Shown: positions 1 through 60,406 of the stretch, piece by piece | How the letters are laid out: each line of letters opens with the position of its first letter | Numbering within the stretch: position 1 is the first letter of the stretch | From: Isosphaeraceae bacterium | GTDB lineage: Bacteria > Planctomycetota > Planctomycetia > Isosphaerales > Isosphaeraceae | DNA: 60,406 bases | Reading direction: 5' to 3' | Assembly: GCA_025356475.1 (NCBI GenBank) | Contig: JANXSX010000137.1 | Location: 1-60,406 of the forward strand | Notes under the pieces: generated by a model | Databases searched by the model: none | Told to the model about the DNA's origin: nothing | What the model saw: the letters and a program-made list of their open reading frames with translations, nothing else | Position numbers and translations under genes: made by a program

Positions 1-375
1 GACCAGAGCCCTCCTGGAGAACACGGGACAGCCGGGAGATCTTCGCTCGCGAACCTGGTTTCTTTGCAAGAAATGAGCGGAACTTGCCAATGCAGTCGTA
101 GCCCACACGCAGGGGGATTGCAGGTCCGACCCTTCACTCACCGGGAGAAGGGAGAGATACGACTTTGCAACTCTCCTGGATCGATTCGAAAGGGCCTAGA
201 CATGGGGATTCGTGACTGACAGAATACCTCATGATCGGTCGGTGGGCAGAACGTGGCGAGGGGTCGTGCGTTCGTGCCCGCCGGTCGGCTTTTTTCTCCC
301 GCCCCAGCCGGCGGATTGGGCGAGATGCTCGGGTCTCATCCATCGCGCTTTGGGTCCTCAGTTGGAGTTTTTCCG
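1..375. other. Intergenic region, possible IS-end relic
   Basis: No coding region is supported here. An 18-bp stretch at 161-178 matches the right terminal repeat of the ISAs1-type element at 17453-17470 with two adjacent mismatches, and a similar GGGAG-rich segment precedes both. This may be a solo or decayed IS end, but no transposase remnant was recognised in bases 1-160. The rest is upstream sequence of the large cytochrome-type gene that begins at 376. Confidence 0.3.
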
Positions 376-3300
376 ATGTCGCATCGCCTCAGGTCGCGTC
401 GGGGCCTTGCGCTCCTGGCGCTCGGGTTTGTGTCGATCAACCTCGCCGGGCAAACCGCACGCGGGCAGATCTCTGCGGAAGAGTCCGCCAAGAAGACCAA
501 GCCTGCCCCGGGCCTTGAGGCAACCCTTTGGGCCAGCGAGCCCATGGTCGTCAACCCGACAGGTATGGATATCGACTCACGCGGGCGTGTCTGGGTCGCG
601 GAAGGACTCAACTATCGACTGACCCGAGGCCGGAACAAGGAATTCCCGCTCCTGGAAGAAGCCGACCGGATCAAGATCCTCGAAGATACCGACGGCGACG
701 GCAAAGCCGACAAGATGACCGTCTTCGCCGACCGCATCTTTCCGATCCCGATGGGGATCGCCGTGGAAGAGAAGTACGACAAAACCGGCAAATATGTGGG
801 CTGTAAAGTCTACGTTGGCAACAGCCCCAATCTGATGGTTTTTGAAGATACCGACGGCGATGATAAGGCCGACAAGCGTTACGCCTTACTGACCGGATTC
901 GGTGGCGTCGATAGCGATCACGGTGTCCATGGCCCTATCCTTGGGCTCGATGGCAAGCTCTACTTTACGCATGGTGACGGTTGCTGCTCGGTCCAGCCCA
1001 ACAAGTCGGAGATGACCCAGAACTTTGACGTGACCGATGCGTCGGGCAGGCATGTCAAGAGTGACCAACTCGGCAACACGATGCGGGTGAATCGCGACGG
1101 CACCCAGTTCGAAGTGATCGCCGACCGCCAGCGGAATAACTATGAGACCTCGCTCAACTCGTTCGGTAACATCTTCACGTCTGACAACGACGACGATGGC
1201 AACCGAGGTTGCCGCGTGATCTGGGTGATGGACGGCGGTGCCTATGGGTATCGAACGCCGGGAAGCCCTCGCCACTGGGGTGAGGATGTCCCTGGAAGTG
1301 TTCCCAAGATCGTAGGGACCGGCAACGGTAGCCCCAGCGGAATCATGGTTTACGAAGGCGAACTACTCGGCGATGACTATCGCGGTTCGGTTTTCGAGGC
1401 CGACGCGGGGACTCGCCAGATCAACCACTTCCCGATCACTCGCAAAGGTGCTGCATTCCGGACTGAGTATAAGGTTCTGCTCACGAGCGATGATCCCTGG
1501 TTCCGGCCGATCGACATGACCGCCGCCCCCGACGGCTCGGTCTTCGTCGCCGACTGGTACGACGCCGGTGTCGGTGGACACGGCTTCAAGGACCAGACAA
1601 CCGGACGGATCTATCGGGTTGCCCCCAAGGGGAACAAGGCTACGAAACCGAACCCGGACTTCAAGACTGCACGAGGTTTGCTCGCCGCACTCGATTCCCC
1701 ATGCGTTGCCTCGCAGTTCGCAGCTCGTGAACGCTTGGTCTTGACCGACCCAAAGGACCCGGTGCGGGTCGCTACGATCGAAGGCATGATCAAACTCACG
1801 GCCGGACTGGATCTTGCCTCTCCAGAGAACGGTCAGATCTCGATTTTGGCCGCACGAGCGTTGCAAGTGCTGTATGGACTGGGCGATGAGCATGCCATCA
1901 GGGTGGCACTCCGGGCCAAAGATGCCAGGTTCCGCGAGCAGGCTGTGCGGATGCTCGGGCGCGATTGCCGCGACAACGGATCGGTCGAATACACTAAGCC
2001 CGAAGCTAAGCTCCCTCCCCCCGCCGAAAAGTACCTCAAGGATCTTCTGCCGTTGGCAAATGACCCCGATGCTGGTGTCCGCCGAGAGCTGATCCTGGCC
2101 CTTCGCAACATGCCGACGGATCAGGTGGGTGACGCCCTTAAGATCCTGGCACGCCACTGGGATGGACAAGATCGCTGGTACCTTGAAGCGCTCGGGTTGG
2201 CGTTCCAGAAGCGTGAGAGTGATTACATCACTTCGCTTTTTGATGGCAAACTCTTCGGCGACCTCGATCTCCCCAAGTCCGGCACAGAGAAGAATGTCGC
2301 TCTCCCTCCCTATTTCCCAGTCGATCGTAACGAAGCGTTCATGGGTTTGAAGGACGAACTTCCCCCCGCGACGCCCCTGTCGAAGACCTTGGGCTTGGCC
2401 TGGCGGCTCCATCGAGCGGAAGTCCTGCCTCTTCTGGGACGGATCTATCCTGAGTTAGTCAGTAGTCCGCTCCAGCAGGCGGGTGACGATGTGCTCAAGC
2501 AGATCTCCGACCCTGCCGCCGCTGTGACCCTAGCGCAGATCGTCACGAGAACGACCGACACTTTCCGTAAGAAACAACTTCTGGACACACTCGGCAAGCG
2601 GCTTGATGGCTCGTGGAAAGAGGCTCGCAACGCAAAGCCGATTGTCCAGGCGATCGAGTCAGCTATGCATGATCCCAAGACGCGGGCTGAGGGGATCAGC
2701 CTTGCAGCCTCGACCGGGGATGCCCGCTACGCCCAGAACTTCTATGAAGTGGCGGAAGACACCAAGGTTAGCGAAGAGGTCCGGGTCGCCGCAGTAGAAG
2801 GGATTGGCAAGCTCAAGCCACCTCGGGCCCAGGATGTCCTCAATCGACTGATCGGTGCTTCCCGCGTTGCCACCAGCTCGAACGCCGTCTCTGAGGCGGC
2901 AATCCGAGTCCTGCCCGATATCGAGGATGCCCGATCCAAGCTCACCAGCTTGATGCTCGACGAGAAGCTTCCCCTCGGCCTTCGTCGCGAGGCTCTTCGT
3001 ACCTTCGCTCGCAAAGGGGACGGAGGTCTGACCCTCCTGGCGATGGCCAAGGAGAACAAACTCCCCAAGGAGCTCCTCACGGAAGCCACGACCGTCGTTC
3101 ACACCCACGCCGATCGTCGAGTTCGCGACGAGGCTGCCAAGATTCTCCCACTCCCCAAGTCAGCCAATGGCCGGACTTTGCCGAGTGTGTTTGAACTGAT
3201 TCGCCAGGAAGGTAAGGCCGATCGTGGTCAGCTTGTCTTCTTCCGGGAGGGGACCAATTCGTGCTCAGCCTGCCATCGAGTCCAAGGGCGAGGCAACTGG

Positions 3301-4071
3301 ATTGGGCCCGATCTTTCGACGATCGGCGTCAAGTATGGTCGCGAAGAACTCTTCCGGTCGATCCTCAACCCGAGCGCGGCCATCGGCTATAACTATCGCT
3401 CACAAGTTGTGGCGATGCACGATGGTCGCGTGATTACTGGTTTGCCTGTCGAGGAATCACCAGACCGGCTGATCCTCAAGACCGCTGAGGGCAAGAGGAT
3501 CACGATCAAGCCGAGCGAGGTTGAGGACCGGAAGACCAGCGAAGTCTCGCTCATGCCCGAGGGGCTGGCCCAAGCAATGACGGATCAGGATCTGGTCGAC
3601 CTGCTCGCATACCTTGAAACGATGAAGAAACCCGTTTCGATCGTCGGTCAATATGCCGCTATCGGCCCAATGACCCTCAAGATGCTCCCGCCCGCGCCTG
3701 AGATCGCTACCCAGGCATACTCCTGGAACCGGCTCGGTGCGAATGCGGAGAGTCTCGCCGATCACAGCACGTTCTCGGGGGACGACCCCGCCAAGGTGGC
3801 GGTTCTTGAAGTCCCAGTCTTCTCCTCCGAGGAGCAGGAGGCCAAGCTCGTCATCGACGTGAAGGCCGAGGTCAAAGCGTTCCTTAACGGGAAGGAGATT
3901 GTCCTGAAGACTTCCCCTGAAGATCCCACCCTGTCGACCACGCTCACCATTCCCCAAGGACAAAGTACCCTGATGCTTTGGGTTCCCGGTGGCAGTAAGT
4001 CTCCGACGGTAGTGACAACTTTGGTGGCCGCGAAACCCCTTGAGTTCTCGGTGAGTGGAGCTGCCAAGTAA
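376..4071 (+). CDS. PVC-type haem-binding CxxCH protein with HEAT repeats (secreted)
   Basis: About 1231 residues. The reading frame is open from 253, but ATG 376 gives a good signal peptide (Arg-rich start, then a Leu/Ala core, MSHRLRSRRGLALLALGF), so 376 is chosen. Roughly residues 45-420 form a six-bladed propeller of the 'membrane-bound dehydrogenase' type with Asp-rich loops (DTDGDGKADK, DTDGDDKADK). The middle is helical HEAT-like repeat. Near residue 963 there is one c-type haem motif, CSACH, followed by GPDLSTIG and a distal MPEGLAQAM segment typical of this planctomycete family. The C-terminal ~120 residues look like a beta-sandwich. The family is assumed to act in the periplasm as a haem-bearing enzyme, perhaps a sugar or alcohol oxidation protein; the substrate is unknown. 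A strong terminator follows, so it is probably transcribed alone. A paralogue lies at 7256-10984. Confidence 0.9.
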   Translation: MSHRLRSRRGLALLALGFVSINLAGQTARGQISAEESAKKTKPAPGLEATLWASEPMVVNPTGMDIDSRGRVWVAEGLNYRLTRGRNKEFPLLEEADRIKILEDTDGDGKADKMTVFADRIFPIPMGIAVEEKYDKTGKYVGCKVYVGNSPNLMVFEDTDGDDKADKRYALLTGFGGVDSDHGVHGPILGLDGKLYFTHGDGCCSVQPNKSEMTQNFDVTDASGRHVKSDQLGNTMRVNRDGTQFEVIADRQRNNYETSLNSFGNIFTSDNDDDGNRGCRVIWVMDGGAYGYRTPGSPRHWGEDVPGSVPKIVGTGNGSPSGIMVYEGELLGDDYRGSVFEADAGTRQINHFPITRKGAAFRTEYKVLLTSDDPWFRPIDMTAAPDGSVFVADWYDAGVGGHGFKDQTTGRIYRVAPKGNKATKPNPDFKTARGLLAALDSPCVASQFAARERLVLTDPKDPVRVATIEGMIKLTAGLDLASPENGQISILAARALQVLYGLGDEHAIRVALRAKDARFREQAVRMLGRDCRDNGSVEYTKPEAKLPPPAEKYLKDLLPLANDPDAGVRRELILALRNMPTDQVGDALKILARHWDGQDRWYLEALGLAFQKRESDYITSLFDGKLFGDLDLPKSGTEKNVALPPYFPVDRNEAFMGLKDELPPATPLSKTLGLAWRLHRAEVLPLLGRIYPELVSSPLQQAGDDVLKQISDPAAAVTLAQIVTRTTDTFRKKQLLDTLGKRLDGSWKEARNAKPIVQAIESAMHDPKTRAEGISLAASTGDARYAQNFYEVAEDTKVSEEVRVAAVEGIGKLKPPRAQDVLNRLIGASRVATSSNAVSEAAIRVLPDIEDARSKLTSLMLDEKLPLGLRREALRTFARKGDGGLTLLAMAKENKLPKELLTEATTVVHTHADRRVRDEAAKILPLPKSANGRTLPSVFELIRQEGKADRGQLVFFREGTNSCSACHRVQGRGNWIGPDLSTIGVKYGREELFRSILNPSAAIGYNYRSQVVAMHDGRVITGLPVEESPDRLILKTAEGKRITIKPSEVEDRKTSEVSLMPEGLAQAMTDQDLVDLLAYLETMKKPVSIVGQYAAIGPMTLKMLPPAPEIATQAYSWNRLGANAESLADHSTFSGDDPAKVAVLEVPVFSSEEQEAKLVIDVKAEVKAFLNGKEIVLKTSPEDPTLSTTLTIPQGQSTLMLWVPGGSKSPTVVTTLVAAKPLEFSVSGAAK

Positions 4072-4098
4072 TTAGGTGTGTGCGGATCATTCTCGAAG

Positions 4099-4153
4099 CC
4101 GCAGGACTTGATCTAGGGGATTCGCCCATGTGATCATGTCCTGCGGATTTTTT
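4099..4153 (+). terminator. Rho-independent terminator
   Basis: A perfect 9-bp stem (CCGCAGGAC / GTCCTGCGG) encloses a long loop and is followed by a run of six T. It lies 28 bp after the stop of the upstream cytochrome-type gene and separates it from galE. Confidence 0.75.
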
Positions 4154-4216
4154 GTACCGATACCTGTCGTGTTCGTATGCAGAACAGCCCCGTCTCACCC
4201 TTCAGGCTTGGCACTC

Positions 4217-5206
4217 ATGCGTATTCTTGTCATCGGTGGCGCAGGCTACATTGGTAGCCATGCCGTTCGGCATCTCATCGAGCACGGACACGATGTCCTG
4301 GTCTTCGATAACCTGTGTCTCGGTCATGCCAAAGCGGTACCGGAAGGGCGACTGATCCGTGGCGACCTGGCCGAACGCGCCGAGATCGAAGCAGCCTTGC
4401 GCAATCACTCGATTGAATCCGTCATGCATTTCGCCGCGTTTGCTTCGGTTCCTGAGAGCGTCCAACATCCCGACAAATATTATGCGAATAACGTCGTCGG
4501 AACGCTCAACCTGCTCAACGCTATGCGCTCGACGGGCGTAGCCCGGATCGTCTTCTCAAGCACGTGCGCGGTGTACGGAATCCCCGACAAAGTGCCGATG
4601 ACCGAAGAGACTCCCAAAGCCCCGATCAACCCCTACGGCTTTAGCAAGCTCGTCATCGAGCGAGCCCTGGCCGATTATGCTCATGCCTATGGGATCGGCT
4701 ATACTGCTCTCCGTTACTTCAATGCCTGCGGCGCTGCTGCCGATGGCTCGATTGGCGAAGACCACACACCCGAAGGCCACTTAATCCCTGTTTGCCTGGA
4801 GGTTGCACTCGGCAAACGCCCCTCAATCCAGATGACGGGTATCGACTACCCGACTCCCGATGGGACCTGCATCCGTGACTATATCCATGTCGAAGATCTG
4901 GCCAATGCTCACCTGAAAGCGCTCGAGCGAATCGTTCCCGGGCAAGGCAAGATCTACAACCTCGGGACCGGCTCTGGCTTCAGCGTGAGACAGGTGGTCG
5001 AGTCCGCCCGAAGGGTCACAGGCCAGTCGATTCCCGCGATCGAAGCCCCCCGCCGAGCGGGTGATCCCCCCGCGCTAGTCGCGGCCCCCGAACTCGCTAG
5101 GCGAGAACTAGGCTGGACGGCCAAATACACCGACATCGATACGATCGTCGGCTCTGCCTGGAACTGGCACAAGCACCACCCACGCGGATATGACGATCGA
5201 GGTTGA
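4217..5206 (+). CDS. galE: UDP-glucose 4-epimerase
   Basis: 329 residues, the normal length for GalE. It interconverts UDP-glucose and UDP-galactose using bound NAD+ (extended SDR family) and supplies galactose units for surface polysaccharide. Visible features are the N-terminal nucleotide-binding GGAGYIGSH, the SSTCAVYG segment with the catalytic Ser/Thr, the YGFSK stretch carrying the catalytic Tyr and Lys, and the RYFNACGA and GDGTCIRDYIHV-type motifs. The frame is open from 4130, but ATG 4217 places the Rossmann motif at residues 6-14, as in known GalE, so it is preferred. The gene converges on a methyltransferase/glycosyltransferase pair with only 21 bp between the stops, which suggests a small cell-envelope glycan neighbourhood. 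Confidence 0.93.
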   Translation: MRILVIGGAGYIGSHAVRHLIEHGHDVLVFDNLCLGHAKAVPEGRLIRGDLAERAEIEAALRNHSIESVMHFAAFASVPESVQHPDKYYANNVVGTLNLLNAMRSTGVARIVFSSTCAVYGIPDKVPMTEETPKAPINPYGFSKLVIERALADYAHAYGIGYTALRYFNACGAAADGSIGEDHTPEGHLIPVCLEVALGKRPSIQMTGIDYPTPDGTCIRDYIHVEDLANAHLKALERIVPGQGKIYNLGTGSGFSVRQVVESARRVTGQSIPAIEAPRRAGDPPALVAAPELARRELGWTAKYTDIDTIVGSAWNWHKHHPRGYDDRG

Positions 5207-5227
5207 CCCGGCTAAATCAGTTGAGGG

Positions 5228-5830
5228 TCAGGACACATTTAGTCGGGTGACGAAATGGAGTCCGCGACCAAAGACCCAGCTCGCCCACCAGGGATAGAGC
5301 CCGACCCGATCGATCCATACGCTCGGTTTGAGCCCAAGCTTCTGCCAGGCGGCCTGCCACTTTGCGAGCGGCCAGTAGTTATAGGGCAAGGCCACTCCAT
5401 AGCGGGCATTGCTGACCGTATCCATAAACTTCAGGGTCGGATATGCGAGAAATCCATTCATCGTGTGATCCTTGATCACTACGGCCTGGCTCGCCACTCG
5501 GGCCGATTCGGTCAGAAGCTCGTTGGGATCGTCGGTGTGATGGAGGACATCGACAAACATCACGACATCAAACGAACGATCATCAAAGGGGAGCTTATGC
5601 CCGTCGAAATAGCTGACCGGAATCGCCGTCCCCGGTCGAACCAACACGTCGACACCCTCAAGCCGAACATCAGGGCGCATCTGACCGATCAAGGATGCGA
5701 GTTTGCCGTCCCCGCAGCCAACGTCGAGAACGCGAGCGTTCTCAGGTAGCATTTCCGCAATATGTTTGGCAAGAATCGACACCCGTCGAACGTGAACATA
5801 GCTGCCATGAACTTGTGAGATTAGCGACAT
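5228..5830 (-). CDS. Class I SAM-dependent methyltransferase
   Basis: 200 residues, Methyltransf_11-like. Motif I is VLDVGCGDGKLASLIG near residues 35-50, followed by an acidic strand-2 end (LEGVDV) and SFDVVMFVDVLHHTDD (motif II/III region). These identify an SAM-binding Rossmann fold. The C-terminus has aromatic residues (YNYWPLAKWQAAW) of the kind seen in small-molecule or lipid-linked methyltransferases. It lies 4 bp downstream of a membrane glycosyltransferase gene on the same strand, so the two are almost certainly co-transcribed and may modify the same lipid-linked sugar. The acceptor cannot be told from sequence. Confidence 0.85.
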   Translation of the reverse strand: MSLISQVHGSYVHVRRVSILAKHIAEMLPENARVLDVGCGDGKLASLIGQMRPDVRLEGVDVLVRPGTAIPVSYFDGHKLPFDDRSFDVVMFVDVLHHTDDPNELLTESARVASQAVVIKDHTMNGFLAYPTLKFMDTVSNARYGVALPYNYWPLAKWQAAWQKLGLKPSVWIDRVGLYPWWASWVFGRGLHFVTRLNVS

Positions 5831-5834
5831 GGGT

Positions 5835-7013
5835 CTATTTCCGTCCTAGGCCCAGAAGGCTCACAAAGAAGCTGTTCATCAGGGTCTGGAACCCCAGGAC
5901 CAACGCGAGGACTGCGGGGATCGTCACGCGCATGACCTTGGCATAGTCGAGCGGACCGAAACCAGTCCCTCCCCAGATCGTCAGGGCGAAAAGCGTTCCG
6001 CCAAAGCCTAGAGCCAACAGAACCGCAGCAATCGCCAGCCCGGTTTCGAGCGTGATCACACGGAAGAGCCGATCGAGACGAGGATCAGGAGGCATCAGTC
6101 CCGCCGTAATCGCAAAGGTCTTACTGAAGACGGCGAACGTCACCGCCTGATAGCCCACCATCACAGCGGCCGCCGCAAACAGGAGCGTATGGGCATCGAA
6201 CTTCACGGGCCCAATCGTGAGAGGACCGGGGATCAACAGGCCCCCCACAACTGTCCCCAGTGCGATCAAGACGAGTCCGGGATAGAGGAATAGCCAACGC
6301 GGTGAATAGAGAAGCATGAAACGCAAGGTACGCCAACCATCGCGCCAGCTTCGCAGGTGGGGGGGGCGGCTTCTCCCGTCGGGCCAGAGCGGGGTCGGAA
6401 CCTCGGTCATCTTCATGTTGAGCATCGTCGCCTTGACGATCATCTCGTAAGCGTATTCCATGCCTGTCGACCGTAGGTCCATCCGTTCAATCGCATCTTT
6501 GCGAAACCCACGAAGGCCACAATAAAAGTCGCCGAACGGGGCCCGAAAGAACAGGCGGCCAATGAACGTCAGCACTGGGTTGCCGAAGTATTTGTGGAGT
6601 GGGGGCATCGCCCCCTTCTGGATTCCGCCTCGAAAGCGGTTCCCCATCACCAGGTCGTAACCCTTCCTCAATTCGGTTAGAAACTTGGGCGATTCTCGAA
6701 AATCGTAGCTATCATCCGAGTCCCCCATCAAAACGTAGGTTCCCTTTGCGGCAGCGATCGCACCTCGCAAGGCGTTGCCATAGCCCCGGTCTGGGATTGC
6801 GATCACGCGAGCCCCTAAACTCGTCGCGATCGCCTGAGAACCGTCCGTGCTCCCGTTATCACCAATCACAACTTCGCCGGCGATTCCATGCTGAGCGAAG
6901 GTCTCGTTTGCCTTCTTGATACAAGTACCGAGCGTCTCAGCCTCGTTCAGGCAGGGCATCACGACGGTGAGTTCGACGTGGGATTCAAGCCTTGGGACCG
7001 CGTCTGACGTCAC
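5835..7013 (-). CDS. Membrane glycosyltransferase, family 2 (DPM1/GtrB-like)
   Basis: 392 residues. The N-terminal ~230 residues are a GT-A domain with VVMPCLNEAETLG, the GDNGSTDGS nucleotide site and a DxD-type motif in MGDSDDSYDF, all typical of polyprenyl-phosphate sugar transferases. The C-terminal third has about four membrane helices (e.g. WLFLYPGLVLIALGTVVGG, LLFAAAAVMVGYQAV, a Gly/Leu-rich helix, and one near the end). The start is GTG at 7013 with only a weak ribosome binding site; no better in-frame ATG precedes the catalytic domain. It probably moves a sugar from UDP/GDP to a lipid carrier at the inner membrane, in an operon with the methyltransferase 4 bp downstream. It is divergent from the second cytochrome-type gene, with a 242-bp shared upstream region. 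Confidence 0.88.
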   Translation of the reverse strand: MTSDAVPRLESHVELTVVMPCLNEAETLGTCIKKANETFAQHGIAGEVVIGDNGSTDGSQAIATSLGARVIAIPDRGYGNALRGAIAAAKGTYVLMGDSDDSYDFRESPKFLTELRKGYDLVMGNRFRGGIQKGAMPPLHKYFGNPVLTFIGRLFFRAPFGDFYCGLRGFRKDAIERMDLRSTGMEYAYEMIVKATMLNMKMTEVPTPLWPDGRSRPPHLRSWRDGWRTLRFMLLYSPRWLFLYPGLVLIALGTVVGGLLIPGPLTIGPVKFDAHTLLFAAAAVMVGYQAVTFAVFSKTFAITAGLMPPDPRLDRLFRVITLETGLAIAAVLLALGFGGTLFALTIWGGTGFGPLDYAKVMRVTIPAVLALVLGFQTLMNSFFVSLLGLGRK

Positions 7014-7255
7014 GAAAGAGCCTCGTCAACCAGCAGGGGATCATCGACAACTACGTCTAAAGCTTCGCTTGGAACGCTAGCACGCCGGTGATCCCGTGTC
7101 AACGCAGTCGCTGTTTCTGAATTGCATGCGCATATCTGTGAAGATTGATTATCGCCTCGCCCCACGCGGCGTGAGTTGAACACGTGGGGCAGGCTGTTGT
7201 AAGATCAAGGATCGCTCGCCTGCCTCGCCCCGCCATCCTGCCAGGATCTTCCCCT

Positions 7256-10200
7256 ATGATCAGCTCTCACGCCCATCTGCGTCGGCGAATCGTCGCCTTC
7301 GTGCTTCTGACCTCCTGGGTCCTGACCCCTCGATCTCAGGCCGCCACTCCCAAAGTGGCCGACGGGTTCTCGATTCGACTGGTCGCGCAGGTCCCCGCAG
7401 TGCGCTCGCCGTGCCAGGTTGCAACCGCGCCCGACGGCTCCTTGTTTGTGGCAGAGGACCCGATGGACCAGGAGGGACCTTACGAGTCGAGGAAGGGGCG
7501 GATCTTAAGGTTTCGCGAGGGGGAGGAGCCCGTTGTCTTCGCGGAAGACTTCCGGGCCATTTTCGGCATGGCCTGGCGAGATGGCGCTCTCTATGTCTCA
7601 CATATGCCGTTTCTATCGGTCCTCAAGGACACCGATAACGATGGTAAAGTCGACTCACGTGTCGAGCTCTTTGCCGACCTGGGAATCGTCAACAATGCTG
7701 GTCTCAACGACCACATCGTCTCGGGCTTGCGTTTCGGGATCGACGGTCGGCTCTACATTTCTGTGGGGGATAAGGGCGTTTACGGGGCGACTGGGCCCGA
7801 TGGGATCAAGGTCCAGTTGAAGGGGGGTGGAGTTCTTCGCTGCAACCCCGATGGGACCAAGCTTGAGATCGTTTCCTCGGGGACACGCAACCATCTCGAA
7901 GCAAATCTCGACGCTCGTGACACGATATTCACTTATGACAATACCGATGATGGCGATGGCTGGTGGACCAGGGTGACCCACCACGTCGATGGGGCCTACT
8001 TCGGTTATCCCTATGACTATCACGATCGGACCGACCGGATGTTGCCCAGAATCGCCGAGTATGGCGGCGGCTCCCCGTGTGGGGCGATCTTCTACGGTGA
8101 GGATGCCTGGCCGGAGAAATACCGGGGCCGGTTGATCTGGTCGGAGTGGGGCAAACGCGCGGTCCGGGCGTTCTCGTTTACGCCCAAAGGGGCCTCGTAT
8201 GAGGTTGGCGACATCATTGAACTCGCTGAGGCGGGGGAGGCGACCGACTTCCGTCCCCTTGACCTCGCACTCTCCTATGACGGGAAGACCGTCTATGTTG
8301 CGGACTGGGGAATGGGAGGGTGGGGCTCCAAGGTTGAAAAGGTCGGCAAGATTTATGCGATCACCTATGATGGTCCCAGCAATCCCGCCCCTCGCGGCAA
8401 GGATTCGGACTCGGCGGATGACCAGATCAAAGCCCTCTCGCACGCTTCGTTCAACGAGCGTTTACGGGGCCAGGCTGCTCTGATCAAAATGGCAAAAGTA
8501 GACGGTCGAATCTTGCCAACCTTGGTCCGCCTGCTCGCCGATCCCGCCACGGACTCGACCGCTGCACGCCACCTCCTCTGGGCCATCGACGCAATCGCAG
8601 GTGGCACCCCCGAGGCGAGCGTACCACTCATCGCCGCCCTCAAGTCGCCGACCTCCGACGTCAGAGCACAGGCTGCAAGGGCGCTGGGAATGCGGTCGGT
8701 GGCGATCGCCGAGGAGCCGCTTCGGGCACTCCTTGGAGACACCGACGTGACCGTGAGACTCCAGGCCATCATCGCGCTGGGACGGATCGGATCGAAGGCA
8801 GCGGTTCCTTACCTGCTCCCCATTCTCGCCGATGCGGACCTCTACCTCGCATTCTCAGCAAAGCAAGCCTTGCGACGAATCGGCTCGTGGGAGCCGGTGG
8901 CGGTGGGCCTCGACTCTACGGATCGTGCGGTTCGGCTTGGGGTCTTGTCCACCTTGGAGTTGGTCTACGATTCTGAGGCGGCCTCCTTGCTCGCGAAGTA
9001 CGCTGCGAATCCCCAGAGGGCAGACGACGAACGGGCCAAAGCCCTGTTTTACCTCGCGCAGACCGCCCGGCAGACCGCACCCTGGGACGGTAAGTGGTGG
9101 GGAACCAGGCCTTCTCGTGGCAAGCCTCCAGGAAAGACGGTCGCATGGGCGGGAACGCCCATTGCGGAAACAGCCGTCCGAACGGCACTCGTCGATCCGA
9201 CAAGCCCGCTCCGTCTCGCCGCCGTGAGTGCGATCCGAGAGATGGGTGAGCGGCAATCACTTCCTACATTGAGAACCCGGTTCACGAGCGAACCCGACAT
9301 GTCGGTGCGGTTGGCGATCGCCGAGACCCTCGGAGTCATGAAGGACGCGGACTCCGTTGGCTTGCTCTCGACCACGCTGAAGGACGCGAAGACTCCGACC
9401 ACCCTCGGCGATGCCGTCGTGAAAAGCCTGGAAATGATCGGTGGTCCCGACTCTGCCAAGGCGCTCGTTGAGCTATTGGATGCACCAACTCTCGATGAGA
9501 ATCGGCTCACCCAACTGATTGGTTGTTTAGGTCGACTCAAGTCGAAGGAAGCTGCGGGTCTATTGGTCGCCCGACTCGGTTCGGAATCGCCCAAGACTCG
9601 GGCTGCTTGTGCGGACGCCCTGGGCCAGATCGGCCAGTCGGAGGGGGTGATTGAACCGCTTCGAGCGCTCCTCAAAGACAAAGACCTCGACGTTCTGAAG
9701 GCGGCGATCACAGCCCTTGTCGCTCTCAAAGACCGAGACTCCGTCCCCGCCCTGATCGCGCTCTCCGAAGTGGACTCCACGCGATTCGATGCGAGTCGGG
9801 CCCTCGCCTCCATGCCCGATGCCCGCGCCATTCGTGTCTATGTCCGAGCCCTTGGAGACAAGAGTCCCGAGCTGCGTGTCGCAGCGTCCAAGGCCTTGGG
9901 AAGCTTCAAAGAGGTTGCGGCTCCGCTACTGGACCAGCTCGCGACGAGAAACGAATTGCCGAGCGTTGCACTTCCCGAACTTCGCAAGGTTTTCAGTACG
10001 CTCGCACCGATCAAAGATTGGCAGATTGTGGGACCATTTCCAATCAACGAGCGTCAACCCTTTAATGCCAATCGGCCGATCGATCTGACCGTAACTATCC
10101 CCGGACCCGACGGTAAGGAGCTGGCTTGGACCCCCACCACAGCGATCGATGATGATGGGCAAGTCGATCTGACGAAGATCTATCACGGCAATATTGATAA

Positions 10201-10984
10201 CAAGTCTGTGTTTGGTTATGGCGAGATTGAGAGTCCTGATGATCGAGCCGTCGCGATGGCGGTAGGCTCCGACGATACCCTGCAAGTCTGGCTGAATGGC
10301 AAGGAGATCCACAAGATCAGTGGCTCACGCGGCTTCTCCCCCGAGCAGGCTCGCTACGACGTTCGACTCAAGAAAGGGACGAACCGGGTGATGCTCAAGT
10401 GCGGCAACAACTCAGGTCCGTGGGCATTCGCTGTTGCTTACACATCCCCAGCCGAATACGCTTTTCTCAAAGGGCCGGCACCGGGAGCGTTCGATGCTGA
10501 CGCCTACCGAAACGTCGCAACGAAGGGGCAAGGCAACGCGGAGCGGGGTCGCGCCATTTTCGCCGACTTGAAGGGGCTCGCCTGCGTCAAATGCCATGTC
10601 GTGGCGGGGCAAGGGGGGGCGGTTGGGCCCGATCTCACAGGGATCGCAGCCCGATATCCCCGAGAGGAACTGATCACTTCCATCCTCTTCCCCTCGGCGA
10701 AGATCTCCTCGGGGTACGAGCCCGTCATCATTGCCACAACCTCGGGACAGACCCTGACCGGTATCCTCAAAGCGGAAACTCCCGAAGGCATCGAGATCGA
10801 GGATGCCGACGCCAAGCGAATCAAGATCGGCATAGGGGATATTGAAGAGCGCCGTAAGGCCGATGTCTCACTCATGCCGACCGGACTCGCTGCTGGGATC
10901 AGTACGGGCGACTTTGCCGACCTGATCGCTTATCTGGAGACTCTCAAAGAGCCGGCACCCGCCAAGCCGTCAGAGGGTCGTTGA
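7256..10984 (+). CDS. PVC-type haem-binding CxxCH protein, paralogue 2 (secreted)
   Basis: About 1242 residues. ATG 7256 is chosen over the upstream in-frame start at 7184 because it directly begins a signal peptide (RRRIVAFVLLTSWVLTPRSQA). Order of parts: propeller (residues ~35-390, with TDNDGKVDSRVE and NTDDGDGWW loops); a long stack of HEAT repeats of the TSDVRAQAARALG type (~420-920); a beta-sandwich region containing VGPFPINERQPFN and a PA14/carbohydrate-binding-like segment (DDTLQVWLNGKEI) at ~920-1090; then a cytochrome c domain with CVKCH at residues 1110-1114, GPDLTGIA and SLMPTGLA. It shares the architecture of 376-4071 but has a much longer HEAT block and the inserted beta domain. 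Expected to be periplasmic; the substrate is unknown. Confidence 0.9.
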   Translation: MISSHAHLRRRIVAFVLLTSWVLTPRSQAATPKVADGFSIRLVAQVPAVRSPCQVATAPDGSLFVAEDPMDQEGPYESRKGRILRFREGEEPVVFAEDFRAIFGMAWRDGALYVSHMPFLSVLKDTDNDGKVDSRVELFADLGIVNNAGLNDHIVSGLRFGIDGRLYISVGDKGVYGATGPDGIKVQLKGGGVLRCNPDGTKLEIVSSGTRNHLEANLDARDTIFTYDNTDDGDGWWTRVTHHVDGAYFGYPYDYHDRTDRMLPRIAEYGGGSPCGAIFYGEDAWPEKYRGRLIWSEWGKRAVRAFSFTPKGASYEVGDIIELAEAGEATDFRPLDLALSYDGKTVYVADWGMGGWGSKVEKVGKIYAITYDGPSNPAPRGKDSDSADDQIKALSHASFNERLRGQAALIKMAKVDGRILPTLVRLLADPATDSTAARHLLWAIDAIAGGTPEASVPLIAALKSPTSDVRAQAARALGMRSVAIAEEPLRALLGDTDVTVRLQAIIALGRIGSKAAVPYLLPILADADLYLAFSAKQALRRIGSWEPVAVGLDSTDRAVRLGVLSTLELVYDSEAASLLAKYAANPQRADDERAKALFYLAQTARQTAPWDGKWWGTRPSRGKPPGKTVAWAGTPIAETAVRTALVDPTSPLRLAAVSAIREMGERQSLPTLRTRFTSEPDMSVRLAIAETLGVMKDADSVGLLSTTLKDAKTPTTLGDAVVKSLEMIGGPDSAKALVELLDAPTLDENRLTQLIGCLGRLKSKEAAGLLVARLGSESPKTRAACADALGQIGQSEGVIEPLRALLKDKDLDVLKAAITALVALKDRDSVPALIALSEVDSTRFDASRALASMPDARAIRVYVRALGDKSPELRVAASKALGSFKEVAAPLLDQLATRNELPSVALPELRKVFSTLAPIKDWQIVGPFPINERQPFNANRPIDLTVTIPGPDGKELAWTPTTAIDDDGQVDLTKIYHGNIDNKSVFGYGEIESPDDRAVAMAVGSDDTLQVWLNGKEIHKISGSRGFSPEQARYDVRLKKGTNRVMLKCGNNSGPWAFAVAYTSPAEYAFLKGPAPGAFDADAYRNVATKGQGNAERGRAIFADLKGLACVKCHVVAGQGGAVGPDLTGIAARYPREELITSILFPSAKISSGYEPVIIATTSGQTLTGILKAETPEGIEIEDADAKRIKIGIGDIEERRKADVSLMPTGLAAGISTGDFADLIAYLETLKEPAPAKPSEGR

Positions 10985-11136
10985 TTTCCATCAGAGTAGG
11001 TGCCGGAAGAGGGTGGTCAGGGTACACTGAGTTGCTTGCGAGCCGACGTCAACCGTGATCGGTTCCTTGTGGATGTGCCGGCTTGCCGCGACTCGCCCCC
11101 ACCTATTCCTTCGGTCGAACGACACGAGCCCTTTCA

Positions 11137-11901
11137 ATGCCAGCCGCCGATGACTCGCCGACCCCGAACCGCCCGCGTCGCGAGCGGAGCACTCGCTATC
11201 CGGGTGTTCCGCTTTCCGATAGCGTCAAGCTCTGCGAGTTCATCCAGGCTCACGGCCTTGATGGCCTGACCGCTGGCGATATTGCCACGGCTCTCGGCTA
11301 CAAAAACATCAAGACCAACACGTTCTCAGCTCGCCTCAGCGCTGCCCGACAATTCGCACTGCTCGACCTGACGGGCGATGGCTACGCCTTGACTCCACTC
11401 GCCCGGTCGATCCTTCACCCAGTCGAGCGTGGGGAGACTCCCAAGTTCTATCGTCAGGCGTTGCTCGCTCCCACCCTCTATGCGGAACTCTCGGAACGGC
11501 TCAGCGGCAAGAAGGTCCCCGAGACGGCGATTCTGGCGAACATCCTCTACCACCACCACCAGATCATCGCTACTGCCAAGGATTCTGCCGCCGAGGCATT
11601 CCTCGACTCGGCCAAGTTTGCCGGAGCGCTCGGCGATGATGGCATCTTTCGGCCCGGTGGTGTCGAGCCACCCAAGCCCGAAGTGACTCCTCCCCTCCCG
11701 GTTCGAGACATCAAGCCGATCGTCATGACGGACAGCCCGCGCTCGTCGGACGTACGAATCGACCTTCGGCTCTGGGGTTCCGATCAAGGCAAGACAATCC
11801 GTGTCCGAGCCCCTGAGTCAGTCTCACGCGCGAGTTTTGAGCGGTTCCTCCAAGCCTTGACCCTGCACGTAAGGATCGAGGATGAGTCCCAAGACTCGTA
11901 A
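11137..11901 (+). CDS. Putative winged-helix domain protein
   Basis: 254 residues from ATG 11137; an upstream in-frame start at 11083 adds an unconvincing leader. The first ~20 residues are polar and Pro/Arg-rich. Residues ~20-95 look like a winged helix: LCEFIQAHGLDGLTAGDIAT, then SARLSAARQFALLD and a short wing (TGDGYALTPLARSIL), as in regulator or plasmid-type DNA-binding proteins that report on gene products rather than small ligands. The C-terminal half has a Pro-rich linker and no motif I know. The gene converges with a secreted protein gene. No function is assigned beyond likely DNA binding. Confidence 0.65.
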   Translation: MPAADDSPTPNRPRRERSTRYPGVPLSDSVKLCEFIQAHGLDGLTAGDIATALGYKNIKTNTFSARLSAARQFALLDLTGDGYALTPLARSILHPVERGETPKFYRQALLAPTLYAELSERLSGKKVPETAILANILYHHHQIIATAKDSAAEAFLDSAKFAGALGDDGIFRPGGVEPPKPEVTPPLPVRDIKPIVMTDSPRSSDVRIDLRLWGSDQGKTIRVRAPESVSRASFERFLQALTLHVRIEDESQDS

Positions 11902-12046
11902 GGCCCTCGACCACCTCTCACGTGCAGCCAAGTATACGGATGATCAGTCTGGGCGAGTGCAAACTCGGGAAAGCTGTGTTCAGAGGGCTCCTCACCGAGT
12001 TGCATTCGTGGAGATCGCCCCAGACGTCGAGCGAGAAAGGCTATCG

Positions 12047-12634
12047 TTACTTGGCGTCCATCTGCTCCTTGGTCTGGATCCCCTTGACCTCAAGACTCGC
12101 GACCACCTTTTCGAATGACGTCTTGTTGGCCTCGTAGTCGGCAGAGGGGGTTGTCATGAGCACGATAACGACATCCTTCTCGCGCGGGATCGCCACCCAG
12201 TGTTGGATCGTATCGACCTCGCCCTTGCCGGTGACAGCTCCCCCATTCCCTTTTCCTTCATAGATCAGCCACATCGCCTGCTTGCCGCTGATCGTTTTGA
12301 CGTCCTGGGCGAGAATCTTGGCACCCAAAGCCGCCTTGATTCCTTTCGCGCTCTCGTCAACGAGGAAACGCGGGCTAAATGCCTGCCCCGGTTCCTGGAC
12401 GAACGCCACGATGGACGCGGCTCCCTTCCCAGCCCAGACCGCGCGTGCCGTTCCTGGAACGGTCACGCTCTGAAGTGGGGCAGTCTTCCATGGTTCGGCT
12501 GCGGACATCGAGAAGGCGTACTTGTCGTCAGAGTATTTGGCGGTGTCGTCTTGGGCGGCACCCAACGACGAACACATACTGACGACAACGAGAAGTCCCG
12601 CAGTGCGGAGCGCAGTACCGGCAAGCGTGTTCAT
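12047..12634 (-). CDS. Small secreted protein, DcrB/PsbP-like fold
   Basis: 195 residues with a clear signal peptide (residues 1-27, TAGLLVVVSMCSSLGAAQ). The mature part reads YSDDKYAFSMSAAEPWKT, then GAASIVAFVQEPG, LIYEGKGNG and a final segment YEANKTSFEKVVASL. This matches the general pattern of DcrB/PsbP-like (DUF1795-type) lipoprotein or periplasmic domains, in which a final FEKVVASL helix packs on a sheet. There is a Cys in the hydrophobic core of the leader, but it is not in a good lipobox. Function unknown. The protein at 41642 appears to contain two such domains. Confidence 0.65.
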   Translation of the reverse strand: MNTLAGTALRTAGLLVVVSMCSSLGAAQDDTAKYSDDKYAFSMSAAEPWKTAPLQSVTVPGTARAVWAGKGAASIVAFVQEPGQAFSPRFLVDESAKGIKAALGAKILAQDVKTISGKQAMWLIYEGKGNGGAVTGKGEVDTIQHWVAIPREKDVVIVLMTTPSADYEANKTSFEKVVASLEVKGIQTKEQMDAK

Positions 12635-12778
12635 TCAATGCACCTATCAATGATGTGTTTTCAGGTTGGACCGTATCCAACATGATACGACATGAGTCAG
12701 TTCGTTTGCCACTCGTGGTTATTCGTCGCGACTACCCATACCTGCCAGTTCCTGGCGACTCCGACAAGGGGGGGGTCG

Positions 12779-12964
12779 CATTGAGGATTGATCGGCTATT
12801 CCCATGATCGACGAATGGATACGATGGTCAGTGAGGGTCTTCCGCAACCAGCGGACTTGCGATCCCAGCGAGATTGAGGAGTCAAATGACGGAACTTCCC
12901 CACGACCTGAGGTTGGCGCTGCCGGCTGGGTCACTCGACATTGCAGTCTCGTGGTGGAACTCCC
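12779..12964. repeat. 186-bp direct repeat, left copy (island boundary)
   Basis: Identical to 17471-17656 except for four substitutions and no indels. It contains the promoter region and first 26 codons of a hypothetical gene whose full copy is at 17578. Together with the right copy it brackets the restriction-modification/IS island of 4506 bp (12965-17470). Confidence 0.92.
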
Positions 12965-13041
12965 ATTACGTAAGGCCTTGCTTCTTTTGGGGTTGCATCG
13001 AGAAGCCGATGCACCACCCTAGATACAAGTATTTCCTGTGA
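12886..13041 (+). pseudogene. 5' fragment of the hypothetical gene at 17578
   Basis: ATG 12886 opens the same frame as the intact gene: MTELPHDLRLALPAGSLD and on through WWNS, with one Val-to-Ile change. After codon 26 the homology stops at the repeat boundary (12964), and the frame runs through unrelated sequence to TGA at 13041. This is the left, truncated copy produced when the island was inserted, not a functional gene. Confidence 0.8.
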
Positions 13042-13242
13042 TGCCAAAACGCGCCACGAGTCGCTCCTAGAGCGTTGCCACATAATGCTTACCATTGGCA
13101 GTAGAACTCGCCCGAGACTGTACGATAGCAAGTTCATCACTCTCGCCGATCTGAGGTTTACCGTTGACCTCTCGCCGCAAGCTCGAGTAATTCCTGCCGG
13201 GTAGGCGTGCGATGTTTGACTGCCTGGCTGTTCTCTGTGCAG

Positions 13243-13326
13243 ATGAAAGATGCCAATAAGGTCGCGTTGAAGACGGCGGCGGAAGCAGAGGCGGCGGGGT
13301 ACCGGAAAGCTTGGGGGTGTCGCTGA
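13243..13326 (+). pseudogene. Possible remnant of an Ada-like / nuclease C-terminal metal-binding domain
   Basis: A 27-codon stretch ending at TGA 13324-13326 reads AAEAEAAGYRKAWGCR at its end. This resembles the EAEAAGYRxAxxC tail of Ada-type zinc-binding and thermonuclease-type C-terminal domains. The upstream part with the first zinc ligands is not found in the same frame, so it is at most a fragment. It lies just downstream of the restriction-modification gene, inside the island. The rest of 13042-13329 holds nothing I can support. Confidence 0.25.
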
Positions 13327-13329
13327 TGT

Positions 13330-16092
13330 TCACTCTGAGGCTTTTTTCTTTCGCTTTGGCTTCTTCTCAGCCGCAGCGGTAAGCGGGGTAATTAAAGCGT
13401 CGTATCGCTCGAACAGATACTCAACCCGCAGCCTGTCACTGGCAAATGCCCTTGGCCTGTAGCAAAGGTCAACCGCCCTATCCAGAGCAGCGTGAGCCTT
13501 TGAGAGTTTTGCTGGCATCGTGAGTGGGTCATAAAGGTCTGCCAGCGTGGATGTTGGATATTCCGCCCGTGCGTCCAGTACTTCTTGCGCCTTAGTCTCG
13601 ACAGCGAGCCTCTGCTTGTCCGAAGGATTAGTAGGCCAAGGGAAATTGTTGTAGACAAGTCGCGCTGAATATCGGTAATCCGATTTCATCCGACCACATA
13701 CGAGTTTCACCCATGCATTGTGCATAGTTGAAGATAGAATGCCAAAGTGAAAAGGCCCCGCCTTTGGACATGTAAAAAGCTCGGAACCCGCGACGACATC
13801 TGCCTCTAGAAAAGCCATCGGAATATACTGGCGGGTTTGGGAAGAAGTCTTGGGAATACCAAGAAAACGGCTATCCGGCTGTCGAATTTCCCCAAAGATT
13901 GCGGGTGAACTAGCGAGTTTTTTGGTCGTAGGTCGATTGCTTTTCAATCGAGCTGTCCGAACCGCATCAACGCGTTTCATCACCTCACGCAACGACCGCA
14001 AATCGCTTGGCGCGGCATTCACTAGCCATAGGCACCATCGAGGGATGTTATGAATGAATTCAGTTGAACCCATGATTCGTCGGATGAACTTACCCGCTTT
14101 CGGTTCTATGCTCAGAAGCTGAGCTTTCTCATCAGCATCTAGCAGCAAGAATCCATCGTCATTGGGCATGCTTCCGAAGGATAATTCAGGCGCGCCGTTG
14201 ATTGGTCTAGATCGCTTAAGAATTGCCGTTTCCGACCCTTCGACAAGGTAAGGGCTGATGCTCTTGGCAGGTGTAACGGTTGGGTTCATGGGATCTGATT
14301 CATAGTCATAAATGAGTTTATTTGTGCCTTCTCCCTCTCCGAACCCGATGATAACCACATGGACATGAGCCTTGCCGCGAGCCTCGCTTTCCCACGCGAA
14401 GGTCCGATGGCAAAAGCGAATACGAATTCCTCTCCGGAACAAATCACCCCAAAGAATGCCTACCTGTTCCCCCTGGCAGATTGAATTTGTTGAAACAAAG
14501 GCAGCCGTAATCGGGTGGCCCTTGATGTATGACGCCGCCTTGAAATACCAACAGGTCACATAATCTAATAGCCCCGCGTTTTTGACTCCTTCAGTAACTA
14601 AGTCCATGTCGGCCCGCTGTTCGTCGGTCCGATACTTCCCTCCGACGAATGGCGGGTTCCCCAACACAAACGTACATGCCTCCGGGGGGAGGACATCTGC
14701 CCATTCGATGCGAAGCGCATTGGCGTGTCGGATTGTCGCGCTTTTTTTCAGCGGCAACCGGACGAAGTACATTCCGAAAGCAGCGGAAACCACTTGGTTC
14801 ATCTGGTGGTCAACCAGCCAAATGGCCACTTCCGCAACTCTGGCAGGGAACTCATTGATCTCGATGCCGTACATTGAATCAACATCAACTAATGATAGAC
14901 TGTGAATGTCAATCACTCTCTGGCCACCGAAGAGCGCTTTAAGCACATCAAGCTCAAGCAGCCGTAATTCGCGGTAGGTAACGACAAGAAAATTTCCACA
15001 CCCACACGCAGGATCAAGGAATTTAAGGCGACCCAGTTTCCCGTGGAATTCTTTCAGGCGGTTCTTGTTGGTCTTGATCCGCTCGAATTCAGCCCGAAGC
15101 GCATCGAGAAACAATGAACGAACCAGCTTCAGGATGTCTCTTTCATTGGTGTAATGCGCCCCGACCTGTCGGCGCTCCTTCGGGAGCATGACGCTCTGGA
15201 AAAGGGAACCGAAGATAGCAGGGGAGATCTGTGACCAATCGAATCGAGTGCAGCGGACAAGTTGGTCTCGCATTTCCCGGTTGAAGTCTGCGAATCCAAG
15301 GCGTTCTCGAAATAGATCGCCGTTGACGTGGGGAAGATCGGCTAGTTCTTCGAGAAGGTTTTTTTGACGCTTTCCTTGCTCTCTGTCGAGAACATGGAAG
15401 AACCTGTCAACGTGGCATCCTAAATCTGACCCGTCTTCGTGGGTATGGTTTTCAATATAGAGAGCAAACGCGTCTCGTTCAAAAATACCCGTTTTCTCGG
15501 CGAATAAGCAAAACAGAATGCGAACAAGGAATCGCTCTAGATCATGCCCTGAATACCCACCATCATCCAGTGCGTCATGAAGATCGCCTAGAAGCTCAAC
15601 GGCCTTGATGTTGATCGGGTCTTCAGCGTCAAGTTTGGCTAACTTGTAACCCGGAATGAAAGCGAAGGCGTGGATATTCTTGTGAAGGTCAACCAAATCG
15701 AAGGGGTGGGTTTTGTCCTCTTCAAGATCGTGAAGGGCAAACCGCTCAAAATCGGAGACCACGATATAACGGGGGATTTCCTCATCGCGCCCGGCATTTT
15801 TCAGGCCGTGGATGTACTCCATTGCCTGACTATTCGCTTTGTCGAGCGACTTCCCCCGGCTCTTGTGTTCGACAAGCAACGTCCCCGGCCAGAAGAGGTC
15901 AATGTACCCCCAGTTGCCTGAGAGCTTTTTGACTGGCTCCTCAAAACTGGTAACGGTGCGGCGCTTGATGCCGAACACCGCGAAGAACTCATCCCAGAAA
16001 GTCTTTGCTTCCTGATCTTCGCTGGTCTCGTCTAGCCAATCCTTTGTGAAAGCGTGTGCGTTGTGGCGGATTTCGTTCCATGAGATCGGCAT
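13330..16092 (-). CDS. MmeI-like type IIL restriction-modification enzyme
   Basis: 920 residues, a usual length for single-chain MmeI-type enzymes that combine nuclease, N6-adenine methyltransferase and target recognition. Near the N-terminus the nuclease motif D-X9-EXK is intact: D65, E75-H-K77 (IDLFWPGTLLVEHKS). A helical spacer covers ~160-330. The methyltransferase has motif I DPACGCGNF (residues 360-368) and catalytic motif IV NPPF (479-482). The downstream part (~600-850) should be the target recognition domain, and the tail is Lys-rich (KKPKRKKKASE). It would methylate one strand of its site and cut unmodified DNA some bases away. The gene is visibly lower in GC than its surroundings and lies inside repeat-bracketed foreign DNA, so recent transfer is likely. 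No separate methylase or specificity subunit is present, as expected for type IIL. Confidence 0.88.
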   Translation of the reverse strand: MPISWNEIRHNAHAFTKDWLDETSEDQEAKTFWDEFFAVFGIKRRTVTSFEEPVKKLSGNWGYIDLFWPGTLLVEHKSRGKSLDKANSQAMEYIHGLKNAGRDEEIPRYIVVSDFERFALHDLEEDKTHPFDLVDLHKNIHAFAFIPGYKLAKLDAEDPINIKAVELLGDLHDALDDGGYSGHDLERFLVRILFCLFAEKTGIFERDAFALYIENHTHEDGSDLGCHVDRFFHVLDREQGKRQKNLLEELADLPHVNGDLFRERLGFADFNREMRDQLVRCTRFDWSQISPAIFGSLFQSVMLPKERRQVGAHYTNERDILKLVRSLFLDALRAEFERIKTNKNRLKEFHGKLGRLKFLDPACGCGNFLVVTYRELRLLELDVLKALFGGQRVIDIHSLSLVDVDSMYGIEINEFPARVAEVAIWLVDHQMNQVVSAAFGMYFVRLPLKKSATIRHANALRIEWADVLPPEACTFVLGNPPFVGGKYRTDEQRADMDLVTEGVKNAGLLDYVTCWYFKAASYIKGHPITAAFVSTNSICQGEQVGILWGDLFRRGIRIRFCHRTFAWESEARGKAHVHVVIIGFGEGEGTNKLIYDYESDPMNPTVTPAKSISPYLVEGSETAILKRSRPINGAPELSFGSMPNDDGFLLLDADEKAQLLSIEPKAGKFIRRIMGSTEFIHNIPRWCLWLVNAAPSDLRSLREVMKRVDAVRTARLKSNRPTTKKLASSPAIFGEIRQPDSRFLGIPKTSSQTRQYIPMAFLEADVVAGSELFTCPKAGPFHFGILSSTMHNAWVKLVCGRMKSDYRYSARLVYNNFPWPTNPSDKQRLAVETKAQEVLDARAEYPTSTLADLYDPLTMPAKLSKAHAALDRAVDLCYRPRAFASDRLRVEYLFERYDALITPLTAAAEKKPKRKKKASE

Positions 16093-16222
16093 CGTTGAGG
16101 AGTTCCGAGACAGGGAGCGCGATCAGACCTCGTAAACTGCAAATGGTATCATCCAAGCAACCGCACATAAAGCGAGACGCTGCTGAATTCACGAGCCTCG
16201 ACTTTCCAATTGGTCTATCCAA

Positions 16223-16240
16223 CAGAAGGATTGCAAAGTC
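16223..16240. repeat. Left terminal inverted repeat of the IS
   Basis: 18 bp, inverted with respect to 17453-17470 with a single A/G mismatch at position 4. The transposase stop codon lies 1 bp inside it. Confidence 0.8.
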
Positions 16241-16241
16241 C

Positions 16242-17386
16242 CTAACTCAAAGCGCCCATGAATCTCAACGCCTTCCGGGGTTTCCGTCCGAGATGATCGG
16301 CTCGGGCGCGGATTGGGAGGTCTTTGGGCAGTCCTGGGATCAGCCGCAAGACCGTTAACGCCGAGTCGCGGAGCATCGCCAAACGCTCCGCTAGGCCCGA
16401 TCTCTTACTCCACTGGCGATCCTCGTCCCACCAACGATCCTTTATAAAATGGAGCTTGTTCTCCACTCCCCAGTGGCCGCGGTTCAGCCGCATCAGGCCT
16501 GGTGAACTCACCTTCTCGCCCGACATGCTGGCGACCTTATAGTGGGTTTCGGTACGGGTTGTGACTCCTCCAACGATCACTTGCGTGTCGATTCTGACCA
16601 TCAATTCGATGCCATCGAAGTTGACAGCTTCGCGGACGTATTTAACCTCCTCGCCTTCAATGACCCAGAGCTTTCGGTGCTGAATTTCGCCCCTTTTTTA
16701 TCCACCGTCTCTGCGTCGGGCGGGCGAGATTCGGCGTCTAGAAAACTCGTCTGAAGGGCTTCATGCAAGTCCGGTTGGTTATCTTTAACCGTGAACAGGA
16801 AGTCGCGGCCGGCTTCGAGTAGCACTTTGGCTAGGGGTCGCTGGGTGAACAGAGCGTCGGCCGTGAATATTTGGATGAATGGATAGTGTTTCAGCAATTC
16901 CGCGAGCGCTGCCTTGAGGGCCTGGGGCTCGGTTGGTTTGCCATCGGTCACAGGAAACTGGGCTAGGCAGAGACTTAAATTGTGAGTGAAGACGTTGAGC
17001 ATATGAATGGGATCGCCATTGGCGTCATGACCTTGCTTGCTCGTTTTTCCATCAACCGCGACAGCGAAATCGGTGGTGATGTCGGGCTGGTTGATCAGCC
17101 AAAGCGAAAACGCCTCGCGGAACTGTTCCAGAGAGAATTTGGCAATCACGCGGCTGATAGTCGTGGCGTGAGGCGGCTTGTTCCGAGTGAATCCTAAGGG
17201 TTCCTTGAGTGTCCGCCAGTGGTCTTCGGCCCAGCGTTCAATGCTGGCAAAATCGGTCTGACGGCAGAGCAGGCCGAGAAACGTGAGTGCGAGGATTGAG
17301 TCGAAGGGGTGCCGAACGCCGCGTGGCTTGCGGGGATCCGCGATGCGGCGAAATGCAGCGACCAAAGAAGTTAGGGGAACGGCCAT
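16242..17386 (-). pseudogene. ISAs1-family transposase, frameshifted
   Basis: About 380 residues if the frame is restored. The 5' part (17386 to ~16690) carries the family N-terminus (RIADPRKPRGVRHPF) and the first two catalytic acids in VAVDGKTSKQG and FTADALFTQ. At a run of six A on the coding strand (+ strand T run 16694-16699) the frame slips by -1. The first frame then goes to an early stop at 16601, while the other frame continues as EIQHRKLWVIEGEEVKY through to 16242, with the third catalytic acid in NRGHWGVENKLHF and RWWDEDRQ. One missing A in the run explains everything. Programmed slippage is possible, but the exact X XXY YYZ pattern is not in register, so an inactivating indel or a sequencing error is more likely. 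Confidence 0.85.
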
Positions 17387-17452
17387 CCTTGACCAAGCCT
17401 CAAATGTTGTCTATCGAAGGGGTAATATTGAATGGCTAACAAATGGGAGGAC

Positions 17453-17470
17453 GACTTTGCAATCCTCCTG
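17453..17470. repeat. Right terminal inverted repeat of the IS
   Basis: 18-bp partner of 16223-16240. The next base, 17471, is the first base of the right 186-bp direct repeat. Confidence 0.8.
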
Positions 17471-17656
17471 CATTGAGGATTGATCGGCTATTCCCATGAT
17501 CGACGAATGGATACGGTGGTCAGTGAGGGTCTTCCGCAACCAGCGGACTTGCGATCCCAGCGAGATTGAAGAGTCAAATGACGGAACTTCCCCATGACCT
17601 GAGGTTGGCGCTGCCGGCTGGGTCACTCGACGTTGCAGTCTCGTGGTGGAACTCCC
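17471..17656. repeat. 186-bp direct repeat, right copy (island boundary)
   Basis: Second copy of 12779-12964 (182 of 186 bases the same by direct comparison). It carries the start codon and first 26 codons of the intact gene at 17578, so the downstream gene keeps its own upstream sequence after the insertion. Confidence 0.92.
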
Positions 17657-18045
17657 TCACCGAGCCGGAGCGGGTTCAGTTGGCTGGACTTTGGGATAAA
17701 CGTCTGGAAGTCCACATGTTTACTCCTCAGGCGGACGAGTCCGACAAGGTTGATCTGTGGGATCAAATCCCACGGGTGAAGGGTGGCCATTTCGTGCCAA
17801 CCGATGATACGTGGGGGCTGAGCGAGTGGGGCCCAGGCTACTTCGAGCACCTCCTCCAGCATCCGGAACTGGTCATTCTCTGGGAGCCTGCCGAACGGAC
17901 CTTCCACATTGGCTGTACACGCCACCTTGCCGCGCGAGGCTGCCTGGCAAAGCGGGCGGTTCCGATCGATTTTGCCTGTCCTGCCGGTTCTAACGTCTGT
18001 CCGTTGGAAGGTCTCAGGGGCGCGCTCCTACGACCCGTGGTCTGA
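17578..18045 (+). CDS. Hypothetical protein (target gene of the island)
   Basis: 155 residues from ATG 17578 (a TTG four codons earlier is in frame, but the ATG is shared by both repeat copies). Acidic and Trp-rich: WWNSLTEPERVQLAGLW, WDQIPRVKGGHFVP, and an aromatic segment YFEHLLQHPELVILWEP. The C-terminus has three Cys (GCTRHLAARGCLAKR, CPAGSNVC) that could bind metal or be disulfide-linked. I do not recognise the family. The first 26 codons plus upstream sequence are duplicated at 12886 on the far side of the restriction-modification island, so the complete gene is this right-hand one. Confidence 0.65.
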   Translation: MTELPHDLRLALPAGSLDVAVSWWNSLTEPERVQLAGLWDKRLEVHMFTPQADESDKVDLWDQIPRVKGGHFVPTDDTWGLSEWGPGYFEHLLQHPELVILWEPAERTFHIGCTRHLAARGCLAKRAVPIDFACPAGSNVCPLEGLRGALLRPVV

Positions 18046-18534
18046 AGTATTCCACGCCGCGAAATCCACGAGATCTCAGATCTTGCATTCTGTAATCCTT
18101 ACAAGTGCTCTCCTGAGATTTTCCTCGCCCTCGTTTTTTGATGCAAGTCTCTAAAGCCAACCTAAGTCGTGGTTTACGTCAGCGCTGCCCAGTGCGAGAT
18201 CGCGCTCCGGCCCGAAGATTGCTTCTCTTGAATCATAATTCCCGCACAATCGATTTCGCGCGTTAAACTCTTCCTACAGTCCGCGAAATCCGACAAGTCG
18301 CAAGATTTTGACGAGGTCCGGGCTCATCGCAAAATACCCATGTTATAGTGAAGTAGGAACATGGGTTGGACGTGTCCGAAGGGGTCGGCGTGTCCTGCAG
18401 TTCATTCGGTTCAAGGATAAAGTTCGCCGCCCGGCGAGGCTTCTCAAGGACGAGACGTACGGACCTCTGCGGTCGACGACACACTTTGATTCGCAGCTAG
18501 TTCTATCCACACGCTGTCGAGGAGCTTCCGCATC
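18046..18534. other. Intergenic region upstream of the YTV gene
   Basis: 489 bp with no supported gene; short frames here lack start context and family resemblance. It presumably holds the promoter of the strongly repetitive cell-wall-type gene that starts at 18535, but I cannot place -35/-10 boxes with confidence. Confidence 0.5.
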
Positions 18535-19917
18535 ATGTTGACGTCTTTGAAAGTTTGGCGCTTGGGTGCGGCGGCTTTTGCCGCAATCGCACTCCAGTCG
18601 GCCCCAGCGTGGGCCACTTATGGTGGTGGCGCATGTCGCCGTTGTGCTCCGACCGAAGTGGTCGCAACCGGTTGCGCCACAGTCACTATGGTCGCTCCGA
18701 CCACTGTGATCAAAACGGTCTACGAGACCGTGTATGACTATGTGCCCGAAACGATCTACGAAACCCGCTATCGGACGAGCTACCAGCCCCAGGCCTATAC
18801 GGTCATGCGGCCAGTGACCGAGACTCGCCAGGTTGAGCGCCGCTATCAGGTTCAGAAACCGGTCTATACAACCGGCGTCCAGCAGCGCAAGTACACCGTG
18901 ATGAAACCGGTCTACAACACGCAACGCCTCGAGCGGCGTTATCAGGTGCAAAAACCGGTCTACACAACCGGCGTCCAGCAGCGCAAGTACACCGTGATGA
19001 AGCCGGTCTACAACACGCAACGCCTCGAGCGCAAATACACCGTCATGAAACCGGTCTATTCGACTGGCTTTCAGGAACGGCGCTATAGCGTGATGAAACC
19101 GGTCTACACGACCTCCACACTCAGCCAGCCTTACACCGTTTGCCGACCTGTGACCACGACCCGCCAGGTCGTTGAAGAGTGCGGTTACTACGAGCGACAG
19201 ATGATCACGACTCCCGGCCCTGTGGTCGAGCGTCGGGTCAAGGTTCCTGTCGTTGACGACTGCAACGAGTGCGGCGTGCCCACCAAGAAGCATGGTCTGC
19301 TCGGGATTTTGCACAAGAACAAAGTGACGACCACCGTCGCGGTCCAGATGCCCGATCGCACGGTCTGCAAGCGTGTTTACGTCCCGCGTCAGGTCGTTCG
19401 CGACGTGGCCGAGACCCGATACGTTCGCGAGACGTTGTACCGCCAGATCCCCGTGACCAGTTGCTCATACGTGGCTGAAGAAAAGGTCGAGCAAATTCCG
19501 GTCCAGACCTGCACCATGGTCGCCGAGGAACGGGTTCAACCCTATGAAGTGACGACATGTAGCATGGTCGCCGAAGAAAAGGTTGAGAACATCCCCGTCA
19601 CCACGTGCAGCATGGTCGTCGAAGAACGCGTTGAGCCCTACAACGTCACGACGTGCAGCATGGTCGCCGAGGAGAAGGTCGAGAATATCCCCGTCACCAC
19701 GTGCAGCATGGTCGTCGAAGAACGTGTCGAAATGGTCCCGGTTTGCTCAACTCGGATGGTCACCGAAACCGCCACGCGGCAGGTTGCCGTCACGGTCGCG
19801 GAACAGGTGCCGGTCACTGTGAACCGATGTGTTGCCAGGACGGTCGCCCGCCAGGTTGAAGTGCAAAGCTGTGCTTACGTTCCGGTGGCCGTTCCGAGCT
19901 GCCTGAGCTGCAAGTAA
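18535..19917 (+). CDS. YTV-repeat secreted protein, probable cell-wall component
   Basis: 460 residues with a signal peptide (residues 1-28, ending APAWA). The N-terminal half is built from ~16-residue units with the consensus YTVMKPVYxTxxxERR (planctomycete YTV domain). Two units form a perfectly phased 96-bp tandem duplication at 18838-19029. The C-terminal half switches to another 16-residue unit, xxTCSMVxEExVExxPV, which places a Cys every 16 residues; two of these form a second 96-bp duplication at 19549-19740. YTV proteins are known as parts of the planctomycete wall or envelope. The regular Cys spacing suggests disulfide cross-linking of an extended beta structure, which is an inference. 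The gene stands alone and ends at a strong terminator. Confidence 0.88.
   Translation: MLTSLKVWRLGAAAFAAIALQSAPAWATYGGGACRRCAPTEVVATGCATVTMVAPTTVIKTVYETVYDYVPETIYETRYRTSYQPQAYTVMRPVTETRQVERRYQVQKPVYTTGVQQRKYTVMKPVYNTQRLERRYQVQKPVYTTGVQQRKYTVMKPVYNTQRLERKYTVMKPVYSTGFQERRYSVMKPVYTTSTLSQPYTVCRPVTTTRQVVEECGYYERQMITTPGPVVERRVKVPVVDDCNECGVPTKKHGLLGILHKNKVTTTVAVQMPDRTVCKRVYVPRQVVRDVAETRYVRETLYRQIPVTSCSYVAEEKVEQIPVQTCTMVAEERVQPYEVTTCSMVAEEKVENIPVTTCSMVVEERVEPYNVTTCSMVAEEKVENIPVTTCSMVVEERVEMVPVCSTRMVTETATRQVAVTVAEQVPVTVNRCVARTVARQVEVQSCAYVPVAVPSCLSCK
18838..19029 (+). repeat. Tandem 96-bp repeat (2 copies) in the YTV gene
   Basis: Copies 18838-18933 and 18934-19029 each encode a 32-residue unit beginning RRYQVQKPVYTTG and ending NTQRLE. 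The few base differences are silent, which points to recent duplication or gene conversion under protein-level selection. Confidence 0.9.
19549..19740 (+). repeat. Tandem 96-bp Cys-bearing repeat (2 copies)
   Basis: Copies 19549-19644 and 19645-19740 each encode VTTCSMVAEEKVENIP followed by VTTCSMVVEERVE plus three variable residues. The period, 32 residues, equals that of the N-terminal repeat in the same gene. Confidence 0.88.
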
Positions 19918-19949
19918 CCCGCATCGGGTTCGTCCAGAAGATTTCAAGG

Positions 19950-19988
19950 AGGCCGCTCACACCCTCAACAGGTTCGAGCGGCCTTTTT
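19950..19988 (+). terminator. Rho-independent terminator of the YTV gene
   Basis: A 9-bp perfect stem (AGGCCGCTC / GAGCGGCCT) with a 17-nt loop and a T5 tract, 32 bp after the stop codon. Confidence 0.85.
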
Positions 19989-20122
19989 GGTTTCTACCAA
20001 GAATCTATTTGCTTCCCCAACCCATTCCGTTCATCATGATGACATTCATGAAACGTGGGTAATCTGCGCAGATTCTACTCGTCCGTCACCCCGACCTCAT
20101 CTCGCCCCACCAGGATCATCAC

Positions 20123-23100
20123 ATGAGTATGCACTCTTTGGGGCGCAAGCCCAATTCGTCGTATTTTCCCAAGTCAAAGCTGAGCGTAAGATCCAAGGGG
20201 CGTCGGCCTCAATTAGAGATTCTTGAACAACGCGTCGTATTATCAACGTCGTTTCCACTGAACTCGACATCATGGACTCAGCTTGGGCCTGCCCCGATTC
20301 TCAATGGGCAGGCACCTGGTCGCCCCGCCGTTTCTGGACGGGTTGCAGCCCTTGCGGGCGACCCGATCAATCCGTTAACGATCTATGCTGCGGCTGCGGG
20401 TGGCGGCGTCTGGAAGTCGATCAATGGTGGTACGAGTTGGGCACCGTTAACGGACTCGCAGCAAACGATGTTCATGGGATCGATCGCCGTCGCTCCCTCG
20501 AACGGGCAGATCATCTATGCTGGTACGGGTGAAGCAAATTACTCGGGAGACTCGTTCTACGGTCGTGGCGTGCTCAAGTCGACCGATGGTGGGACGACTT
20601 GGAGTCTGCTCGGGAATGCTCAGTTCAACCGGCTGGCGATCTCATCGATTTCGATCAGCCCGACCGATCCCAACCTTGTGTATGTCACCACCGCTGGGGC
20701 AGTGAACGGCTTGGTCAGCAACTTCGGGGTCTGGAAGACGACGAACGGCGGAACGACCTGGGCGAATACCACTACGGCAATCTCCACCACGAACTCGTTC
20801 GATGCCGTGGTGATGGATCCCACGAATCCACTAGTGCTGTACACATCCCTCGAACCCTATTCGACCTCGAGCCCCAAGGGTGTTTATAAGACCTCGGACG
20901 GGGGAACGACCTGGGCCCTGGCCGGCAACTTCCCTCAGGCAGCAACCGTCGGGCGGACCTCGCTATCGATTTCCAAGACCTCGCCTAACATTCTTCTCGC
21001 TTCGGTGGCCAACCTAAATACAGGTGCCTTACTCGGCCTTTACGAGACGACCGATAATGGTACGACGTGGAACGCAAATGCGACCGTTCCTGAGTATCTG
21101 AATCCCCAAGGTTGGTACGACAATGCCGTCGCGATTGACCCAACCAACGCGTCGATTTTCTACGCGACCGGCACCGGTACCAACCTGATTGTGGAGAGTA
21201 TTGACGGCGGAACGACCTGGACGAACATCAGCACCGGCACCGACGGCAAGGGCCCGCACACCGATGCTCACACGTTGGCATTCAGTGCCGCCGGTAAACT
21301 GTTGTTCGGCAGCGATGGCGGTGTCTGGCGACTGGCGAACTCAACCCCAGGCTCGCAACTTTGGAACGATCTGAATACCAACCTTGCGATTACCCAGTTC
21401 ACCGGGATCGCGATTCACCCCACGAATCCAGACATCGCCTATGGCGGTTCTCAGGATAATGGAACTGAGAAGTTCACTGACGCCCAGGGCTGGAACCTGA
21501 TCCAGTTCGGCGACGGCGGATTCGTCAGGCTCGATCACAGTAATCCCAATACCGTCTATCACACGTTCTTCCGCCAGGTCGGCAGCGGTCCATTCTTCTT
21601 CGAGCGGTCCGACGACGCTGGCGCAAACTGGCTGACCAAGGGGACCGGGATCGCGACGGGTGACAGTAGTCTGTTTTACGTCCCGTATATCATTGACCCC
21701 TCGAACCAGTCTCGCCTCTTGCTCGGTACCGATCACGTCTACGTCTCGACAGATCGCGCCGATAACTGGGCGGCGATTAGCGCATTTAACACCAACGGAT
21801 GGACAACAACGGCTTCGATCGAGTGCCTGGCGACCGCTCCATCGGATGGGCGGACGATCTATGTCTCGGTTGGTGGCGCGATCTATATCACGACGAATAC
21901 CGGCGCAACCTGGACCAAGAGCGTCGTCACGGGTGCGACCGATGGTTTTGATTCGATTCAGGTGGACCCAGCGAACTCGTTGATCGCCTACGCCGTCCGA
22001 TCGCAGTTTAATGTAGGCTCGAATGTTGGGCACATTTTCCGAACAAACGACGGCGGAGCGACTTGGGCCAATATCAGTGGAAGCGGCGCGACGGGTCTGC
22101 CCGACCTCCCCTCGCACGCTCTCGTGATGGATTCGCGACTCGCGCAGCGGGTGCTCTACCTTGGAAACGATGACGGGGTTTACGTTTCCAACGACACAGG
22201 AGCGACCTGGGCCCGGTTCGGTGCGGGTTTGCCACACACACAGGTCACCGACCTCGATTTCTCACCGACTCTCGACATTCTCGGCGCAGGGACCCATGGT
22301 CGCGGCCTCTTCGAGATTAGCACGTTGAAGTTGACGGTGACTGCGGTCGCGCCGACGGGAGTGGTTGAGGGAGCTCGGCTTGCTGGAGTGACCGTCGCAA
22401 CGATCAAAGATCAAGGTGGGACCGGCCTGCTCGCGACGATCAATTGGGGAGACGGTACGATCACTCCGGGGACGGTGATCAACGACGGTGGAGGGAATTT
22501 CCACGTCATCGGAACCCACTTATACGTTGAAACAGGCACCTATACCCTTGCGGTTTCCCTCACCGATGCCCAGTTGAATTCGGCGTCGAACTCGATCAGC
22601 GTCAGTGTTGCCGAGGCTCCAATCACGGCGATCCAGGGCTCGGCAATCAACTCGGTCGAAGGAACGGTTCTCACGAACATCGTCGTGGCGACGTTCACCG
22701 ATGCCGACCCCAACGGTACCCTTGCCGACTACTTCGCGACGATCAACTGGAATGACGGCACGATCACTCCAGGGGTGGTTGTTGCCAACGGCGTCGGCGG
22801 TTACAAGGTGCTCGGGACGCATGCTGTCTCGGCGGGCAACTACACGATCCTCGTGAGCATTGGTGAATCGGGTGTCGTACTCGCGACGGCGAACCTATCG
22901 GCCACAGTCGCCGATCTACCACTGACGGCAGGGGTTCCGATCACCATCGCCGCTGTCGAAGGCTTGGCCTTTGCGGGTGTTGTGGCGACCTTCGGCGATC
23001 CTGACCCCAACGCCCGAGTTTCTCTCTATACGGCGGTCATCTCGTGGGGAGACGGCACGAACTCCCCAGGAACGTTCATCGCGCTTGGCGCGGGAAGGTT

Positions 23101-26100
23101 CTCGGTCAGTGGAACGCACACTTACCTCGAAGAAGCTCAAGGACGCGTCGTATCGGTCCTGATCAGTGATGTGGGAGGAGCGGTCACGACCGCGCCGGGG
23201 GTCGCCAATGTCGCCGACGCACCGCTGACGGCTGGGGCCCCAATTACGATCACCGGCACCGAGGGAATCTCACTCAGCAAGACGGTTGCGACCTTCAGTG
23301 ACGCCGACCCGAACGGTACGGTGACCGACTACACAGCCACGATTAACTGGGGTGATGGAACATCGTCGCCGGGCACGATTGTGGCGCTCGTCTCCGGTGG
23401 ATTTAGTGTCGGTGGCGTTCATATCTATGCCGAGGAAGGGCTTGGGTTTGTTGTTTCGGTCGTGATCACCGACGTCGGCGGGGCGACGACAACCGCGACG
23501 GGCACTGCCAACGTCGCGGATGCACCTCTGAGCGGTGGGCAGCCTCTGGTGGTCCAGGCGTTCGAGGGTCAAACCTTCACAACGACTGTCGCGAGCTTCG
23601 GCGATGCTGACCCGAACGGAACCATTTTCGATTACACCGCGATAATCAATTGGGGTGATGGAACGTCCTCGGCCGGCGTGATCGTCGCTCAGGCTGGCGG
23701 CAAGTTCGGTGTCAATGGGACGCATAAGTATGATGAAGAGAACTCAAGCGTTGTCTTGTCGATCGCAGTGACCGACTCCGGTGGCTCGACAGTCACACTC
23801 GCGGGGACTGCGTTGGTCGCCGATGCCCCGCTGACCGCAGGATCACCGCTCACGCTGACGACCACCAAGGCGCAAACGTTCACAACACGCGTGGCGAACT
23901 TCACCGATGCCGATCCCAACGGCACGATCTCCGACTACCAGACCAAGATCAACTGGGGTGACGGATCAACATCGATCGGAGTCGTCGTCGCTCTGCCTGG
24001 GGGTGGGTTTGGTGTCGTGGGAACTCATGCCTATCTGAAGTTGTCTACGGGCATGACGGTTTCGACGACGATTAAAGACGCAGGCGGAGCGTCCACGACC
24101 GCCTTGGCATCGGCAAGCGTGAATCCGCCAATCAATATCGCGGCGGTTGAAGGCCAGAGCGTCACGTCACTCGTTGCGTTGTTCTCAGCGCCGAATCCGG
24201 ATACCGCACAGGCCAGCGACTTCAACGCCTCGATCACATGGGGTGACGGGCTTACATCGCCAGGGGTGGTCGTCGCTCAAGGCTCGGGCCTCTTCGGGGT
24301 TATGGGTACGCATTCCTACAGCGAGGAAGCGCTCAAGAAAAACTTGTCGATCGTCATCAGTAGCATGGGGAACGTGGTCACCTCGGCCACCGCGACCGCG
24401 ACGGTCACTGACGCCCCACTTGTCGCGGGTGCTCCGCTGACCATTGCCCCGACGGAAGGGATTTACTTCTTCGGGCAAGTCGCCAATTTCACCGATAGTG
24501 ATCCCAACGGGGTGGCTTCGGACTACGCGGCCTACGTGAAGTGGGACGACGGTACCACTTCGTTCGGTTCAATCACCGCCCTCGCGGGAGGGGTTTACAG
24601 CGTAAGTGCCGCACACGGTTTCCCGAAGCAAGCGACCGGCCTTGGTTACTCGGTCTTGATCACCGACGTCGGTGGGGCGACGACCACGGCCCTCGGCTCG
24701 GCCAACGTCGCCGACGCTCCCTTAACAAGTGGCCTGCCTGTTACGCTTGCCGCAATCGAAGGCGAAGCGTTTACCGGAGCCGTGGCTAAATTTACGGATG
24801 CGAATCCCGCCGGGGCGATCACCGACTATGTCGCGTTAATTTCCTGGGGCGACGGCACAACCACGGCAGGGACGATCGTGCAGCTCAAGGGGGGAGGATT
24901 CGCGGTCAACGGCACGCATCAGTACATTGAGGAGGCGTCTTACTCCACCTCCACAACCATTACCTCACTCGGAGGCTCGCCACCGATCCAGGCTGCCGGG
25001 TTGGCGGTTGTCACCGACGCCCCGTTGACCCTCACCCCAGTCTCCTTGGTAATCACCGAGAGCCAGACCTTTAACGGAGTGGTCGCCAAATTCGTTGACG
25101 GCTCTGCGTTCGCCGATCTCGCCGACTTCTCAGCGAGTATTCTCTGGGGCGATGGGGCCATTTCCAATGGGATCATCACACAGAGTGGAACGGATTTCCT
25201 CATCTCAGGAACCCACGTTTATAGTGAGTCGGGCAACTTTCCACTCCAAGTCTCCGTGGCCGACCGGGGAGGGAGCCAGAGCCTGATCGCAGTCCCGCTT
25301 GTGGTCCAAGACCAGGTTGTGCCGGTGACGGGTCGACTCGTCAACGCGAATAATCAGCCAATCGGCTCGACGACGAATTCCACTCAGCCTCGTTTCACAG
25401 GTAACTCCGAAGCCGGTTCGGTCGTTACGCTTTTAGTCCAAGGGGGCTCGTTTGCAACCCCGACCCCAATCGGGGTCACGACCGCCGATGCCAGCGGTCT
25501 CTGGAGCCTGACTGTCGGGTCGGCCTTGGCTAATGGAAGCTATACGATCACCGCGACTGCCGCCGATTTCTTGGGCAACTCGAGCAGCCCAACCGAGGTT
25601 CTGATCCCTAACCTTGTCATCGACACCGTGGCACCCAGGATCATGAACGTCGCGTATGGTGCGCGGGGCAATCAATTGATTGTGACCCTCCAGGACACGG
25701 GAACCGGGATCGATCCGGGAACACTTGGGAACATGGCGAACTACCAGCTTGTTCCGAATGGTCGCAGCGCCATCACGCTGTCTTTGGCAGGGATCGTCAT
25801 CACTCCCGGCCCTGGTGCGAACCAACAGACGACTGTCGTGACGTTGAATCTCGGTCCTCATAGCAGACTCGGCAAGGCGACGTTCACGGTTCGCTCCGGA
25901 GGGATCAGTGACCTGGCTGGAAATGCCCTTGATGGTGAGTTTAGGGACTTTCTGCCCAGTGGTAACGGAGTTGCGGGGGGCGATATGGTCGCTCGACTGA
26001 ACTTTGCGACAGGGACCTTTGACCCAATTATCGGGCCTGCTCCAGCCCCGCGTCGAACCGTCGCCCCTGCGCCGATTCATCCCCGAGGCCCAGTGGTCAC

Positions 26101-26146
26101 CAAGGCTCCCGCCGTTAGGCCGAAGTTTGTCGCCCAGAAGCGATGA
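20123..26146 (+). CDS. Giant surface protein: BNR-type propeller plus ten PKD-like repeats
   Basis: 2007 residues. The N-terminus has no classical signal peptide but has a basic stretch and then LEILEQRVVLS, the planctomycete surface-protein leader motif. Residues ~50-730 are a sortilin/BNR-type propeller with many SxDGGxTW turns (e.g. SINGGTSWAPL, STDGGTTWSLL, DDAGANWLTKG), as in glycosyl-hydrolase-like or xyloglucanase-like propellers. Ten ~90-100-residue PKD-like repeats follow (see 22327), each with xFTDADPNG, INWGDGT, SPGxIVxxxGGF and VxGTHxYxEE. After them come an Ig-like domain (about residues 1735-1830), another beta domain, and a Pro/Ala/Arg-rich tail (PAPRRTVAPAPIHPRGP). It probably works outside the cell in adhesion or binding; catalysis is unproven. 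Confidence 0.88.
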   Translation: MSMHSLGRKPNSSYFPKSKLSVRSKGRRPQLEILEQRVVLSTSFPLNSTSWTQLGPAPILNGQAPGRPAVSGRVAALAGDPINPLTIYAAAAGGGVWKSINGGTSWAPLTDSQQTMFMGSIAVAPSNGQIIYAGTGEANYSGDSFYGRGVLKSTDGGTTWSLLGNAQFNRLAISSISISPTDPNLVYVTTAGAVNGLVSNFGVWKTTNGGTTWANTTTAISTTNSFDAVVMDPTNPLVLYTSLEPYSTSSPKGVYKTSDGGTTWALAGNFPQAATVGRTSLSISKTSPNILLASVANLNTGALLGLYETTDNGTTWNANATVPEYLNPQGWYDNAVAIDPTNASIFYATGTGTNLIVESIDGGTTWTNISTGTDGKGPHTDAHTLAFSAAGKLLFGSDGGVWRLANSTPGSQLWNDLNTNLAITQFTGIAIHPTNPDIAYGGSQDNGTEKFTDAQGWNLIQFGDGGFVRLDHSNPNTVYHTFFRQVGSGPFFFERSDDAGANWLTKGTGIATGDSSLFYVPYIIDPSNQSRLLLGTDHVYVSTDRADNWAAISAFNTNGWTTTASIECLATAPSDGRTIYVSVGGAIYITTNTGATWTKSVVTGATDGFDSIQVDPANSLIAYAVRSQFNVGSNVGHIFRTNDGGATWANISGSGATGLPDLPSHALVMDSRLAQRVLYLGNDDGVYVSNDTGATWARFGAGLPHTQVTDLDFSPTLDILGAGTHGRGLFEISTLKLTVTAVAPTGVVEGARLAGVTVATIKDQGGTGLLATINWGDGTITPGTVINDGGGNFHVIGTHLYVETGTYTLAVSLTDAQLNSASNSISVSVAEAPITAIQGSAINSVEGTVLTNIVVATFTDADPNGTLADYFATINWNDGTITPGVVVANGVGGYKVLGTHAVSAGNYTILVSIGESGVVLATANLSATVADLPLTAGVPITIAAVEGLAFAGVVATFGDPDPNARVSLYTAVISWGDGTNSPGTFIALGAGRFSVSGTHTYLEEAQGRVVSVLISDVGGAVTTAPGVANVADAPLTAGAPITITGTEGISLSKTVATFSDADPNGTVTDYTATINWGDGTSSPGTIVALVSGGFSVGGVHIYAEEGLGFVVSVVITDVGGATTTATGTANVADAPLSGGQPLVVQAFEGQTFTTTVASFGDADPNGTIFDYTAIINWGDGTSSAGVIVAQAGGKFGVNGTHKYDEENSSVVLSIAVTDSGGSTVTLAGTALVADAPLTAGSPLTLTTTKAQTFTTRVANFTDADPNGTISDYQTKINWGDGSTSIGVVVALPGGGFGVVGTHAYLKLSTGMTVSTTIKDAGGASTTALASASVNPPINIAAVEGQSVTSLVALFSAPNPDTAQASDFNASITWGDGLTSPGVVVAQGSGLFGVMGTHSYSEEALKKNLSIVISSMGNVVTSATATATVTDAPLVAGAPLTIAPTEGIYFFGQVANFTDSDPNGVASDYAAYVKWDDGTTSFGSITALAGGVYSVSAAHGFPKQATGLGYSVLITDVGGATTTALGSANVADAPLTSGLPVTLAAIEGEAFTGAVAKFTDANPAGAITDYVALISWGDGTTTAGTIVQLKGGGFAVNGTHQYIEEASYSTSTTITSLGGSPPIQAAGLAVVTDAPLTLTPVSLVITESQTFNGVVAKFVDGSAFADLADFSASILWGDGAISNGIITQSGTDFLISGTHVYSESGNFPLQVSVADRGGSQSLIAVPLVVQDQVVPVTGRLVNANNQPIGSTTNSTQPRFTGNSEAGSVVTLLVQGGSFATPTPIGVTTADASGLWSLTVGSALANGSYTITATAADFLGNSSSPTEVLIPNLVIDTVAPRIMNVAYGARGNQLIVTLQDTGTGIDPGTLGNMANYQLVPNGRSAITLSLAGIVITPGPGANQQTTVVTLNLGPHSRLGKATFTVRSGGISDLAGNALDGEFRDFLPSGNGVAGGDMVARLNFATGTFDPIIGPAPAPRRTVAPAPIHPRGPVVTKAPAVRPKFVAQKR
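22327..25311 (+). repeat. Ten degenerate ~300-bp repeats encoding PKD-like domains
   Basis: In-frame repeats, each opened by a DAPLTAGxPxTI-like linker and containing one W(G/D)DGT core. Units 1, 2, 7 and 10 are the most diverged, while units 3-6 are very close in protein. They encode stalk-like beta domains of the surface protein at 20123-26146. Confidence 0.85.
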
Positions 26147-26173
26147 CGACTTCGATGCTCATCGGAATCGTAT

Positions 26174-26225
26174 CCCCTGGAATCAATGATCATCCACCGG
26201 TTGGAGTCATGATCGATTCCAGGGG
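26174..26225. terminator. Stem-loop after the giant surface protein
   Basis: An 11-bp stem (CCCCTGGAATC / GATTCCAGGGG), extended by an imperfect AATGATCAT/ATGATC inner stem. No T tract follows, so its role as terminator or mRNA-stabilising hairpin is uncertain. Confidence 0.5.
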
Positions 26226-26285
26226 GTAGAGAGGGTTGCAGAATCCGAGCCTTCTCCCTTTGGTAGAAGATGGCCGCAGGCCAAT

Positions 26286-26309
26286 CACCTCGCGATCTCG
26301 CGCGAGGTG
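26286..26309. other. GC-rich palindrome between convergent genes
   Basis: 9-bp arms CACCTCGCG / CGCGAGGTG with a 6-nt loop, set between the giant surface protein gene and higA, which converge here. It could terminate transcription in both directions. The remaining sequence 26147-26434 shows no gene. Confidence 0.35.
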
Positions 26310-26434
26310 GCAGGCCATTTCTGATCCGATGATCTGTAACTGGACATCATCTCTTTCAAGGATTCGGTGTAAGTCGTCGCAATCCTTTCACCCATTTACG
26401 GAATCTCCTGGCGGATTCAATGTTCCCGCTACCG

Positions 26435-27562
26435 TCAGGAATAGCTCGGGTAGTGTCCCCAGCCGTCGGTCGTGGCCGATTGAGTCACGGTATCTCGAAT
26501 CTTCACGAGCATCTCGCGTCCCTGTGAACATCTGATCTCTTCTCGACGTTGGAGTTGCCCGATGATTATGCCGGGGTGAACCTTAATGCGATTGGCGAAT
26601 TGGTTGACTCTTGTGCGGGAATACAACGGCCTCACGCGGGCAATAAACGAGTTAATCTCACATGCAGGAATCAGTTTATCTCGCGCAAAATCATTGGCCA
26701 ACTTCTCGGGGTCAGGCAATTCACTTGTGGACGGTTCATCTCCGGCGATGCCGTTATCCACTCCTAGAGAGTGACGATAATAGACATGTGCAAGTTCATG
26801 AAAGAGCGTAAACCAGAAACTATCGATCCGATCCAATCGGATGGATAGGGCGATAACAGGGGAGTTCGGGGTCAGCCAAAATGCCGCACCGTCGATCCGA
26901 GTTTTTGGCAGATGTTCGATGACCATGAACCTGATCCCAAATTCCCCAAGCACACGAGGAACACGGCGTGCTTCCTGTTCGCTGGCTGTCAATCGGAGAA
27001 GTTCGGCGATCAATTGGTCAAACTTTTCCTCTCTGTATTCCGACACCTGAAGGGTGGTCGCAATCTGCTTGGCGCGGCAGTACCAAGCATGTTGGGGAGG
27101 GGTCGTCTCATCGGAATCTGTGGACTTGCGGGCCGACACCGCGACGGACATCGAAGTGAGTGCGTCTAGGGAATCGACCGCGAAAAATCTTAAAACCTCG
27201 CTCTCAAGGCCAGCGGTATCGTCGGCATTTTTGATCCATTGTCGACGAATCATATCCTTAACGGGTACGACCCCGTAAAGTTTTGCGCGCCGAGCCACTT
27301 CGCCGGTTCCATCCTTCACCTGCGAGAGCCTGTAGGAACTCTCGAGGTTCATCCAGAACTGGGGATCAACCCCGAATGCTTCCCCCAGCCCTTTGGCGGT
27401 CTCAGGCGTGATGGCCCGTTTTCCCGACAATATCTCGCTGACAGCCTTGAGCGGACGACCGAGAATCTCGGCCAAGTCCGTTTGGGTCCAACCCCTCGCT
27501 TCGATTTCGTCTCTGATGAACTCCCCTGGCGGGAAGATTTCGGCTGGAACACGACTCGACAT
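26435..27562 (-). CDS. higA: HigA-type antitoxin fused to ImmA/IrrE metallopeptidase
   Basis: 375 residues from ATG 27562; the open frame extends upstream into the toxin gene, but MSSRVPAEIFPPGEF matches the usual HigA start. Residues ~8-75 are a HigA helix-turn-helix (GWTQTDLAEILGRPLKAVSE, then ITPETAKGLGEAFG). Residues ~160-330 are an ImmA/IrrE-type zinc protease with HELAH at 255-259 inside FHELAHVYYRHS. The helix-turn-helix part would repress the operon and neutralise the toxin encoded just upstream. The protease part could cleave repressors or the antitoxin itself in response to stress; this is family knowledge and is not shown here. The 16-bp gap to the toxin stop shows they are one operon. 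Confidence 0.88.
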   Translation of the reverse strand: MSSRVPAEIFPPGEFIRDEIEARGWTQTDLAEILGRPLKAVSEILSGKRAITPETAKGLGEAFGVDPQFWMNLESSYRLSQVKDGTGEVARRAKLYGVVPVKDMIRRQWIKNADDTAGLESEVLRFFAVDSLDALTSMSVAVSARKSTDSDETTPPQHAWYCRAKQIATTLQVSEYREEKFDQLIAELLRLTASEQEARRVPRVLGEFGIRFMVIEHLPKTRIDGAAFWLTPNSPVIALSIRLDRIDSFWFTLFHELAHVYYRHSLGVDNGIAGDEPSTSELPDPEKLANDFARDKLIPACEINSFIARVRPLYSRTRVNQFANRIKVHPGIIIGQLQRREEIRCSQGREMLVKIRDTVTQSATTDGWGHYPSYS

Positions 27563-27578
27563 GCCTAGCCTCCCGTGA

Positions 27579-27875
27579 TTAGTGGTAGTCCTCGATCCCG
27601 ACAATGATCATAATATTCTTGGGTTGGGACGGCTTGATTTCGAGGATTAGCCGCCATTGATCGTTCAGTCGCATTGAGCGTTGATGATCCCGATTTCCTT
27701 TGAGTTTTTCGAAGTGAAGCGACTTCAATTCGTAGAATGTTCTTTCGTCGGGAGCGCTACGAATGACGTGGAGACGTTTCCGATAGGCGCGGACTATCTC
27801 GCGGGCAAAACCGGCGTTGAAATTGTGCTGGCTTTCGAGTTGGTCCCATTGTTCGTCCGCAAACTCGACATCCAT
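27579..27875 (-). CDS. higB: HigB/RelE-family toxin
   Basis: 98 residues from ATG 27875 (MDVEFADEQW); an ATG at 27908 is in frame, but family members start at the MDVEF position. The RelE/HigB fold is visible: AYRKRLHVIRSAPDERTFY, then LHFEKLKGNRDHQRSMRLNDQWRLILE, and the C-terminal GIEDYH. It probably cleaves mRNA on the ribosome. It is first in a higB-higA operon, the order typical for this family and opposite to relBE. The upstream region carries two palindromes at 27953-28002. Confidence 0.87.
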   Translation of the reverse strand: MDVEFADEQWDQLESQHNFNAGFAREIVRAYRKRLHVIRSAPDERTFYELKSLHFEKLKGNRDHQRSMRLNDQWRLILEIKPSQPKNIMIIVGIEDYH

Positions 27876-27952
27876 GCATTCGGACCTATCTTGTCGAGAA
27901 TTGGTCATCCAAAGTAAATTCTAACACACACTCTGGAATAGTCAACGGTCGG

Positions 27953-28002
27953 TTAGTCGCCAAGCGACTAAATTGCGACACGAGCATTTCACCTAAAGGT
28001 GA
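27953..28002. promoter_or_regulatory. Two palindromes upstream of higBA (candidate operators)
   Basis: TTAGTCGC-CAA-GCGACTAA at 27953-27971 (8-bp perfect arms) and TCACCT-AA-AGGTGA at 27989-28002 (6-bp perfect arms). They lie 78 and 114 bp upstream of the toxin start, where a HigA dimer would bind for autoregulation. The rest of the 27876-28258 gap holds no supported gene. Confidence 0.5.
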
Positions 28003-28258
28003 CAACTTATGTGTGAAGAGGCTTAGTTTTGCATTTGCGATCAACCGAGATATTCAAGAAGAACGAGCGAAACACCACCAAACGCACCCAGATCACATCT
28101 GCACTTGTCCGAGCAAATTCAATGCTGTCAGCGTAGTAGTGAAGATAGAAGTTTCTGTCAAGAAGGTCGCTAACTGGCCCGCTCCGCCGCTTGACCACCC
28201 CGGTCGCGCTCGATAGTTTGGGGTCTTTCATCCCAATCACCCAACGAGACGGCCATCG

Positions 28259-28915
28259 ATGTCCCGCGAAACGACTTTGAAGCGAATTCTCGAAGGTGGC
28301 ATCGTCGCGGTTGTCCGGGCCGATTCGGGGGAGCTGCTCACACAAGTGGTCAAGGCTCTTGCCGAAGGCGGGGTCACCGCCGCTGAGATTACCTTCACCG
28401 TCCCGAATGCGATCGAGGTTATCAAACAGGTCAAGCGTGAACTCGGTGACTCGATCGTTCTGGGTGCAGGGACGGTTCTCGACCCCGAGACAGCGCGGGC
28501 CGCGCTGCTGGCGGGAGCAGAATACCTCGTCAGCCCAACCGTGAATCTTGAAGTCATCAAGCTGTGTCGCCGGTACGACAAGGCGGTGATGCCCGGCGCG
28601 TTCACTCCCACCGAGGTCCTGACAGCCTGGGAAGCGGGCGCGGACGTCGTCAAAATCTTCCCATCCGATGTCGGAGGCCCACCGTACCTGAAAGCCCTTC
28701 GTGGCCCATTGCCCCAAATCAAGGTGATGCCCACGGGTGGAGTGGACCTCAACACGGCGGAAGCCTTTCTTAAAGCTGGCGCATGTTGCCTGGGGGTGGG
28801 GGGGTCGCTGGTGGAACCGCAGGCCATCGCCGCTGGGGATTTCGGTCGGATTCGAGATCTGGCTGCGAAGTATGTCGAGATCGTCAAACGGTTTCGGGCG
28901 AGCGCCCCGAAGTGA
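28259..28915 (+). CDS. eda: KDPG / KHG aldolase (Entner-Doudoroff)
   Basis: 218 residues, the standard length. It cleaves 2-keto-3-deoxy-6-phosphogluconate to pyruvate and glyceraldehyde 3-phosphate by a class I Schiff-base mechanism. Visible active-site residues are R20 in VAVVR, E43 in AAEITF, T72 in GAGTVL and the Schiff-base lysine K132 in VVKIFPS. The phosphate site is PTGGVDLNTAEAF and the end strand is CLGVGGSLV. No edd or sugar kinase gene is adjacent, so it acts as a single gene, perhaps for sugar acid use or hydroxyglutarate metabolism. Confidence 0.93.
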   Translation: MSRETTLKRILEGGIVAVVRADSGELLTQVVKALAEGGVTAAEITFTVPNAIEVIKQVKRELGDSIVLGAGTVLDPETARAALLAGAEYLVSPTVNLEVIKLCRRYDKAVMPGAFTPTEVLTAWEAGADVVKIFPSDVGGPPYLKALRGPLPQIKVMPTGGVDLNTAEAFLKAGACCLGVGGSLVEPQAIAAGDFGRIRDLAAKYVEIVKRFRASAPK

Positions 28916-29160
28916 CCCTAACGTTGAAAGAGCTGTCCGCAACGGCCACCTGATCGACTTGTAGCCGTCACAATCGCTACCTCGCGTTCAAGCGGACTGG
29001 CGTCAGAGTCGATAAACCACACCATGAGCGGTGTTGCGCCGCGCTTGGGTCGAGAGGTTGGCGAAGGAACGCCATCCTCCCGAACCAAGCGGCATGATTG
29101 GCTCGGTCCTGCTCGCGGGTTGAGTTTGATGAATCGACGCACCTGTCCAGGAGGGACCCG

Positions 29161-30774
29161 GTGACGCCAAGGTTGGCATGGGGGCGATTTCTGAAGCTAG
29201 GTCTTGTAGGGCAGGTAGCCCTTATCCTGGCGACGTGCGCGCTCCCATCCCAAGTCGAAGCGGCCCCCCCGAAAAGCCGGGTACCCGTGGTTCATTACAA
29301 AGAGCGGTCGTTCCGGATCCCTTTCAACCCGGTCGAGCCAACCGAGCGAGCGAGACTCAAAGAAGTCGTCCTTTGGGCCTCGGACGATCAAGGCTACACC
29401 TGGCAGAGGGCAGGGCGAACCACTCCCGATCGACCATCGTTCACGTACAAGGCGGCTCATGACGGTGAATGGTGCTTTGCGCTCGGGACAATCAACCTGA
29501 AAGGGCAGATGTTCCCGACGGACAAGAGTGAACTCGTTACAAATCTTAGGGTTGTGGTCGATACCATTCCTCCCTCGCTGGCGTTGGAAGCCCGTCCTCG
29601 CCGTGGAACGATCGCTTCGGTCCGGTGGGAGGTCCGCGATGAGCATCTCGAGATCGCCTCGCTCTATCTTGAGTATCTGACAGAAGGTTCATCGAGTTGG
29701 AAGCAGGCTCCCTTGCGCCGTCCCGCTCTGATTGGGGCTGAGACCTGGGATGTGGGGACGAGCGCCCCTCTCCGGGTAAGACTCAGCGTTTCGGACCGGG
29801 CCGGTAACCTGGGCCAGGAGCTGATTCAGGTCGGCTCGGGTGACCCTGAGCCGCCAACGCGGTCTGCGGCAGCGGCACCGGACTTCGAGTCGCTCCCCCC
29901 ACCGATCCTGCCGATTTCCCAGACTGGCCCATCAACCCGAGAAATACGAAACGAACCCAATTCCGCTCCTGCCGAGGGGATGGAATCCGACCTTGCCCCG
30001 GCTCCATTGAGTGGCGGCCCACCCTCGGCCCTACCGGTCGATGAGCCCGCCTCAATGACACCCAACGAAGTGACACCGACTCCCGTGGATGCTCCCCCGG
30101 CGAAATCGACTCCTCCTGGGTCGGGGAAGACTAAGATGGTTGGTAGTCCCAAGTTCGGGCTCCAGTACGCCGTTGATGATGCAGGGCCGAATGGGGCTTC
30201 GAGCGTCGAGCTCTGGGTCACGAACGATGGCGGGAGGACTTGGAGCAGGCGAGGAGAGGACCCCGACCGGGTCTCGCCCTTCCCCGTCGATCTGGGTGGG
30301 GAAGGAACTTACGGCCTCAGCTTGGTCGCCCGGGCGGCCAGTGGATTAGGCGACCAACCTCCAGCTCCAGGCGACCCCCCCCAGTTCTGGGTTGAGGTCG
30401 ATTCCAGTCCGCCCACGGTGCAACTCGACCCTCCGCAGGTCGGCACGGGGACATCGGCAGGAAAGGTAGTCGTCACCTGGCGAGCAACAGACCTCCATCT
30501 CGCCGACCGACCGATCATGATTTCGTACCGACCCGATGTTCCGGGAGCAACCTGGCAGCCGGTGACTGGACGAATCGAGAATACAGGTCGTTTCGTCTGG
30601 CAGGTTCCCGCCAACTATCCCCCGAAGTTCCATCTCCGGGTCGATGCCGTGGATGCGGCTGGTCACAAAGGTCACGCCGAGACAACAACCACTGGGCCTG
30701 TCTTCGTCGATCGAACTCGGCCTAAAAGCCGAATTCTCGGCCTCGATGTTGAGGCCAGCCCCCGGCCAAGGTGA
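29161..30774 (+). CDS. Secreted protein with Ig-like domains, unknown function
   Basis: 537 residues starting at GTG 29161, chosen because an AGGAGG site lies 7 bp upstream; an upstream in-frame TTG at 29098 adds an unlikely leader. Signal peptide at residues ~8-34 (LKLGLVGQVALILATCALP, then VEAAPP). Two similar regions flank a Pro/Ser-rich linker (~240-340). Each contains WxSxDxGxTWxRxG-type turns (LWASDDQGYTWQRAG, LWVTNDGGRTWSRRG) and an Ig-like strand set ending VDTIPPSLALE or VDSSPPTVQLD. This planctomycete pattern resembles BNR/Ig surface proteins. No catalytic residues are evident. Probably periplasmic or cell-surface. Confidence 0.72.
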   Translation: MTPRLAWGRFLKLGLVGQVALILATCALPSQVEAAPPKSRVPVVHYKERSFRIPFNPVEPTERARLKEVVLWASDDQGYTWQRAGRTTPDRPSFTYKAAHDGEWCFALGTINLKGQMFPTDKSELVTNLRVVVDTIPPSLALEARPRRGTIASVRWEVRDEHLEIASLYLEYLTEGSSSWKQAPLRRPALIGAETWDVGTSAPLRVRLSVSDRAGNLGQELIQVGSGDPEPPTRSAAAAPDFESLPPPILPISQTGPSTREIRNEPNSAPAEGMESDLAPAPLSGGPPSALPVDEPASMTPNEVTPTPVDAPPAKSTPPGSGKTKMVGSPKFGLQYAVDDAGPNGASSVELWVTNDGGRTWSRRGEDPDRVSPFPVDLGGEGTYGLSLVARAASGLGDQPPAPGDPPQFWVEVDSSPPTVQLDPPQVGTGTSAGKVVVTWRATDLHLADRPIMISYRPDVPGATWQPVTGRIENTGRFVWQVPANYPPKFHLRVDAVDAAGHKGHAETTTTGPVFVDRTRPKSRILGLDVEASPRPR

Positions 30775-30841
30775 GGCATTCAGGCGATCGTGAAACCCTC
30801 GGAACGGTAGACACCTGGCACCCTCGCCCTGGTGATCACGA

Positions 30842-31144
30842 TCAGATCGACTCCCCTCGCCGCTGATAAGTCGGTCCTTCGCCGGTCAAAAGCCAGTGGG
30901 GATGGGCACCGGTCAGCACCAGGAATTGGAGCATCGATTCCGCCGAGATGGCACCTTGCGACTCAGCTTCGAGCCATGCCCGTGAGCTGAATCCCAGGGC
31001 AAGTGCCAGCATGGGTGCCCCGTGTTGGCCATAGATTTCGAGCCGGATCGCCCTGAGACGCGATCCCAGTTCGAGTTTGGAACTTATTCCGTCCCTTGGT
31101 TCGGGTTCTGGTCCCGAGCCTGGGTCAGGTTCCGGCAACGCCAT
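30842..31144 (-). CDS. Small helix-turn-helix-type protein
   Basis: 100 residues from ATG 31144 (a GTG four codons upstream is also in frame). After a Pro/Glu-rich start, residues ~30-95 form a helical domain (LGSRLRAIRLEIYG, MLALALGFSSRAWLEAESQG, MLQFLVLTGAHPHWLLTGEG). This matches the Cro/C1-like planctomycete regulators in which LTGxHPHWLLTGEG closes the domain. Likely a DNA-binding regulator; its targets are not evident. It is divergent from the gene at 31341 with a 196-bp gap that could be its control region. Confidence 0.68.
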   Translation of the reverse strand: MALPEPDPGSGPEPEPRDGISSKLELGSRLRAIRLEIYGQHGAPMLALALGFSSRAWLEAESQGAISAESMLQFLVLTGAHPHWLLTGEGPTYQRRGESI

Positions 31145-31340
31145 TGCGGACCTCACTGACTCATCACGCGTGGGAAATTCGACACGTTAATTTATCCTTG
31201 CCTGTCTCTGGAAGCGAGGCAAGCCGCGAACTTGAAGAATTTTCCAGAAAGCATGACGCGACTGGTTTGATCTTACGGTTTGTAACTCGGCGGGGAGATT
31301 GAAGAGACCCAATCAGACTTGGTTGTAGGGATCAAAAACC

Positions 31341-31952
31341 GTGACACCTCAACGAATGCTCAAGGACAGCCTTGTCCAAAGGCTCGAACAGGCATACCGG
31401 TTAAGACACCCAGACTGGCGAGATAGTTGTCGCTCCGATCGCGTCTGGTCCGTTGCAGCGAACATTCTTATCGAAGTCAATGTGCAAGACCCGTCGATTC
31501 CCGTTGATCCCGAGCTTTACGTGGCGGCCCAGCCCCTCTCGACCCATTGGGCCGATCCCTGGGCAGAACTGGCATGCCCAGCCGCAGCAAGACGATTTCG
31601 CCGGCAAGTCCGGCAGATGATTCTCACACTTCGAAATGAGATCCGGCGCGAAGTACGTCGCGCTGAAGCTAAGATGCGGCATGGTATTGGCGTGGAATCG
31701 GTCCTCTTGCCAAGCAATCACTCTCTGACAGCACTTGGCTGTTTCATCGTTGCCCACCGCGCTGGGCGTGCCGATCTTGCCTGGCAATTTAGCGGGCTCG
31801 TCGAAGAACAACACCAGGCTTGTCCGCTCTATCGACAGGCCGCACGCGGGCTGCTTCCACATCAGCTCTACCCTGAGGTGGAAGAAAAATCGGTCGAATC
31901 GTTCGGACTGATACCTTCGGCCCTCCGAATGGTGCCGGCCTACTTGAACTGA
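31341..31952 (+). CDS. Hypothetical protein, helical
   Basis: 203 residues from GTG 31341, which has an AGGGA site about 9 bp upstream; the next in-frame ATG is codon 6. Mostly helical and basic in the centre (FRRQVRQMILTLRNEIRREV, then RRAEAKMRHGIGVE), followed by NHSLTALGCFIVAHRAGRAD and a Trp/His-rich segment. No known motif or signal peptide is seen. The closest guess is a planctomycete-specific cytoplasmic protein; I do not recognise it. It stands between a small regulator and a small surface-type protein. Confidence 0.6.
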   Translation: MTPQRMLKDSLVQRLEQAYRLRHPDWRDSCRSDRVWSVAANILIEVNVQDPSIPVDPELYVAAQPLSTHWADPWAELACPAAARRFRRQVRQMILTLRNEIRREVRRAEAKMRHGIGVESVLLPSNHSLTALGCFIVAHRAGRADLAWQFSGLVEEQHQACPLYRQAARGLLPHQLYPEVEEKSVESFGLIPSALRMVPAYLN

Positions 31953-32125
31953 TCACCGCAGATCAACTCATCGACCGACAATGATCATTGGTTGGTTCAT
32001 CGATACGGAGTCGTGAAGAGGCCTTCGTTGGCTTCGCCTGGCTCCCCGTGCGTCCTGAGCTTACTCAACCCCCGAACACTCGACATTGATCTGGCAAACT
32101 CCACTATCGATTCCGGAGAATACTC

Positions 32126-32416
32126 ATGCGACGTCGCTTCTCCCTGGGTGTCGAACTCCTTTGCGAACGTCTGACCTTGGACGCTTCCGCAATTACGGTC
32201 GTGATTCCCGTCCTGCCTCCTGGACAGCTCCCCACGATCCCGCCTTCTGAACAGCTCCCCACGATCCCGACTGCTGAAGAACTCCCCACGATCCCGACTG
32301 CGACCTTGATCCTCGACCCCTGGTATGACTATCGCATCGAGCCATTCGATCCGATGGACCCGAATTATCGAAACGATGATGGTCCCGTTCCGTGGTTCGA
32401 TCCGATGGGTGTTTGA
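32126..32416 (+). CDS. Short protein with planctomycete leader and LPTIP repeats
   Basis: 96 residues. The start MRRRFSLGVELLCERLTLDAS matches the surface-targeting leader pattern LExLExRxLLxA of planctomycetes, with Cys in place of a common small residue. Then come three or four units of roughly LPTIPxxEQ (QLPTIPPSE, QLPTIPTAE, ELPTIPTA) and an acidic, aromatic tail (WYDYRIEPFDPMDPNYR). It may be a minimal surface protein or a truncated member of a larger family. Function unknown. Confidence 0.5.
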   Translation: MRRRFSLGVELLCERLTLDASAITVVIPVLPPGQLPTIPPSEQLPTIPTAEELPTIPTATLILDPWYDYRIEPFDPMDPNYRNDDGPVPWFDPMGV

Positions 32417-32713
32417 TGGCTGCTGAGTAGCGATTGCCCCCATTCCCACGTGGCCCGTCGCGCTTGCCGATTCGCCGGAATCTGTGCGGTGCGGCGGCCT
32501 TGTGTGATAAACCATGTCCTTGGTCTGGTGGAGAATCTGCAGATAGGTGTTGGAATATTCTGGACGTACCGCTTTTACCTGCCGGGTCGTGTCGCTACAA
32601 TAGCACACGGTCTGGAGGGGTAAGGCGAGTACGTCTAGTTCTTCGTCCGCACCGTAGGACGAAGAACGGCTTGCGAGTTCCTCCCGATCTCAAAGTTCTG
32701 GGAGGAACGCACA
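32417..32713. other. Leader region of the sigma factor gene
   Basis: 297 bp without a supported gene. The only structure seen is the hairpin at 32638-32667; a ribosome binding site (GGGAGGA) lies directly before the start at 32714. Confidence 0.5.
32638..32667. promoter_or_regulatory. Perfect hairpin/palindrome upstream of the ECF sigma gene
   Basis: 11-bp perfect arms GTTCTTCGTCC / GGACGAAGAAC with an 8-nt loop, 46 bp upstream of the sigma factor start codon. There is no T tract, so an attenuator is unlikely. It could be an operator for a dimeric regulator or a structured 5' leader. Confidence 0.55.
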
Positions 32714-33346
32714 ATGACGATGAAGTCGGGAGCGTCGCCCTGCAGTTTAGCTGCGGCGGATGGTCTCTTCGCTCGGGCTCAGGCGGGCGATCAGGACGCC
32801 TGGAAAGAGCTCTTCGACACCTGTTACGACAAAGTCGTACGGGTTGTCCGTCGTAAACTCGATCACCAGCTCAACGGACGCGTGATGCGTTCGCTGTATG
32901 ATTCCTCCGACATCGCCAACGATGTCTGGAAGAGTCTGGCTGCGAAGAGTGATCGGTTTGAGTTCGTCACCGTCGATCATCTCATGACCTTCCTAGTGAA
33001 GGCAGCCGAGGATCGCGTAATCGACGAATACCGGCGTATTCATGCCAAGAAGCGGCAAGAGCATCGCAAGCGCTCGTTTCATGGTGTCGATGACGACTTC
33101 CCGTACGAACCCCTAGCGACGGACGCGACCCCGTCGCAACACGCCCAGGCCAATGAAACGGCGAAGCAGATCTCTGCAGGGGGCAACGACGAAGTTGACG
33201 CGCTCATTCAACGAAAACTGATGGGTGACACGAATGAAGAGGCCGCTAGCCATCTTCATTGGACCGTACGGAAGGTGCAGCGTGTCCTCAAAAATCTCTC
33301 GAACTCCTTCGAAACCCGGAGTCGTCGAACGAGGATTGACCCATGA
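32714..33346 (+). CDS. ECF-type RNA polymerase sigma factor (planctomycete kinase-linked type)
   Basis: 210 residues with a GGGAGGA site upstream. Region 2 covers ~18-100 (LFARAQAGDQDAWKELFD, SSDIANDVWKSL, HLMTFLVKAAEDRVIDEYR). A linker carries KKRQEHRKRSF, and region 4 (~155-200) has DALIQRKLMGDTNEEAASHL and RKVQRVLKNLSNSF. These match the ECF groups found in planctomycetes next to Ser/Thr kinases. No anti-sigma gene is present. Instead the next gene overlaps by ATGA and encodes a membrane kinase, which by analogy may control sigma activity by phosphorylation. Confidence 0.88.
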   Translation: MTMKSGASPCSLAAADGLFARAQAGDQDAWKELFDTCYDKVVRVVRRKLDHQLNGRVMRSLYDSSDIANDVWKSLAAKSDRFEFVTVDHLMTFLVKAAEDRVIDEYRRIHAKKRQEHRKRSFHGVDDDFPYEPLATDATPSQHAQANETAKQISAGGNDEVDALIQRKLMGDTNEEAASHLHWTVRKVQRVLKNLSNSFETRSRRTRIDP

Positions 33347-35778
33347 AAAGTGTCCTGGTCCCGGCTCGCTCCGTCCGCGAGCCGGATCTGGTCAGGCAAG
33401 CCTTGAGCGCACTCGATGCCGCGTGGTCTCAAGGCGATTTCACGGTCGACGGGTTCGCGAAACTGGTCGAACGCGATCAAGGATCGCCGTCGCTCGTTGC
33501 GCGACTCATCAAGGCAGACCTAAACCACAGATATGTGGGTGGCCAGAAGACGGAGGTTACCGAATACCTCGATCGTTTTCCTTGGCTCGCCGATTACAAA
33601 GACCGAATGGTCAGCCTCCTCTACGAAGAGTTTTGCCTCCGCGAAGAGTACGGTGAGCCCCAGGATCCAAGTATTTTCTGTGCCAGATACCCCACCTGGA
33701 GCGACTCGATCCGGTCGCAGATTCGTTATCACCGTGTCATCAGCCAAGCCGTAGGTCAAGTCTCTCCGCGCCCGAGATACCCCGAGGTTGGGGAGTATTT
33801 CGGTCGCTTCGAGCTTGCTCGAAATCTCGGGGAAGGAGGGGCTGCACGCGTCTACCTCGCCTTCGATGACGATCTCGGTGGAAAACCTTTCGTCCTGAAA
33901 ATTTCCGCTGACGTTGGTGACGAACCCTCAATCATGGGTCGACTCTCACACGTCAATATTGTTCCGGTCATCTGGGTGGATACCGAAACGGAGACGGGAC
34001 TTCGCGGTCTCGCAATGCCTTATTTCGCAGGGCGTCCCCTCGACCAGGCGCTTAAGCTGATCGATCCGAGCAAGCCCTCCACGAGGGCGAGGGCTCTCTG
34101 GCAAGTGATCGCCCCCAAAACGAAGCCGGGAGGATCACCAGCCGAAATCTCACCCCCTTGGCCCGATTTTCCAGCAAATCAATCCTACGCTCATGGAGTC
34201 GTCTGGCTGATTCGAGCCCTGGCCCTGGCCCTAGAACACGCCCATCGTCGTGACATCCAACATGGTGATGTGAAGCCCGCGAACATCCTCCTGACGGTCG
34301 ACGATGGCCCGAAGCTTCTCGACTTCAATCTCGCCCGTTCGCCAGATATTGTCGATTCCGCCCACCTCGGGGGGACCCTTCCCTACATGGCTCCCGAGCA
34401 GTTACGAGCCTTTCTTGATCCCGAGCGATGGAGTGAAGTCGGGGCTCAGGCCGATATCTACTCGCTCGGCCTCGTCATGACTGAGCTGCTCACGGGTGAA
34501 CGGCCTGGAATCGACGAGGCGTTTGAGAAACTCCCCAGACCCCGCGCCATTAACGCCCTCCTTTTCGCACGTGGACTCCCACGGCGAAGCCTAAGGTCAG
34601 TGAATCCGAGCGTCCCCCACGCGCTGGACGCGATTGCCGAGCGGTGCCTCGCCTTCGACCCCACTGAGCGCTATCGGACTGCTGCGGACCTAGCAGAGGA
34701 TCTCGACGGATTCCTCGAGCGAAAGCCCCTCACCCATACGACCAACCCTTCGCGAACAGAACGTTCTGCAAACTGGCTGATCCGGAATCGACTCACCCTC
34801 CTTGTCGTCTCGCTCGTCCTCTCGACTCTGGCCATTTGCGTATATTCGTTCGACCTGGGCCAGGTCGCCACGAGTTGGGTTGTACCGATCGTTCAACGAA
34901 AAGAAATGACACAGGTCGTCGACTACCTTGATGCCCAAAAGTTGGCTGAGGCACGGTCCGAACTAATCAGGCTTGAGGGCCTCTACCCGCAGTCAGTCCT
35001 GCCACCAATCTATCTGGCGAGCACCCTGATTGCCGCCAAATCCTCGACGCCTGCCCTTCTGGTCCGAATTCTTCAGAAGGTCATCGAAGCCCCCGACAGG
35101 TTCGATCAAGTCCGTGCGTGGAAAGCGCATGACTCGGATCTCGCGAGAAGACTCTCCGTCCTCTCAAGGCTACTGGTCGAAAAAACCCAGGCGACGAACG
35201 ACGAGGTAAACCGAGTCGCTTGGGGTCTGGCAGAGCTAGCAAACTCGATCGATCAGCAAGACTCCCAGGCCCTTGGGATACTAGGTTCGCGGTCGCTCCT
35301 TCGAGGTGAATTTGAGGCAAGTCAGGGGTTTTTCGATCAGGCGATCAGGTTTGCGATCACCGCTCCTGAGAGGGCCAATCTCTGTCAAAGTCGGGCCCGG
35401 CTCTTTATACGTTGGGGGGAGCAGATCATCAATGAGGGGCGTGTTGACGCACCCGCTGATGCAGCAAGCCGATTCTCGGCAGCGCTTGAGGATCTCGAAG
35501 ACTTTCGCAGTCTCAAACGCGAGAGGGATCGCCGCAGCACGTATTCCTATCAGGTCATGATCGGACGCGCAGCCTTGGGAATGGCCAAAGCCCTGACCCG
35601 TGACCCTTCGGCATCGGACATTCGGTCACGGACGTTTCTTGATCGGGCGGAGGACGAGATTAGCGCAGCGGTAAAGTTCGAAACCGAGGATTTAAGAGAC
35701 TCGGGGATGCAGGACGCTTCCAATCTTCTCACGGAAATTCGGAAGCTACGTGGAGTCTCGCTTGGCTTGACTCCTTGA
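33343..35778 (+). CDS. Membrane Ser/Thr protein kinase coupled to the sigma factor
   Basis: 811 residues. N-terminal ~150 residues: a helical region (VRQALSALDAAWSQGDFTVD, EYLDRFPWLADY) like the N-terminal part of other planctomycete sigma-linked kinases. Kinase domain ~153-480: Gly-loop LGEGGAARVYLA, K186 in FVLKIS, catalytic loop HGDVKPANIL (H307, D309, K311), then D327-F-N329 instead of DFG, and GTLPYMAPEQ. One membrane helix at ~485-510 (LTLLVVSLVLSTLAICVYSF) and a ~290-residue C-terminal TPR-like helical sensor domain. HGD and DFN variants are common in this kinase type, so activity is plausible but not certain. The ATGA overlap with the sigma gene implies coordinated synthesis. Confidence 0.9.
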   Translation: MKSVLVPARSVREPDLVRQALSALDAAWSQGDFTVDGFAKLVERDQGSPSLVARLIKADLNHRYVGGQKTEVTEYLDRFPWLADYKDRMVSLLYEEFCLREEYGEPQDPSIFCARYPTWSDSIRSQIRYHRVISQAVGQVSPRPRYPEVGEYFGRFELARNLGEGGAARVYLAFDDDLGGKPFVLKISADVGDEPSIMGRLSHVNIVPVIWVDTETETGLRGLAMPYFAGRPLDQALKLIDPSKPSTRARALWQVIAPKTKPGGSPAEISPPWPDFPANQSYAHGVVWLIRALALALEHAHRRDIQHGDVKPANILLTVDDGPKLLDFNLARSPDIVDSAHLGGTLPYMAPEQLRAFLDPERWSEVGAQADIYSLGLVMTELLTGERPGIDEAFEKLPRPRAINALLFARGLPRRSLRSVNPSVPHALDAIAERCLAFDPTERYRTAADLAEDLDGFLERKPLTHTTNPSRTERSANWLIRNRLTLLVVSLVLSTLAICVYSFDLGQVATSWVVPIVQRKEMTQVVDYLDAQKLAEARSELIRLEGLYPQSVLPPIYLASTLIAAKSSTPALLVRILQKVIEAPDRFDQVRAWKAHDSDLARRLSVLSRLLVEKTQATNDEVNRVAWGLAELANSIDQQDSQALGILGSRSLLRGEFEASQGFFDQAIRFAITAPERANLCQSRARLFIRWGEQIINEGRVDAPADAASRFSAALEDLEDFRSLKRERDRRSTYSYQVMIGRAALGMAKALTRDPSASDIRSRTFLDRAEDEISAAVKFETEDLRDSGMQDASNLLTEIRKLRGVSLGLTP

Positions 35779-35804
35779 GAGGTCCGGCACCTCCGACTCA
35801 TGTG

Positions 35805-36164
35805 TCAAAATGGATTTTTGTTGCCGAGCTGGGTCGCAAACTGGCCCGCCAGGCGAGCATTGGAAACAATCAAGGCTCGGTTGGCTTTAAGGCTCTCGCC
35901 GTCGGTCGCCAGTCGGAGCTGATCGAGTAGGAACGGGGTGACGTCCTTCCCTCGAATGCCGGTGGTTTGAGCTTGATTTATCGCGTCAGCGAGGCTGTGC
36001 TCCATCCGATCTCGGGCGGGTGCAAACTCCTCGGGAACTGACTGGGCAATGATAATTCCGCCGGGAAGCCCCAACTTGCGATGACTCGCGACGATCTCGG
36101 TCGATCCCAAGAGCTTCTGACACCTCCGAAGCGATCTCGATCGACACTGATAACACGAATGCAT
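35805..36164 (-). pseudogene. psuG: Remnant of pseudouridine-5'-phosphate glycosidase (C-terminal end)
   Basis: A 119-codon frame whose residues ~20-119 resemble the last ~95 residues of PsuG: SHRKLGLPGGIIIAQSVPEE, then GIRGKDVTPFLLDQLRLATD and SLKANRALIVSNARLAGQ. PsuG enzymes are about 300 residues, so two thirds, including the catalytic Lys/Glu region, is missing. The preceding segment in other frames (up to ~36240) keeps only faint similarity, so the gene looks eroded or cut by the insertion of the FHA-kinase gene region. No PsuK kinase gene is nearby. Confidence 0.72.
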
Positions 36165-36300
36165 CCACGGAGAGTATGGGGCGGATCGCGAATTCTTGCG
36201 TCTGGATCAGGCACAAACCGCGTTTCTGGGAGTAATCACAGTATAATGACGATACGTCCCACCCAGAGATTGGGTCCGGAAGGAGAATTTCGCCGAACCC

Positions 36301-37626
36301 ATGCGAGTCATCCTGGATGTCATTGAAGGGCCCCGCAAGGGTCGCTCGTTCGTCTTCGATCGCCACGATACCTTTATCGTGGGCCGGTCGCGGTTCGTCC
36401 ATTGCCCAATGCCCGAAGACTCTGCGCTCTCACGCGACCATTTCCTCATCGAAGTCAGCCCACCACGATGCGAACTCCGGGACCTGGGCAGCACCAACGG
36501 CACATATGTCAATGACACGAAAGTCGATCGCGCCAAGCTCTCGTCGGGGGATCAGATCTCCGCTGGGCAGAGTATCTTTCGTGTCAGAGTTGAGGACTCA
36601 TCTGGATTAGAGAGCGATGTCGTCTCGGGGCCATCGCCGGTTGTCACGAAGACACTGGCGTTGAACCTCGGCGGCCCGATGATCAATTGCAGCGGATGTG
36701 GCGCTGCGGCAACCCCTGGATCCGTCGGCCTTAGCCTTGGCGGAGACAATCCGCTCTGGTTCTGCGACACCTGCCGAGGCGATGTCGAGACATCCCCGCA
36801 ACCGGTCCCGCAATATACCGTGCTCCGGGAACTTGGCCGGGGTGGGATGGGGGTCGTATTTCAGGCGAGGCACAACGACGACGGGCGCATGGTCGCACTC
36901 AAGCTGATCGTCCCCGAGAGTGCGGCAACTCGAACCGCGATCGAACGATTTCTTCGCGAAACGAACGTCATTAGTCAGTTGAAACATCCCAACATCGTCG
37001 AATGGTATGAGCAAGGGCTGAATCGGGGGCAATTTTGGTTCGCGATGGAGTACGTGGCGGGGACGAATCTGGAATCGCTGGCCAACACCAACCCCGGTCA
37101 CTACCCGATCGACCAGGCTTGCCGGATGGCGTGCCAGATCTTGAAGGGACTCGATCATGCGCACAACCTGGGGTTTGTCCACCGGGACATCAAGCCCGAG
37201 AACGTGCTGATCGGCCGAACCCAAGACGGATTAGTCGCCAAGATCTCTGACTTTGGACTGGCCAAGAGTTATCGTGGGCTCGGCCTCTCCGCCCTAACCT
37301 TCTCCGGCGAGATGCGCGGCACGGTCCCGTTCATGCCTCCCGAACAGATGCTCGACTTCAAGACCGTTCTCCCATCAGGAGATCTCTATGCCACGGCGGC
37401 GACGTTGTACTATCTGATCTCCGGGCAGTTCATTTACGACCAGATCAACGACGGTGGCGATCTAATCCGCACCTTGCTCGAAGAACCACCCGTGCCAATC
37501 CGTAACCGTCGCCCGGAAGTCTCTGAGCACTTGGCTGCGGTGCTCGAGAAATGCCTCTCCCGCGCGCCCGCCGAGCGTTACCCGACCGCCGCCGCGATGC
37601 GGAAGGCCCTTCGTGTTTTCTGCTGA
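36301..37626 (+). CDS. FHA-domain / zinc-ribbon Ser/Thr protein kinase
   Basis: 441 residues with a GGAAGGAG site upstream. FHA domain at ~1-95: VGRS at 27-30, SRDH at 44-47, [12 protein letters not shown] around 61-72, the standard phospho-threonine binding set. A four-cysteine knuckle (C130, C133, C155, C158) separates it from the kinase at ~172-441: GRGGMGVVF loop, K201, HRDIKPEN (H294, D296), DFGL (317-320) and [10 protein letters not shown]. All catalytic residues are present, so it should be active. No membrane helix: cytosolic, unlike the kinase at 33343. FHA and kinase in one chain suggests binding to its own or a partner's phosphothreonine. Confidence 0.9.
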
Positions 37627-37689
37627 GATCGGCCTGGAATTCAGTCAGCAATGGGCAAGGGTGAGCCCTACCCGACGGAGCACTCGGCA

Positions 37690-38598
37690 ATGAGCACCGC
37701 ATATGAACCAGGTTCGGCCTCTCCCTCACCAGCCCCCGAACCCGATCCCTGGCGCCACGGCTGGCGCTATGTGAAGGTTCACCTTCCCGACGGTTCCTAT
37801 GATCTCGATCAGGTGCCACTGACTCTTGAGGACGTGCTCCACCCTGAAGAAGGAGATCATAACTTGCATTGTGATGGGCACGACGAGGACTGCCGGTACT
37901 TGAAATCGGTCCTCAAGGCCCGGCTGGCCAATGATTCCTCGGCGCTAGTGCTCTCCGACTGCCGAGTGGATTTTGGGGCTCCCGGAGTTCGTCCTCTCGG
38001 CCCGGATGTTGCTGTGTTCTTGGGAGTTGGAAGAGTCAACGATTGGGTCACGTTCGATGTCGCCGCCGAAGGGGCACGCCCGGTCCTGGTGGTTGAAGTC
38101 ACTTCGCCGGATTACTGGAAGAACGACTTCATCAAGAAAGTCGATTTCTATCACCGCGCTGGAGTCCCCCTCTATGTGATCGTCGACTCGAATGAGTCCG
38201 CCTCGCGTCGAAAGATTGATCTTTATGCGTACCGGAATACCCCGGATGGGTATGAGTCGATCGAACTGACCGACCGTCGCATCTTGCTCGAACCCGTCGG
38301 CCTTTGGCTGGAAGTCACCGAGGGCGATGTGGGTGAGCGTGTCTCACTCTTCGACCCTGTTTCAGGGCGTGAATACGGCACCTACACCCAGGAATTCGCT
38401 CGAGCCGAAGCCGAGCAAACAAGAGCCGACATCGAACAGGCCCGCGCCGAAGCTGAGCAAACAAGGGCCGATGTCGAACAGGCCCGCGCAGATTCCCAAC
38501 AAGCCCGAGCCGATGCCGAGACCCAGTCTCGCCTTGAACTCGAGGATCGGCTGAGGAAGATGACCGAAGAGTTAAGACTTCTTCGAGAGTTGACCTAA
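37690..38598 (+). CDS. Uma2-family PD-(D/E)XK protein with coiled-coil tail
   Basis: 302 residues from ATG 37690; an upstream in-frame ATG at 37651 is less likely. The nuclease-like core shows VLSDCRVDFG, the acidic strand RPLGPDVAVFLG and a VLVVEVTSP motif, then FIKKVDFYHRAGVPLYVIVD, the Uma2 (DUF820) signature. The family is abundant in planctomycetes and cyanobacteria; enzymatic activity is not shown. The C-terminus (residues ~235-302) is a long coiled coil made of 14-residue AEAEQTRADxEQAR units, with a 42-bp tandem DNA repeat at 38404-38487. It probably oligomerises through this tail. No toxin or restriction partner is adjacent. Confidence 0.82.
   Translation: MSTAYEPGSASPSPAPEPDPWRHGWRYVKVHLPDGSYDLDQVPLTLEDVLHPEEGDHNLHCDGHDEDCRYLKSVLKARLANDSSALVLSDCRVDFGAPGVRPLGPDVAVFLGVGRVNDWVTFDVAAEGARPVLVVEVTSPDYWKNDFIKKVDFYHRAGVPLYVIVDSNESASRRKIDLYAYRNTPDGYESIELTDRRILLEPVGLWLEVTEGDVGERVSLFDPVSGREYGTYTQEFARAEAEQTRADIEQARAEAEQTRADVEQARADSQQARADAETQSRLELEDRLRKMTEELRLLRELT
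38404..38487 (+). repeat. 42-bp tandem repeat in the Uma2 gene tail
   Basis: Copies 38404-38445 and 38446-38487 each encode AEAEQTRADxEQAR. The differences are three or four bases. Confidence 0.85.
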
Positions 38599-38739
38599 CG
38601 ATTCGCAAGTCGCAGTGCGGTGTCACTAACACTCGCTCCACAGAGTCGGAGCGGCTACAATAACCGCTTAAGGCGAACGTGAGGGCCTCGTCCGAGGTCT
38701 GCGGTCCGCCGAGCCTTGTCAGGTGGAAGACGATCGATT

Positions 38740-39738
38740 ATGGCGAGCGGCGTCACTGCGAACACAGTTGAGATCGGCGGGGTCAAGCTCCACCTGAGTA
38801 CGGCGGATCGGTCCGAGCAGAGTTGGATCGGCCAGACTGAGGTTCTTCGACAACTGTTGGCATGTTGGCTCGTGGTTGACCCGAGTGATCGGCCTCTATC
38901 GCCTCGGCTTGTGGGTCCTCCCGGGATTGGCAAGACCACGCTGGCGATGGCTGCGGCCAAACTCCGTAAGCAGGCTCTTTATATCAACCAATGTACCGCT
39001 GACACGCGACCTGAAGATCTGCTCGTCACCCCGGTGCTCGCCGAGTCCGGCAAGATCGCCTACCATGCCTCCCCGCTGGTGACGGCAGTCATCACGGGAG
39101 GTATCTGCGTTCTCGACGAAGGGAACCGCATGAACGAGAAGAGCTGGGCAAGCCTCGCTCCGCTCTTGGACCATCGCCGTTATGTTGAGAGTGTGGTTGC
39201 CGGTATCACGATCCACGCCTCGCCGGACTTCCGCTGCTGCGTCACGATGAATGAAGATGAGTCCACTTATGAAGTTCCCGACTATATCCTATCTCGACTT
39301 CAACCAACCCTCACTTTGGGGTTCCCCGAGCGTGACGACGAGATGGCGATCCTCAAGTATCATCTCCCTTTTGCCGAGCAGGACTTGCTCGGGCTGACGG
39401 TTGAGTTCCTTCAGCAGGCCCACGAGCTTAAGCTCGACTTCTCGCCGCGTGATGGGATCAATATCCTCCGATTTGCCATCAAACGAATGGCCCAGGATTC
39501 GGACCATCCCCTCTCCAAAGATGAAGCATGGCTTGAATCACTCCGCTGTGTCCTTGGCGAAGAAGCCTCGAATCTAGACGAACTCGCGCGTCGTAAACGG
39601 AGAGCAATGGGGGGCCAACACTCACCGATGGGTCTAGGTGACCTCTTCTTCAGCCCCGACGATCCACTCCACCCGGATCTGGATTTTGACGAGGATGAAG
39701 ACGAAGACGAAGATGAAGACGAGGATGACGATCGATGA
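38740..39738 (+). CDS. MoxR-type AAA+ ATPase
   Basis: 332 residues from ATG 38740; a TTG eight codons upstream is in frame, but the ATG is more usual. Walker A is [11 protein letters not shown], Walker B is [12 protein letters not shown], followed by sensor-type [12 protein letters not shown] and a C-terminal lid with [11 protein letters not shown]. This fits the MoxR/RavA AAA+ group, ATP-driven assembly or remodelling chaperones. The end is strikingly acidic (a run of Asp/Glu of ~16 residues at the tail). It overlaps the next gene by ATGA, so the two products are likely partners. MoxR is normally paired with a VWA-domain protein, which is not here. Confidence 0.85.
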
Positions 39739-41603
39739 GGCCCCCGAACGACTCCGCCGATCGCTTTCTGACGATCGGACCCAAAGTTCGCGTTCTCCCG
39801 ATCATCCATGGGTCCGGCGACTTCGCGATCTGTGTACGTGAAGAGTTGCTCAGTCGTTCCTATGATTGTCTGGCTGTTCCTCTCCCTCCCTCGTTCCAAG
39901 AAGATGTCGAAAACGCGGTTGAAGCTTTGCCGATCATCTCTGCTGTGCTCCAACGTGATCATCACGAGGGGTTCGATCAAGACGACGTCTCCGGCTTCAG
40001 CTACGTGCCGATCGACCCGTGCCAAGGCGTAATCGCCGGGATCCGCACCGCGATCGGCGAACGAATTCCCCGCGTGTTCATCGACCTGGAGACGACCTCT
40101 TTCGAAGCCCAGCACGCGGTCTTCCCCGATCCTTATGCACTCAAACGAGTCAAGCCGGAAGCATTCGCTGCGGCGGTCCTGCCGGCGATTCCTGTACCGT
40201 TACCTGGCCAACACGCGAACCGCATTGCCTGGATGGCTGCCCAGCTCCGGTATCTCGAAAAGCGTTATCGTTCGATTCTGTTTGTATGCTCATTGCTCGA
40301 TTGGCCCTGGATTCGTCAGGCCTACTTCGATCCCCCCAAGCCGTTTGAACCCGACGACTTTGAGCCTGCGATCCAAACCTACGGGGTCGAGCCCAAGACG
40401 CTCACCTTTCTCCTCGGCGAACTTCCGTTCGTAACCGCGCTCTATGAACGAGGGCGTCGCGAGCTAACCGACGACGACAACCTCTCCGTCGATGGCGTCA
40501 AGGAGATGCTTCTGGCCGCCCGAGAGCGATTGAAAAAGACCCTTCCCAAAGTTGCCCAACGGATCACGCCCCAGCTACTTTCGGTTTACTTTCGATACGT
40601 TCGGAACCTCTGTTTGATGGATCGAAGGCTGACCCCCGACCTCTATACCTTGATTGTAGCAGCCCAACAAACGGCAGGTGACGACCTGGCCCGGGCTCTC
40701 GTCGAGGTTGCACGAACATATCCGTATGTCGATTTCGATGAAGATGGCTCGAATCTTCGCATGAGCATCGATCGTGGCGAGGTTCCCGGCTGGGGTACGT
40801 CACCTCTCGTGAGCCGACTACCCGGTCAAGCCCTAACTTGGCGGACCCTCGAACTGCGGCCCCAACCTCCCGAACGCGATCGGAGGAGTTGGACCAAGCA
40901 GTGGGACCCCTACGGTATGTGCTCCTGGCCCCCCGAGGATGAGCGGATCGAGAGTTTTCAGCGCCATGTACGCGACCAGGCCAAAGCGATTCTCGGGGCC
41001 GACCTCGCACGTTCCGAGAAGTTTACATCAAGTGTTATGGATGGACTCGATATTCGTGAGACGTTGCGAAACTGGCACACCGGTGACTTGTATGTGAAAG
41101 TCATTCCCCCCAGTCGGGGCTCAGTCGATGCCGTTCTCTTCCTGTTCGATGTCCCCGCCGATCCCCAGCGTTATACGAACAGGACGACTTGGTACGCGGA
41201 GCACGGCGAAGAATCGACCCTTTCATTCTTCGCAACGGATCATATGATGGACATGGTCGGACCGGGAATCGCCCGTGCTGAATATGGCGGGGCTCTCTTC
41301 CTTTTCCCTCCCAGACCGATCCCCGATATTTGGACCAACGCGAGGTTTGACTTCGCCACCACCCTCGAAGAACGGTTGCTCGCAGGTGCTTGCTATCACA
41401 CCAAGGAGCGCCACGTGGCCGTGGTCTGCGCTAGTGCACCTCCTGCTTCCTGGCGGAAGATCGCCAAGCGCTATGGACGCAAGCTGGTTCACCTTCCTCT
41501 CAAACGGTTCGGTGGTCAGTTGATCGAGCGACTGCGGCAGTTTCATGTTCTCAATGGCAAGCATGTGCGCTCGTACGCCGCCGACTTTCTCAGAGATGCA
41601 TAG
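39735..41603 (+). CDS. Unrecognised 622-residue protein coupled to a MoxR ATPase
   Basis: 622 residues beginning at ATG 39735, inside the ATPase stop. N-terminus: [20 protein letters not shown], then [14 protein letters not shown], which looks like an alpha/beta start (strand-turn-strand) with a conserved HGSGDF. Next come [20 protein letters not shown] and helical stretches ([37 protein letters not shown]). The C-terminal 200 residues carry YADFLRD-type ends, [14 protein letters not shown] and many Trp. I do not recognise the family; resemblance to TraB/ChaN-like or DUF5682-like companions of AAA ATPases is only impressionistic. No VWA MIDAS (DxSxS) was found. It is probably the substrate or effector of the ATPase. 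Confidence 0.8.
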
Positions 41604-41641
41604 ATGAGTCAGGGTCCATACCAGGTGAAGGGGATGCATCA

Positions 41642-42652
41642 ATGAACGTGATCTTGCTCGCGGTGATCGTACTAACAGCCGATCCAGTGGCACTTGTTCC
41701 GTTCGAAGCACCCAAGTTCGGCGTCAAGACGGCGATACCCGTCGCATGGCCGATCGCCGTTCGTGAGCGAGACGACCGGATCTTTGTTGCCCTGATCCCC
41801 CAGAGCGATCCGGATCGACCGGGAGTCGTCGCCTGTGAGCTGGGGCTCGCCCCCGAGACACTCGACGAGTACCGAACACGCCTCGACGGAGCCGCCCAGC
41901 GGAACGTCCGCCCGGGGGGGAAGCTCACCCGCAACGAGGTCGTCAAGGCTTCCAACGGAGAACGGCTGGAAACCATTTGGGAATTCCAACCGCGTGGGGT
42001 AGGACTATGGAGAGAGCTCAGCGTTCGGGTCGTCGCCCACCGTCAGATGTACACATTCACTCTCAACGCCGACGAGAAAACCTATCCCGATGCCAAAGTC
42101 GCGTTTGATACGCTGATCGAATCCACGACCTTCACGGCCCCCAATACTGGGGCGACTGCCGATGCGAAGATCAAAGGGCGATGGTTGCAGCGTGAGTTTG
42201 GGTTCGCAATCGACCTCCCCGATGGATGGGCGCCGGTGCTTGCTCCCAATGAGGTGGCGCTCTTTTATGCGAATGGGTCTGCGCATGGAATCTGGTCCGA
42301 CAATGTTCTTGTGCTCGGCTCCGAGGGGCGTCCGATCGATCTCGCGGATGTGGCGAGGACACTTCCCGACCAGCTCCGTGAGGTCGAACCAAAGTGCGAG
42401 GTCGTGTCTTGCGGGCTCGTCGATCAGGGTAAGATCAAAGCGCTCGAAACGGTGGTTCGGACCCAGCGAGGCCCGTTCTCGATGACGGTGCTCGAACGCC
42501 GTTTTCGGGGAGAGAAGATCAATTATGAAGTCAAGTACACCATCGAATCCAAGCGGTTCGATGAACTTGCGCCCGTCTTGAGGAAGAATCTCGATAGCTT
42601 TGGTGAGCTGCCCGGAGGTCTCCAGCCAGGAGCCACCAAACGATCGGGCTGA
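41642..42652 (+). CDS. Exported protein with two DcrB/PsbP-like domains
   Basis: 336 residues. A short leader (MNVILLAVIVLTADPVALVPF) could be a weak signal peptide. Two halves look alike: FGVKTAIPVAWPIAVRERDD to DTLIESTTFTAP, and FGFAIDLPDGWAPVLAPNEV to LRKNLDSFGELPGG. Each has a 'strand then D(L)PDGW' start and a closing VRVV/FTLNADEKT strand set, the DUF1795/DcrB/PsbP pattern. Function unknown. It starts 38 bp after the 622-residue protein and may belong to the MoxR operon. Its end lies 12 bp from the convergent end of the lipid synthase cluster. Confidence 0.6.
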   Translation: MNVILLAVIVLTADPVALVPFEAPKFGVKTAIPVAWPIAVRERDDRIFVALIPQSDPDRPGVVACELGLAPETLDEYRTRLDGAAQRNVRPGGKLTRNEVVKASNGERLETIWEFQPRGVGLWRELSVRVVAHRQMYTFTLNADEKTYPDAKVAFDTLIESTTFTAPNTGATADAKIKGRWLQREFGFAIDLPDGWAPVLAPNEVALFYANGSAHGIWSDNVLVLGSEGRPIDLADVARTLPDQLREVEPKCEVVSCGLVDQGKIKALETVVRTQRGPFSMTVLERRFRGEKINYEVKYTIESKRFDELAPVLRKNLDSFGELPGGLQPGATKRSG

Positions 42653-42664
42653 GTCTGCAGTTCG

Positions 42665-43834
42665 CTATCGACTCTGCACTCGTACATATTCGCCATCGTC
42701 TTCTACGTGCAGAGGAAACAGAGCCTTTCGAAGCAAGGCGTGTGACTCTCCCTCTCGCCAGCTCACGAGTGAGGGATGCACCTTCTGAGCGTGCGCAACA
42801 TGCTCCTTGACGGCAATCTGACGGCAAAGATCACTCTCGGGTCGGGTATCAAAGACCGCAGCCATCGTGCCTGGAAGCCAGTCAGATTCGGCCACACTCG
42901 CACGATGAAGGATCGTCGTTTGTCCCTCGAAACGACTCAAGGTGACGCCGGGGACATAGCGATTATCGCGGAGGAAGGCAACGCGATCTTCGGGCTTCGA
43001 CCGACCCAGAGGTCCCATCGGAAGGCAGACCTCTTCGAGGACCAGCTCACCCCAGAGACGTTCTCCATCAATCATCGCAATGTTGATGAGAACACGAGCA
43101 GGTGCGGATCCCACTTTGGAATGAAATCTGGCTTCGCAACAGATGGGTCGATCTGTTGGTGGTGGACCGTAAAAGCGAATCTCACGTATCGAGAGCGGGT
43201 AACTCGCGACGCCAGTCCCGACTTCCGGGCACCATTGACCGAGCGCATCATGGGGAATGCCATGAGTCGTGGCGTCGAGTAACCCGGGATTCAATCGCCC
43301 CGTAAATACAGAGCCCGCCGACGGATCCAAGGTATATGAGGAACCTCGTGAACCCATACGTAGGCTTGTCAAATATTGAAATGCCAACCCGTGGAAGAGT
43401 TGACCACTCCGATACGGAGAGGGCTGATCCACTCCAGCTTCAAGGGAGGGTGGGGACGGGGGGGAGAGTGGCCAGGATTCACTGAGTTGGACAGAACCGG
43501 TTGCGATCAACTCCCAACCGTTGCCACGTCCTGGCGTGTCGGCCAGAAGTCGGACCTTGATCTCGTCATGTGTCGAAATCATCGATTCTGTTCGAAGCTT
43601 TCTCGGTCGGTCGCAGATCAACCATCGGAAGGCGCGAACGTCTCGAAGGCCAACGACGTGAAATCCCGATTGAGCTGTGTTGGCAGCATCGGCGAGCAGT
43701 TCGGCCAGGTAGGTCATCGGCAGCGCAGGGAGCACGTAGGTTGGGCAATGGTCCCGAACCCACGGATGCTCATCAGGGTCAAAATCAAACTCGACGACCT
43801 GGGGAGCGGTCGGAGTTGGTGTGTCCGTTCCCAC
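42665..43834 (-). CDS. Stand-alone PKS-type dehydratase with short C-terminal extension
   Basis: 389 residues from GTG 43834, 5 bp after the stop of the large synthase upstream. Residues ~13-280 form a double hot-dog PKS-type DH: HPWVRDH with catalytic H29 (DHC, VLPALPMTY) and the acid D187 in LLDATTH (DxxxH form). Both catalytic residues are present, so it should be active. The last ~100 residues read SDWLPGTMAAVF, then CRQIAVKEHVAHAQ and HPSLV, a pattern faintly like the WxxKEA end of a phosphopantetheinyl transferase, but the N-terminal PPTase motifs are missing. It is the last gene of the operon and probably supplies an extra or trans-acting dehydration step. Confidence 0.78.
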   Translation of the reverse strand: MGTDTPTPTAPQVVEFDFDPDEHPWVRDHCPTYVLPALPMTYLAELLADAANTAQSGFHVVGLRDVRAFRWLICDRPRKLRTESMISTHDEIKVRLLADTPGRGNGWELIATGSVQLSESWPLSPPSPPSLEAGVDQPSPYRSGQLFHGLAFQYLTSLRMGSRGSSYTLDPSAGSVFTGRLNPGLLDATTHGIPHDALGQWCPEVGTGVASYPLSIREIRFYGPPPTDRPICCEARFHSKVGSAPARVLINIAMIDGERLWGELVLEEVCLPMGPLGRSKPEDRVAFLRDNRYVPGVTLSRFEGQTTILHRASVAESDWLPGTMAAVFDTRPESDLCRQIAVKEHVAHAQKVHPSLVSWREGESHALLRKALFPLHVEDDGEYVRVQSR

Positions 43835-43839
43835 TTGGA

Positions 43840-46800
43840 TTACTTCACCGCGACGGTTGTTCGGGCGTGCTGATGTTTACCTATGATACGCATGCCGATC
43901 TTGCCAGCGGTGTAGATCCGCAGCCCGTCGCACCAGAATGAAGCTTCGGCACGAACGAAGGCGTGATCGTCCTCCGTGCCAACCTCGGTGATCTCGGCGG
44001 TCACTGTGATCGCTTTGTTGGTCGGAACGACCTGGCCGCGAAACTTCCAATCGATCTCTCCGACCCCGATTGGCTCGAATCGAGGTTCAAAGCGATCCTT
44101 ATGCATGCCCGTACTAAGCATGTGAAACTGCAATAGTTGTGCCATGGCTTCGATGCCAAGGCTGCCCGGTTGAACGGGATCTTGGAAGAAGTGGGCCTTG
44201 AAGAACCACTCGCCGGGCTGGACATCCTTTTCAGCGCGAAGGGTGCCTAGGCCAGCTCGACCACCCTGTGGGTCTGTGTGAGTCACACGGTCGAGCATCA
44301 GCAGTCGACCACGATCAAGCCCGCAAGAACCGTTGAAGTATTCTGGGGGGCGACTTCGCAGGTCGATGACGGAACCCTTGGGGGCATCAAAGACAGCCTT
44401 GGCGGCTGCATCGAACGGGGCCCCAACCTGCTCCACCAGCGAGGCAGGGGGGAAGAAGCCGAACATGGTTTTCAGCGAAAAGATCGGTCGATCGCCTTGC
44501 GTGCATTCCACCTGAAACGCAGTCAAGGTGGTGGCACCCGACCGCGACAGGCTCGTCAATGTGGAACGTGTGATCAACTTACCACCATTGGGGATCACCG
44601 ACCCGTGGATCTTGCCTGAGCCGTCAAGGTTGCGGAACCGCATCTCTTGAGGAGAATGCGCTGCACAGCCCACGAACGATGCCAGCCACCCGCAAGGCTG
44701 CAACGCGGCTTCAGTGAGCACAGAGATAGGCATCGCCTGGTTGTTGGTGTCGCCGAAGTACCATTCGCTTGGCGTCACATCGAGCTCGGCCTCGACCGAG
44801 ACGCCGGCTTTGATTTGCCCAGGCTCGCTGGGCATCTTGGTGACTCGACTCACGAAGTGGTAGGGTGGGGCGGGGAGTCGAGGGACACCAATCGGGCTAT
44901 CAAAACGCGAGTACATAACGCCAAAAGCATCACTTGGGCGTCCTAAAGCACACGCCATCATCGCCGCGTGGTCACCCCGAACATCGCCTGCGGTCGCGGC
45001 TCGTCCGGGTTCCTGCTCAACCCCGAACATTGTTGGATCATCATTTAGAGGCCATGCGGGGGTCAAGCGAATGCCCATCGCCCGGCAGTGGAAGGCTTTA
45101 AGGCCATCGACAGAGCAGAGGACATCCGCTTTGAGGGCTGGCTCATCACCATCGACAACGGACTCGACAAAGACTTCATAGGTTAGCACGCGTGAGCGCG
45201 GAATGACTTGACCACGGCAACGCATCTTGAGTTCATGACTAACGAGTGGCTCGAATCGCCAGCCATCCCGGTCGATTGTCAGCCCGAGGCTAGTCATATA
45301 GATGGCTAGAGCCTGCATGCAGCCGTCGAACATCAGCGTTCCAGGCATGCATGGGTCGTTCTTGAAGTGGCCGGGGAAGAACCAGGAATTGGGCGTGATA
45401 TCGAGTTCTGCGTGGAGGTAACCCCGCCCCCACGGGCCGCCGGAATGATCGAGTTTGGTCACTCGATCAATCAACATCATCTCACCACTGGGGATGCCTG
45501 GAGTGCGTGAGTGGGGCGCAGCGCGTTCGAAACCGGGTCCAAAGCACGTGTACGCATTGCCTGATGCAAAGGCCTGGAGATCTTCCTTAGAGAGCGAGCT
45601 TTTATTGAGTGCGACGAGGGGCGGATCGAGCCTGGCACTCGTGTCATGCTTACCCGTCTCGGCGTCCCAGAGGACCCCTTCCGAATCATCGAGTTCAGCC
45701 TGGGTAAAGAAGCCTGCCTGGCCGTTGCGGACGCTCATCCGCAGCTTCCCATCAACATAGCAATCGTAGTGGAAGAAGAAGAGACGGATCTCTCCGGTCC
45801 GAGCATGCCCGTCGAGGTGGATATCGTAGTGAAGCGTCTCGCCAGGCTTTGCCAGCGGCCCATGATAGGTCAAGTCGCAGCTCAGCAGGCGATACCGGCG
45901 CGTGCCACGCACCAGGAAATCGACACCTAGGTATGAGATCAAGAGAAGGTCCGCTTGACCCGACTCGATCATGATTCCTGGTGGCATCCGACCGTGGTGT
46001 AAGTACCATGAGTCGGCTCGAACGTCGGTCTCAGTCGAGATCGAGCCGGTCCCCATCGAGCCTGCTTCCGCAACAAGGCCGACAACACGATCGGCCAGGA
46101 GTAACGGCGGCATCGGCATCCGCACTTGGATCTCGTATTGATCTTGCTGAGTAAACAAGGGTCCGAATACATCTGAGATCTTGCCACCAGCCATATGTTC
46201 AAGCTGGGCTCTGCTGAGCGTCAATCCTTGACTCGGCAATGGCTTGCCGGGTTCAACAGCCATAACGACCGGTGTCGGCGGAGTCGGTTTAACGACCGGC
46301 ATCGGTGTCGGACGCGACAACTCGTTTCGGACTGGCGGAGGGACAGGGGGTAGGGGAGGCGCGATTGGTTGTGATCGCTGGACTGGGAAGGGTGTTCGTA
46401 CCGAGGTGGGGACAGGTCGAGAAGTTCCTATGTTTGCCAGATTCCGCGTCGTCGCGAGGAATGAAGACTGAGCGTCTGCCATCGCCGCCAGCCAACTGCG
46501 GTGGGTTGCGGTCACTTCCGAAGTGAGGCTGTTGGCCGTGCCCAAGGGGGCTGATGCGACCGGTGCGGGCACGAACGGACGATCCTGTCTCGGAACAGGT
46601 CGAGCCGTTGAACCGTTCGTATGCGCTGCCGGTACCGGCCCGACCGATTGAACCCAGAGATCATCCACAGGTGGTAATATAGGAGGCACGGGCATTTCTT
46701 CCATATCAAGATCAAGCTCAATGTATGCGTTGAGCTTTGGTTCCGGCATCATCGTATCGGCGGCGAGCGGAGCGGAAGGGGCGGGGATGACCACCTCGGG

Positions 46801-49800
46801 CAGGCGGGTTGGCAGTTCGATCGTTGGTCCCTGGGAGAGGTAGGGAGAGGGAGAGATCTCCTCAACGATCGCGAGGACTCGGTCCAGGTTGATGGGAGCA
46901 CCCGCTACCCAGAGCCGGGCCGTTCCTTCGAAGAGTTGGCGGATCGGGGGACGACCGGCGAGGTCAAATGAGACCGTCAGGTGTTCTCGATCACCCAGGA
47001 TGCGCTCGATCGAACGGCTGAGCATGTTGCGCGGACCGTGCTCGACGAAGATTCGCACGCCATCTCGGTAGGCCGCTTCCACGGTCTTAGGGAAATCGAC
47101 GGTGTTACAGGCTTGTTTGGTATACGCATCGGCAGCCGCATCGGCGGAAGCTTTGAACCACGTATTGATCCCGTTGGAATAGAAACGGACATCGTCCACT
47201 TCGCGAGTTGGTCGATGATGGACGCGATGCCATAGATCGGCCACCGGGGTGACTTCGGGGCAGTGAGCAACCACCGCGAACGACATCCGTTGCGAGCGGG
47301 CCTTCAACTGGGCGATGACCGCCTTGCAATCGTCGTATTCACCGTTGATCGTACATTCATTAGGTGAGAATATCAGCGTGATCCACACACGAGGCTTGCC
47401 CGCGACTGCCGCGCGGACCTTCTCGACATTATGCATCAAGTGCCAACTGGTGTAGTGGATCGGCTCGTTGGGCTTGAGCCACCCTTTCCCTTCCCAATAG
47501 GTACGGACACTATGACACTCGCCACCGAGTTGGTGATCAGGGAGCCCCGAGTTCTCCCAGTCGGCGAGGCGTTGGTCGGGGTCGTCCCAGGCACCTAGGC
47601 CTTCGAGTGCGGAGACCTCACCGGAAGAGACGCTCAACGTTGCCTGGGGCCGGAGCCCCATCACATTCAAACTCCAGTCGACGTGGAACTGACTCATCGC
47701 CCACGAGCCGATCACACGGTCATTCACAGCCAGTTCGGTCACGGTCGATCGGGGATAAATTGCGGATGTGACCCGGTCAAGATCCCCCTTGCGGCGGAGC
47801 GACTCCCAGAGATTTGGCATCGCCAACAATAGGTCTTGTGCCATGCCGGGATAGCCGACAGCCGCAGGCGCGAAGACATAAGCAATCTCGCCGGAGATCG
47901 GTGCTGAGCCAAACCTCGCTCCGGGAATGTGGGGTTCGCGTCCGGCTTTGAGTTCGCTCAGTGCCTTCTCGCGGATCACGCTCGAAGCGGCCAGGTCATC
48001 AGCGACAATTGCCAGCCGGACCGGTCCGTCGCCGCCGGGTTGGTCGGCCTCGACCCGTTGAATCAGATCTGCCCGGTCGGAACCTGCGTAGCAACGGAAA
48101 GAAACCTTCGCAAGCGGAACTCGGCGGGCGGGTCGATCAATGGGTGCAGTAATTCGCAGATGATGACGACTTCCACCGAGGGCGGAGACGTGAACGTCCA
48201 CAGTGCGACGCTCAGGCGAGGCGAGCCAAGGAACCGCCAACCCAGTTTTTCGGGGCAGGGCGGCATATGAGCACGCCACGATTCCAGCAGCGGTCAGCAT
48301 CAGTCCCGACGCGGCGTGCGCATGGCCGAACCTGGAGGAAAGCCCTGCGTCCTCAGAATCGAGATGCAGGTCAAGTTCGGCAGAGCCTGAGGTATGATCG
48401 GCAGGTAAGATGGCGAGTATGTCTTGGCCGGCAGCCTGGGCATCGGCAAGTCTGCGGACGACCAGGACGACGGCTGCATCACCGGGAAGTTGCCGATCCG
48501 CAGAGAGTTGATCGCCGCTCGCGGTACGATGAACAGTCTCACAACTCAGGTCGACTGCGGCGACGATGGCCGCATCGATTTCACCGGCAGCGATTGCGCG
48601 TCGGGCAAGTTCAAGAGCCTTTAGACCCGAAGCTTCTTCGGCACTTATGGTAAAGCCAGGACCGTCCAGGTGGAAGAAGCGGTTGAGCTGGTTCGCGGGG
48701 ATGTTGGGCATCGTCCCTTTGACACGTGCCGCTGTGAGCGAATGAGCCCACGATTCCGCCTGTCCAGGGTCGAGGGCAGTTCGCCACCTTCCACCATGTC
48801 GGGCAGATTCGGGGTCACAACCCATGCCGACATAAACCCCAGTTCGTTCTCTCGGCAGTTGGAGATTCGCAAGAGCTTCAAGACATGCGAGCTTGAGCAA
48901 CGTTTGCTGACCGAGGGTGTCAGGAAGTTCCTGGGGAGGGACCTTGAGCTGGGATGGGGTCACATGGAGAACCCCCGCCGGGAAGCCCATTCCCCCTCCG
49001 GCGAGTTCGGTCGGTATCGGACCTTCAACGAGTAGGTGTCGGACGAAGTCTTCGGTCCTTAATCCACCAGCCGCGCGCACTCCCAACGAGATGACAGCGA
49101 GATCGATCTGGGGAGGTTTGACCGCAGGAGGAATCCGGGTTGGATGCGTCTCGACCCATTCTTCAAGAATCAAGTGAGCATTACAGCCGCCGAATCCGAA
49201 CGCGTTGATCCCCGCGCGTCGCGGGCCATCCGCCGTCCAGTCTTCCGCTTGATCTAGGAGCCGAAACGGGGTTCCCCAGAGATCGACAGGCTCGTCGATC
49301 CCCAACGTGGGAGGTCGGACACCGGCTTGCATCGCGCCTAGAACTTTAAGGATCGCAGCGCCGCCGGCTGCGGCAAGAAGATGACCAAGATTCGATTTGA
49401 GCGACCCGATAGGCAGGTTTTTTTGACCTTCGAAGACTCGACCCATACTCGTCAGTTCGGCGCGATCACCGAGGACCGTTCCGGTCGCGTGACATTCGAT
49501 CAATGAGATGGTCGCCGGATCGATGCCTGACCGATCATAGGCATCGCGAAGTGCGCGATACTGGCCGACAGGGTCTGGGGCAAGGAAGCCTCCACCCGAG
49601 CCGTCGTTCGAGAGACCGACACCACGGATCAGGCCAAGGATGGGCTGGCGATCCGCCAGGGCATCTTCCAATCGTCGTAATGCGAGGATGACCGCGCCCT
49701 GGGCGGGGAGGAGTCCGTCGGCCGAGCGATGGAAGGGACGAGATTGCCCGGTCCGACTGAGCGCGCCAAGCGCGGTGAAGCCAAGTTGGAGAAAGAGGCC

Positions 49801-50460
49801 ATCGGCCGCATTGACCGCACCGGCGAGCATCAAGTCGACGCTCCCGTCGTGAAGCTGGTCGCACGCGAGTTTCATCGCATAGAGCGCCGAGGCACACGCG
49901 GCATCAAGAGCCATTGCCTCGGGATTGCAACCGAGCGCCCTGGCCGCGATTGACGCAGGGAGCCCCGAAGAAAACCGGTCGCGGGAGCGTGGCACGACCT
50001 GATTAGTCGAGCCTTCCTGACGGTTGAGCCAGACCGACTGAGCGTATGCGGTGTGCCCGTCGGTCGGGTACGAGAGGTTGCCAATCACCAGACCTGAGCG
50101 CTTTGGGGTCCGCGTGGGTGCGTAGCCGGCTTCGACGAGTGCCTGACGGCCAGCGTGGAGCAGCCAGCGAATCTGTTTGTCGGTAGCGAGGATCTCGTTG
50201 GGATCCAGGGCGAACCCATTGGGGTCGAACGCCCGGTCGAATCCGCGCACGAAGCCACCCCGAAGAGTCCAAGCCTTGTCGGGCGTGGGCTTATCGGGGT
50301 CGGTCAGGAAGCGACTGGGCTCGGTATTCCAATCCTCGCGTTCGGCATTGCTGACCGCTGAACGTCCGGAATGGACCAATTCCCAGAGTTCGGCGGGTGA
50401 TGCCGCGCCCGGTAGGATACAGCCCCGACCGACGATGGCGATCGGCGGAGGAGCCGTCAT
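43840..50460 (-). CDS. pfaC: PfaC-like synthase: KS-CLF-AT-four hot-dog DH domains
   Basis: 2206 residues. KS ~1-435 with C189 in DAACAS, H324 in ECHATGT and H360 in NLGH. Chain-length factor ~450-775, where E609 (SAEEAS) replaces the Cys. AT-like ~858-1200, with S945 in SVSSGEV: the nucleophile is kept but the preceding His is Val. A Pro-rich linker ~1215-1410. Four FabA-type hot dogs follow: DH1 with H1488/H1489 (LHHGRMPPG), DH2 with H1698 (FFPGHF), DH3 lacking the His (YFGDT), DH4 with H2090 (FFKAHFF). The pairs act as pseudo-dimers in PfaC proteins. It performs condensation and dehydration/isomerisation of the chain on ACP. Its ATG overlaps the upstream megasynthase stop (ATGA), so the two are translated together. 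The AT and four-DH layout resembles myxobacterial Pfa3. Confidence 0.88.
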   Translation of the reverse strand: MTAPPPIAIVGRGCILPGAASPAELWELVHSGRSAVSNAEREDWNTEPSRFLTDPDKPTPDKAWTLRGGFVRGFDRAFDPNGFALDPNEILATDKQIRWLLHAGRQALVEAGYAPTRTPKRSGLVIGNLSYPTDGHTAYAQSVWLNRQEGSTNQVVPRSRDRFSSGLPASIAARALGCNPEAMALDAACASALYAMKLACDQLHDGSVDLMLAGAVNAADGLFLQLGFTALGALSRTGQSRPFHRSADGLLPAQGAVILALRRLEDALADRQPILGLIRGVGLSNDGSGGGFLAPDPVGQYRALRDAYDRSGIDPATISLIECHATGTVLGDRAELTSMGRVFEGQKNLPIGSLKSNLGHLLAAAGGAAILKVLGAMQAGVRPPTLGIDEPVDLWGTPFRLLDQAEDWTADGPRRAGINAFGFGGCNAHLILEEWVETHPTRIPPAVKPPQIDLAVISLGVRAAGGLRTEDFVRHLLVEGPIPTELAGGGMGFPAGVLHVTPSQLKVPPQELPDTLGQQTLLKLACLEALANLQLPRERTGVYVGMGCDPESARHGGRWRTALDPGQAESWAHSLTAARVKGTMPNIPANQLNRFFHLDGPGFTISAEEASGLKALELARRAIAAGEIDAAIVAAVDLSCETVHRTASGDQLSADRQLPGDAAVVLVVRRLADAQAAGQDILAILPADHTSGSAELDLHLDSEDAGLSSRFGHAHAASGLMLTAAGIVACSYAALPRKTGLAVPWLASPERRTVDVHVSALGGSRHHLRITAPIDRPARRVPLAKVSFRCYAGSDRADLIQRVEADQPGGDGPVRLAIVADDLAASSVIREKALSELKAGREPHIPGARFGSAPISGEIAYVFAPAAVGYPGMAQDLLLAMPNLWESLRRKGDLDRVTSAIYPRSTVTELAVNDRVIGSWAMSQFHVDWSLNVMGLRPQATLSVSSGEVSALEGLGAWDDPDQRLADWENSGLPDHQLGGECHSVRTYWEGKGWLKPNEPIHYTSWHLMHNVEKVRAAVAGKPRVWITLIFSPNECTINGEYDDCKAVIAQLKARSQRMSFAVVAHCPEVTPVADLWHRVHHRPTREVDDVRFYSNGINTWFKASADAAADAYTKQACNTVDFPKTVEAAYRDGVRIFVEHGPRNMLSRSIERILGDREHLTVSFDLAGRPPIRQLFEGTARLWVAGAPINLDRVLAIVEEISPSPYLSQGPTIELPTRLPEVVIPAPSAPLAADTMMPEPKLNAYIELDLDMEEMPVPPILPPVDDLWVQSVGPVPAAHTNGSTARPVPRQDRPFVPAPVASAPLGTANSLTSEVTATHRSWLAAMADAQSSFLATTRNLANIGTSRPVPTSVRTPFPVQRSQPIAPPLPPVPPPVRNELSRPTPMPVVKPTPPTPVVMAVEPGKPLPSQGLTLSRAQLEHMAGGKISDVFGPLFTQQDQYEIQVRMPMPPLLLADRVVGLVAEAGSMGTGSISTETDVRADSWYLHHGRMPPGIMIESGQADLLLISYLGVDFLVRGTRRYRLLSCDLTYHGPLAKPGETLHYDIHLDGHARTGEIRLFFFHYDCYVDGKLRMSVRNGQAGFFTQAELDDSEGVLWDAETGKHDTSARLDPPLVALNKSSLSKEDLQAFASGNAYTCFGPGFERAAPHSRTPGIPSGEMMLIDRVTKLDHSGGPWGRGYLHAELDITPNSWFFPGHFKNDPCMPGTLMFDGCMQALAIYMTSLGLTIDRDGWRFEPLVSHELKMRCRGQVIPRSRVLTYEVFVESVVDGDEPALKADVLCSVDGLKAFHCRAMGIRLTPAWPLNDDPTMFGVEQEPGRAATAGDVRGDHAAMMACALGRPSDAFGVMYSRFDSPIGVPRLPAPPYHFVSRVTKMPSEPGQIKAGVSVEAELDVTPSEWYFGDTNNQAMPISVLTEAALQPCGWLASFVGCAAHSPQEMRFRNLDGSGKIHGSVIPNGGKLITRSTLTSLSRSGATTLTAFQVECTQGDRPIFSLKTMFGFFPPASLVEQVGAPFDAAAKAVFDAPKGSVIDLRSRPPEYFNGSCGLDRGRLLMLDRVTHTDPQGGRAGLGTLRAEKDVQPGEWFFKAHFFQDPVQPGSLGIEAMAQLLQFHMLSTGMHKDRFEPRFEPIGVGEIDWKFRGQVVPTNKAITVTAEITEVGTEDDHAFVRAEASFWCDGLRIYTAGKIGMRIIGKHQHARTTVAVK

Positions 50461-53400
50461 CGCACCGTCTCCTCGCGGAGCGACGACGTTAACGCGTACA
50501 TCTCCAGCCCACCAAGATACATGACCGGTCGTCCTGTCTGATCACGGAGCAAGACCTCTGCAGAGAGCCCATCGCGGCGAATTTGGCCTCGGAAGTCGCA
50601 GTGCAACGGACCTGTCGAAGGCCCTTCGGAACAAAGGATCAACCGACCGATCAAGGCGGGCAAACTCTGACGCTGCAACGAATGACCGGCCCAAAGCATT
50701 GGCAATTGGAGACAGCCATCCAAGGCGACGGGATCGGTCAGGTAAGGCCCACCCGCCCATTTCATGGTCGTGGTTCCGATGAGTTGCCCTGAACCACCAT
50801 CGGTGGCCATGGTGCCGAGCCCCGTGATCGCGTGAAAGCTCGGGCCGTGGAACAGGGGGCCGTCATAGATTTCAGCCATCTCGAATGGCCAAGGCTCGCC
50901 AGTGGGCGCGGTGACCTGGGTGGGGGGCTCGATCCGTTGTCCTGCCGCGACGAGCTTACCGGTTGCTGAGTAGCGAACATGCCCCGTCGCGTCGCAGAGT
51001 TCCAGGCGGACGACGTTGGCATCGCTGGTTGGCTTGACGACGACCGTGAGGGCGACACTTCGGGTTTCGAACTCAGGGAGCGGCACTCCACGGAGCACGC
51101 GCATCTGCTCGAGTTCACCCAACCGGCGACCGGGGAAAGCCTCATGAACACCCCGGGCGAACAGTTCGACAACCACGGCCGCCGCGACGACCGGGATGTC
51201 ACGCACCGTGTGGTCCGCGAGGTAGGGCATCGACTTTGCTCCTGCTTGCACACTAAAGCGGAAGTCGTCTTTGGTCCCCGTCTTGGGGGCTTCCAGCGAG
51301 CCCCCCATCACCAAGACAACGTCGGTCTGGGTTGCGGCGAGTTCATCGGCGAAGAGCTTTGAGCCCTCTTTAAGTCCGAGCAGAGGAATGCCCATGGCCA
51401 GGAAATGCTTGCGGAGCGAAGGGGTGACCATGCCACCATCCCAAGGGCCCCAGCAGAAGGACTTGACCAGGCAGCGACCGGCCCGACGTCGTGACTCGGC
51501 CAACGCAACCTGGTTGAGGACGGCATTGGCAGCAGCGTAGTCCGACTGGCCCTTATTTCCGCTGATCGCAGCGACCGAACTGAAGATGGCCAGTACCTTT
51601 AAGGGATCGTCGGCGGTGGCAGCGAGGATGTTAGTGATCCCCTGAACCTTGACGCTGAAGACCTTATCGAACTGCTCGTTTGTCTTTTCGAGAATCAGTT
51701 TGTCGGCAAGCACACCTGCCGCGAAGATGACCCCTGATGGGGCTCCCCAACGTTTGCGGACCTCGCCGACAGCCGTCGAAGTTGCGGACGCATCGAGGGA
51801 GTCCGCCGGCAAGTAGATCGCTTCGCTCCCAGCCGTTTGAAGCAGGATGAGGGTGTTGCGGACTTCCCGCTCGGCAAGAATCTGACCTGCGCGGTTCTTG
51901 GCATCGGCCGGGGTGATCGACTCGCCGCGTTCCTTGGCTTTGGTGAGGAGGACGTTCACCAAGGCGTTCTGGTCGACCGCTCCCTGATATTCGCTGGGCT
52001 CGTCATGGAGACGGGTCCGACCCAGGAGGGCAATCTTGAGCTTGGTTCGGCCAGCGAGTTCCACCAGGCAAGCGGCGGTCACCCCTCGCGCCCCGCCGAC
52101 TGCGATGATGACATCGCCGTCGGTTAGCACATTTGCAGCGATTGGGGTAGGCTCAGAAACGGTTCGCAGGACAAAGCGACGGCCATCGGCCATGAGGCCA
52201 ACCTCATGCTCGTCCCCTCCGCAGAGGAGTTCAGAAACGATCGCCTTGGCAATCTCGGCGGACGTGCGAGTGCCTCGTTCGCAGTCGATGGTTCGGCCTG
52301 CCAAAGTAGGCCACTCCACGCCTGCTGTTCGGGCGAGAGCCGACAGCCCCCCGGCCCAGGCTTGAAATCCTTGGGCAGGAGCGACCAGGCCAAAACTGCC
52401 ACCGGTATCTTGGAGAATGATTAGTTCACCACTCGCCTGAGCGAGTCGGGGCCCAGCCCAGCGGAGCGATTCTAGCACCGAACGATGGACCGAGCCTGCG
52501 GATGTTGCTGAGTCGAACGATCGCAAGCCGTCGAGCACAATCAGCGAGCTGATCTCGTCGATTGGCCCACCCGGATGGACGACGACAGCCCGGAGCCCCG
52601 CCTCTTCAAGTTCGTCGCAAACAGCGTCCGCGACACCATTTCCGTCGTCGGTCACGCCGATCAAGCCTTCGGGACGAAGGGCGCGACCAGCGAAGCCACT
52701 CACCCCTTTTTCGACGGCTCGCCAGACCGACCGGGAGACTTCGGAGGCCACCTGTGCCTGGGTTGGGACTGACGCGGCGGCCACGGCAGCAGCGGTTGGA
52801 GCCCCGCCGACCTTCGTATTGATGTAGGCGACGATCTCTCCCAAGGTCTTCAATGGTCCGAGCTCGTCCATCGGCAACTCGGGGAGGCCGGGGAGCGCGG
52901 ACTGTAAGGCGGAGAAGATCTCAACTCGCTTGATCGAGTCGACCCCGAGATCTCCCTCCAGCTCCATCCCCAAACCGAGCACATCGCGGGGATAACCCGT
53001 GGTCTTGACGACCGTTTCCAGTAGGGCTTCCGTGACTTGGGCGGCGGAGAGTTGAGCGGGTGCCGGTGCCTGAGCGGGTCGGGCTGACGCCGCGATTGGC
53101 TTCGTTTCGTTGGGCTGGGGGGGGGCCGATCCGACCTTTTTACTGATCAGCTCGACGATCTCGCCCAAGGTCTTGAGAGGGGCGAGTTCCTCCATCGGCA
53201 ACTCGGGCAGGCCGGGGAGCGCGGACTGTAAGGCGGAGAAGATCTCGACTCGCTTGATCGAGTCGACCCCGAGATCGCCTTCGAGCTCCATCCCAAGGCC
53301 GAGGACGTCGCGGGGGTAACCCGTCGTCTTAACCACTGTCTCTAACAGGGCTTCCGTCACTTGGTCGGCGGTCAGATGGACACCCGAGGGGGCCGAAATT

Positions 53401-56400
53401 GTGTTCGTTTGGGCGTGGGCGACCGAGCCTGGGCTCGAAATTGGGTTCGTTTTGTTGAGTGCAGGCGAGGCGATCGCGGTCTTGGTCTTGGTCTCACCGA
53501 TCTTAGACTTGATCAGGTTGACGATCTCGCCCAAGGTCTTGAGTGGCCCGAGCTCATCCATCGGCAGTTCGGGAAGGCTGGGGAGTCGGGTCTGAAGGGC
53601 CGAGAAGATCTCGACTCGTTTGATCGAGTCGACCCCCAGGTCTCCTTCGAGCTCCATCTCCAGGCCGAGGACATCGCGGGGGTATCCGGTCGTTTCGACA
53701 ACCGTTTCGAGCAACGCGTCGGTGACCTGCTCTACCGTGAGTCCCGCGATTGGCTCGGGGGTGTGTACTACCGCTGGTGCATGGGATCTTGCGATCGGGG
53801 CAGAAACGGCGGTTGGCTTGGGAGCGTAGTGTGACGCTTCGCCGTTCCCCAAACTTGCGGGAGGGGCGACAGCACGCGGTGCCTCGTATCGAACGGGCTC
53901 AGGGGCGGGAGCTTGCAACGCCGGGCGTCGGACGCGAGGGGCTTCCTGGACAGGCGAGATCTCGGAGGACGGGGCGCGACCGCCGCCGCCACGAGCGAGC
54001 GATTCCATGGTGCGGAGGAAGTCTTGGTGACCTCGCAGCATGTTGTGCTGGAAGTCGCGCTGAGCTTCCGCGATCTGGCCGAACATCGAGTCGGCGACGA
54101 CGTGTGATTGGGTTCTCTCGTCCATCTCGGTCTCGTCTTCGAATTCGTGGTGCTCGGGTGCGGGCAGATCGTCGAACGCGTCTTCGGTCGACCAGTTGGT
54201 CTCGCTCGGGTCTTGAGCGAATGTGGGGCTATGGTCATAAACATGACCATTCACCTGCGGATCACTCGGATAGGCGAGGCCATTCGACCAAGCGGTTTCT
54301 TGCGGGCCGACCGGAGTTGGTGGAACCGGAGGCAGATCCAGGCGAATCGCGGGGGCAGGGGCGGCGCGGGGAGCTTCGATGACCTTGGTCGGGTTCGGGG
54401 CTGGGAGGGCAGCTCCGCCACCGACCGGCGGGTATGGCTTCTGGTAGAGCGCACCGGTCAGGGTGATCATTGGCTTGGGCTTGCCAACCGGGATCGGGTC
54501 AACCTGGGGGATGAAACCGTGCCAGAGTTCTTCCCAGCGGATCGGGACGCCCGCGACTGCAAGCTTGGCGAGCAGGTTCCAGAGGGAAGTGATTCCATTA
54601 ACCCCACGTCGGTCGGTCGCGAGGGCTCGGAACGGTCGACCCTTGAGGCAAGCTTCGACCAGGCCGGTCAGTACGGCGTTGGGTCCAACCTCAATGAAGG
54701 TCCGGGCCCCTTGGCGGTAGAGTTCCTCAACCTGTTCGACGAACAGCACCGGCTTCGCAAGTTGATCGGCGAGCAGCGCTTTGGCAGTATTCGTCTCGTG
54801 GGGGTAGGCTTGAGCTGTGCTGCAGGCGATGACCGGAATCTGGGTCGCGCTGAGCGAGATTCCGTTCAAGAAGGCACCAAAGGCGTCGCGGGCACCGGCG
54901 ACGATTGGGGTGTGGAACGCTGAAGCGACCGGTAACCGGACGAAGCGGACCCCAGCCTTCTCGAGCCTGGCTTCGGCTGCTTCGATCACCGATACGGTGC
55001 CGCTGATGACCATCTGCTGTGGGCTGTTGTGATTGGCGAACACAAGCTCAGGTTCCAGGTCTGCAAGCAGTTTCCGAGAGACCTCGACCGGACCGACAAC
55101 CGCAGACATCGCGCCTGGAATCGTGGCGGCGGCGGCCATCGCCTCGCCGCGGGCTCGCGAAGTCTTGAGCATGTCCTCTTCAGAGATGGCCTTGGCGGCA
55201 TGAAGCGCGACAACTTCGCCGAAGCTATGACCGGCGGTGAGGTCGGGGACGATTCCTACTGCGGTCAGGACTCGGTAAGTCGCCAGCGAGGCGGTCCCAA
55301 GCGCGGGCTGAGCCCACTGGGATCGCTGGAGCGATGCACGTCGCAAAGCCTCGCCGTCGGGTCCGTGCGCAGGGGGCATGAAGACGATATCTTGGAGTCG
55401 TTCGGACCCGCCGGAGCAGACTTTGGCACCAAGATCCCAGGCGGAACGGGCGTCCTCGCGGAACATGGCGAGGTCGGCCCCCATGTCGGGGTACTGGCTT
55501 CCCTGACCTGGGAAGAGGAACGCGACCTTGCCGATTTCGCTCCCAATCCCCAGCGAAATCCCTTCGCCCAGAATCTGTTCGCCGGTGTGATCGGTCGGGA
55601 GTTTCGCCAAGCTCTCCGCCGCCGAGTTCAGTTTGAGCGTGAGATCGGCCTCGTTTGCGGCAACAATCGCCAGCCGGACGCGGTGATCCGGCTTCCAGGT
55701 GGTCTGGGACTGGTGGGCCAGGAACCCCAGCGACCCCGGCCTCATCTCGGAGGAACCAAGTTCGCGGCAACGCGCGGCCGCATTCGCAGGAGTATCGGCA
55801 CCAACAAGGATGACTTCGCAAGGGGTGGTCCGGGTCCGAGGTGCTGTTCGACCCGTCCCGAGGTACTCTTCCAGGGTCACGTGGAAGTTGGACCCACCGA
55901 AACCGAACGAGCTCAGCGATGCCCGACGGGGCTGGGCATCGTCCCGAATCCAGGGCCGGGCCTTGGGGTTCAGGTAGAACGGCCCCCCCTCGGCGAGGAT
56001 CTCCGCAGCCGGGTTCTCCGCCTTGATAATCGGCGGCAAGACCTTGTGTTGGAGCGAGAGCACAACCTTCAACAGGCTCGCGGCGCCTGCGGCCGCCTTC
56101 GTATGACCGATCTGCGACTTGATGCTCCCGAGTGCGCAACGCTTGGGCGGAAGGTTGCTAAAGACCGTCTTAAGACCAGCCAGCTCGGCGGCATCACCGG
56201 CAACCGTGCCCGTGCCGTGCGCCTCGACCAGTTCCACAGACTCGGGACCATAACCGGCATGCTCATAGGCACGCAGGTAAGCACGCACTTGGCCATCGGC
56301 CCGGGGTGCATAAATGCTCTTACTCCGCCCATCGGACGAGGCACCACAGCCCCGAATAAGCGCGTAGATCGGGTTTCCTTCCCGCTCCGCATCCTCCAGG

Positions 56401-57251
56401 CGGCGGAGCATTACCATGCCCACTCCTTCGCCCATCATCGTGCCGTCGGCATCCGAGGTGAACGGGCGGCAGTCGTCGCTCTTGGACAACGCCCCGGTCT
56501 TGCTAAAGCACATGTACATTAAAATATCATTGAGTGCATCCACGCCACCCGTGATTACGGCGTCGGACTGACCCAGATAGAGTTCGTCGAGCGCCAGGTG
56601 CAGGGCACCGAGCGAGCTGGCACATGCGGCGTCGATTACGCAGTTGGAGCCGCCCAGGTCGAGGCGGTTAGCGATCCGTCCGGCGACCACGTTGCCGAGC
56701 ATTCCGGGGAAGGTGTTCTCCTGCCACTCAGGGAAGTGGGAGGAGATTTTCTCGCAAGCCTCTTGGACCTGGTCTTCACCCATGCCGAGTTCGCGAAGGG
56801 CTTTGACCCAGACCGGGCGCTGAAGCCGACCCGCCATCTGGACACAAAGCTGGGTCGCGGAGGCAACGCCGAGGATCACGCTCGTCCGTTCGCGGTCGAG
56901 CTCGTGGAAGGCACCTTGGGCGTCAGTCATTGCTTGTTTGGCGACAACAAGCGCGAGGAGTTGGGCGGCGTCGGTCGCGGGAAGAATGGTGGGGGGGACG
57001 CCGAAGCCGCTGAAGTCGAAGTCGACTGGATCAAGGAACCCGCCGCGCTTCGAATAGACTTTATCGCGAGTAAGCGGGTCGGCATTGTAGAAGTCTTCGG
57101 TCAACCAGTGGGTTGCGGGGACGTCGCTCAGGAGGTCACGACCGCCCACAATATTCGACCAGAAGCTCTGGACGCCCGACCCGCCCGGGAACAAGGCCCC
57201 GAGACCAACCACAGCGATGGGGGGGAATGGATCACTCAGCAGACGACCCAT
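50457..57251 (-). CDS. pfaA: PfaA-like synthase: KS-MAT-ACP-ACP-ACP-KR-DH
   Basis: 2264 residues with a GGAG site 8 bp upstream. KS ~1-465: C210 (DAACAS), H345 (EAHGTGT), H383 (GHTKAAAG). Malonyl-type AT ~575-900: S676 in GHSFGE, H780 in SAFHTP. Long flexible linker ~930-1165. Three ACPs: Ser 1209, 1331 and 1439, each in LGVDSIKRVEIFSALQ. KR ~1700-1970: GGARGVTA (1719-1726), S1891/S1892, Y1905, N1909. PKS-type DH ~2005-2255 with H2014 (LADH) and D2178 (LDGCLQ). It loads malonyl units, extends and reduces the acyl chain. The C-terminal DH is what separates this Pfa2-type layout from marine PfaA. All catalytic residues are present. Confidence 0.9.
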   Translation of the reverse strand: MGRLLSDPFPPIAVVGLGALFPGGSGVQSFWSNIVGGRDLLSDVPATHWLTEDFYNADPLTRDKVYSKRGGFLDPVDFDFSGFGVPPTILPATDAAQLLALVVAKQAMTDAQGAFHELDRERTSVILGVASATQLCVQMAGRLQRPVWVKALRELGMGEDQVQEACEKISSHFPEWQENTFPGMLGNVVAGRIANRLDLGGSNCVIDAACASSLGALHLALDELYLGQSDAVITGGVDALNDILMYMCFSKTGALSKSDDCRPFTSDADGTMMGEGVGMVMLRRLEDAEREGNPIYALIRGCGASSDGRSKSIYAPRADGQVRAYLRAYEHAGYGPESVELVEAHGTGTVAGDAAELAGLKTVFSNLPPKRCALGSIKSQIGHTKAAAGAASLLKVVLSLQHKVLPPIIKAENPAAEILAEGGPFYLNPKARPWIRDDAQPRRASLSSFGFGGSNFHVTLEEYLGTGRTAPRTRTTPCEVILVGADTPANAAARCRELGSSEMRPGSLGFLAHQSQTTWKPDHRVRLAIVAANEADLTLKLNSAAESLAKLPTDHTGEQILGEGISLGIGSEIGKVAFLFPGQGSQYPDMGADLAMFREDARSAWDLGAKVCSGGSERLQDIVFMPPAHGPDGEALRRASLQRSQWAQPALGTASLATYRVLTAVGIVPDLTAGHSFGEVVALHAAKAISEEDMLKTSRARGEAMAAAATIPGAMSAVVGPVEVSRKLLADLEPELVFANHNSPQQMVISGTVSVIEAAEARLEKAGVRFVRLPVASAFHTPIVAGARDAFGAFLNGISLSATQIPVIACSTAQAYPHETNTAKALLADQLAKPVLFVEQVEELYRQGARTFIEVGPNAVLTGLVEACLKGRPFRALATDRRGVNGITSLWNLLAKLAVAGVPIRWEELWHGFIPQVDPIPVGKPKPMITLTGALYQKPYPPVGGGAALPAPNPTKVIEAPRAAPAPAIRLDLPPVPPTPVGPQETAWSNGLAYPSDPQVNGHVYDHSPTFAQDPSETNWSTEDAFDDLPAPEHHEFEDETEMDERTQSHVVADSMFGQIAEAQRDFQHNMLRGHQDFLRTMESLARGGGGRAPSSEISPVQEAPRVRRPALQAPAPEPVRYEAPRAVAPPASLGNGEASHYAPKPTAVSAPIARSHAPAVVHTPEPIAGLTVEQVTDALLETVVETTGYPRDVLGLEMELEGDLGVDSIKRVEIFSALQTRLPSLPELPMDELGPLKTLGEIVNLIKSKIGETKTKTAIASPALNKTNPISSPGSVAHAQTNTISAPSGVHLTADQVTEALLETVVKTTGYPRDVLGLGMELEGDLGVDSIKRVEIFSALQSALPGLPELPMEELAPLKTLGEIVELISKKVGSAPPQPNETKPIAASARPAQAPAPAQLSAAQVTEALLETVVKTTGYPRDVLGLGMELEGDLGVDSIKRVEIFSALQSALPGLPELPMDELGPLKTLGEIVAYINTKVGGAPTAAAVAAASVPTQAQVASEVSRSVWRAVEKGVSGFAGRALRPEGLIGVTDDGNGVADAVCDELEEAGLRAVVVHPGGPIDEISSLIVLDGLRSFDSATSAGSVHRSVLESLRWAGPRLAQASGELIILQDTGGSFGLVAPAQGFQAWAGGLSALARTAGVEWPTLAGRTIDCERGTRTSAEIAKAIVSELLCGGDEHEVGLMADGRRFVLRTVSEPTPIAANVLTDGDVIIAVGGARGVTAACLVELAGRTKLKIALLGRTRLHDEPSEYQGAVDQNALVNVLLTKAKERGESITPADAKNRAGQILAEREVRNTLILLQTAGSEAIYLPADSLDASATSTAVGEVRKRWGAPSGVIFAAGVLADKLILEKTNEQFDKVFSVKVQGITNILAATADDPLKVLAIFSSVAAISGNKGQSDYAAANAVLNQVALAESRRRAGRCLVKSFCWGPWDGGMVTPSLRKHFLAMGIPLLGLKEGSKLFADELAATQTDVVLVMGGSLEAPKTGTKDDFRFSVQAGAKSMPYLADHTVRDIPVVAAAVVVELFARGVHEAFPGRRLGELEQMRVLRGVPLPEFETRSVALTVVVKPTSDANVVRLELCDATGHVRYSATGKLVAAGQRIEPPTQVTAPTGEPWPFEMAEIYDGPLFHGPSFHAITGLGTMATDGGSGQLIGTTTMKWAGGPYLTDPVALDGCLQLPMLWAGHSLQRQSLPALIGRLILCSEGPSTGPLHCDFRGQIRRDGLSAEVLLRDQTGRPVMYLGGLEMYALTSSLREETVR

Positions 57252-57421
57252 GATGACTCCAGTCAGGGGAGGACGGTCGACCGTCCTTCAGTCGCACCAA
57301 CGGGAAGGGCTGAAGCCCACACCGCAGGGGGGGAAGATGTCAAAAGGTGAGAAATACGAGGTTTCAGCGGTTCGCGAGTTCGTCCCCGCGTGTCAGGTCA
57401 AATGACCGCGATGCAGAACGA

Positions 57422-59080
57422 TCAACGAAGAGGTCGAGGGCGGAAGTCGAACGCGGCGGCTGGAACGGGTACACCGTGACATCGCCATTGTTGCATTCGA
57501 GTAATCTGGGCCGCCCCTTCCAAGATGTTGCGGGCAATCTGGGTCACTGTGCGATTCTCAAGGGGCTGGAGGAAACTGCCTCGGGTCCACGCGTTGAAAG
57601 CACCCATCGCCGGACCACACCAGATCTGGTAGTCGGTCTTGCGATCCGACGCCCCCCGCCGAGCCCAGCTTGAACCACCACCGAGATACCAGCGGAAGAC
57701 GAGTGCCATACGATGCTTCGCGTCGGCCTCAGCCCGCTTCGCCTCGCGGGGCTCGCGCGCTTGCCAGAAAGACTTGGTTTGCTGCCAAATCTCTTCGACG
57801 GGTGCCTTGAACACTTCGTGCTCAAGCTTGGTCTTGATGTCCGCAGGGAGTGATTCCAGGCTGTCATAACGGCGGTAGAGATCATAAAGGGTCTGGGCTC
57901 GCATGGCGAACAAGGTGCCTCGCTTGAGGACCTGCACCTTCACGCCTAACTCGAACATGTCGGCTGCCGGTGCCATCGTGACATCGGCGACTCCGGCATC
58001 GACCAGCATGCGTTTGCCTTCTTCGGAGAGGCCCGACTCAACCGCGCTCTGATTCACGGAGCCGGTCAAGACGTAGGCAGCGCCAAGAGCAAACGCGGCT
58101 GCTGCGGCTGCGGGAGTGCCAATCCCCCCCGCCGCGCCGACGCGAACAGCGCGACTGTATCCATGATGCGCGGAAAGTCGGTCGCGGAGGGCACAAATCG
58201 CGGGCAAGATTGCCGTCAAAGGGCGATTATCGGTGTGACCCCCCGAGTCGGCTTCAGAAGTGATGTCCTCGGCGACCGGCAGGGTCGCCGCAATCCGTGC
58301 CTGCGTCTCGGTGATCACACCGCGACGCAATAGTTCCGCGAGCATCTCCGCAGGAGGAGGGGCCATGAACTGCTCAGCCGTCTCAGGCCGCGAGATCTTG
58401 GCGAAAACTCGGTGATCGCGCACCACAGCGCCATCGGCACCGACCCGAATGCCCGTCGTCGCGTATCGAACCACGGTCAAGGTTAGTTTCATGAAGGCCG
58501 ACGCAGAAACGTTCCGAACCTGGCGTTCGATGAAGAGGTCGACCGTCCGCTCCTCATCCTGAGGCGTCTGCGGAGAATGGATGAGGTTGGCACCCCAGGG
58601 AAGGTCTTGTCCGCCAAGTCCTGCGTGAATCTCGTCGAGCCCGGCCCGAATCTTATCGAGAGGGAGGCCGGCTGCCCCGAAGAAGCCAAGCATTCCTGCT
58701 TTCGCCATCTCGACAGCCATCCGAGCCGTCGCAATCCCCTGCGCCATCTCGCCCGCAATATAAGGAAAGCGGACCCCGTGGATCTCGTTGAACGTTCGAT
58801 CCCCTAGCCATTCGGGATAGATGGGCGGTAGGCAACCTTGGAGCTGGTAGGCACCTGACCGGGACCCAAACGCGACTTGCCCCCCTTGTCCCATCGCGAC
58901 ACCGAGATGACCGGTCGCCGCATCGCGCACGATGAAACAGGGCTCACGAAACCGACCCGCCAGCGACAAAAGCCCTTCCTGGGTGAAGGCAGGGGCTTCG
59001 GAGCCGGGCGTGTACGAACCGAGGGCGGGAAGTCCGACTGACTTACTTCTCTGAGTAGGTAGGGCAGTGGTGCTATTCAT
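57422..59080 (-). CDS. pfaD: PfaD-type enoyl reductase (trans-acting, FMN)
   Basis: 552 residues from ATG 59080 (GGAGAG site upstream; the frame is open to 59230, but the extra part lacks similarity). An NPD/2-nitropropane-dioxygenase-like TIM barrel: GEMAQGIATARMAVEMAKAG, GMLGFFGAAGLPLDKI, VGAAGGIGTPAAAAAAFALG and AAYVLTGSVNQSAVESGLSE (FMN-phosphate loop). Its C-terminal extension (YDLYRRYDSLESLP, then WQQTKSFWQAR and GPAMGAFNAWTRGSFL) is typical of PfaD. It reduces enoyl-ACP intermediates of the megasynthases. It is the first gene of the operon, 170 bp before pfaA, as in the pfa1-pfa2-pfa3 order of myxobacteria. Confidence 0.92.
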   Translation of the reverse strand: MNSTTALPTQRSKSVGLPALGSYTPGSEAPAFTQEGLLSLAGRFREPCFIVRDAATGHLGVAMGQGGQVAFGSRSGAYQLQGCLPPIYPEWLGDRTFNEIHGVRFPYIAGEMAQGIATARMAVEMAKAGMLGFFGAAGLPLDKIRAGLDEIHAGLGGQDLPWGANLIHSPQTPQDEERTVDLFIERQVRNVSASAFMKLTLTVVRYATTGIRVGADGAVVRDHRVFAKISRPETAEQFMAPPPAEMLAELLRRGVITETQARIAATLPVAEDITSEADSGGHTDNRPLTAILPAICALRDRLSAHHGYSRAVRVGAAGGIGTPAAAAAAFALGAAYVLTGSVNQSAVESGLSEEGKRMLVDAGVADVTMAPAADMFELGVKVQVLKRGTLFAMRAQTLYDLYRRYDSLESLPADIKTKLEHEVFKAPVEEIWQQTKSFWQAREPREAKRAEADAKHRMALVFRWYLGGGSSWARRGASDRKTDYQIWCGPAMGAFNAWTRGSFLQPLENRTVTQIARNILEGAAQITRMQQWRCHGVPVPAAAFDFRPRPLR

Positions 59081-60028
59081 TCGGGCTCTCCAGGTCTCGC
59101 GAGGCTCGCCGGCCAGCTCGGTCATGTTCCGCGAGCGGGCAACTGGCCCCCTGCGTCCGATCACCACAAGGCACTCTAGGCAAGATGCACCAACAAAAGG
59201 ATTCGTGATCGATGAGCACACAGTCAGCATCAGGGGCGAACGAGCAAAGACGACTTCAGGCGGCGGGAGGTTAAAATGGAGGGTCCAGCGATTTTGGATA
59301 ATCCTTGCCCTAGGCTTCGATCCATTTCCCCTGAAGGGATAGAGTTCGGGGTGAACTCAGATTATACCAACCACCGGCTCGCACCATCGCCAGAATTATC
59401 GAGAGGAGGTCGAAATGGCTCATCTCCTCTGGCGGGGGAACCGAGGTAACTAAGTTCATGGAGGGCTTCTCTAATGTCCGCGCACACAGAATTCGCCCGA
59501 GAGCTGAGCCTGCAAGCATAGGACTCCGACCTTGCTCGAAATCGCCCTTCGACTCATAAAAAGGAAATCCAAAGTCGGAGTCTGCCAACCAGGGACTCCT
59601 AGGTTAACATAATGCGAACCACTTTGGGGAGGGTCACTCCAAATCTGTGTTGAGACTCAATCCTACACACGAACTCGGGGACATTTCGGGGTCATTCGAA
59701 ACACGCTCGCACACATGCACACAATACGGATCCACGGGGCACATTTCAGGCAAAATTTCCTAGCACGCGGCGGCTGGTGCGCGCCTCCGGATTCCTCCAG
59801 AGTTACTCAAGGCCTCCAGGACACCCCGAACTACCAGTTCAGGCCGTAGATTGCCTTTCCAAACAGTGATCGTTACCCAAATTCGCGCACCATTTGCCGA
59901 TCGCTTGGAAATTATCGTCTTCTCTAGCTCACTCGGTGAGGTGGGCCATCGAGAGTCCAGACTACTAAAAGATCAGAAAGGAACGTAGTCTGAAATGGCC
60001 AACCACCGAACCAGGGACATGAGCCGCT
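59081..60028. other. Long intergenic region upstream of pfaD
   Basis: 948 bp without a convincing gene, visibly AT-richer than the cluster. It must hold the promoter of the lipid synthase operon (reading left). A 57-codon frame at 59276-59449 (+) has a purine-rich leader (GGGAGG) but no recognisable product, so it is not annotated. No clear operator or terminator was identified. Confidence 0.5.
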
Positions 60029-60332
60029 ATGTTTTATGAACATGATAAATTTTGGTACACGGTTTTTGCTATTTGGGGAATTTTATGCTTTGTGCCAATA
60101 CCAATCCACCAAGGTGGTCCCTGGATAGGGAACGTGCCATTATGTTTTGCGTACGCATTTCCATTGGCAACATGGCCTCTTATCGGCGGGCGGCATTAAT
60201 GAACATTTCTGGGTGCCACTGGTCGTACTCGCAATAGTGTCCGGAACTTGCCGATTACGGACGAAATGGAATTGGCATATGTTGATTATTCGGCGATTTG
60301 ACGATGTGCCTGAGTGGATCGTGGTCTTTTGA
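60029..60332 (+). pseudogene. Possible small membrane protein with a frameshift
   Basis: ATG 60029 opens a 56-codon hydrophobic frame (FWYTVFAIWGILCFVPIPI, FAYAFPLATWPLIGG) that stops at 60199. A second frame overlaps from about 60190 and continues with NEHFWVPLVVLAIVSG, then WHMLIIRRFDDVPEWIVVF to 60332. Joined at the ggcgggcggc tract near 60185-60194 they would give a ~100-residue protein with two membrane helices. A one-base indel or sequencing error in the G/C tract explains the break. Family unknown. Confidence 0.35.
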
Positions 60333-60406
60333 GGGTCGTCAACGCGCATGCGGTCGCAGGGCCTCGTCCGCAGGGCGTGGACGGGCCTGATTGGCTTACT
60401 TGGGTT

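Follow-up and report, generated by a model that had tools for sequence, protein, structure and literature searches.

A 186-bp direct repeat around an MmeI-type restriction-modification gene and an ISAs1-family insertion sequence in a planctomycete genome: a candidate one-ended, IS-linked insertion

Insertion of restriction-modification (R-M) genes with long target duplications, variable in length and of the order of 100 bp, is described in the excerpted text of PMC3874152, PMC1643837, and PMC4978471, and the original reports of such insertions (Nobusato et al. 2000, Gene 259:99; Furuta et al. 2010) are cited through these three papers and PMC3031569. In the excerpt of PMC1643837, the pattern is said to suggest a novel mobility mechanism. 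Two further cases, likewise taken from partial texts, involve insertion sequences (IS). In E. coli, an R-M plasmid showed IS-linked and one-ended movement (PMC3031569), and in Pseudomonas fluorescens an IS481 lies between two duplicated copies without the usual target duplication, an arrangement (SBW25-Dup-IS) for which insertion into breaks has been proposed (PMC11708052). Within the excerpts surveyed, no settled mechanism for the long duplications of R-M genes was found.

The window analysed here, a stretch of 60,406 nucleotides from an Isosphaeraceae bacterium, contains a locus that combines known features of these systems and resembles a variant of the R-M long-duplication insertion (Table 1). 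As in the insertions described in those excerpts, an R-M gene is bracketed by a direct repeat of the order of 100 bp, in this case well beyond the length of a transposon's target duplication; unlike them, the insert carries an IS and has an IS terminus as one boundary, and an MmeI-type enzyme in a planctomycete host is involved, the likeness concerning the occupied allele alone. SBW25-Dup-IS, as far as the excerpt of PMC11708052 goes, also has an IS between directly repeated copies with the target duplication absent, but there the duplication measures 60 kb, the IS stands alone, and a REP cluster is involved, whereas in the window 186 bp are duplicated and gene cargo lies on one side of the IS. 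The one-ended IS1 insertion of the PaeR7I R-M plasmid (type II products in the excerpt of PMC3031569) is similar in that one edge is an IS end and the other is not; its target duplication was 9 bp, in contrast to 186 bp in the window.

Table 1. Features of the locus, with positions in the window
Feature	Position	Strand	Remarks
Left copy of the 186-bp repeat	12779..12964	+	First 26 codons of gene X with sequence upstream of them; dead fragment
Left part of the insert	12965..13329		No intact gene
MmeI-like (Type IIL/IIG) fused restriction-modification protein	13330..16092	-	920 aa; full length compared with MmeI 5hr4
Spacer separating the MmeI-like gene from the IS	16093..16222		Last 10 bases, GTCTATCCAA, form the left flank of the IS
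ISAs1-family IS	16223..17470	-	1248 bp, ending in 18-bp inverted repeats; target duplication absent
Transposase, C-terminal frame	16242..16604	-	Reached through a -1 shift at A_AAA_AAG
Transposase, N-terminal frame	16601..17386	-	ISAs1 HMM NF033564, 111.5 bits (cut-off 70)
Right copy of the 186-bp repeat	17471..17656	+	Start of intact gene X
Gene X	17578..18045	+	155 aa; relatives in a few planctomycete genomes

Self-comparison of the window matched the two repeat copies with an E value of about 1e-88 and four differences (left/right: 12824 A/17516 G, 12878 G/17570 A, 12903 C/17595 T, and 12940 A/17632 G), all of them transitions; the longest exact stretch common to both copies is not above 53 bp. 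The copies start 4692 bp apart and enclose 4506 bp, and the 186-bp sequence occurs in these two places only in the whole 5.9-Mb draft genome. On either side of the repeats, alignment of the flanks is no better than for shuffled sequence; the edges are therefore sharp, and a longer, decayed repeat extending past them is ruled out. The repeat finder adds one base (12778 and 17470, both G), of which the second still belongs to the IS, as its outermost base; the right copy begins directly after the end of the IS inverted repeat, and an IS-end-like site was looked for at the left inner boundary (12965) and not found. The initial annotation had described this anatomy, namely 186-bp repeats with four differing bases, a left copy ending a truncated gene after codon 26, a right copy starting the full gene, an R-M gene and an IS between them, a boundary directly after the 18-bp IS inverted repeat with no counterpart at 12965, and no ordinary target duplication of the IS. 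The repeat, IS-end, and domain comparisons bear it out.

The gene that begins in the right copy, gene X, has no match in Pfam, NCBIfam, or PHROG. Its protein found a match in 5 of 59 genomes, own genome included, a sample with no other genome of the same genus and no gene X carrier syntenic with the window; a collection of genome contigs gave two gene X loci, one apparently repeating a contig already found in a relative. No shared neighbours were detected around gene X in its relatives when eight window proteins were compared with 11 loci. The family is patchy in planctomycetes and has conserved Cys and His residues, and genome G031 carries a gene X relative in two tandem copies (L019, 5321-5728 and 5915-6325). 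Directly downstream of gene X, the window encodes a 460-aa protein with 48-base tandem repeats (18535-19917; Pfam YTV). By either route that the initial annotation proposed, gene X would keep its own promoter; the duplicated part includes about 107 bp ahead of the start codon of gene X, in which no sigma-70-like site was found. The left copy retains the first 26 codons, followed by unrelated sequence. One of the two coding differences gives Ile in the left copy (12940) and Val in the right; this codon is Val in the two closest relatives, and the other three sequences carry different residues there. Of the four differences, this is the one at which polarity can be judged. A left copy that has changed from Val to Ile fits loss of selection there, as judged from this single site.

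The insert consists of an apparently intact MmeI-type (Type IIL) R-M gene and one ISAs1-family IS. The predicted product of the former contains the MmeI N-terminal, helical, methyltransferase, target-recognition, and C-terminal domains, all five above the Pfam cut-offs, and matches a Type IIG model across its whole length. Like MmeI (PDB 5hr4), with which the alignment spans residues 1-914 of both proteins, it has D-x9-E-x-K, DPACGCGNF, and NPPF intact and aligned; it differs from MmeI in its host and probably in its recognition site. We take these motifs to be those of the nuclease and the methyltransferase. Judged by its sequence, the protein is an MmeI-type (Type IIL) R-M enzyme with putative cleavage and methylation activity. 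The G+C content of the gene is 51.0%, below the minimum of 54.2% among 168 equal-sized overlapping blocks outside it (59.3 +/- 2.0%, mean and sd), which marks it as foreign in composition. Two further MmeI-like genes lie elsewhere in the same genome (54% and 49% identity), and a relative with 60% identity at G022:C4:121996-124755 has one in-frame TAA.

Pfam comparison of the six ORFs lying inside or reaching into the insert and of two short peptides gave family matches above the cut-off for the MmeI-like ORF and the two transposase ORFs only; a recombinase gene, as expected of a site-specific integrative element, was not recognised among them. At about 13247-13327 (+), a 27-residue piece resembles the end of the Ada_Zn_binding domain (E 0.016, below the Pfam cut-off). 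The segments 12965-13330 and 16093-16222 had no convincing match at 11 loci, and a plasmid search for the origin of the island returned only relatives under 60% identity. A composite transposon is ruled out by the presence of one IS only and the lack of an IS end at 12965.

The inverted repeats of the IS (16223-16240 and 17453-17470) are complementary at 17 of 18 positions, and its nearest relative, in genome G034, has 53% identity. The split of the transposase into two ORFs looks like programmed -1 frameshifting and not like decay, because the G034 relative needs the same -1 shift in the same place, at A_AAA_AAC instead of A_AAA_AAG; a broken gene was rejected on the same ground. Both runs are classical slippery sequences; these conserved sites, at which the transposase of this ISAs1 subgroup divides into two frames, lie within 16601-16700 of the window and at 3033-3120 of L072, and beyond the shift the protein sequence is conserved between the window IS and the G034 relative. 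A second, partial copy of the IS (318 bp, 6 differences) was found at the end of contig C175. By its transposase and its ends, the element is still ISAs1-like; it is the insertion itself that is abnormal.

The outer 10-mers of the IS, GTCTATCCAA and CATTGAGGAT, agree at 2 of 10 positions and hence represent no target duplication. The G034 relative, by comparison, is flanked by exact 10-bp repeats (AGGTGAGGAG). Scanning the window's own genome with an 18-bp IS-end pattern (up to 3 mismatches) gave 109 IS-end-like sites, against 29 for a reversed control, and several of them can be paired into mini-elements, either about 70 bp or 420-525 bp in length. We tested 11 mini-element end pairs, one locus being counted with two pairings. 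Five had 8-11 matching flank bases (L046, L053, and L060, 8/10; L054, 10/10; L052, 11/11 with both ends shifted by one base), and the other six had fewer than 8. It should be noted that 0.08% of random 10-mer pairs reach 8 matches, each 8-11-base match being expected by chance at about 0.1% or less before one-base shifts are allowed. Duplications of 10 bp are thus normally the rule in this IS family. Mini-elements with ends like those of the window IS (CAGGAGRRTTGCAAAGTC) were found at 110-178 of the window and at L046, L050, L052-L056, L060, L062, L064, and others in the same genome; they form a MITE-like family, several members of which have 10-bp target duplications, probably moved by the ISAs1 transposase of the window.

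The structure of the window is rare in the sampled loci. No long direct repeat (minimum length 40 bp, minimum identity 85%, copies spaced by 400 bp or more) was detected at 22 other ISAs1-type loci, nor, with the distance filter off, at 27 IS-end loci of the same genome (+/-1.5 kb, several overlapping). None of 20 other MmeI-like loci, many of them with short flanks (L135, L145, L149, and L074 included), had the structure of the window. Bracketing repeats at E 0.01 or better occurred at three of these 20, L141 (168 bp, 89%), L140 (88 bp, 73%), and L147 (28 bp), the last two being weak. At L141, from another planctomycete (G177), the copies (7898-8065 and 11340-11498) surround an MmeI-like gene; the left one begins at the truncation point of an hsdS-like gene and recurs in part at L143 in the same genome, on which basis a target duplication was rejected and the repeat is probably a dispersed one.

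What was directly observed is an insert with sharp edges, an IS end at one edge, and no 10-bp target duplication. The IS inside the insert forms one boundary, and its ordinary insertion does not explain 186 bp; we rejected ordinary insertion because 10-bp repeats are absent, the duplication is 186 bp long, and the cargo is on one side only. Our favoured explanation, held tentatively and with slightly less than even confidence, is that a piece with the MmeI-like gene and the IS entered the start of gene X through a single aberrant event, one-ended and linked to the IS, that made a 186-bp target duplication. The piece would have been foreign DNA in which a single-chain MmeI-type R-M gene lay beside an ISAs1-family IS. 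The right end of the IS would have been joined to target DNA just before CATTGAGGAT, with the other IS end unused. The free 3' end of the target would then have been extended by 186 nt along the uncut strand and joined to the donor at 12965; alternatively, a target break staggered by 186 nt would have been filled in and joined at the same position. Gene X would thereby survive as the right copy, with the left copy a drifting leftover. In some R-M systems, cells that lose the R-M gene are killed by residual enzyme. By analogy, the R-M gene would be a plausible passenger, as its loss may kill cells in this way.

Several observations argue for this explanation. Sharp edges and a genome-unique repeat are as expected of a target duplication made in one event; one edge is exactly an IS terminus; the agreement of 2/10 against the usual 10-bp duplication of the IS family points to an abnormal insertion; and the MmeI-like gene is foreign in its G+C content. 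The excerpted accounts in PMC3874152, PMC1643837, PMC3031569, and PMC11708052 offer precedents that may, by analogy, apply to a one-ended insertion. The same excerpts also speak against the analogy, since the one-ended insertions of PMC3031569 had a 9-bp duplication and that of IS481 is 60 kb. Also against the favoured explanation, no comparable IS-anchored duplication was seen at the other ISAs1-type or MmeI-like loci scanned, the equal divergence comes with wide intervals, and an empty site was not seen among the relatives carrying gene X, none of which is of the same genus or syntenic. The more general proposition, that an ISAs1-family DDE transposase can join a single IS end, after which the target 3' end copies 100-200 nt of the uncut strand and then joins the donor, we regard as doubtful.

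The main rival, unlikely in our estimation, places a longer duplication or island at gene X first, through homologous integration or a tandem gene X, followed by an IS-adjacent deletion, from the right end of the IS to just before CATTGAGGAT, that would have trimmed the right copy to 186 bp. Each step is well known, tandem gene X copies do occur in a relative (G031), and missing target duplications are often due to adjacent deletions, according to the excerpt of PMC11708052; the left flank GTCTATCCAA is, moreover, not matched by a partner next to another copy of the window IS. Such a route nevertheless requires at least two independent events whose breakpoints both fall in or beside gene X, and the longer duplication has left no trace, as the flanks do not align.

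The initial annotation had named two routes, an unusual IS-mediated duplication or single-crossover integration of a circle. The former became our favoured explanation, given the IS end at one edge and the lack of a 10-bp duplication, and no support was found for a circle of the kind that the latter requires. A circle carrying the 186-bp gene start, the MmeI-like gene, and the IS, and crossing over once into a resident gene X, should leave homologous ends in direct repeat and gene X intact, and both are seen. However, an IS end would have had to be joined beforehand to exactly this fragment, of which the genome holds no further copy, and no replication or integration gene was recognised in the insert, which makes this route quite improbable.

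Linear DNA might also have been imported from a strain with the MmeI-like gene and the IS already in front of gene X, with a homologous join inside gene X and an illegitimate one after codon 26. Homology-facilitated illegitimate recombination is known in bacteria, as stated in the excerpt of PMC3240628, but the import would merely move the junction between the IS and gene X to the donor, leaving its origin unexplained, and no donor was found in the 59 genomes and genome contigs searched with gene X; we consider such an import very improbable. Least probable of all is an assembly chimera joining two loci through the IS, present in at least two copies: contig C175 breaks off inside its IS copy after 318 bp with the remainder on no contig, and its partner cannot be placed (14 hits), but the 10-mer to the left of the window IS has just one other occurrence, inside C207, which leaves no contig end with a target-duplication partner, and the 186-bp copies share no exact stretch above 53 bp, while at the broken end of C175 63 bp are shared.

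Returning to the insertion reading, it explains both the dead gene start and the presence of a foreign defence gene in this planctomycete genome. The locus ties the long target duplication of an R-M gene, to the base, to an IS end, and this junction suggests one candidate mechanism for the long R-M duplications and offers a concrete junction to test. If the mechanism is true, one-ended insertion with a long target duplication would move the genes flanking the IS and would explain mechanistically how the long target duplications reported at restriction-modification genes arise.

Follow-up and report, generated by a model that had tools for sequence, protein, structure and literature searches.

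A predicted Pfa-type lipid synthase operon of a planctomycete with a putative Pfa3 dehydratase encoded by its own gene

Contig JANXSX010000137.1 of an Isosphaeraceae bacterium (GCA_025356475.1) carries four co-directional open reading frames (ORFs) on the minus strand. Three of them resemble the components of Pfa-type (PUFA-type) lipid synthases, and the fourth encodes a lone dehydratase. The locus raises the questions of which lineage this synthase comes from and what the stand-alone dehydratase is. The whole stretch of DNA that was analysed, 60,406 nucleotides long, is referred to as the window.

Organization of the operon and its active sites

The genes and domains of the operon have the following positions in the window:

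57422-59230, minus strand: pfaD homologue (Pfa1), 602 aa; trans-acting FMN enoyl reductase with a FabD-type helical insert (TIGR02814, PF03060 and PF21607)
50457-57251, minus strand: pfaA homologue (Pfa2), 2264 aa; KS-MAT-3xACP-KR-PKS_DH (TIGR02813, Pfam, active sites)
55812-57221, minus strand: KS1 domain of PfaA (PF00109/PF02801; KS tree)
52806-53741, minus strand: three tandem ACP domains of PfaA (Pfam, motif alignment)
50460-51311, minus strand: DH1, the C-terminal PKS-type DH of PfaA (PF21089/PF14765)
43840-50460, minus strand: pfaC homologue (Pfa3), 2206 aa; KS-CLF-AT-four FabA-type hot dogs (Pfam)
46921-47940, minus strand: AT2, a PfaB-type acyltransferase within PfaC; its GxSxG motif is present as SVSSG
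43876-46125, minus strand: four FabA-type hot dogs of PfaC in the order pseudo, DH, pseudo, DH
43835-43839, minus strand: pfaC/DH4 junction; 5 bp from the pfaC stop TAA to the DH4 start GTG, in differing frames
42665-43834, minus strand: stand-alone PKS-type dehydratase (putative DH4), 389 aa, GTG start, conserved C-terminal tail included
42668-43012, minus strand: C-terminal tail of DH4, about 115 aa, with a weakly AcpS/PPTase-like fold

The pfaD and pfaA homologues are separated by 170 bp, and pfaA and pfaC overlap by the 4 bp of an ATGA. An alternative in-frame ATG of pfaD at position 59080, its codon 51, is a plausible start because homology to relatives begins only at about residue 60-77. 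Upstream of pfaD, positions 59231-60406, which extend to the contig end, contain no ORF of at least 100 aa; on its downstream side, the operon is flanked by convergent unrelated genes. Further away in the window, positions 13330-16092 encode a complete MmeI-type combined restriction-modification protein. A preliminary description of this DNA had reported four same-strand Pfa-type genes with ATGA and 5-bp junctions, and the ORFs, Pfam and NCBIfam agree with it. The four-gene Pfa-type arrangement is confirmed as real and far beyond chance.

The curated NCBIfam models pfaD_fam (TIGR02814) and omega_3_PfaA (TIGR02813) match PfaD and PfaA with 623 bits (cut-off 449) and 1377 bits (cut-off 1010), respectively, and the AT region of PfaC, residues 856-1155, has a weak match of 53 bits to pfaB_fam. 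By Pfam, PfaA comprises KS, MAT, three ACPs, KR and PKS-DH; PfaC has KS and CLF together with four FabA-type domains and stops after the fourth hot dog. The catalytic motifs were compared in an alignment of the window with Minicystis rosea, two planctomycetes and one Streptomyces. The active cysteine of the KS is kept in both PfaA, where the motif is DAACAS, and PfaC. In PfaA, the MAT motif GHSFG is intact, the tyrosine of the KR is kept, all three ACPs retain the active serine (motif DSIK), and DH1 retains its catalytic histidine and aspartate, with the conserved proline of the first motif changed to alanine. In PfaC, the active cysteine of the CLF is replaced, and AT2 has SVSSG in place of GYSSG. 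Only the second and fourth hot dogs of PfaC contain the catalytic histidine plus aspartate or glutamate; the first and third are pseudo-domains, the same as in relatives. The presence of four hot dogs is rejected as a novelty, because two pseudo-DH/DH pairs are the normal arrangement of the PfaC of canonical PUFA synthases (PMC4882568, PMC9667614).

Judged by these motifs, the four genes constitute a complete Pfa-type lipid synthase operon, with nearly all active sites predicted to be intact. Some steps of the synthase may differ or be weak because of the loss of the proline from DH1 and the SVSSG motif of AT2. A discrete pfaE was not found in the genome; the PPTases that are present, one AcpS-type and one fused to a PKS, are candidates to activate the Pfa ACPs. 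Contig 228 of the genome (L004:2621-12630) carries a two-gene iterative PKS with the architectures KS-AT-ACP-KR and KS-AT-DH, the latter with a C-terminal phosphopantetheinyl transferase.

Placement of the synthase and the second operon of the genome

The genome contains a second complete operon on contig 79 (L001:137-18644, L002:7151-7954) with the gene order pfaD-pfaA-pfaC-oleABCD, in which an OleD-like reductase is last. This pfa-ole arrangement recurs across the phylum in at least 12 of the stretches read; it resembles the Type I clusters of Shulse and Allen and corresponds to the link with olefin synthesis that was proposed for that type in 2011 (PMC3098273). The planctomycete pfa-ole clusters, that of contig 79 included, share with the operon of the window the PfaD-first order, a PfaA ending in a DH, and a PfaC with the organization KS-CLF-AT-4xFabA; however, they lack DH4, are continued by oleABC(D), and form a separate KS clade (98). 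Gene order, the AT within PfaC and the terminal DH of PfaA had been read in the preliminary description as markers of the myxobacterial type. They are rejected as such, because all three are also found in the far commoner pfa-ole type of planctomycetes.

In the tree of KS1 sequences, the window groups with Minicystis, Streptomyces, and proteobacterial and a few planctomycete synthases (43 rows, SH-aLRT 99), and 32 planctomycete synthases of the pfa-ole kind form the other group (98). The PfaC tree has the same split from the ole type (SH-aLRT 100); in it the window branches early, together with a proteobacterial MAG (99). The KS of the window is separate from that of the genome's own PKS. Grouping of the KS with ordinary PKSs, which the preliminary description had named as an argument against a Pfa synthase, was not seen for the PKS sequences tested, in trees that contain neither true marine PfaA/PfaC nor hgl KS. 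When 321 genomes of Gammaproteobacteria were sampled for a separate marine-type PfaB, only two matches exceeded the cut-off; both lie in frames longer than 2400 aa and are therefore fused, and do not provide a separate marine-type reference.

An approximately unbiased (AU) test of the window with ole-type KS sequences and no outgroup gave p 0.51, which is uninformative on rooted membership, and the test was therefore rerun with a PKS outgroup. In the test of KS1 alone with this outgroup, joining of the window to the ole-type clade was not firmly rejected (p 0.073). The window is therefore better described as an early branch of the Minicystis lineage than as a member positioned deep inside it. 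A single KS1 clade uniting every planctomycete of this lineage was rejected at the borderline (AU p 0.048).

The AA/DTA-type PUFA synthase of Minicystis rosea, encoded by pfa1-pfa2-pfa3, has the same gene order and the same PfaA-terminal PKS-DH as the operon of the window, and its Pfa3 likewise contains an internal AT, two FabA-type DH pairs and an orthologue of DH4. The identities between the two systems are 59% for PfaD, 51% for the N-terminal half of PfaA, 45% for PfaC and 40% for DH4 (residues 8-386); the PfaC of the window is only 32% identical to the genome's own second PfaC. The orthology of DH4 and the identities favour placing the window on the Minicystis side. Taken with the trees, they indicate that the synthase belongs to the Minicystis rosea/Streptomyces (Type L-like) lineage as an early branch. 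The curated models, the KS and PfaC trees, and the identities thus uphold the earlier proposal that this planctomycete has a secondary lipid synthase of the Pfa type with a relationship to myxobacterial Pfa1-3.

Several other loci were observed in the course of the comparison. Another planctomycete of the same synthase lineage (L118 and L173) lacks DH4 and encodes a separate AT-like protein of 444 aa downstream of pfaC (L173:2649-3980). A plasmid collection contained only distant relatives of PfaD, with less than 60% identity. Contigs 82 and 4 of a planctomycete (G126) encode PfaD-type reductase domains in frames of about 9,000 and 10,500 aa, which are probably giant PKS/NRPS proteins.

The presence of two Pfa operons in one genome opens the possibility that the synthase of the window feeds the Ole system of the second cluster, and that both operons make polyunsaturated hydrocarbons (C31:9-like) instead of membrane fatty acids. 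A complete pfaD-pfaA-pfaC-oleABCD operon is available on the other contig, and OleA of Shewanella draws chains from the ACPs of Pfa (PMC6463001). However, it is the other synthase to which the ole genes are coupled; the operon of the window has no linked ole genes, and none of the loci read from its lineage contained a pfa-ole operon of the planctomycete kind. A supply of chains to the Ole system is therefore unlikely.

Identity of the fourth gene and the missing acyltransferase

The lone dehydratase is only weakly recognized by Pfam (23 and 19 bits), and a search of the PDB with its sequence returned the DH of CurH as the sole match (E 0.51). Its AlphaFold (AF2) model has a pLDDT of 92.7 and superimposes on solved structures of PKS dehydratases with Z of about 25. 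Searches in 59 relatives gave only weak matches within large PKSs. A scan of 40 stretches surrounding PfaD genes from the same phylum identified two, from the planctomycetes L046 and L069, in which PfaC does not end at the fourth hot dog but has a further domain like the lone dehydratase. The match is collinear and nearly full length (206 and 224 bits), and the domain is followed by an AGPAT-type acyltransferase (PF01553). A scan of named genomes yielded 80 PfaC loci including that of Minicystis rosea, the Pfa3 of which has the architecture KS-CLF-AT-4xFabA-DH4-AGPAT. The 29 DH4 sequences all group as a single clade (100/100) in a tree of dehydratases, apart from the DHs of PfaA and of ordinary PKSs, and the dehydratase of the window lies within a subclade of 26 rows (100/99) that holds the Minicystis DH4. 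The collinearity with the C-termini of fused PfaC proteins, the position within the DH4 clade and the PKS-DH fold of the model thus identify the lone dehydratase, at the level of sequence and predicted structure, as the DH4 of Pfa3 encoded as its own gene.

His29 and Asp187 of the window DH4 are invariant, His29 across 26 sequences. When the Minicystis DH4 is introduced into the synthase of Aetherobacter, the product changes, an effect that is abolished if the active-site histidine is replaced by alanine (PMC6731297); His29 is the counterpart of this product-steering histidine. The tail of DH4 spans about 100 aa, contains an A-V-K-[DE]-H motif and is conserved in all DH4 domains examined (the window and 25 DH4 loci). 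It is modelled with a pLDDT of 95, and Foldseek ranks AcpS phosphopantetheinyl transferases highest, with E of about 0.1. The tail is possibly a degenerate PPTase domain; an active PPTase is rejected since the matches to the AcpS-like fold are only weak.

DH4 of the window is a separate ORF in another frame than pfaC. By contrast, the Minicystis DH4 forms part of Pfa3 and precedes AGPAT. The proteins of L046 and L069, which come from the same phylum as the window and share with it the order KS-CLF-4xFabA-DH4, likewise differ in the fusion of DH4 and the presence of AGPAT, and no AT2 domain was detected in them. In a comparison of 297 genomes from the class to which the window belongs, a DH4 was found only here (446 bits; next best 87). 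The preliminary description had suggested that the stand-alone dehydratase may be new; this does not apply to the component, which is the putative DH4 of Pfa3 split off, as also happened in Streptomyces, but it does apply to the separate gene.

The pfaC and DH4 frames overlap by 33 nt, so a single-base error could in principle mimic the split. The genome is a draft of 232 contigs, and it could be argued that the fourth gene is an artefact of sequencing or assembly and that the true pfaC ends in a fused DH4. However, there is no long homopolymer within the overlap, a GGTGA about 10 nt 5' of the GTG is a possible ribosome site at good spacing, and the junction is as tight as the upstream ATGA. 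Furthermore, DH4 is also separate and directly after pfaC in Streptomyces sp. WM6378 (L123), where the junction reads TAG, 6 bp, GTG. An indel is therefore an improbable explanation of the fourth gene.

WM6378 resembles the window in the lack of AGPAT, but it has only 38-42% sequence identity to it and a single detected ACP. Its split is independent of that in the window, because its DH4 nests among fused DH4s of Streptomyces, which themselves lack AGPAT. Among 199 Streptomyces genomes sampled, DH4 occurs in three, once fused and twice as a smaller separate frame; the second separate DH4 belongs to a cluster in which no PfaC was found. Another rearrangement of the extra dehydratase was observed in the actinomycetes L087 and L115, which have an additional PKS-DH-like domain at the very C-terminus of PfaC, in L087 after AGPAT.

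The AGPAT at the C-terminus of Pfa3, a trait of Type L and myxobacterial synthases, is absent from the window, where the DH4 protein stops after its tail. AGPAT ends most fused Pfa3-DH4 proteins, yet many relatives of the synthase lack it too. Its relocation to another place in the genome is rejected, since a query with a Pfa3-type AGPAT over the rest of the genome gave no match. The genome encodes five separate PlsC-type acyltransferases, and hand-over of the product to phospholipids by one of these, or by AT2, is therefore plausible. The missing AGPAT and the altered motifs of the PfaA DH and AT2 could also be signs of a decaying cluster, in which the split of DH4 reflects degeneration and the lipid is no longer made. 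This is very unlikely, as all reading frames remain open across 16 kb, the catalytic residues are nearly all kept, and the genes are tightly coupled.

Proposed mechanism, product and significance

We consider it probable that the operon encodes a Type L-like Pfa synthase in which DH4 has been split into a translationally coupled gene and AGPAT has been lost. The MAT would load malonyl units onto the three ACPs, KS1 or KS2/CLF would condense them, and the KR would reduce the product of condensation. After the KR, the PKS-type DH together with PfaD would complete a saturated two-carbon step; alternatively, a cis double bond would be kept through the action of a FabA-type DH/isomerase. In trans, the free DH4 may dock on this complex and act on the same ACPs, biasing when double bonds are kept, like the fused DH4 of Minicystis. 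The product, which would be handed over by AT2 or one of the five PlsC-type acyltransferases, is, we infer, most likely a long polyunsaturated acyl chain, of about C20 or longer. An ordinary or heterocyst-glycolipid-type PKS making hydroxy or keto chains in place of polyenes would agree with the atypical AT and DH motifs and with the occurrence of PfaD-type ERs in polyketide pathways, but is very unlikely, as the PfaA model exceeds its cut-off by 367 bits, the KS stands apart from the genome's own PKS, and the PfaC has four FabA-type domains, two with intact active sites, which are lacking from the PfaC homologues of heterocyst glycolipid (hgl, Type F) clusters (PMC3098273).

Beyond the probable Type L-like synthase, it can be speculated that the free DH4 is a trans-acting switch that docks on both Pfa synthases of the cell or varies in dose, so that unsaturation is tuned and the two synthases make different polyenes; we regard this extension as improbable.

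Planctomycete Pfa-like clusters, synthases of Type L and DH4 domains in fused form are already known. What is new is that DH4 has a gene of its own, that this branch lacks AGPAT and that one planctomycete combines two Pfa lineages. In the literature searched, no papers were found that identify polyunsaturated lipid products of these synthases in planctomycetes. DH4 bears on the question of how Pfa synthases place double bonds, as one of a small set of domains for which an effect on the product has been demonstrated. A natural synthase with a separate DH4 allows this domain to be added, removed or mutated without cutting a very large polypeptide. With both a Minicystis-like synthase and a pfa-ole operon, this planctomycete is predicted to have polyunsaturated lipids of two kinds.
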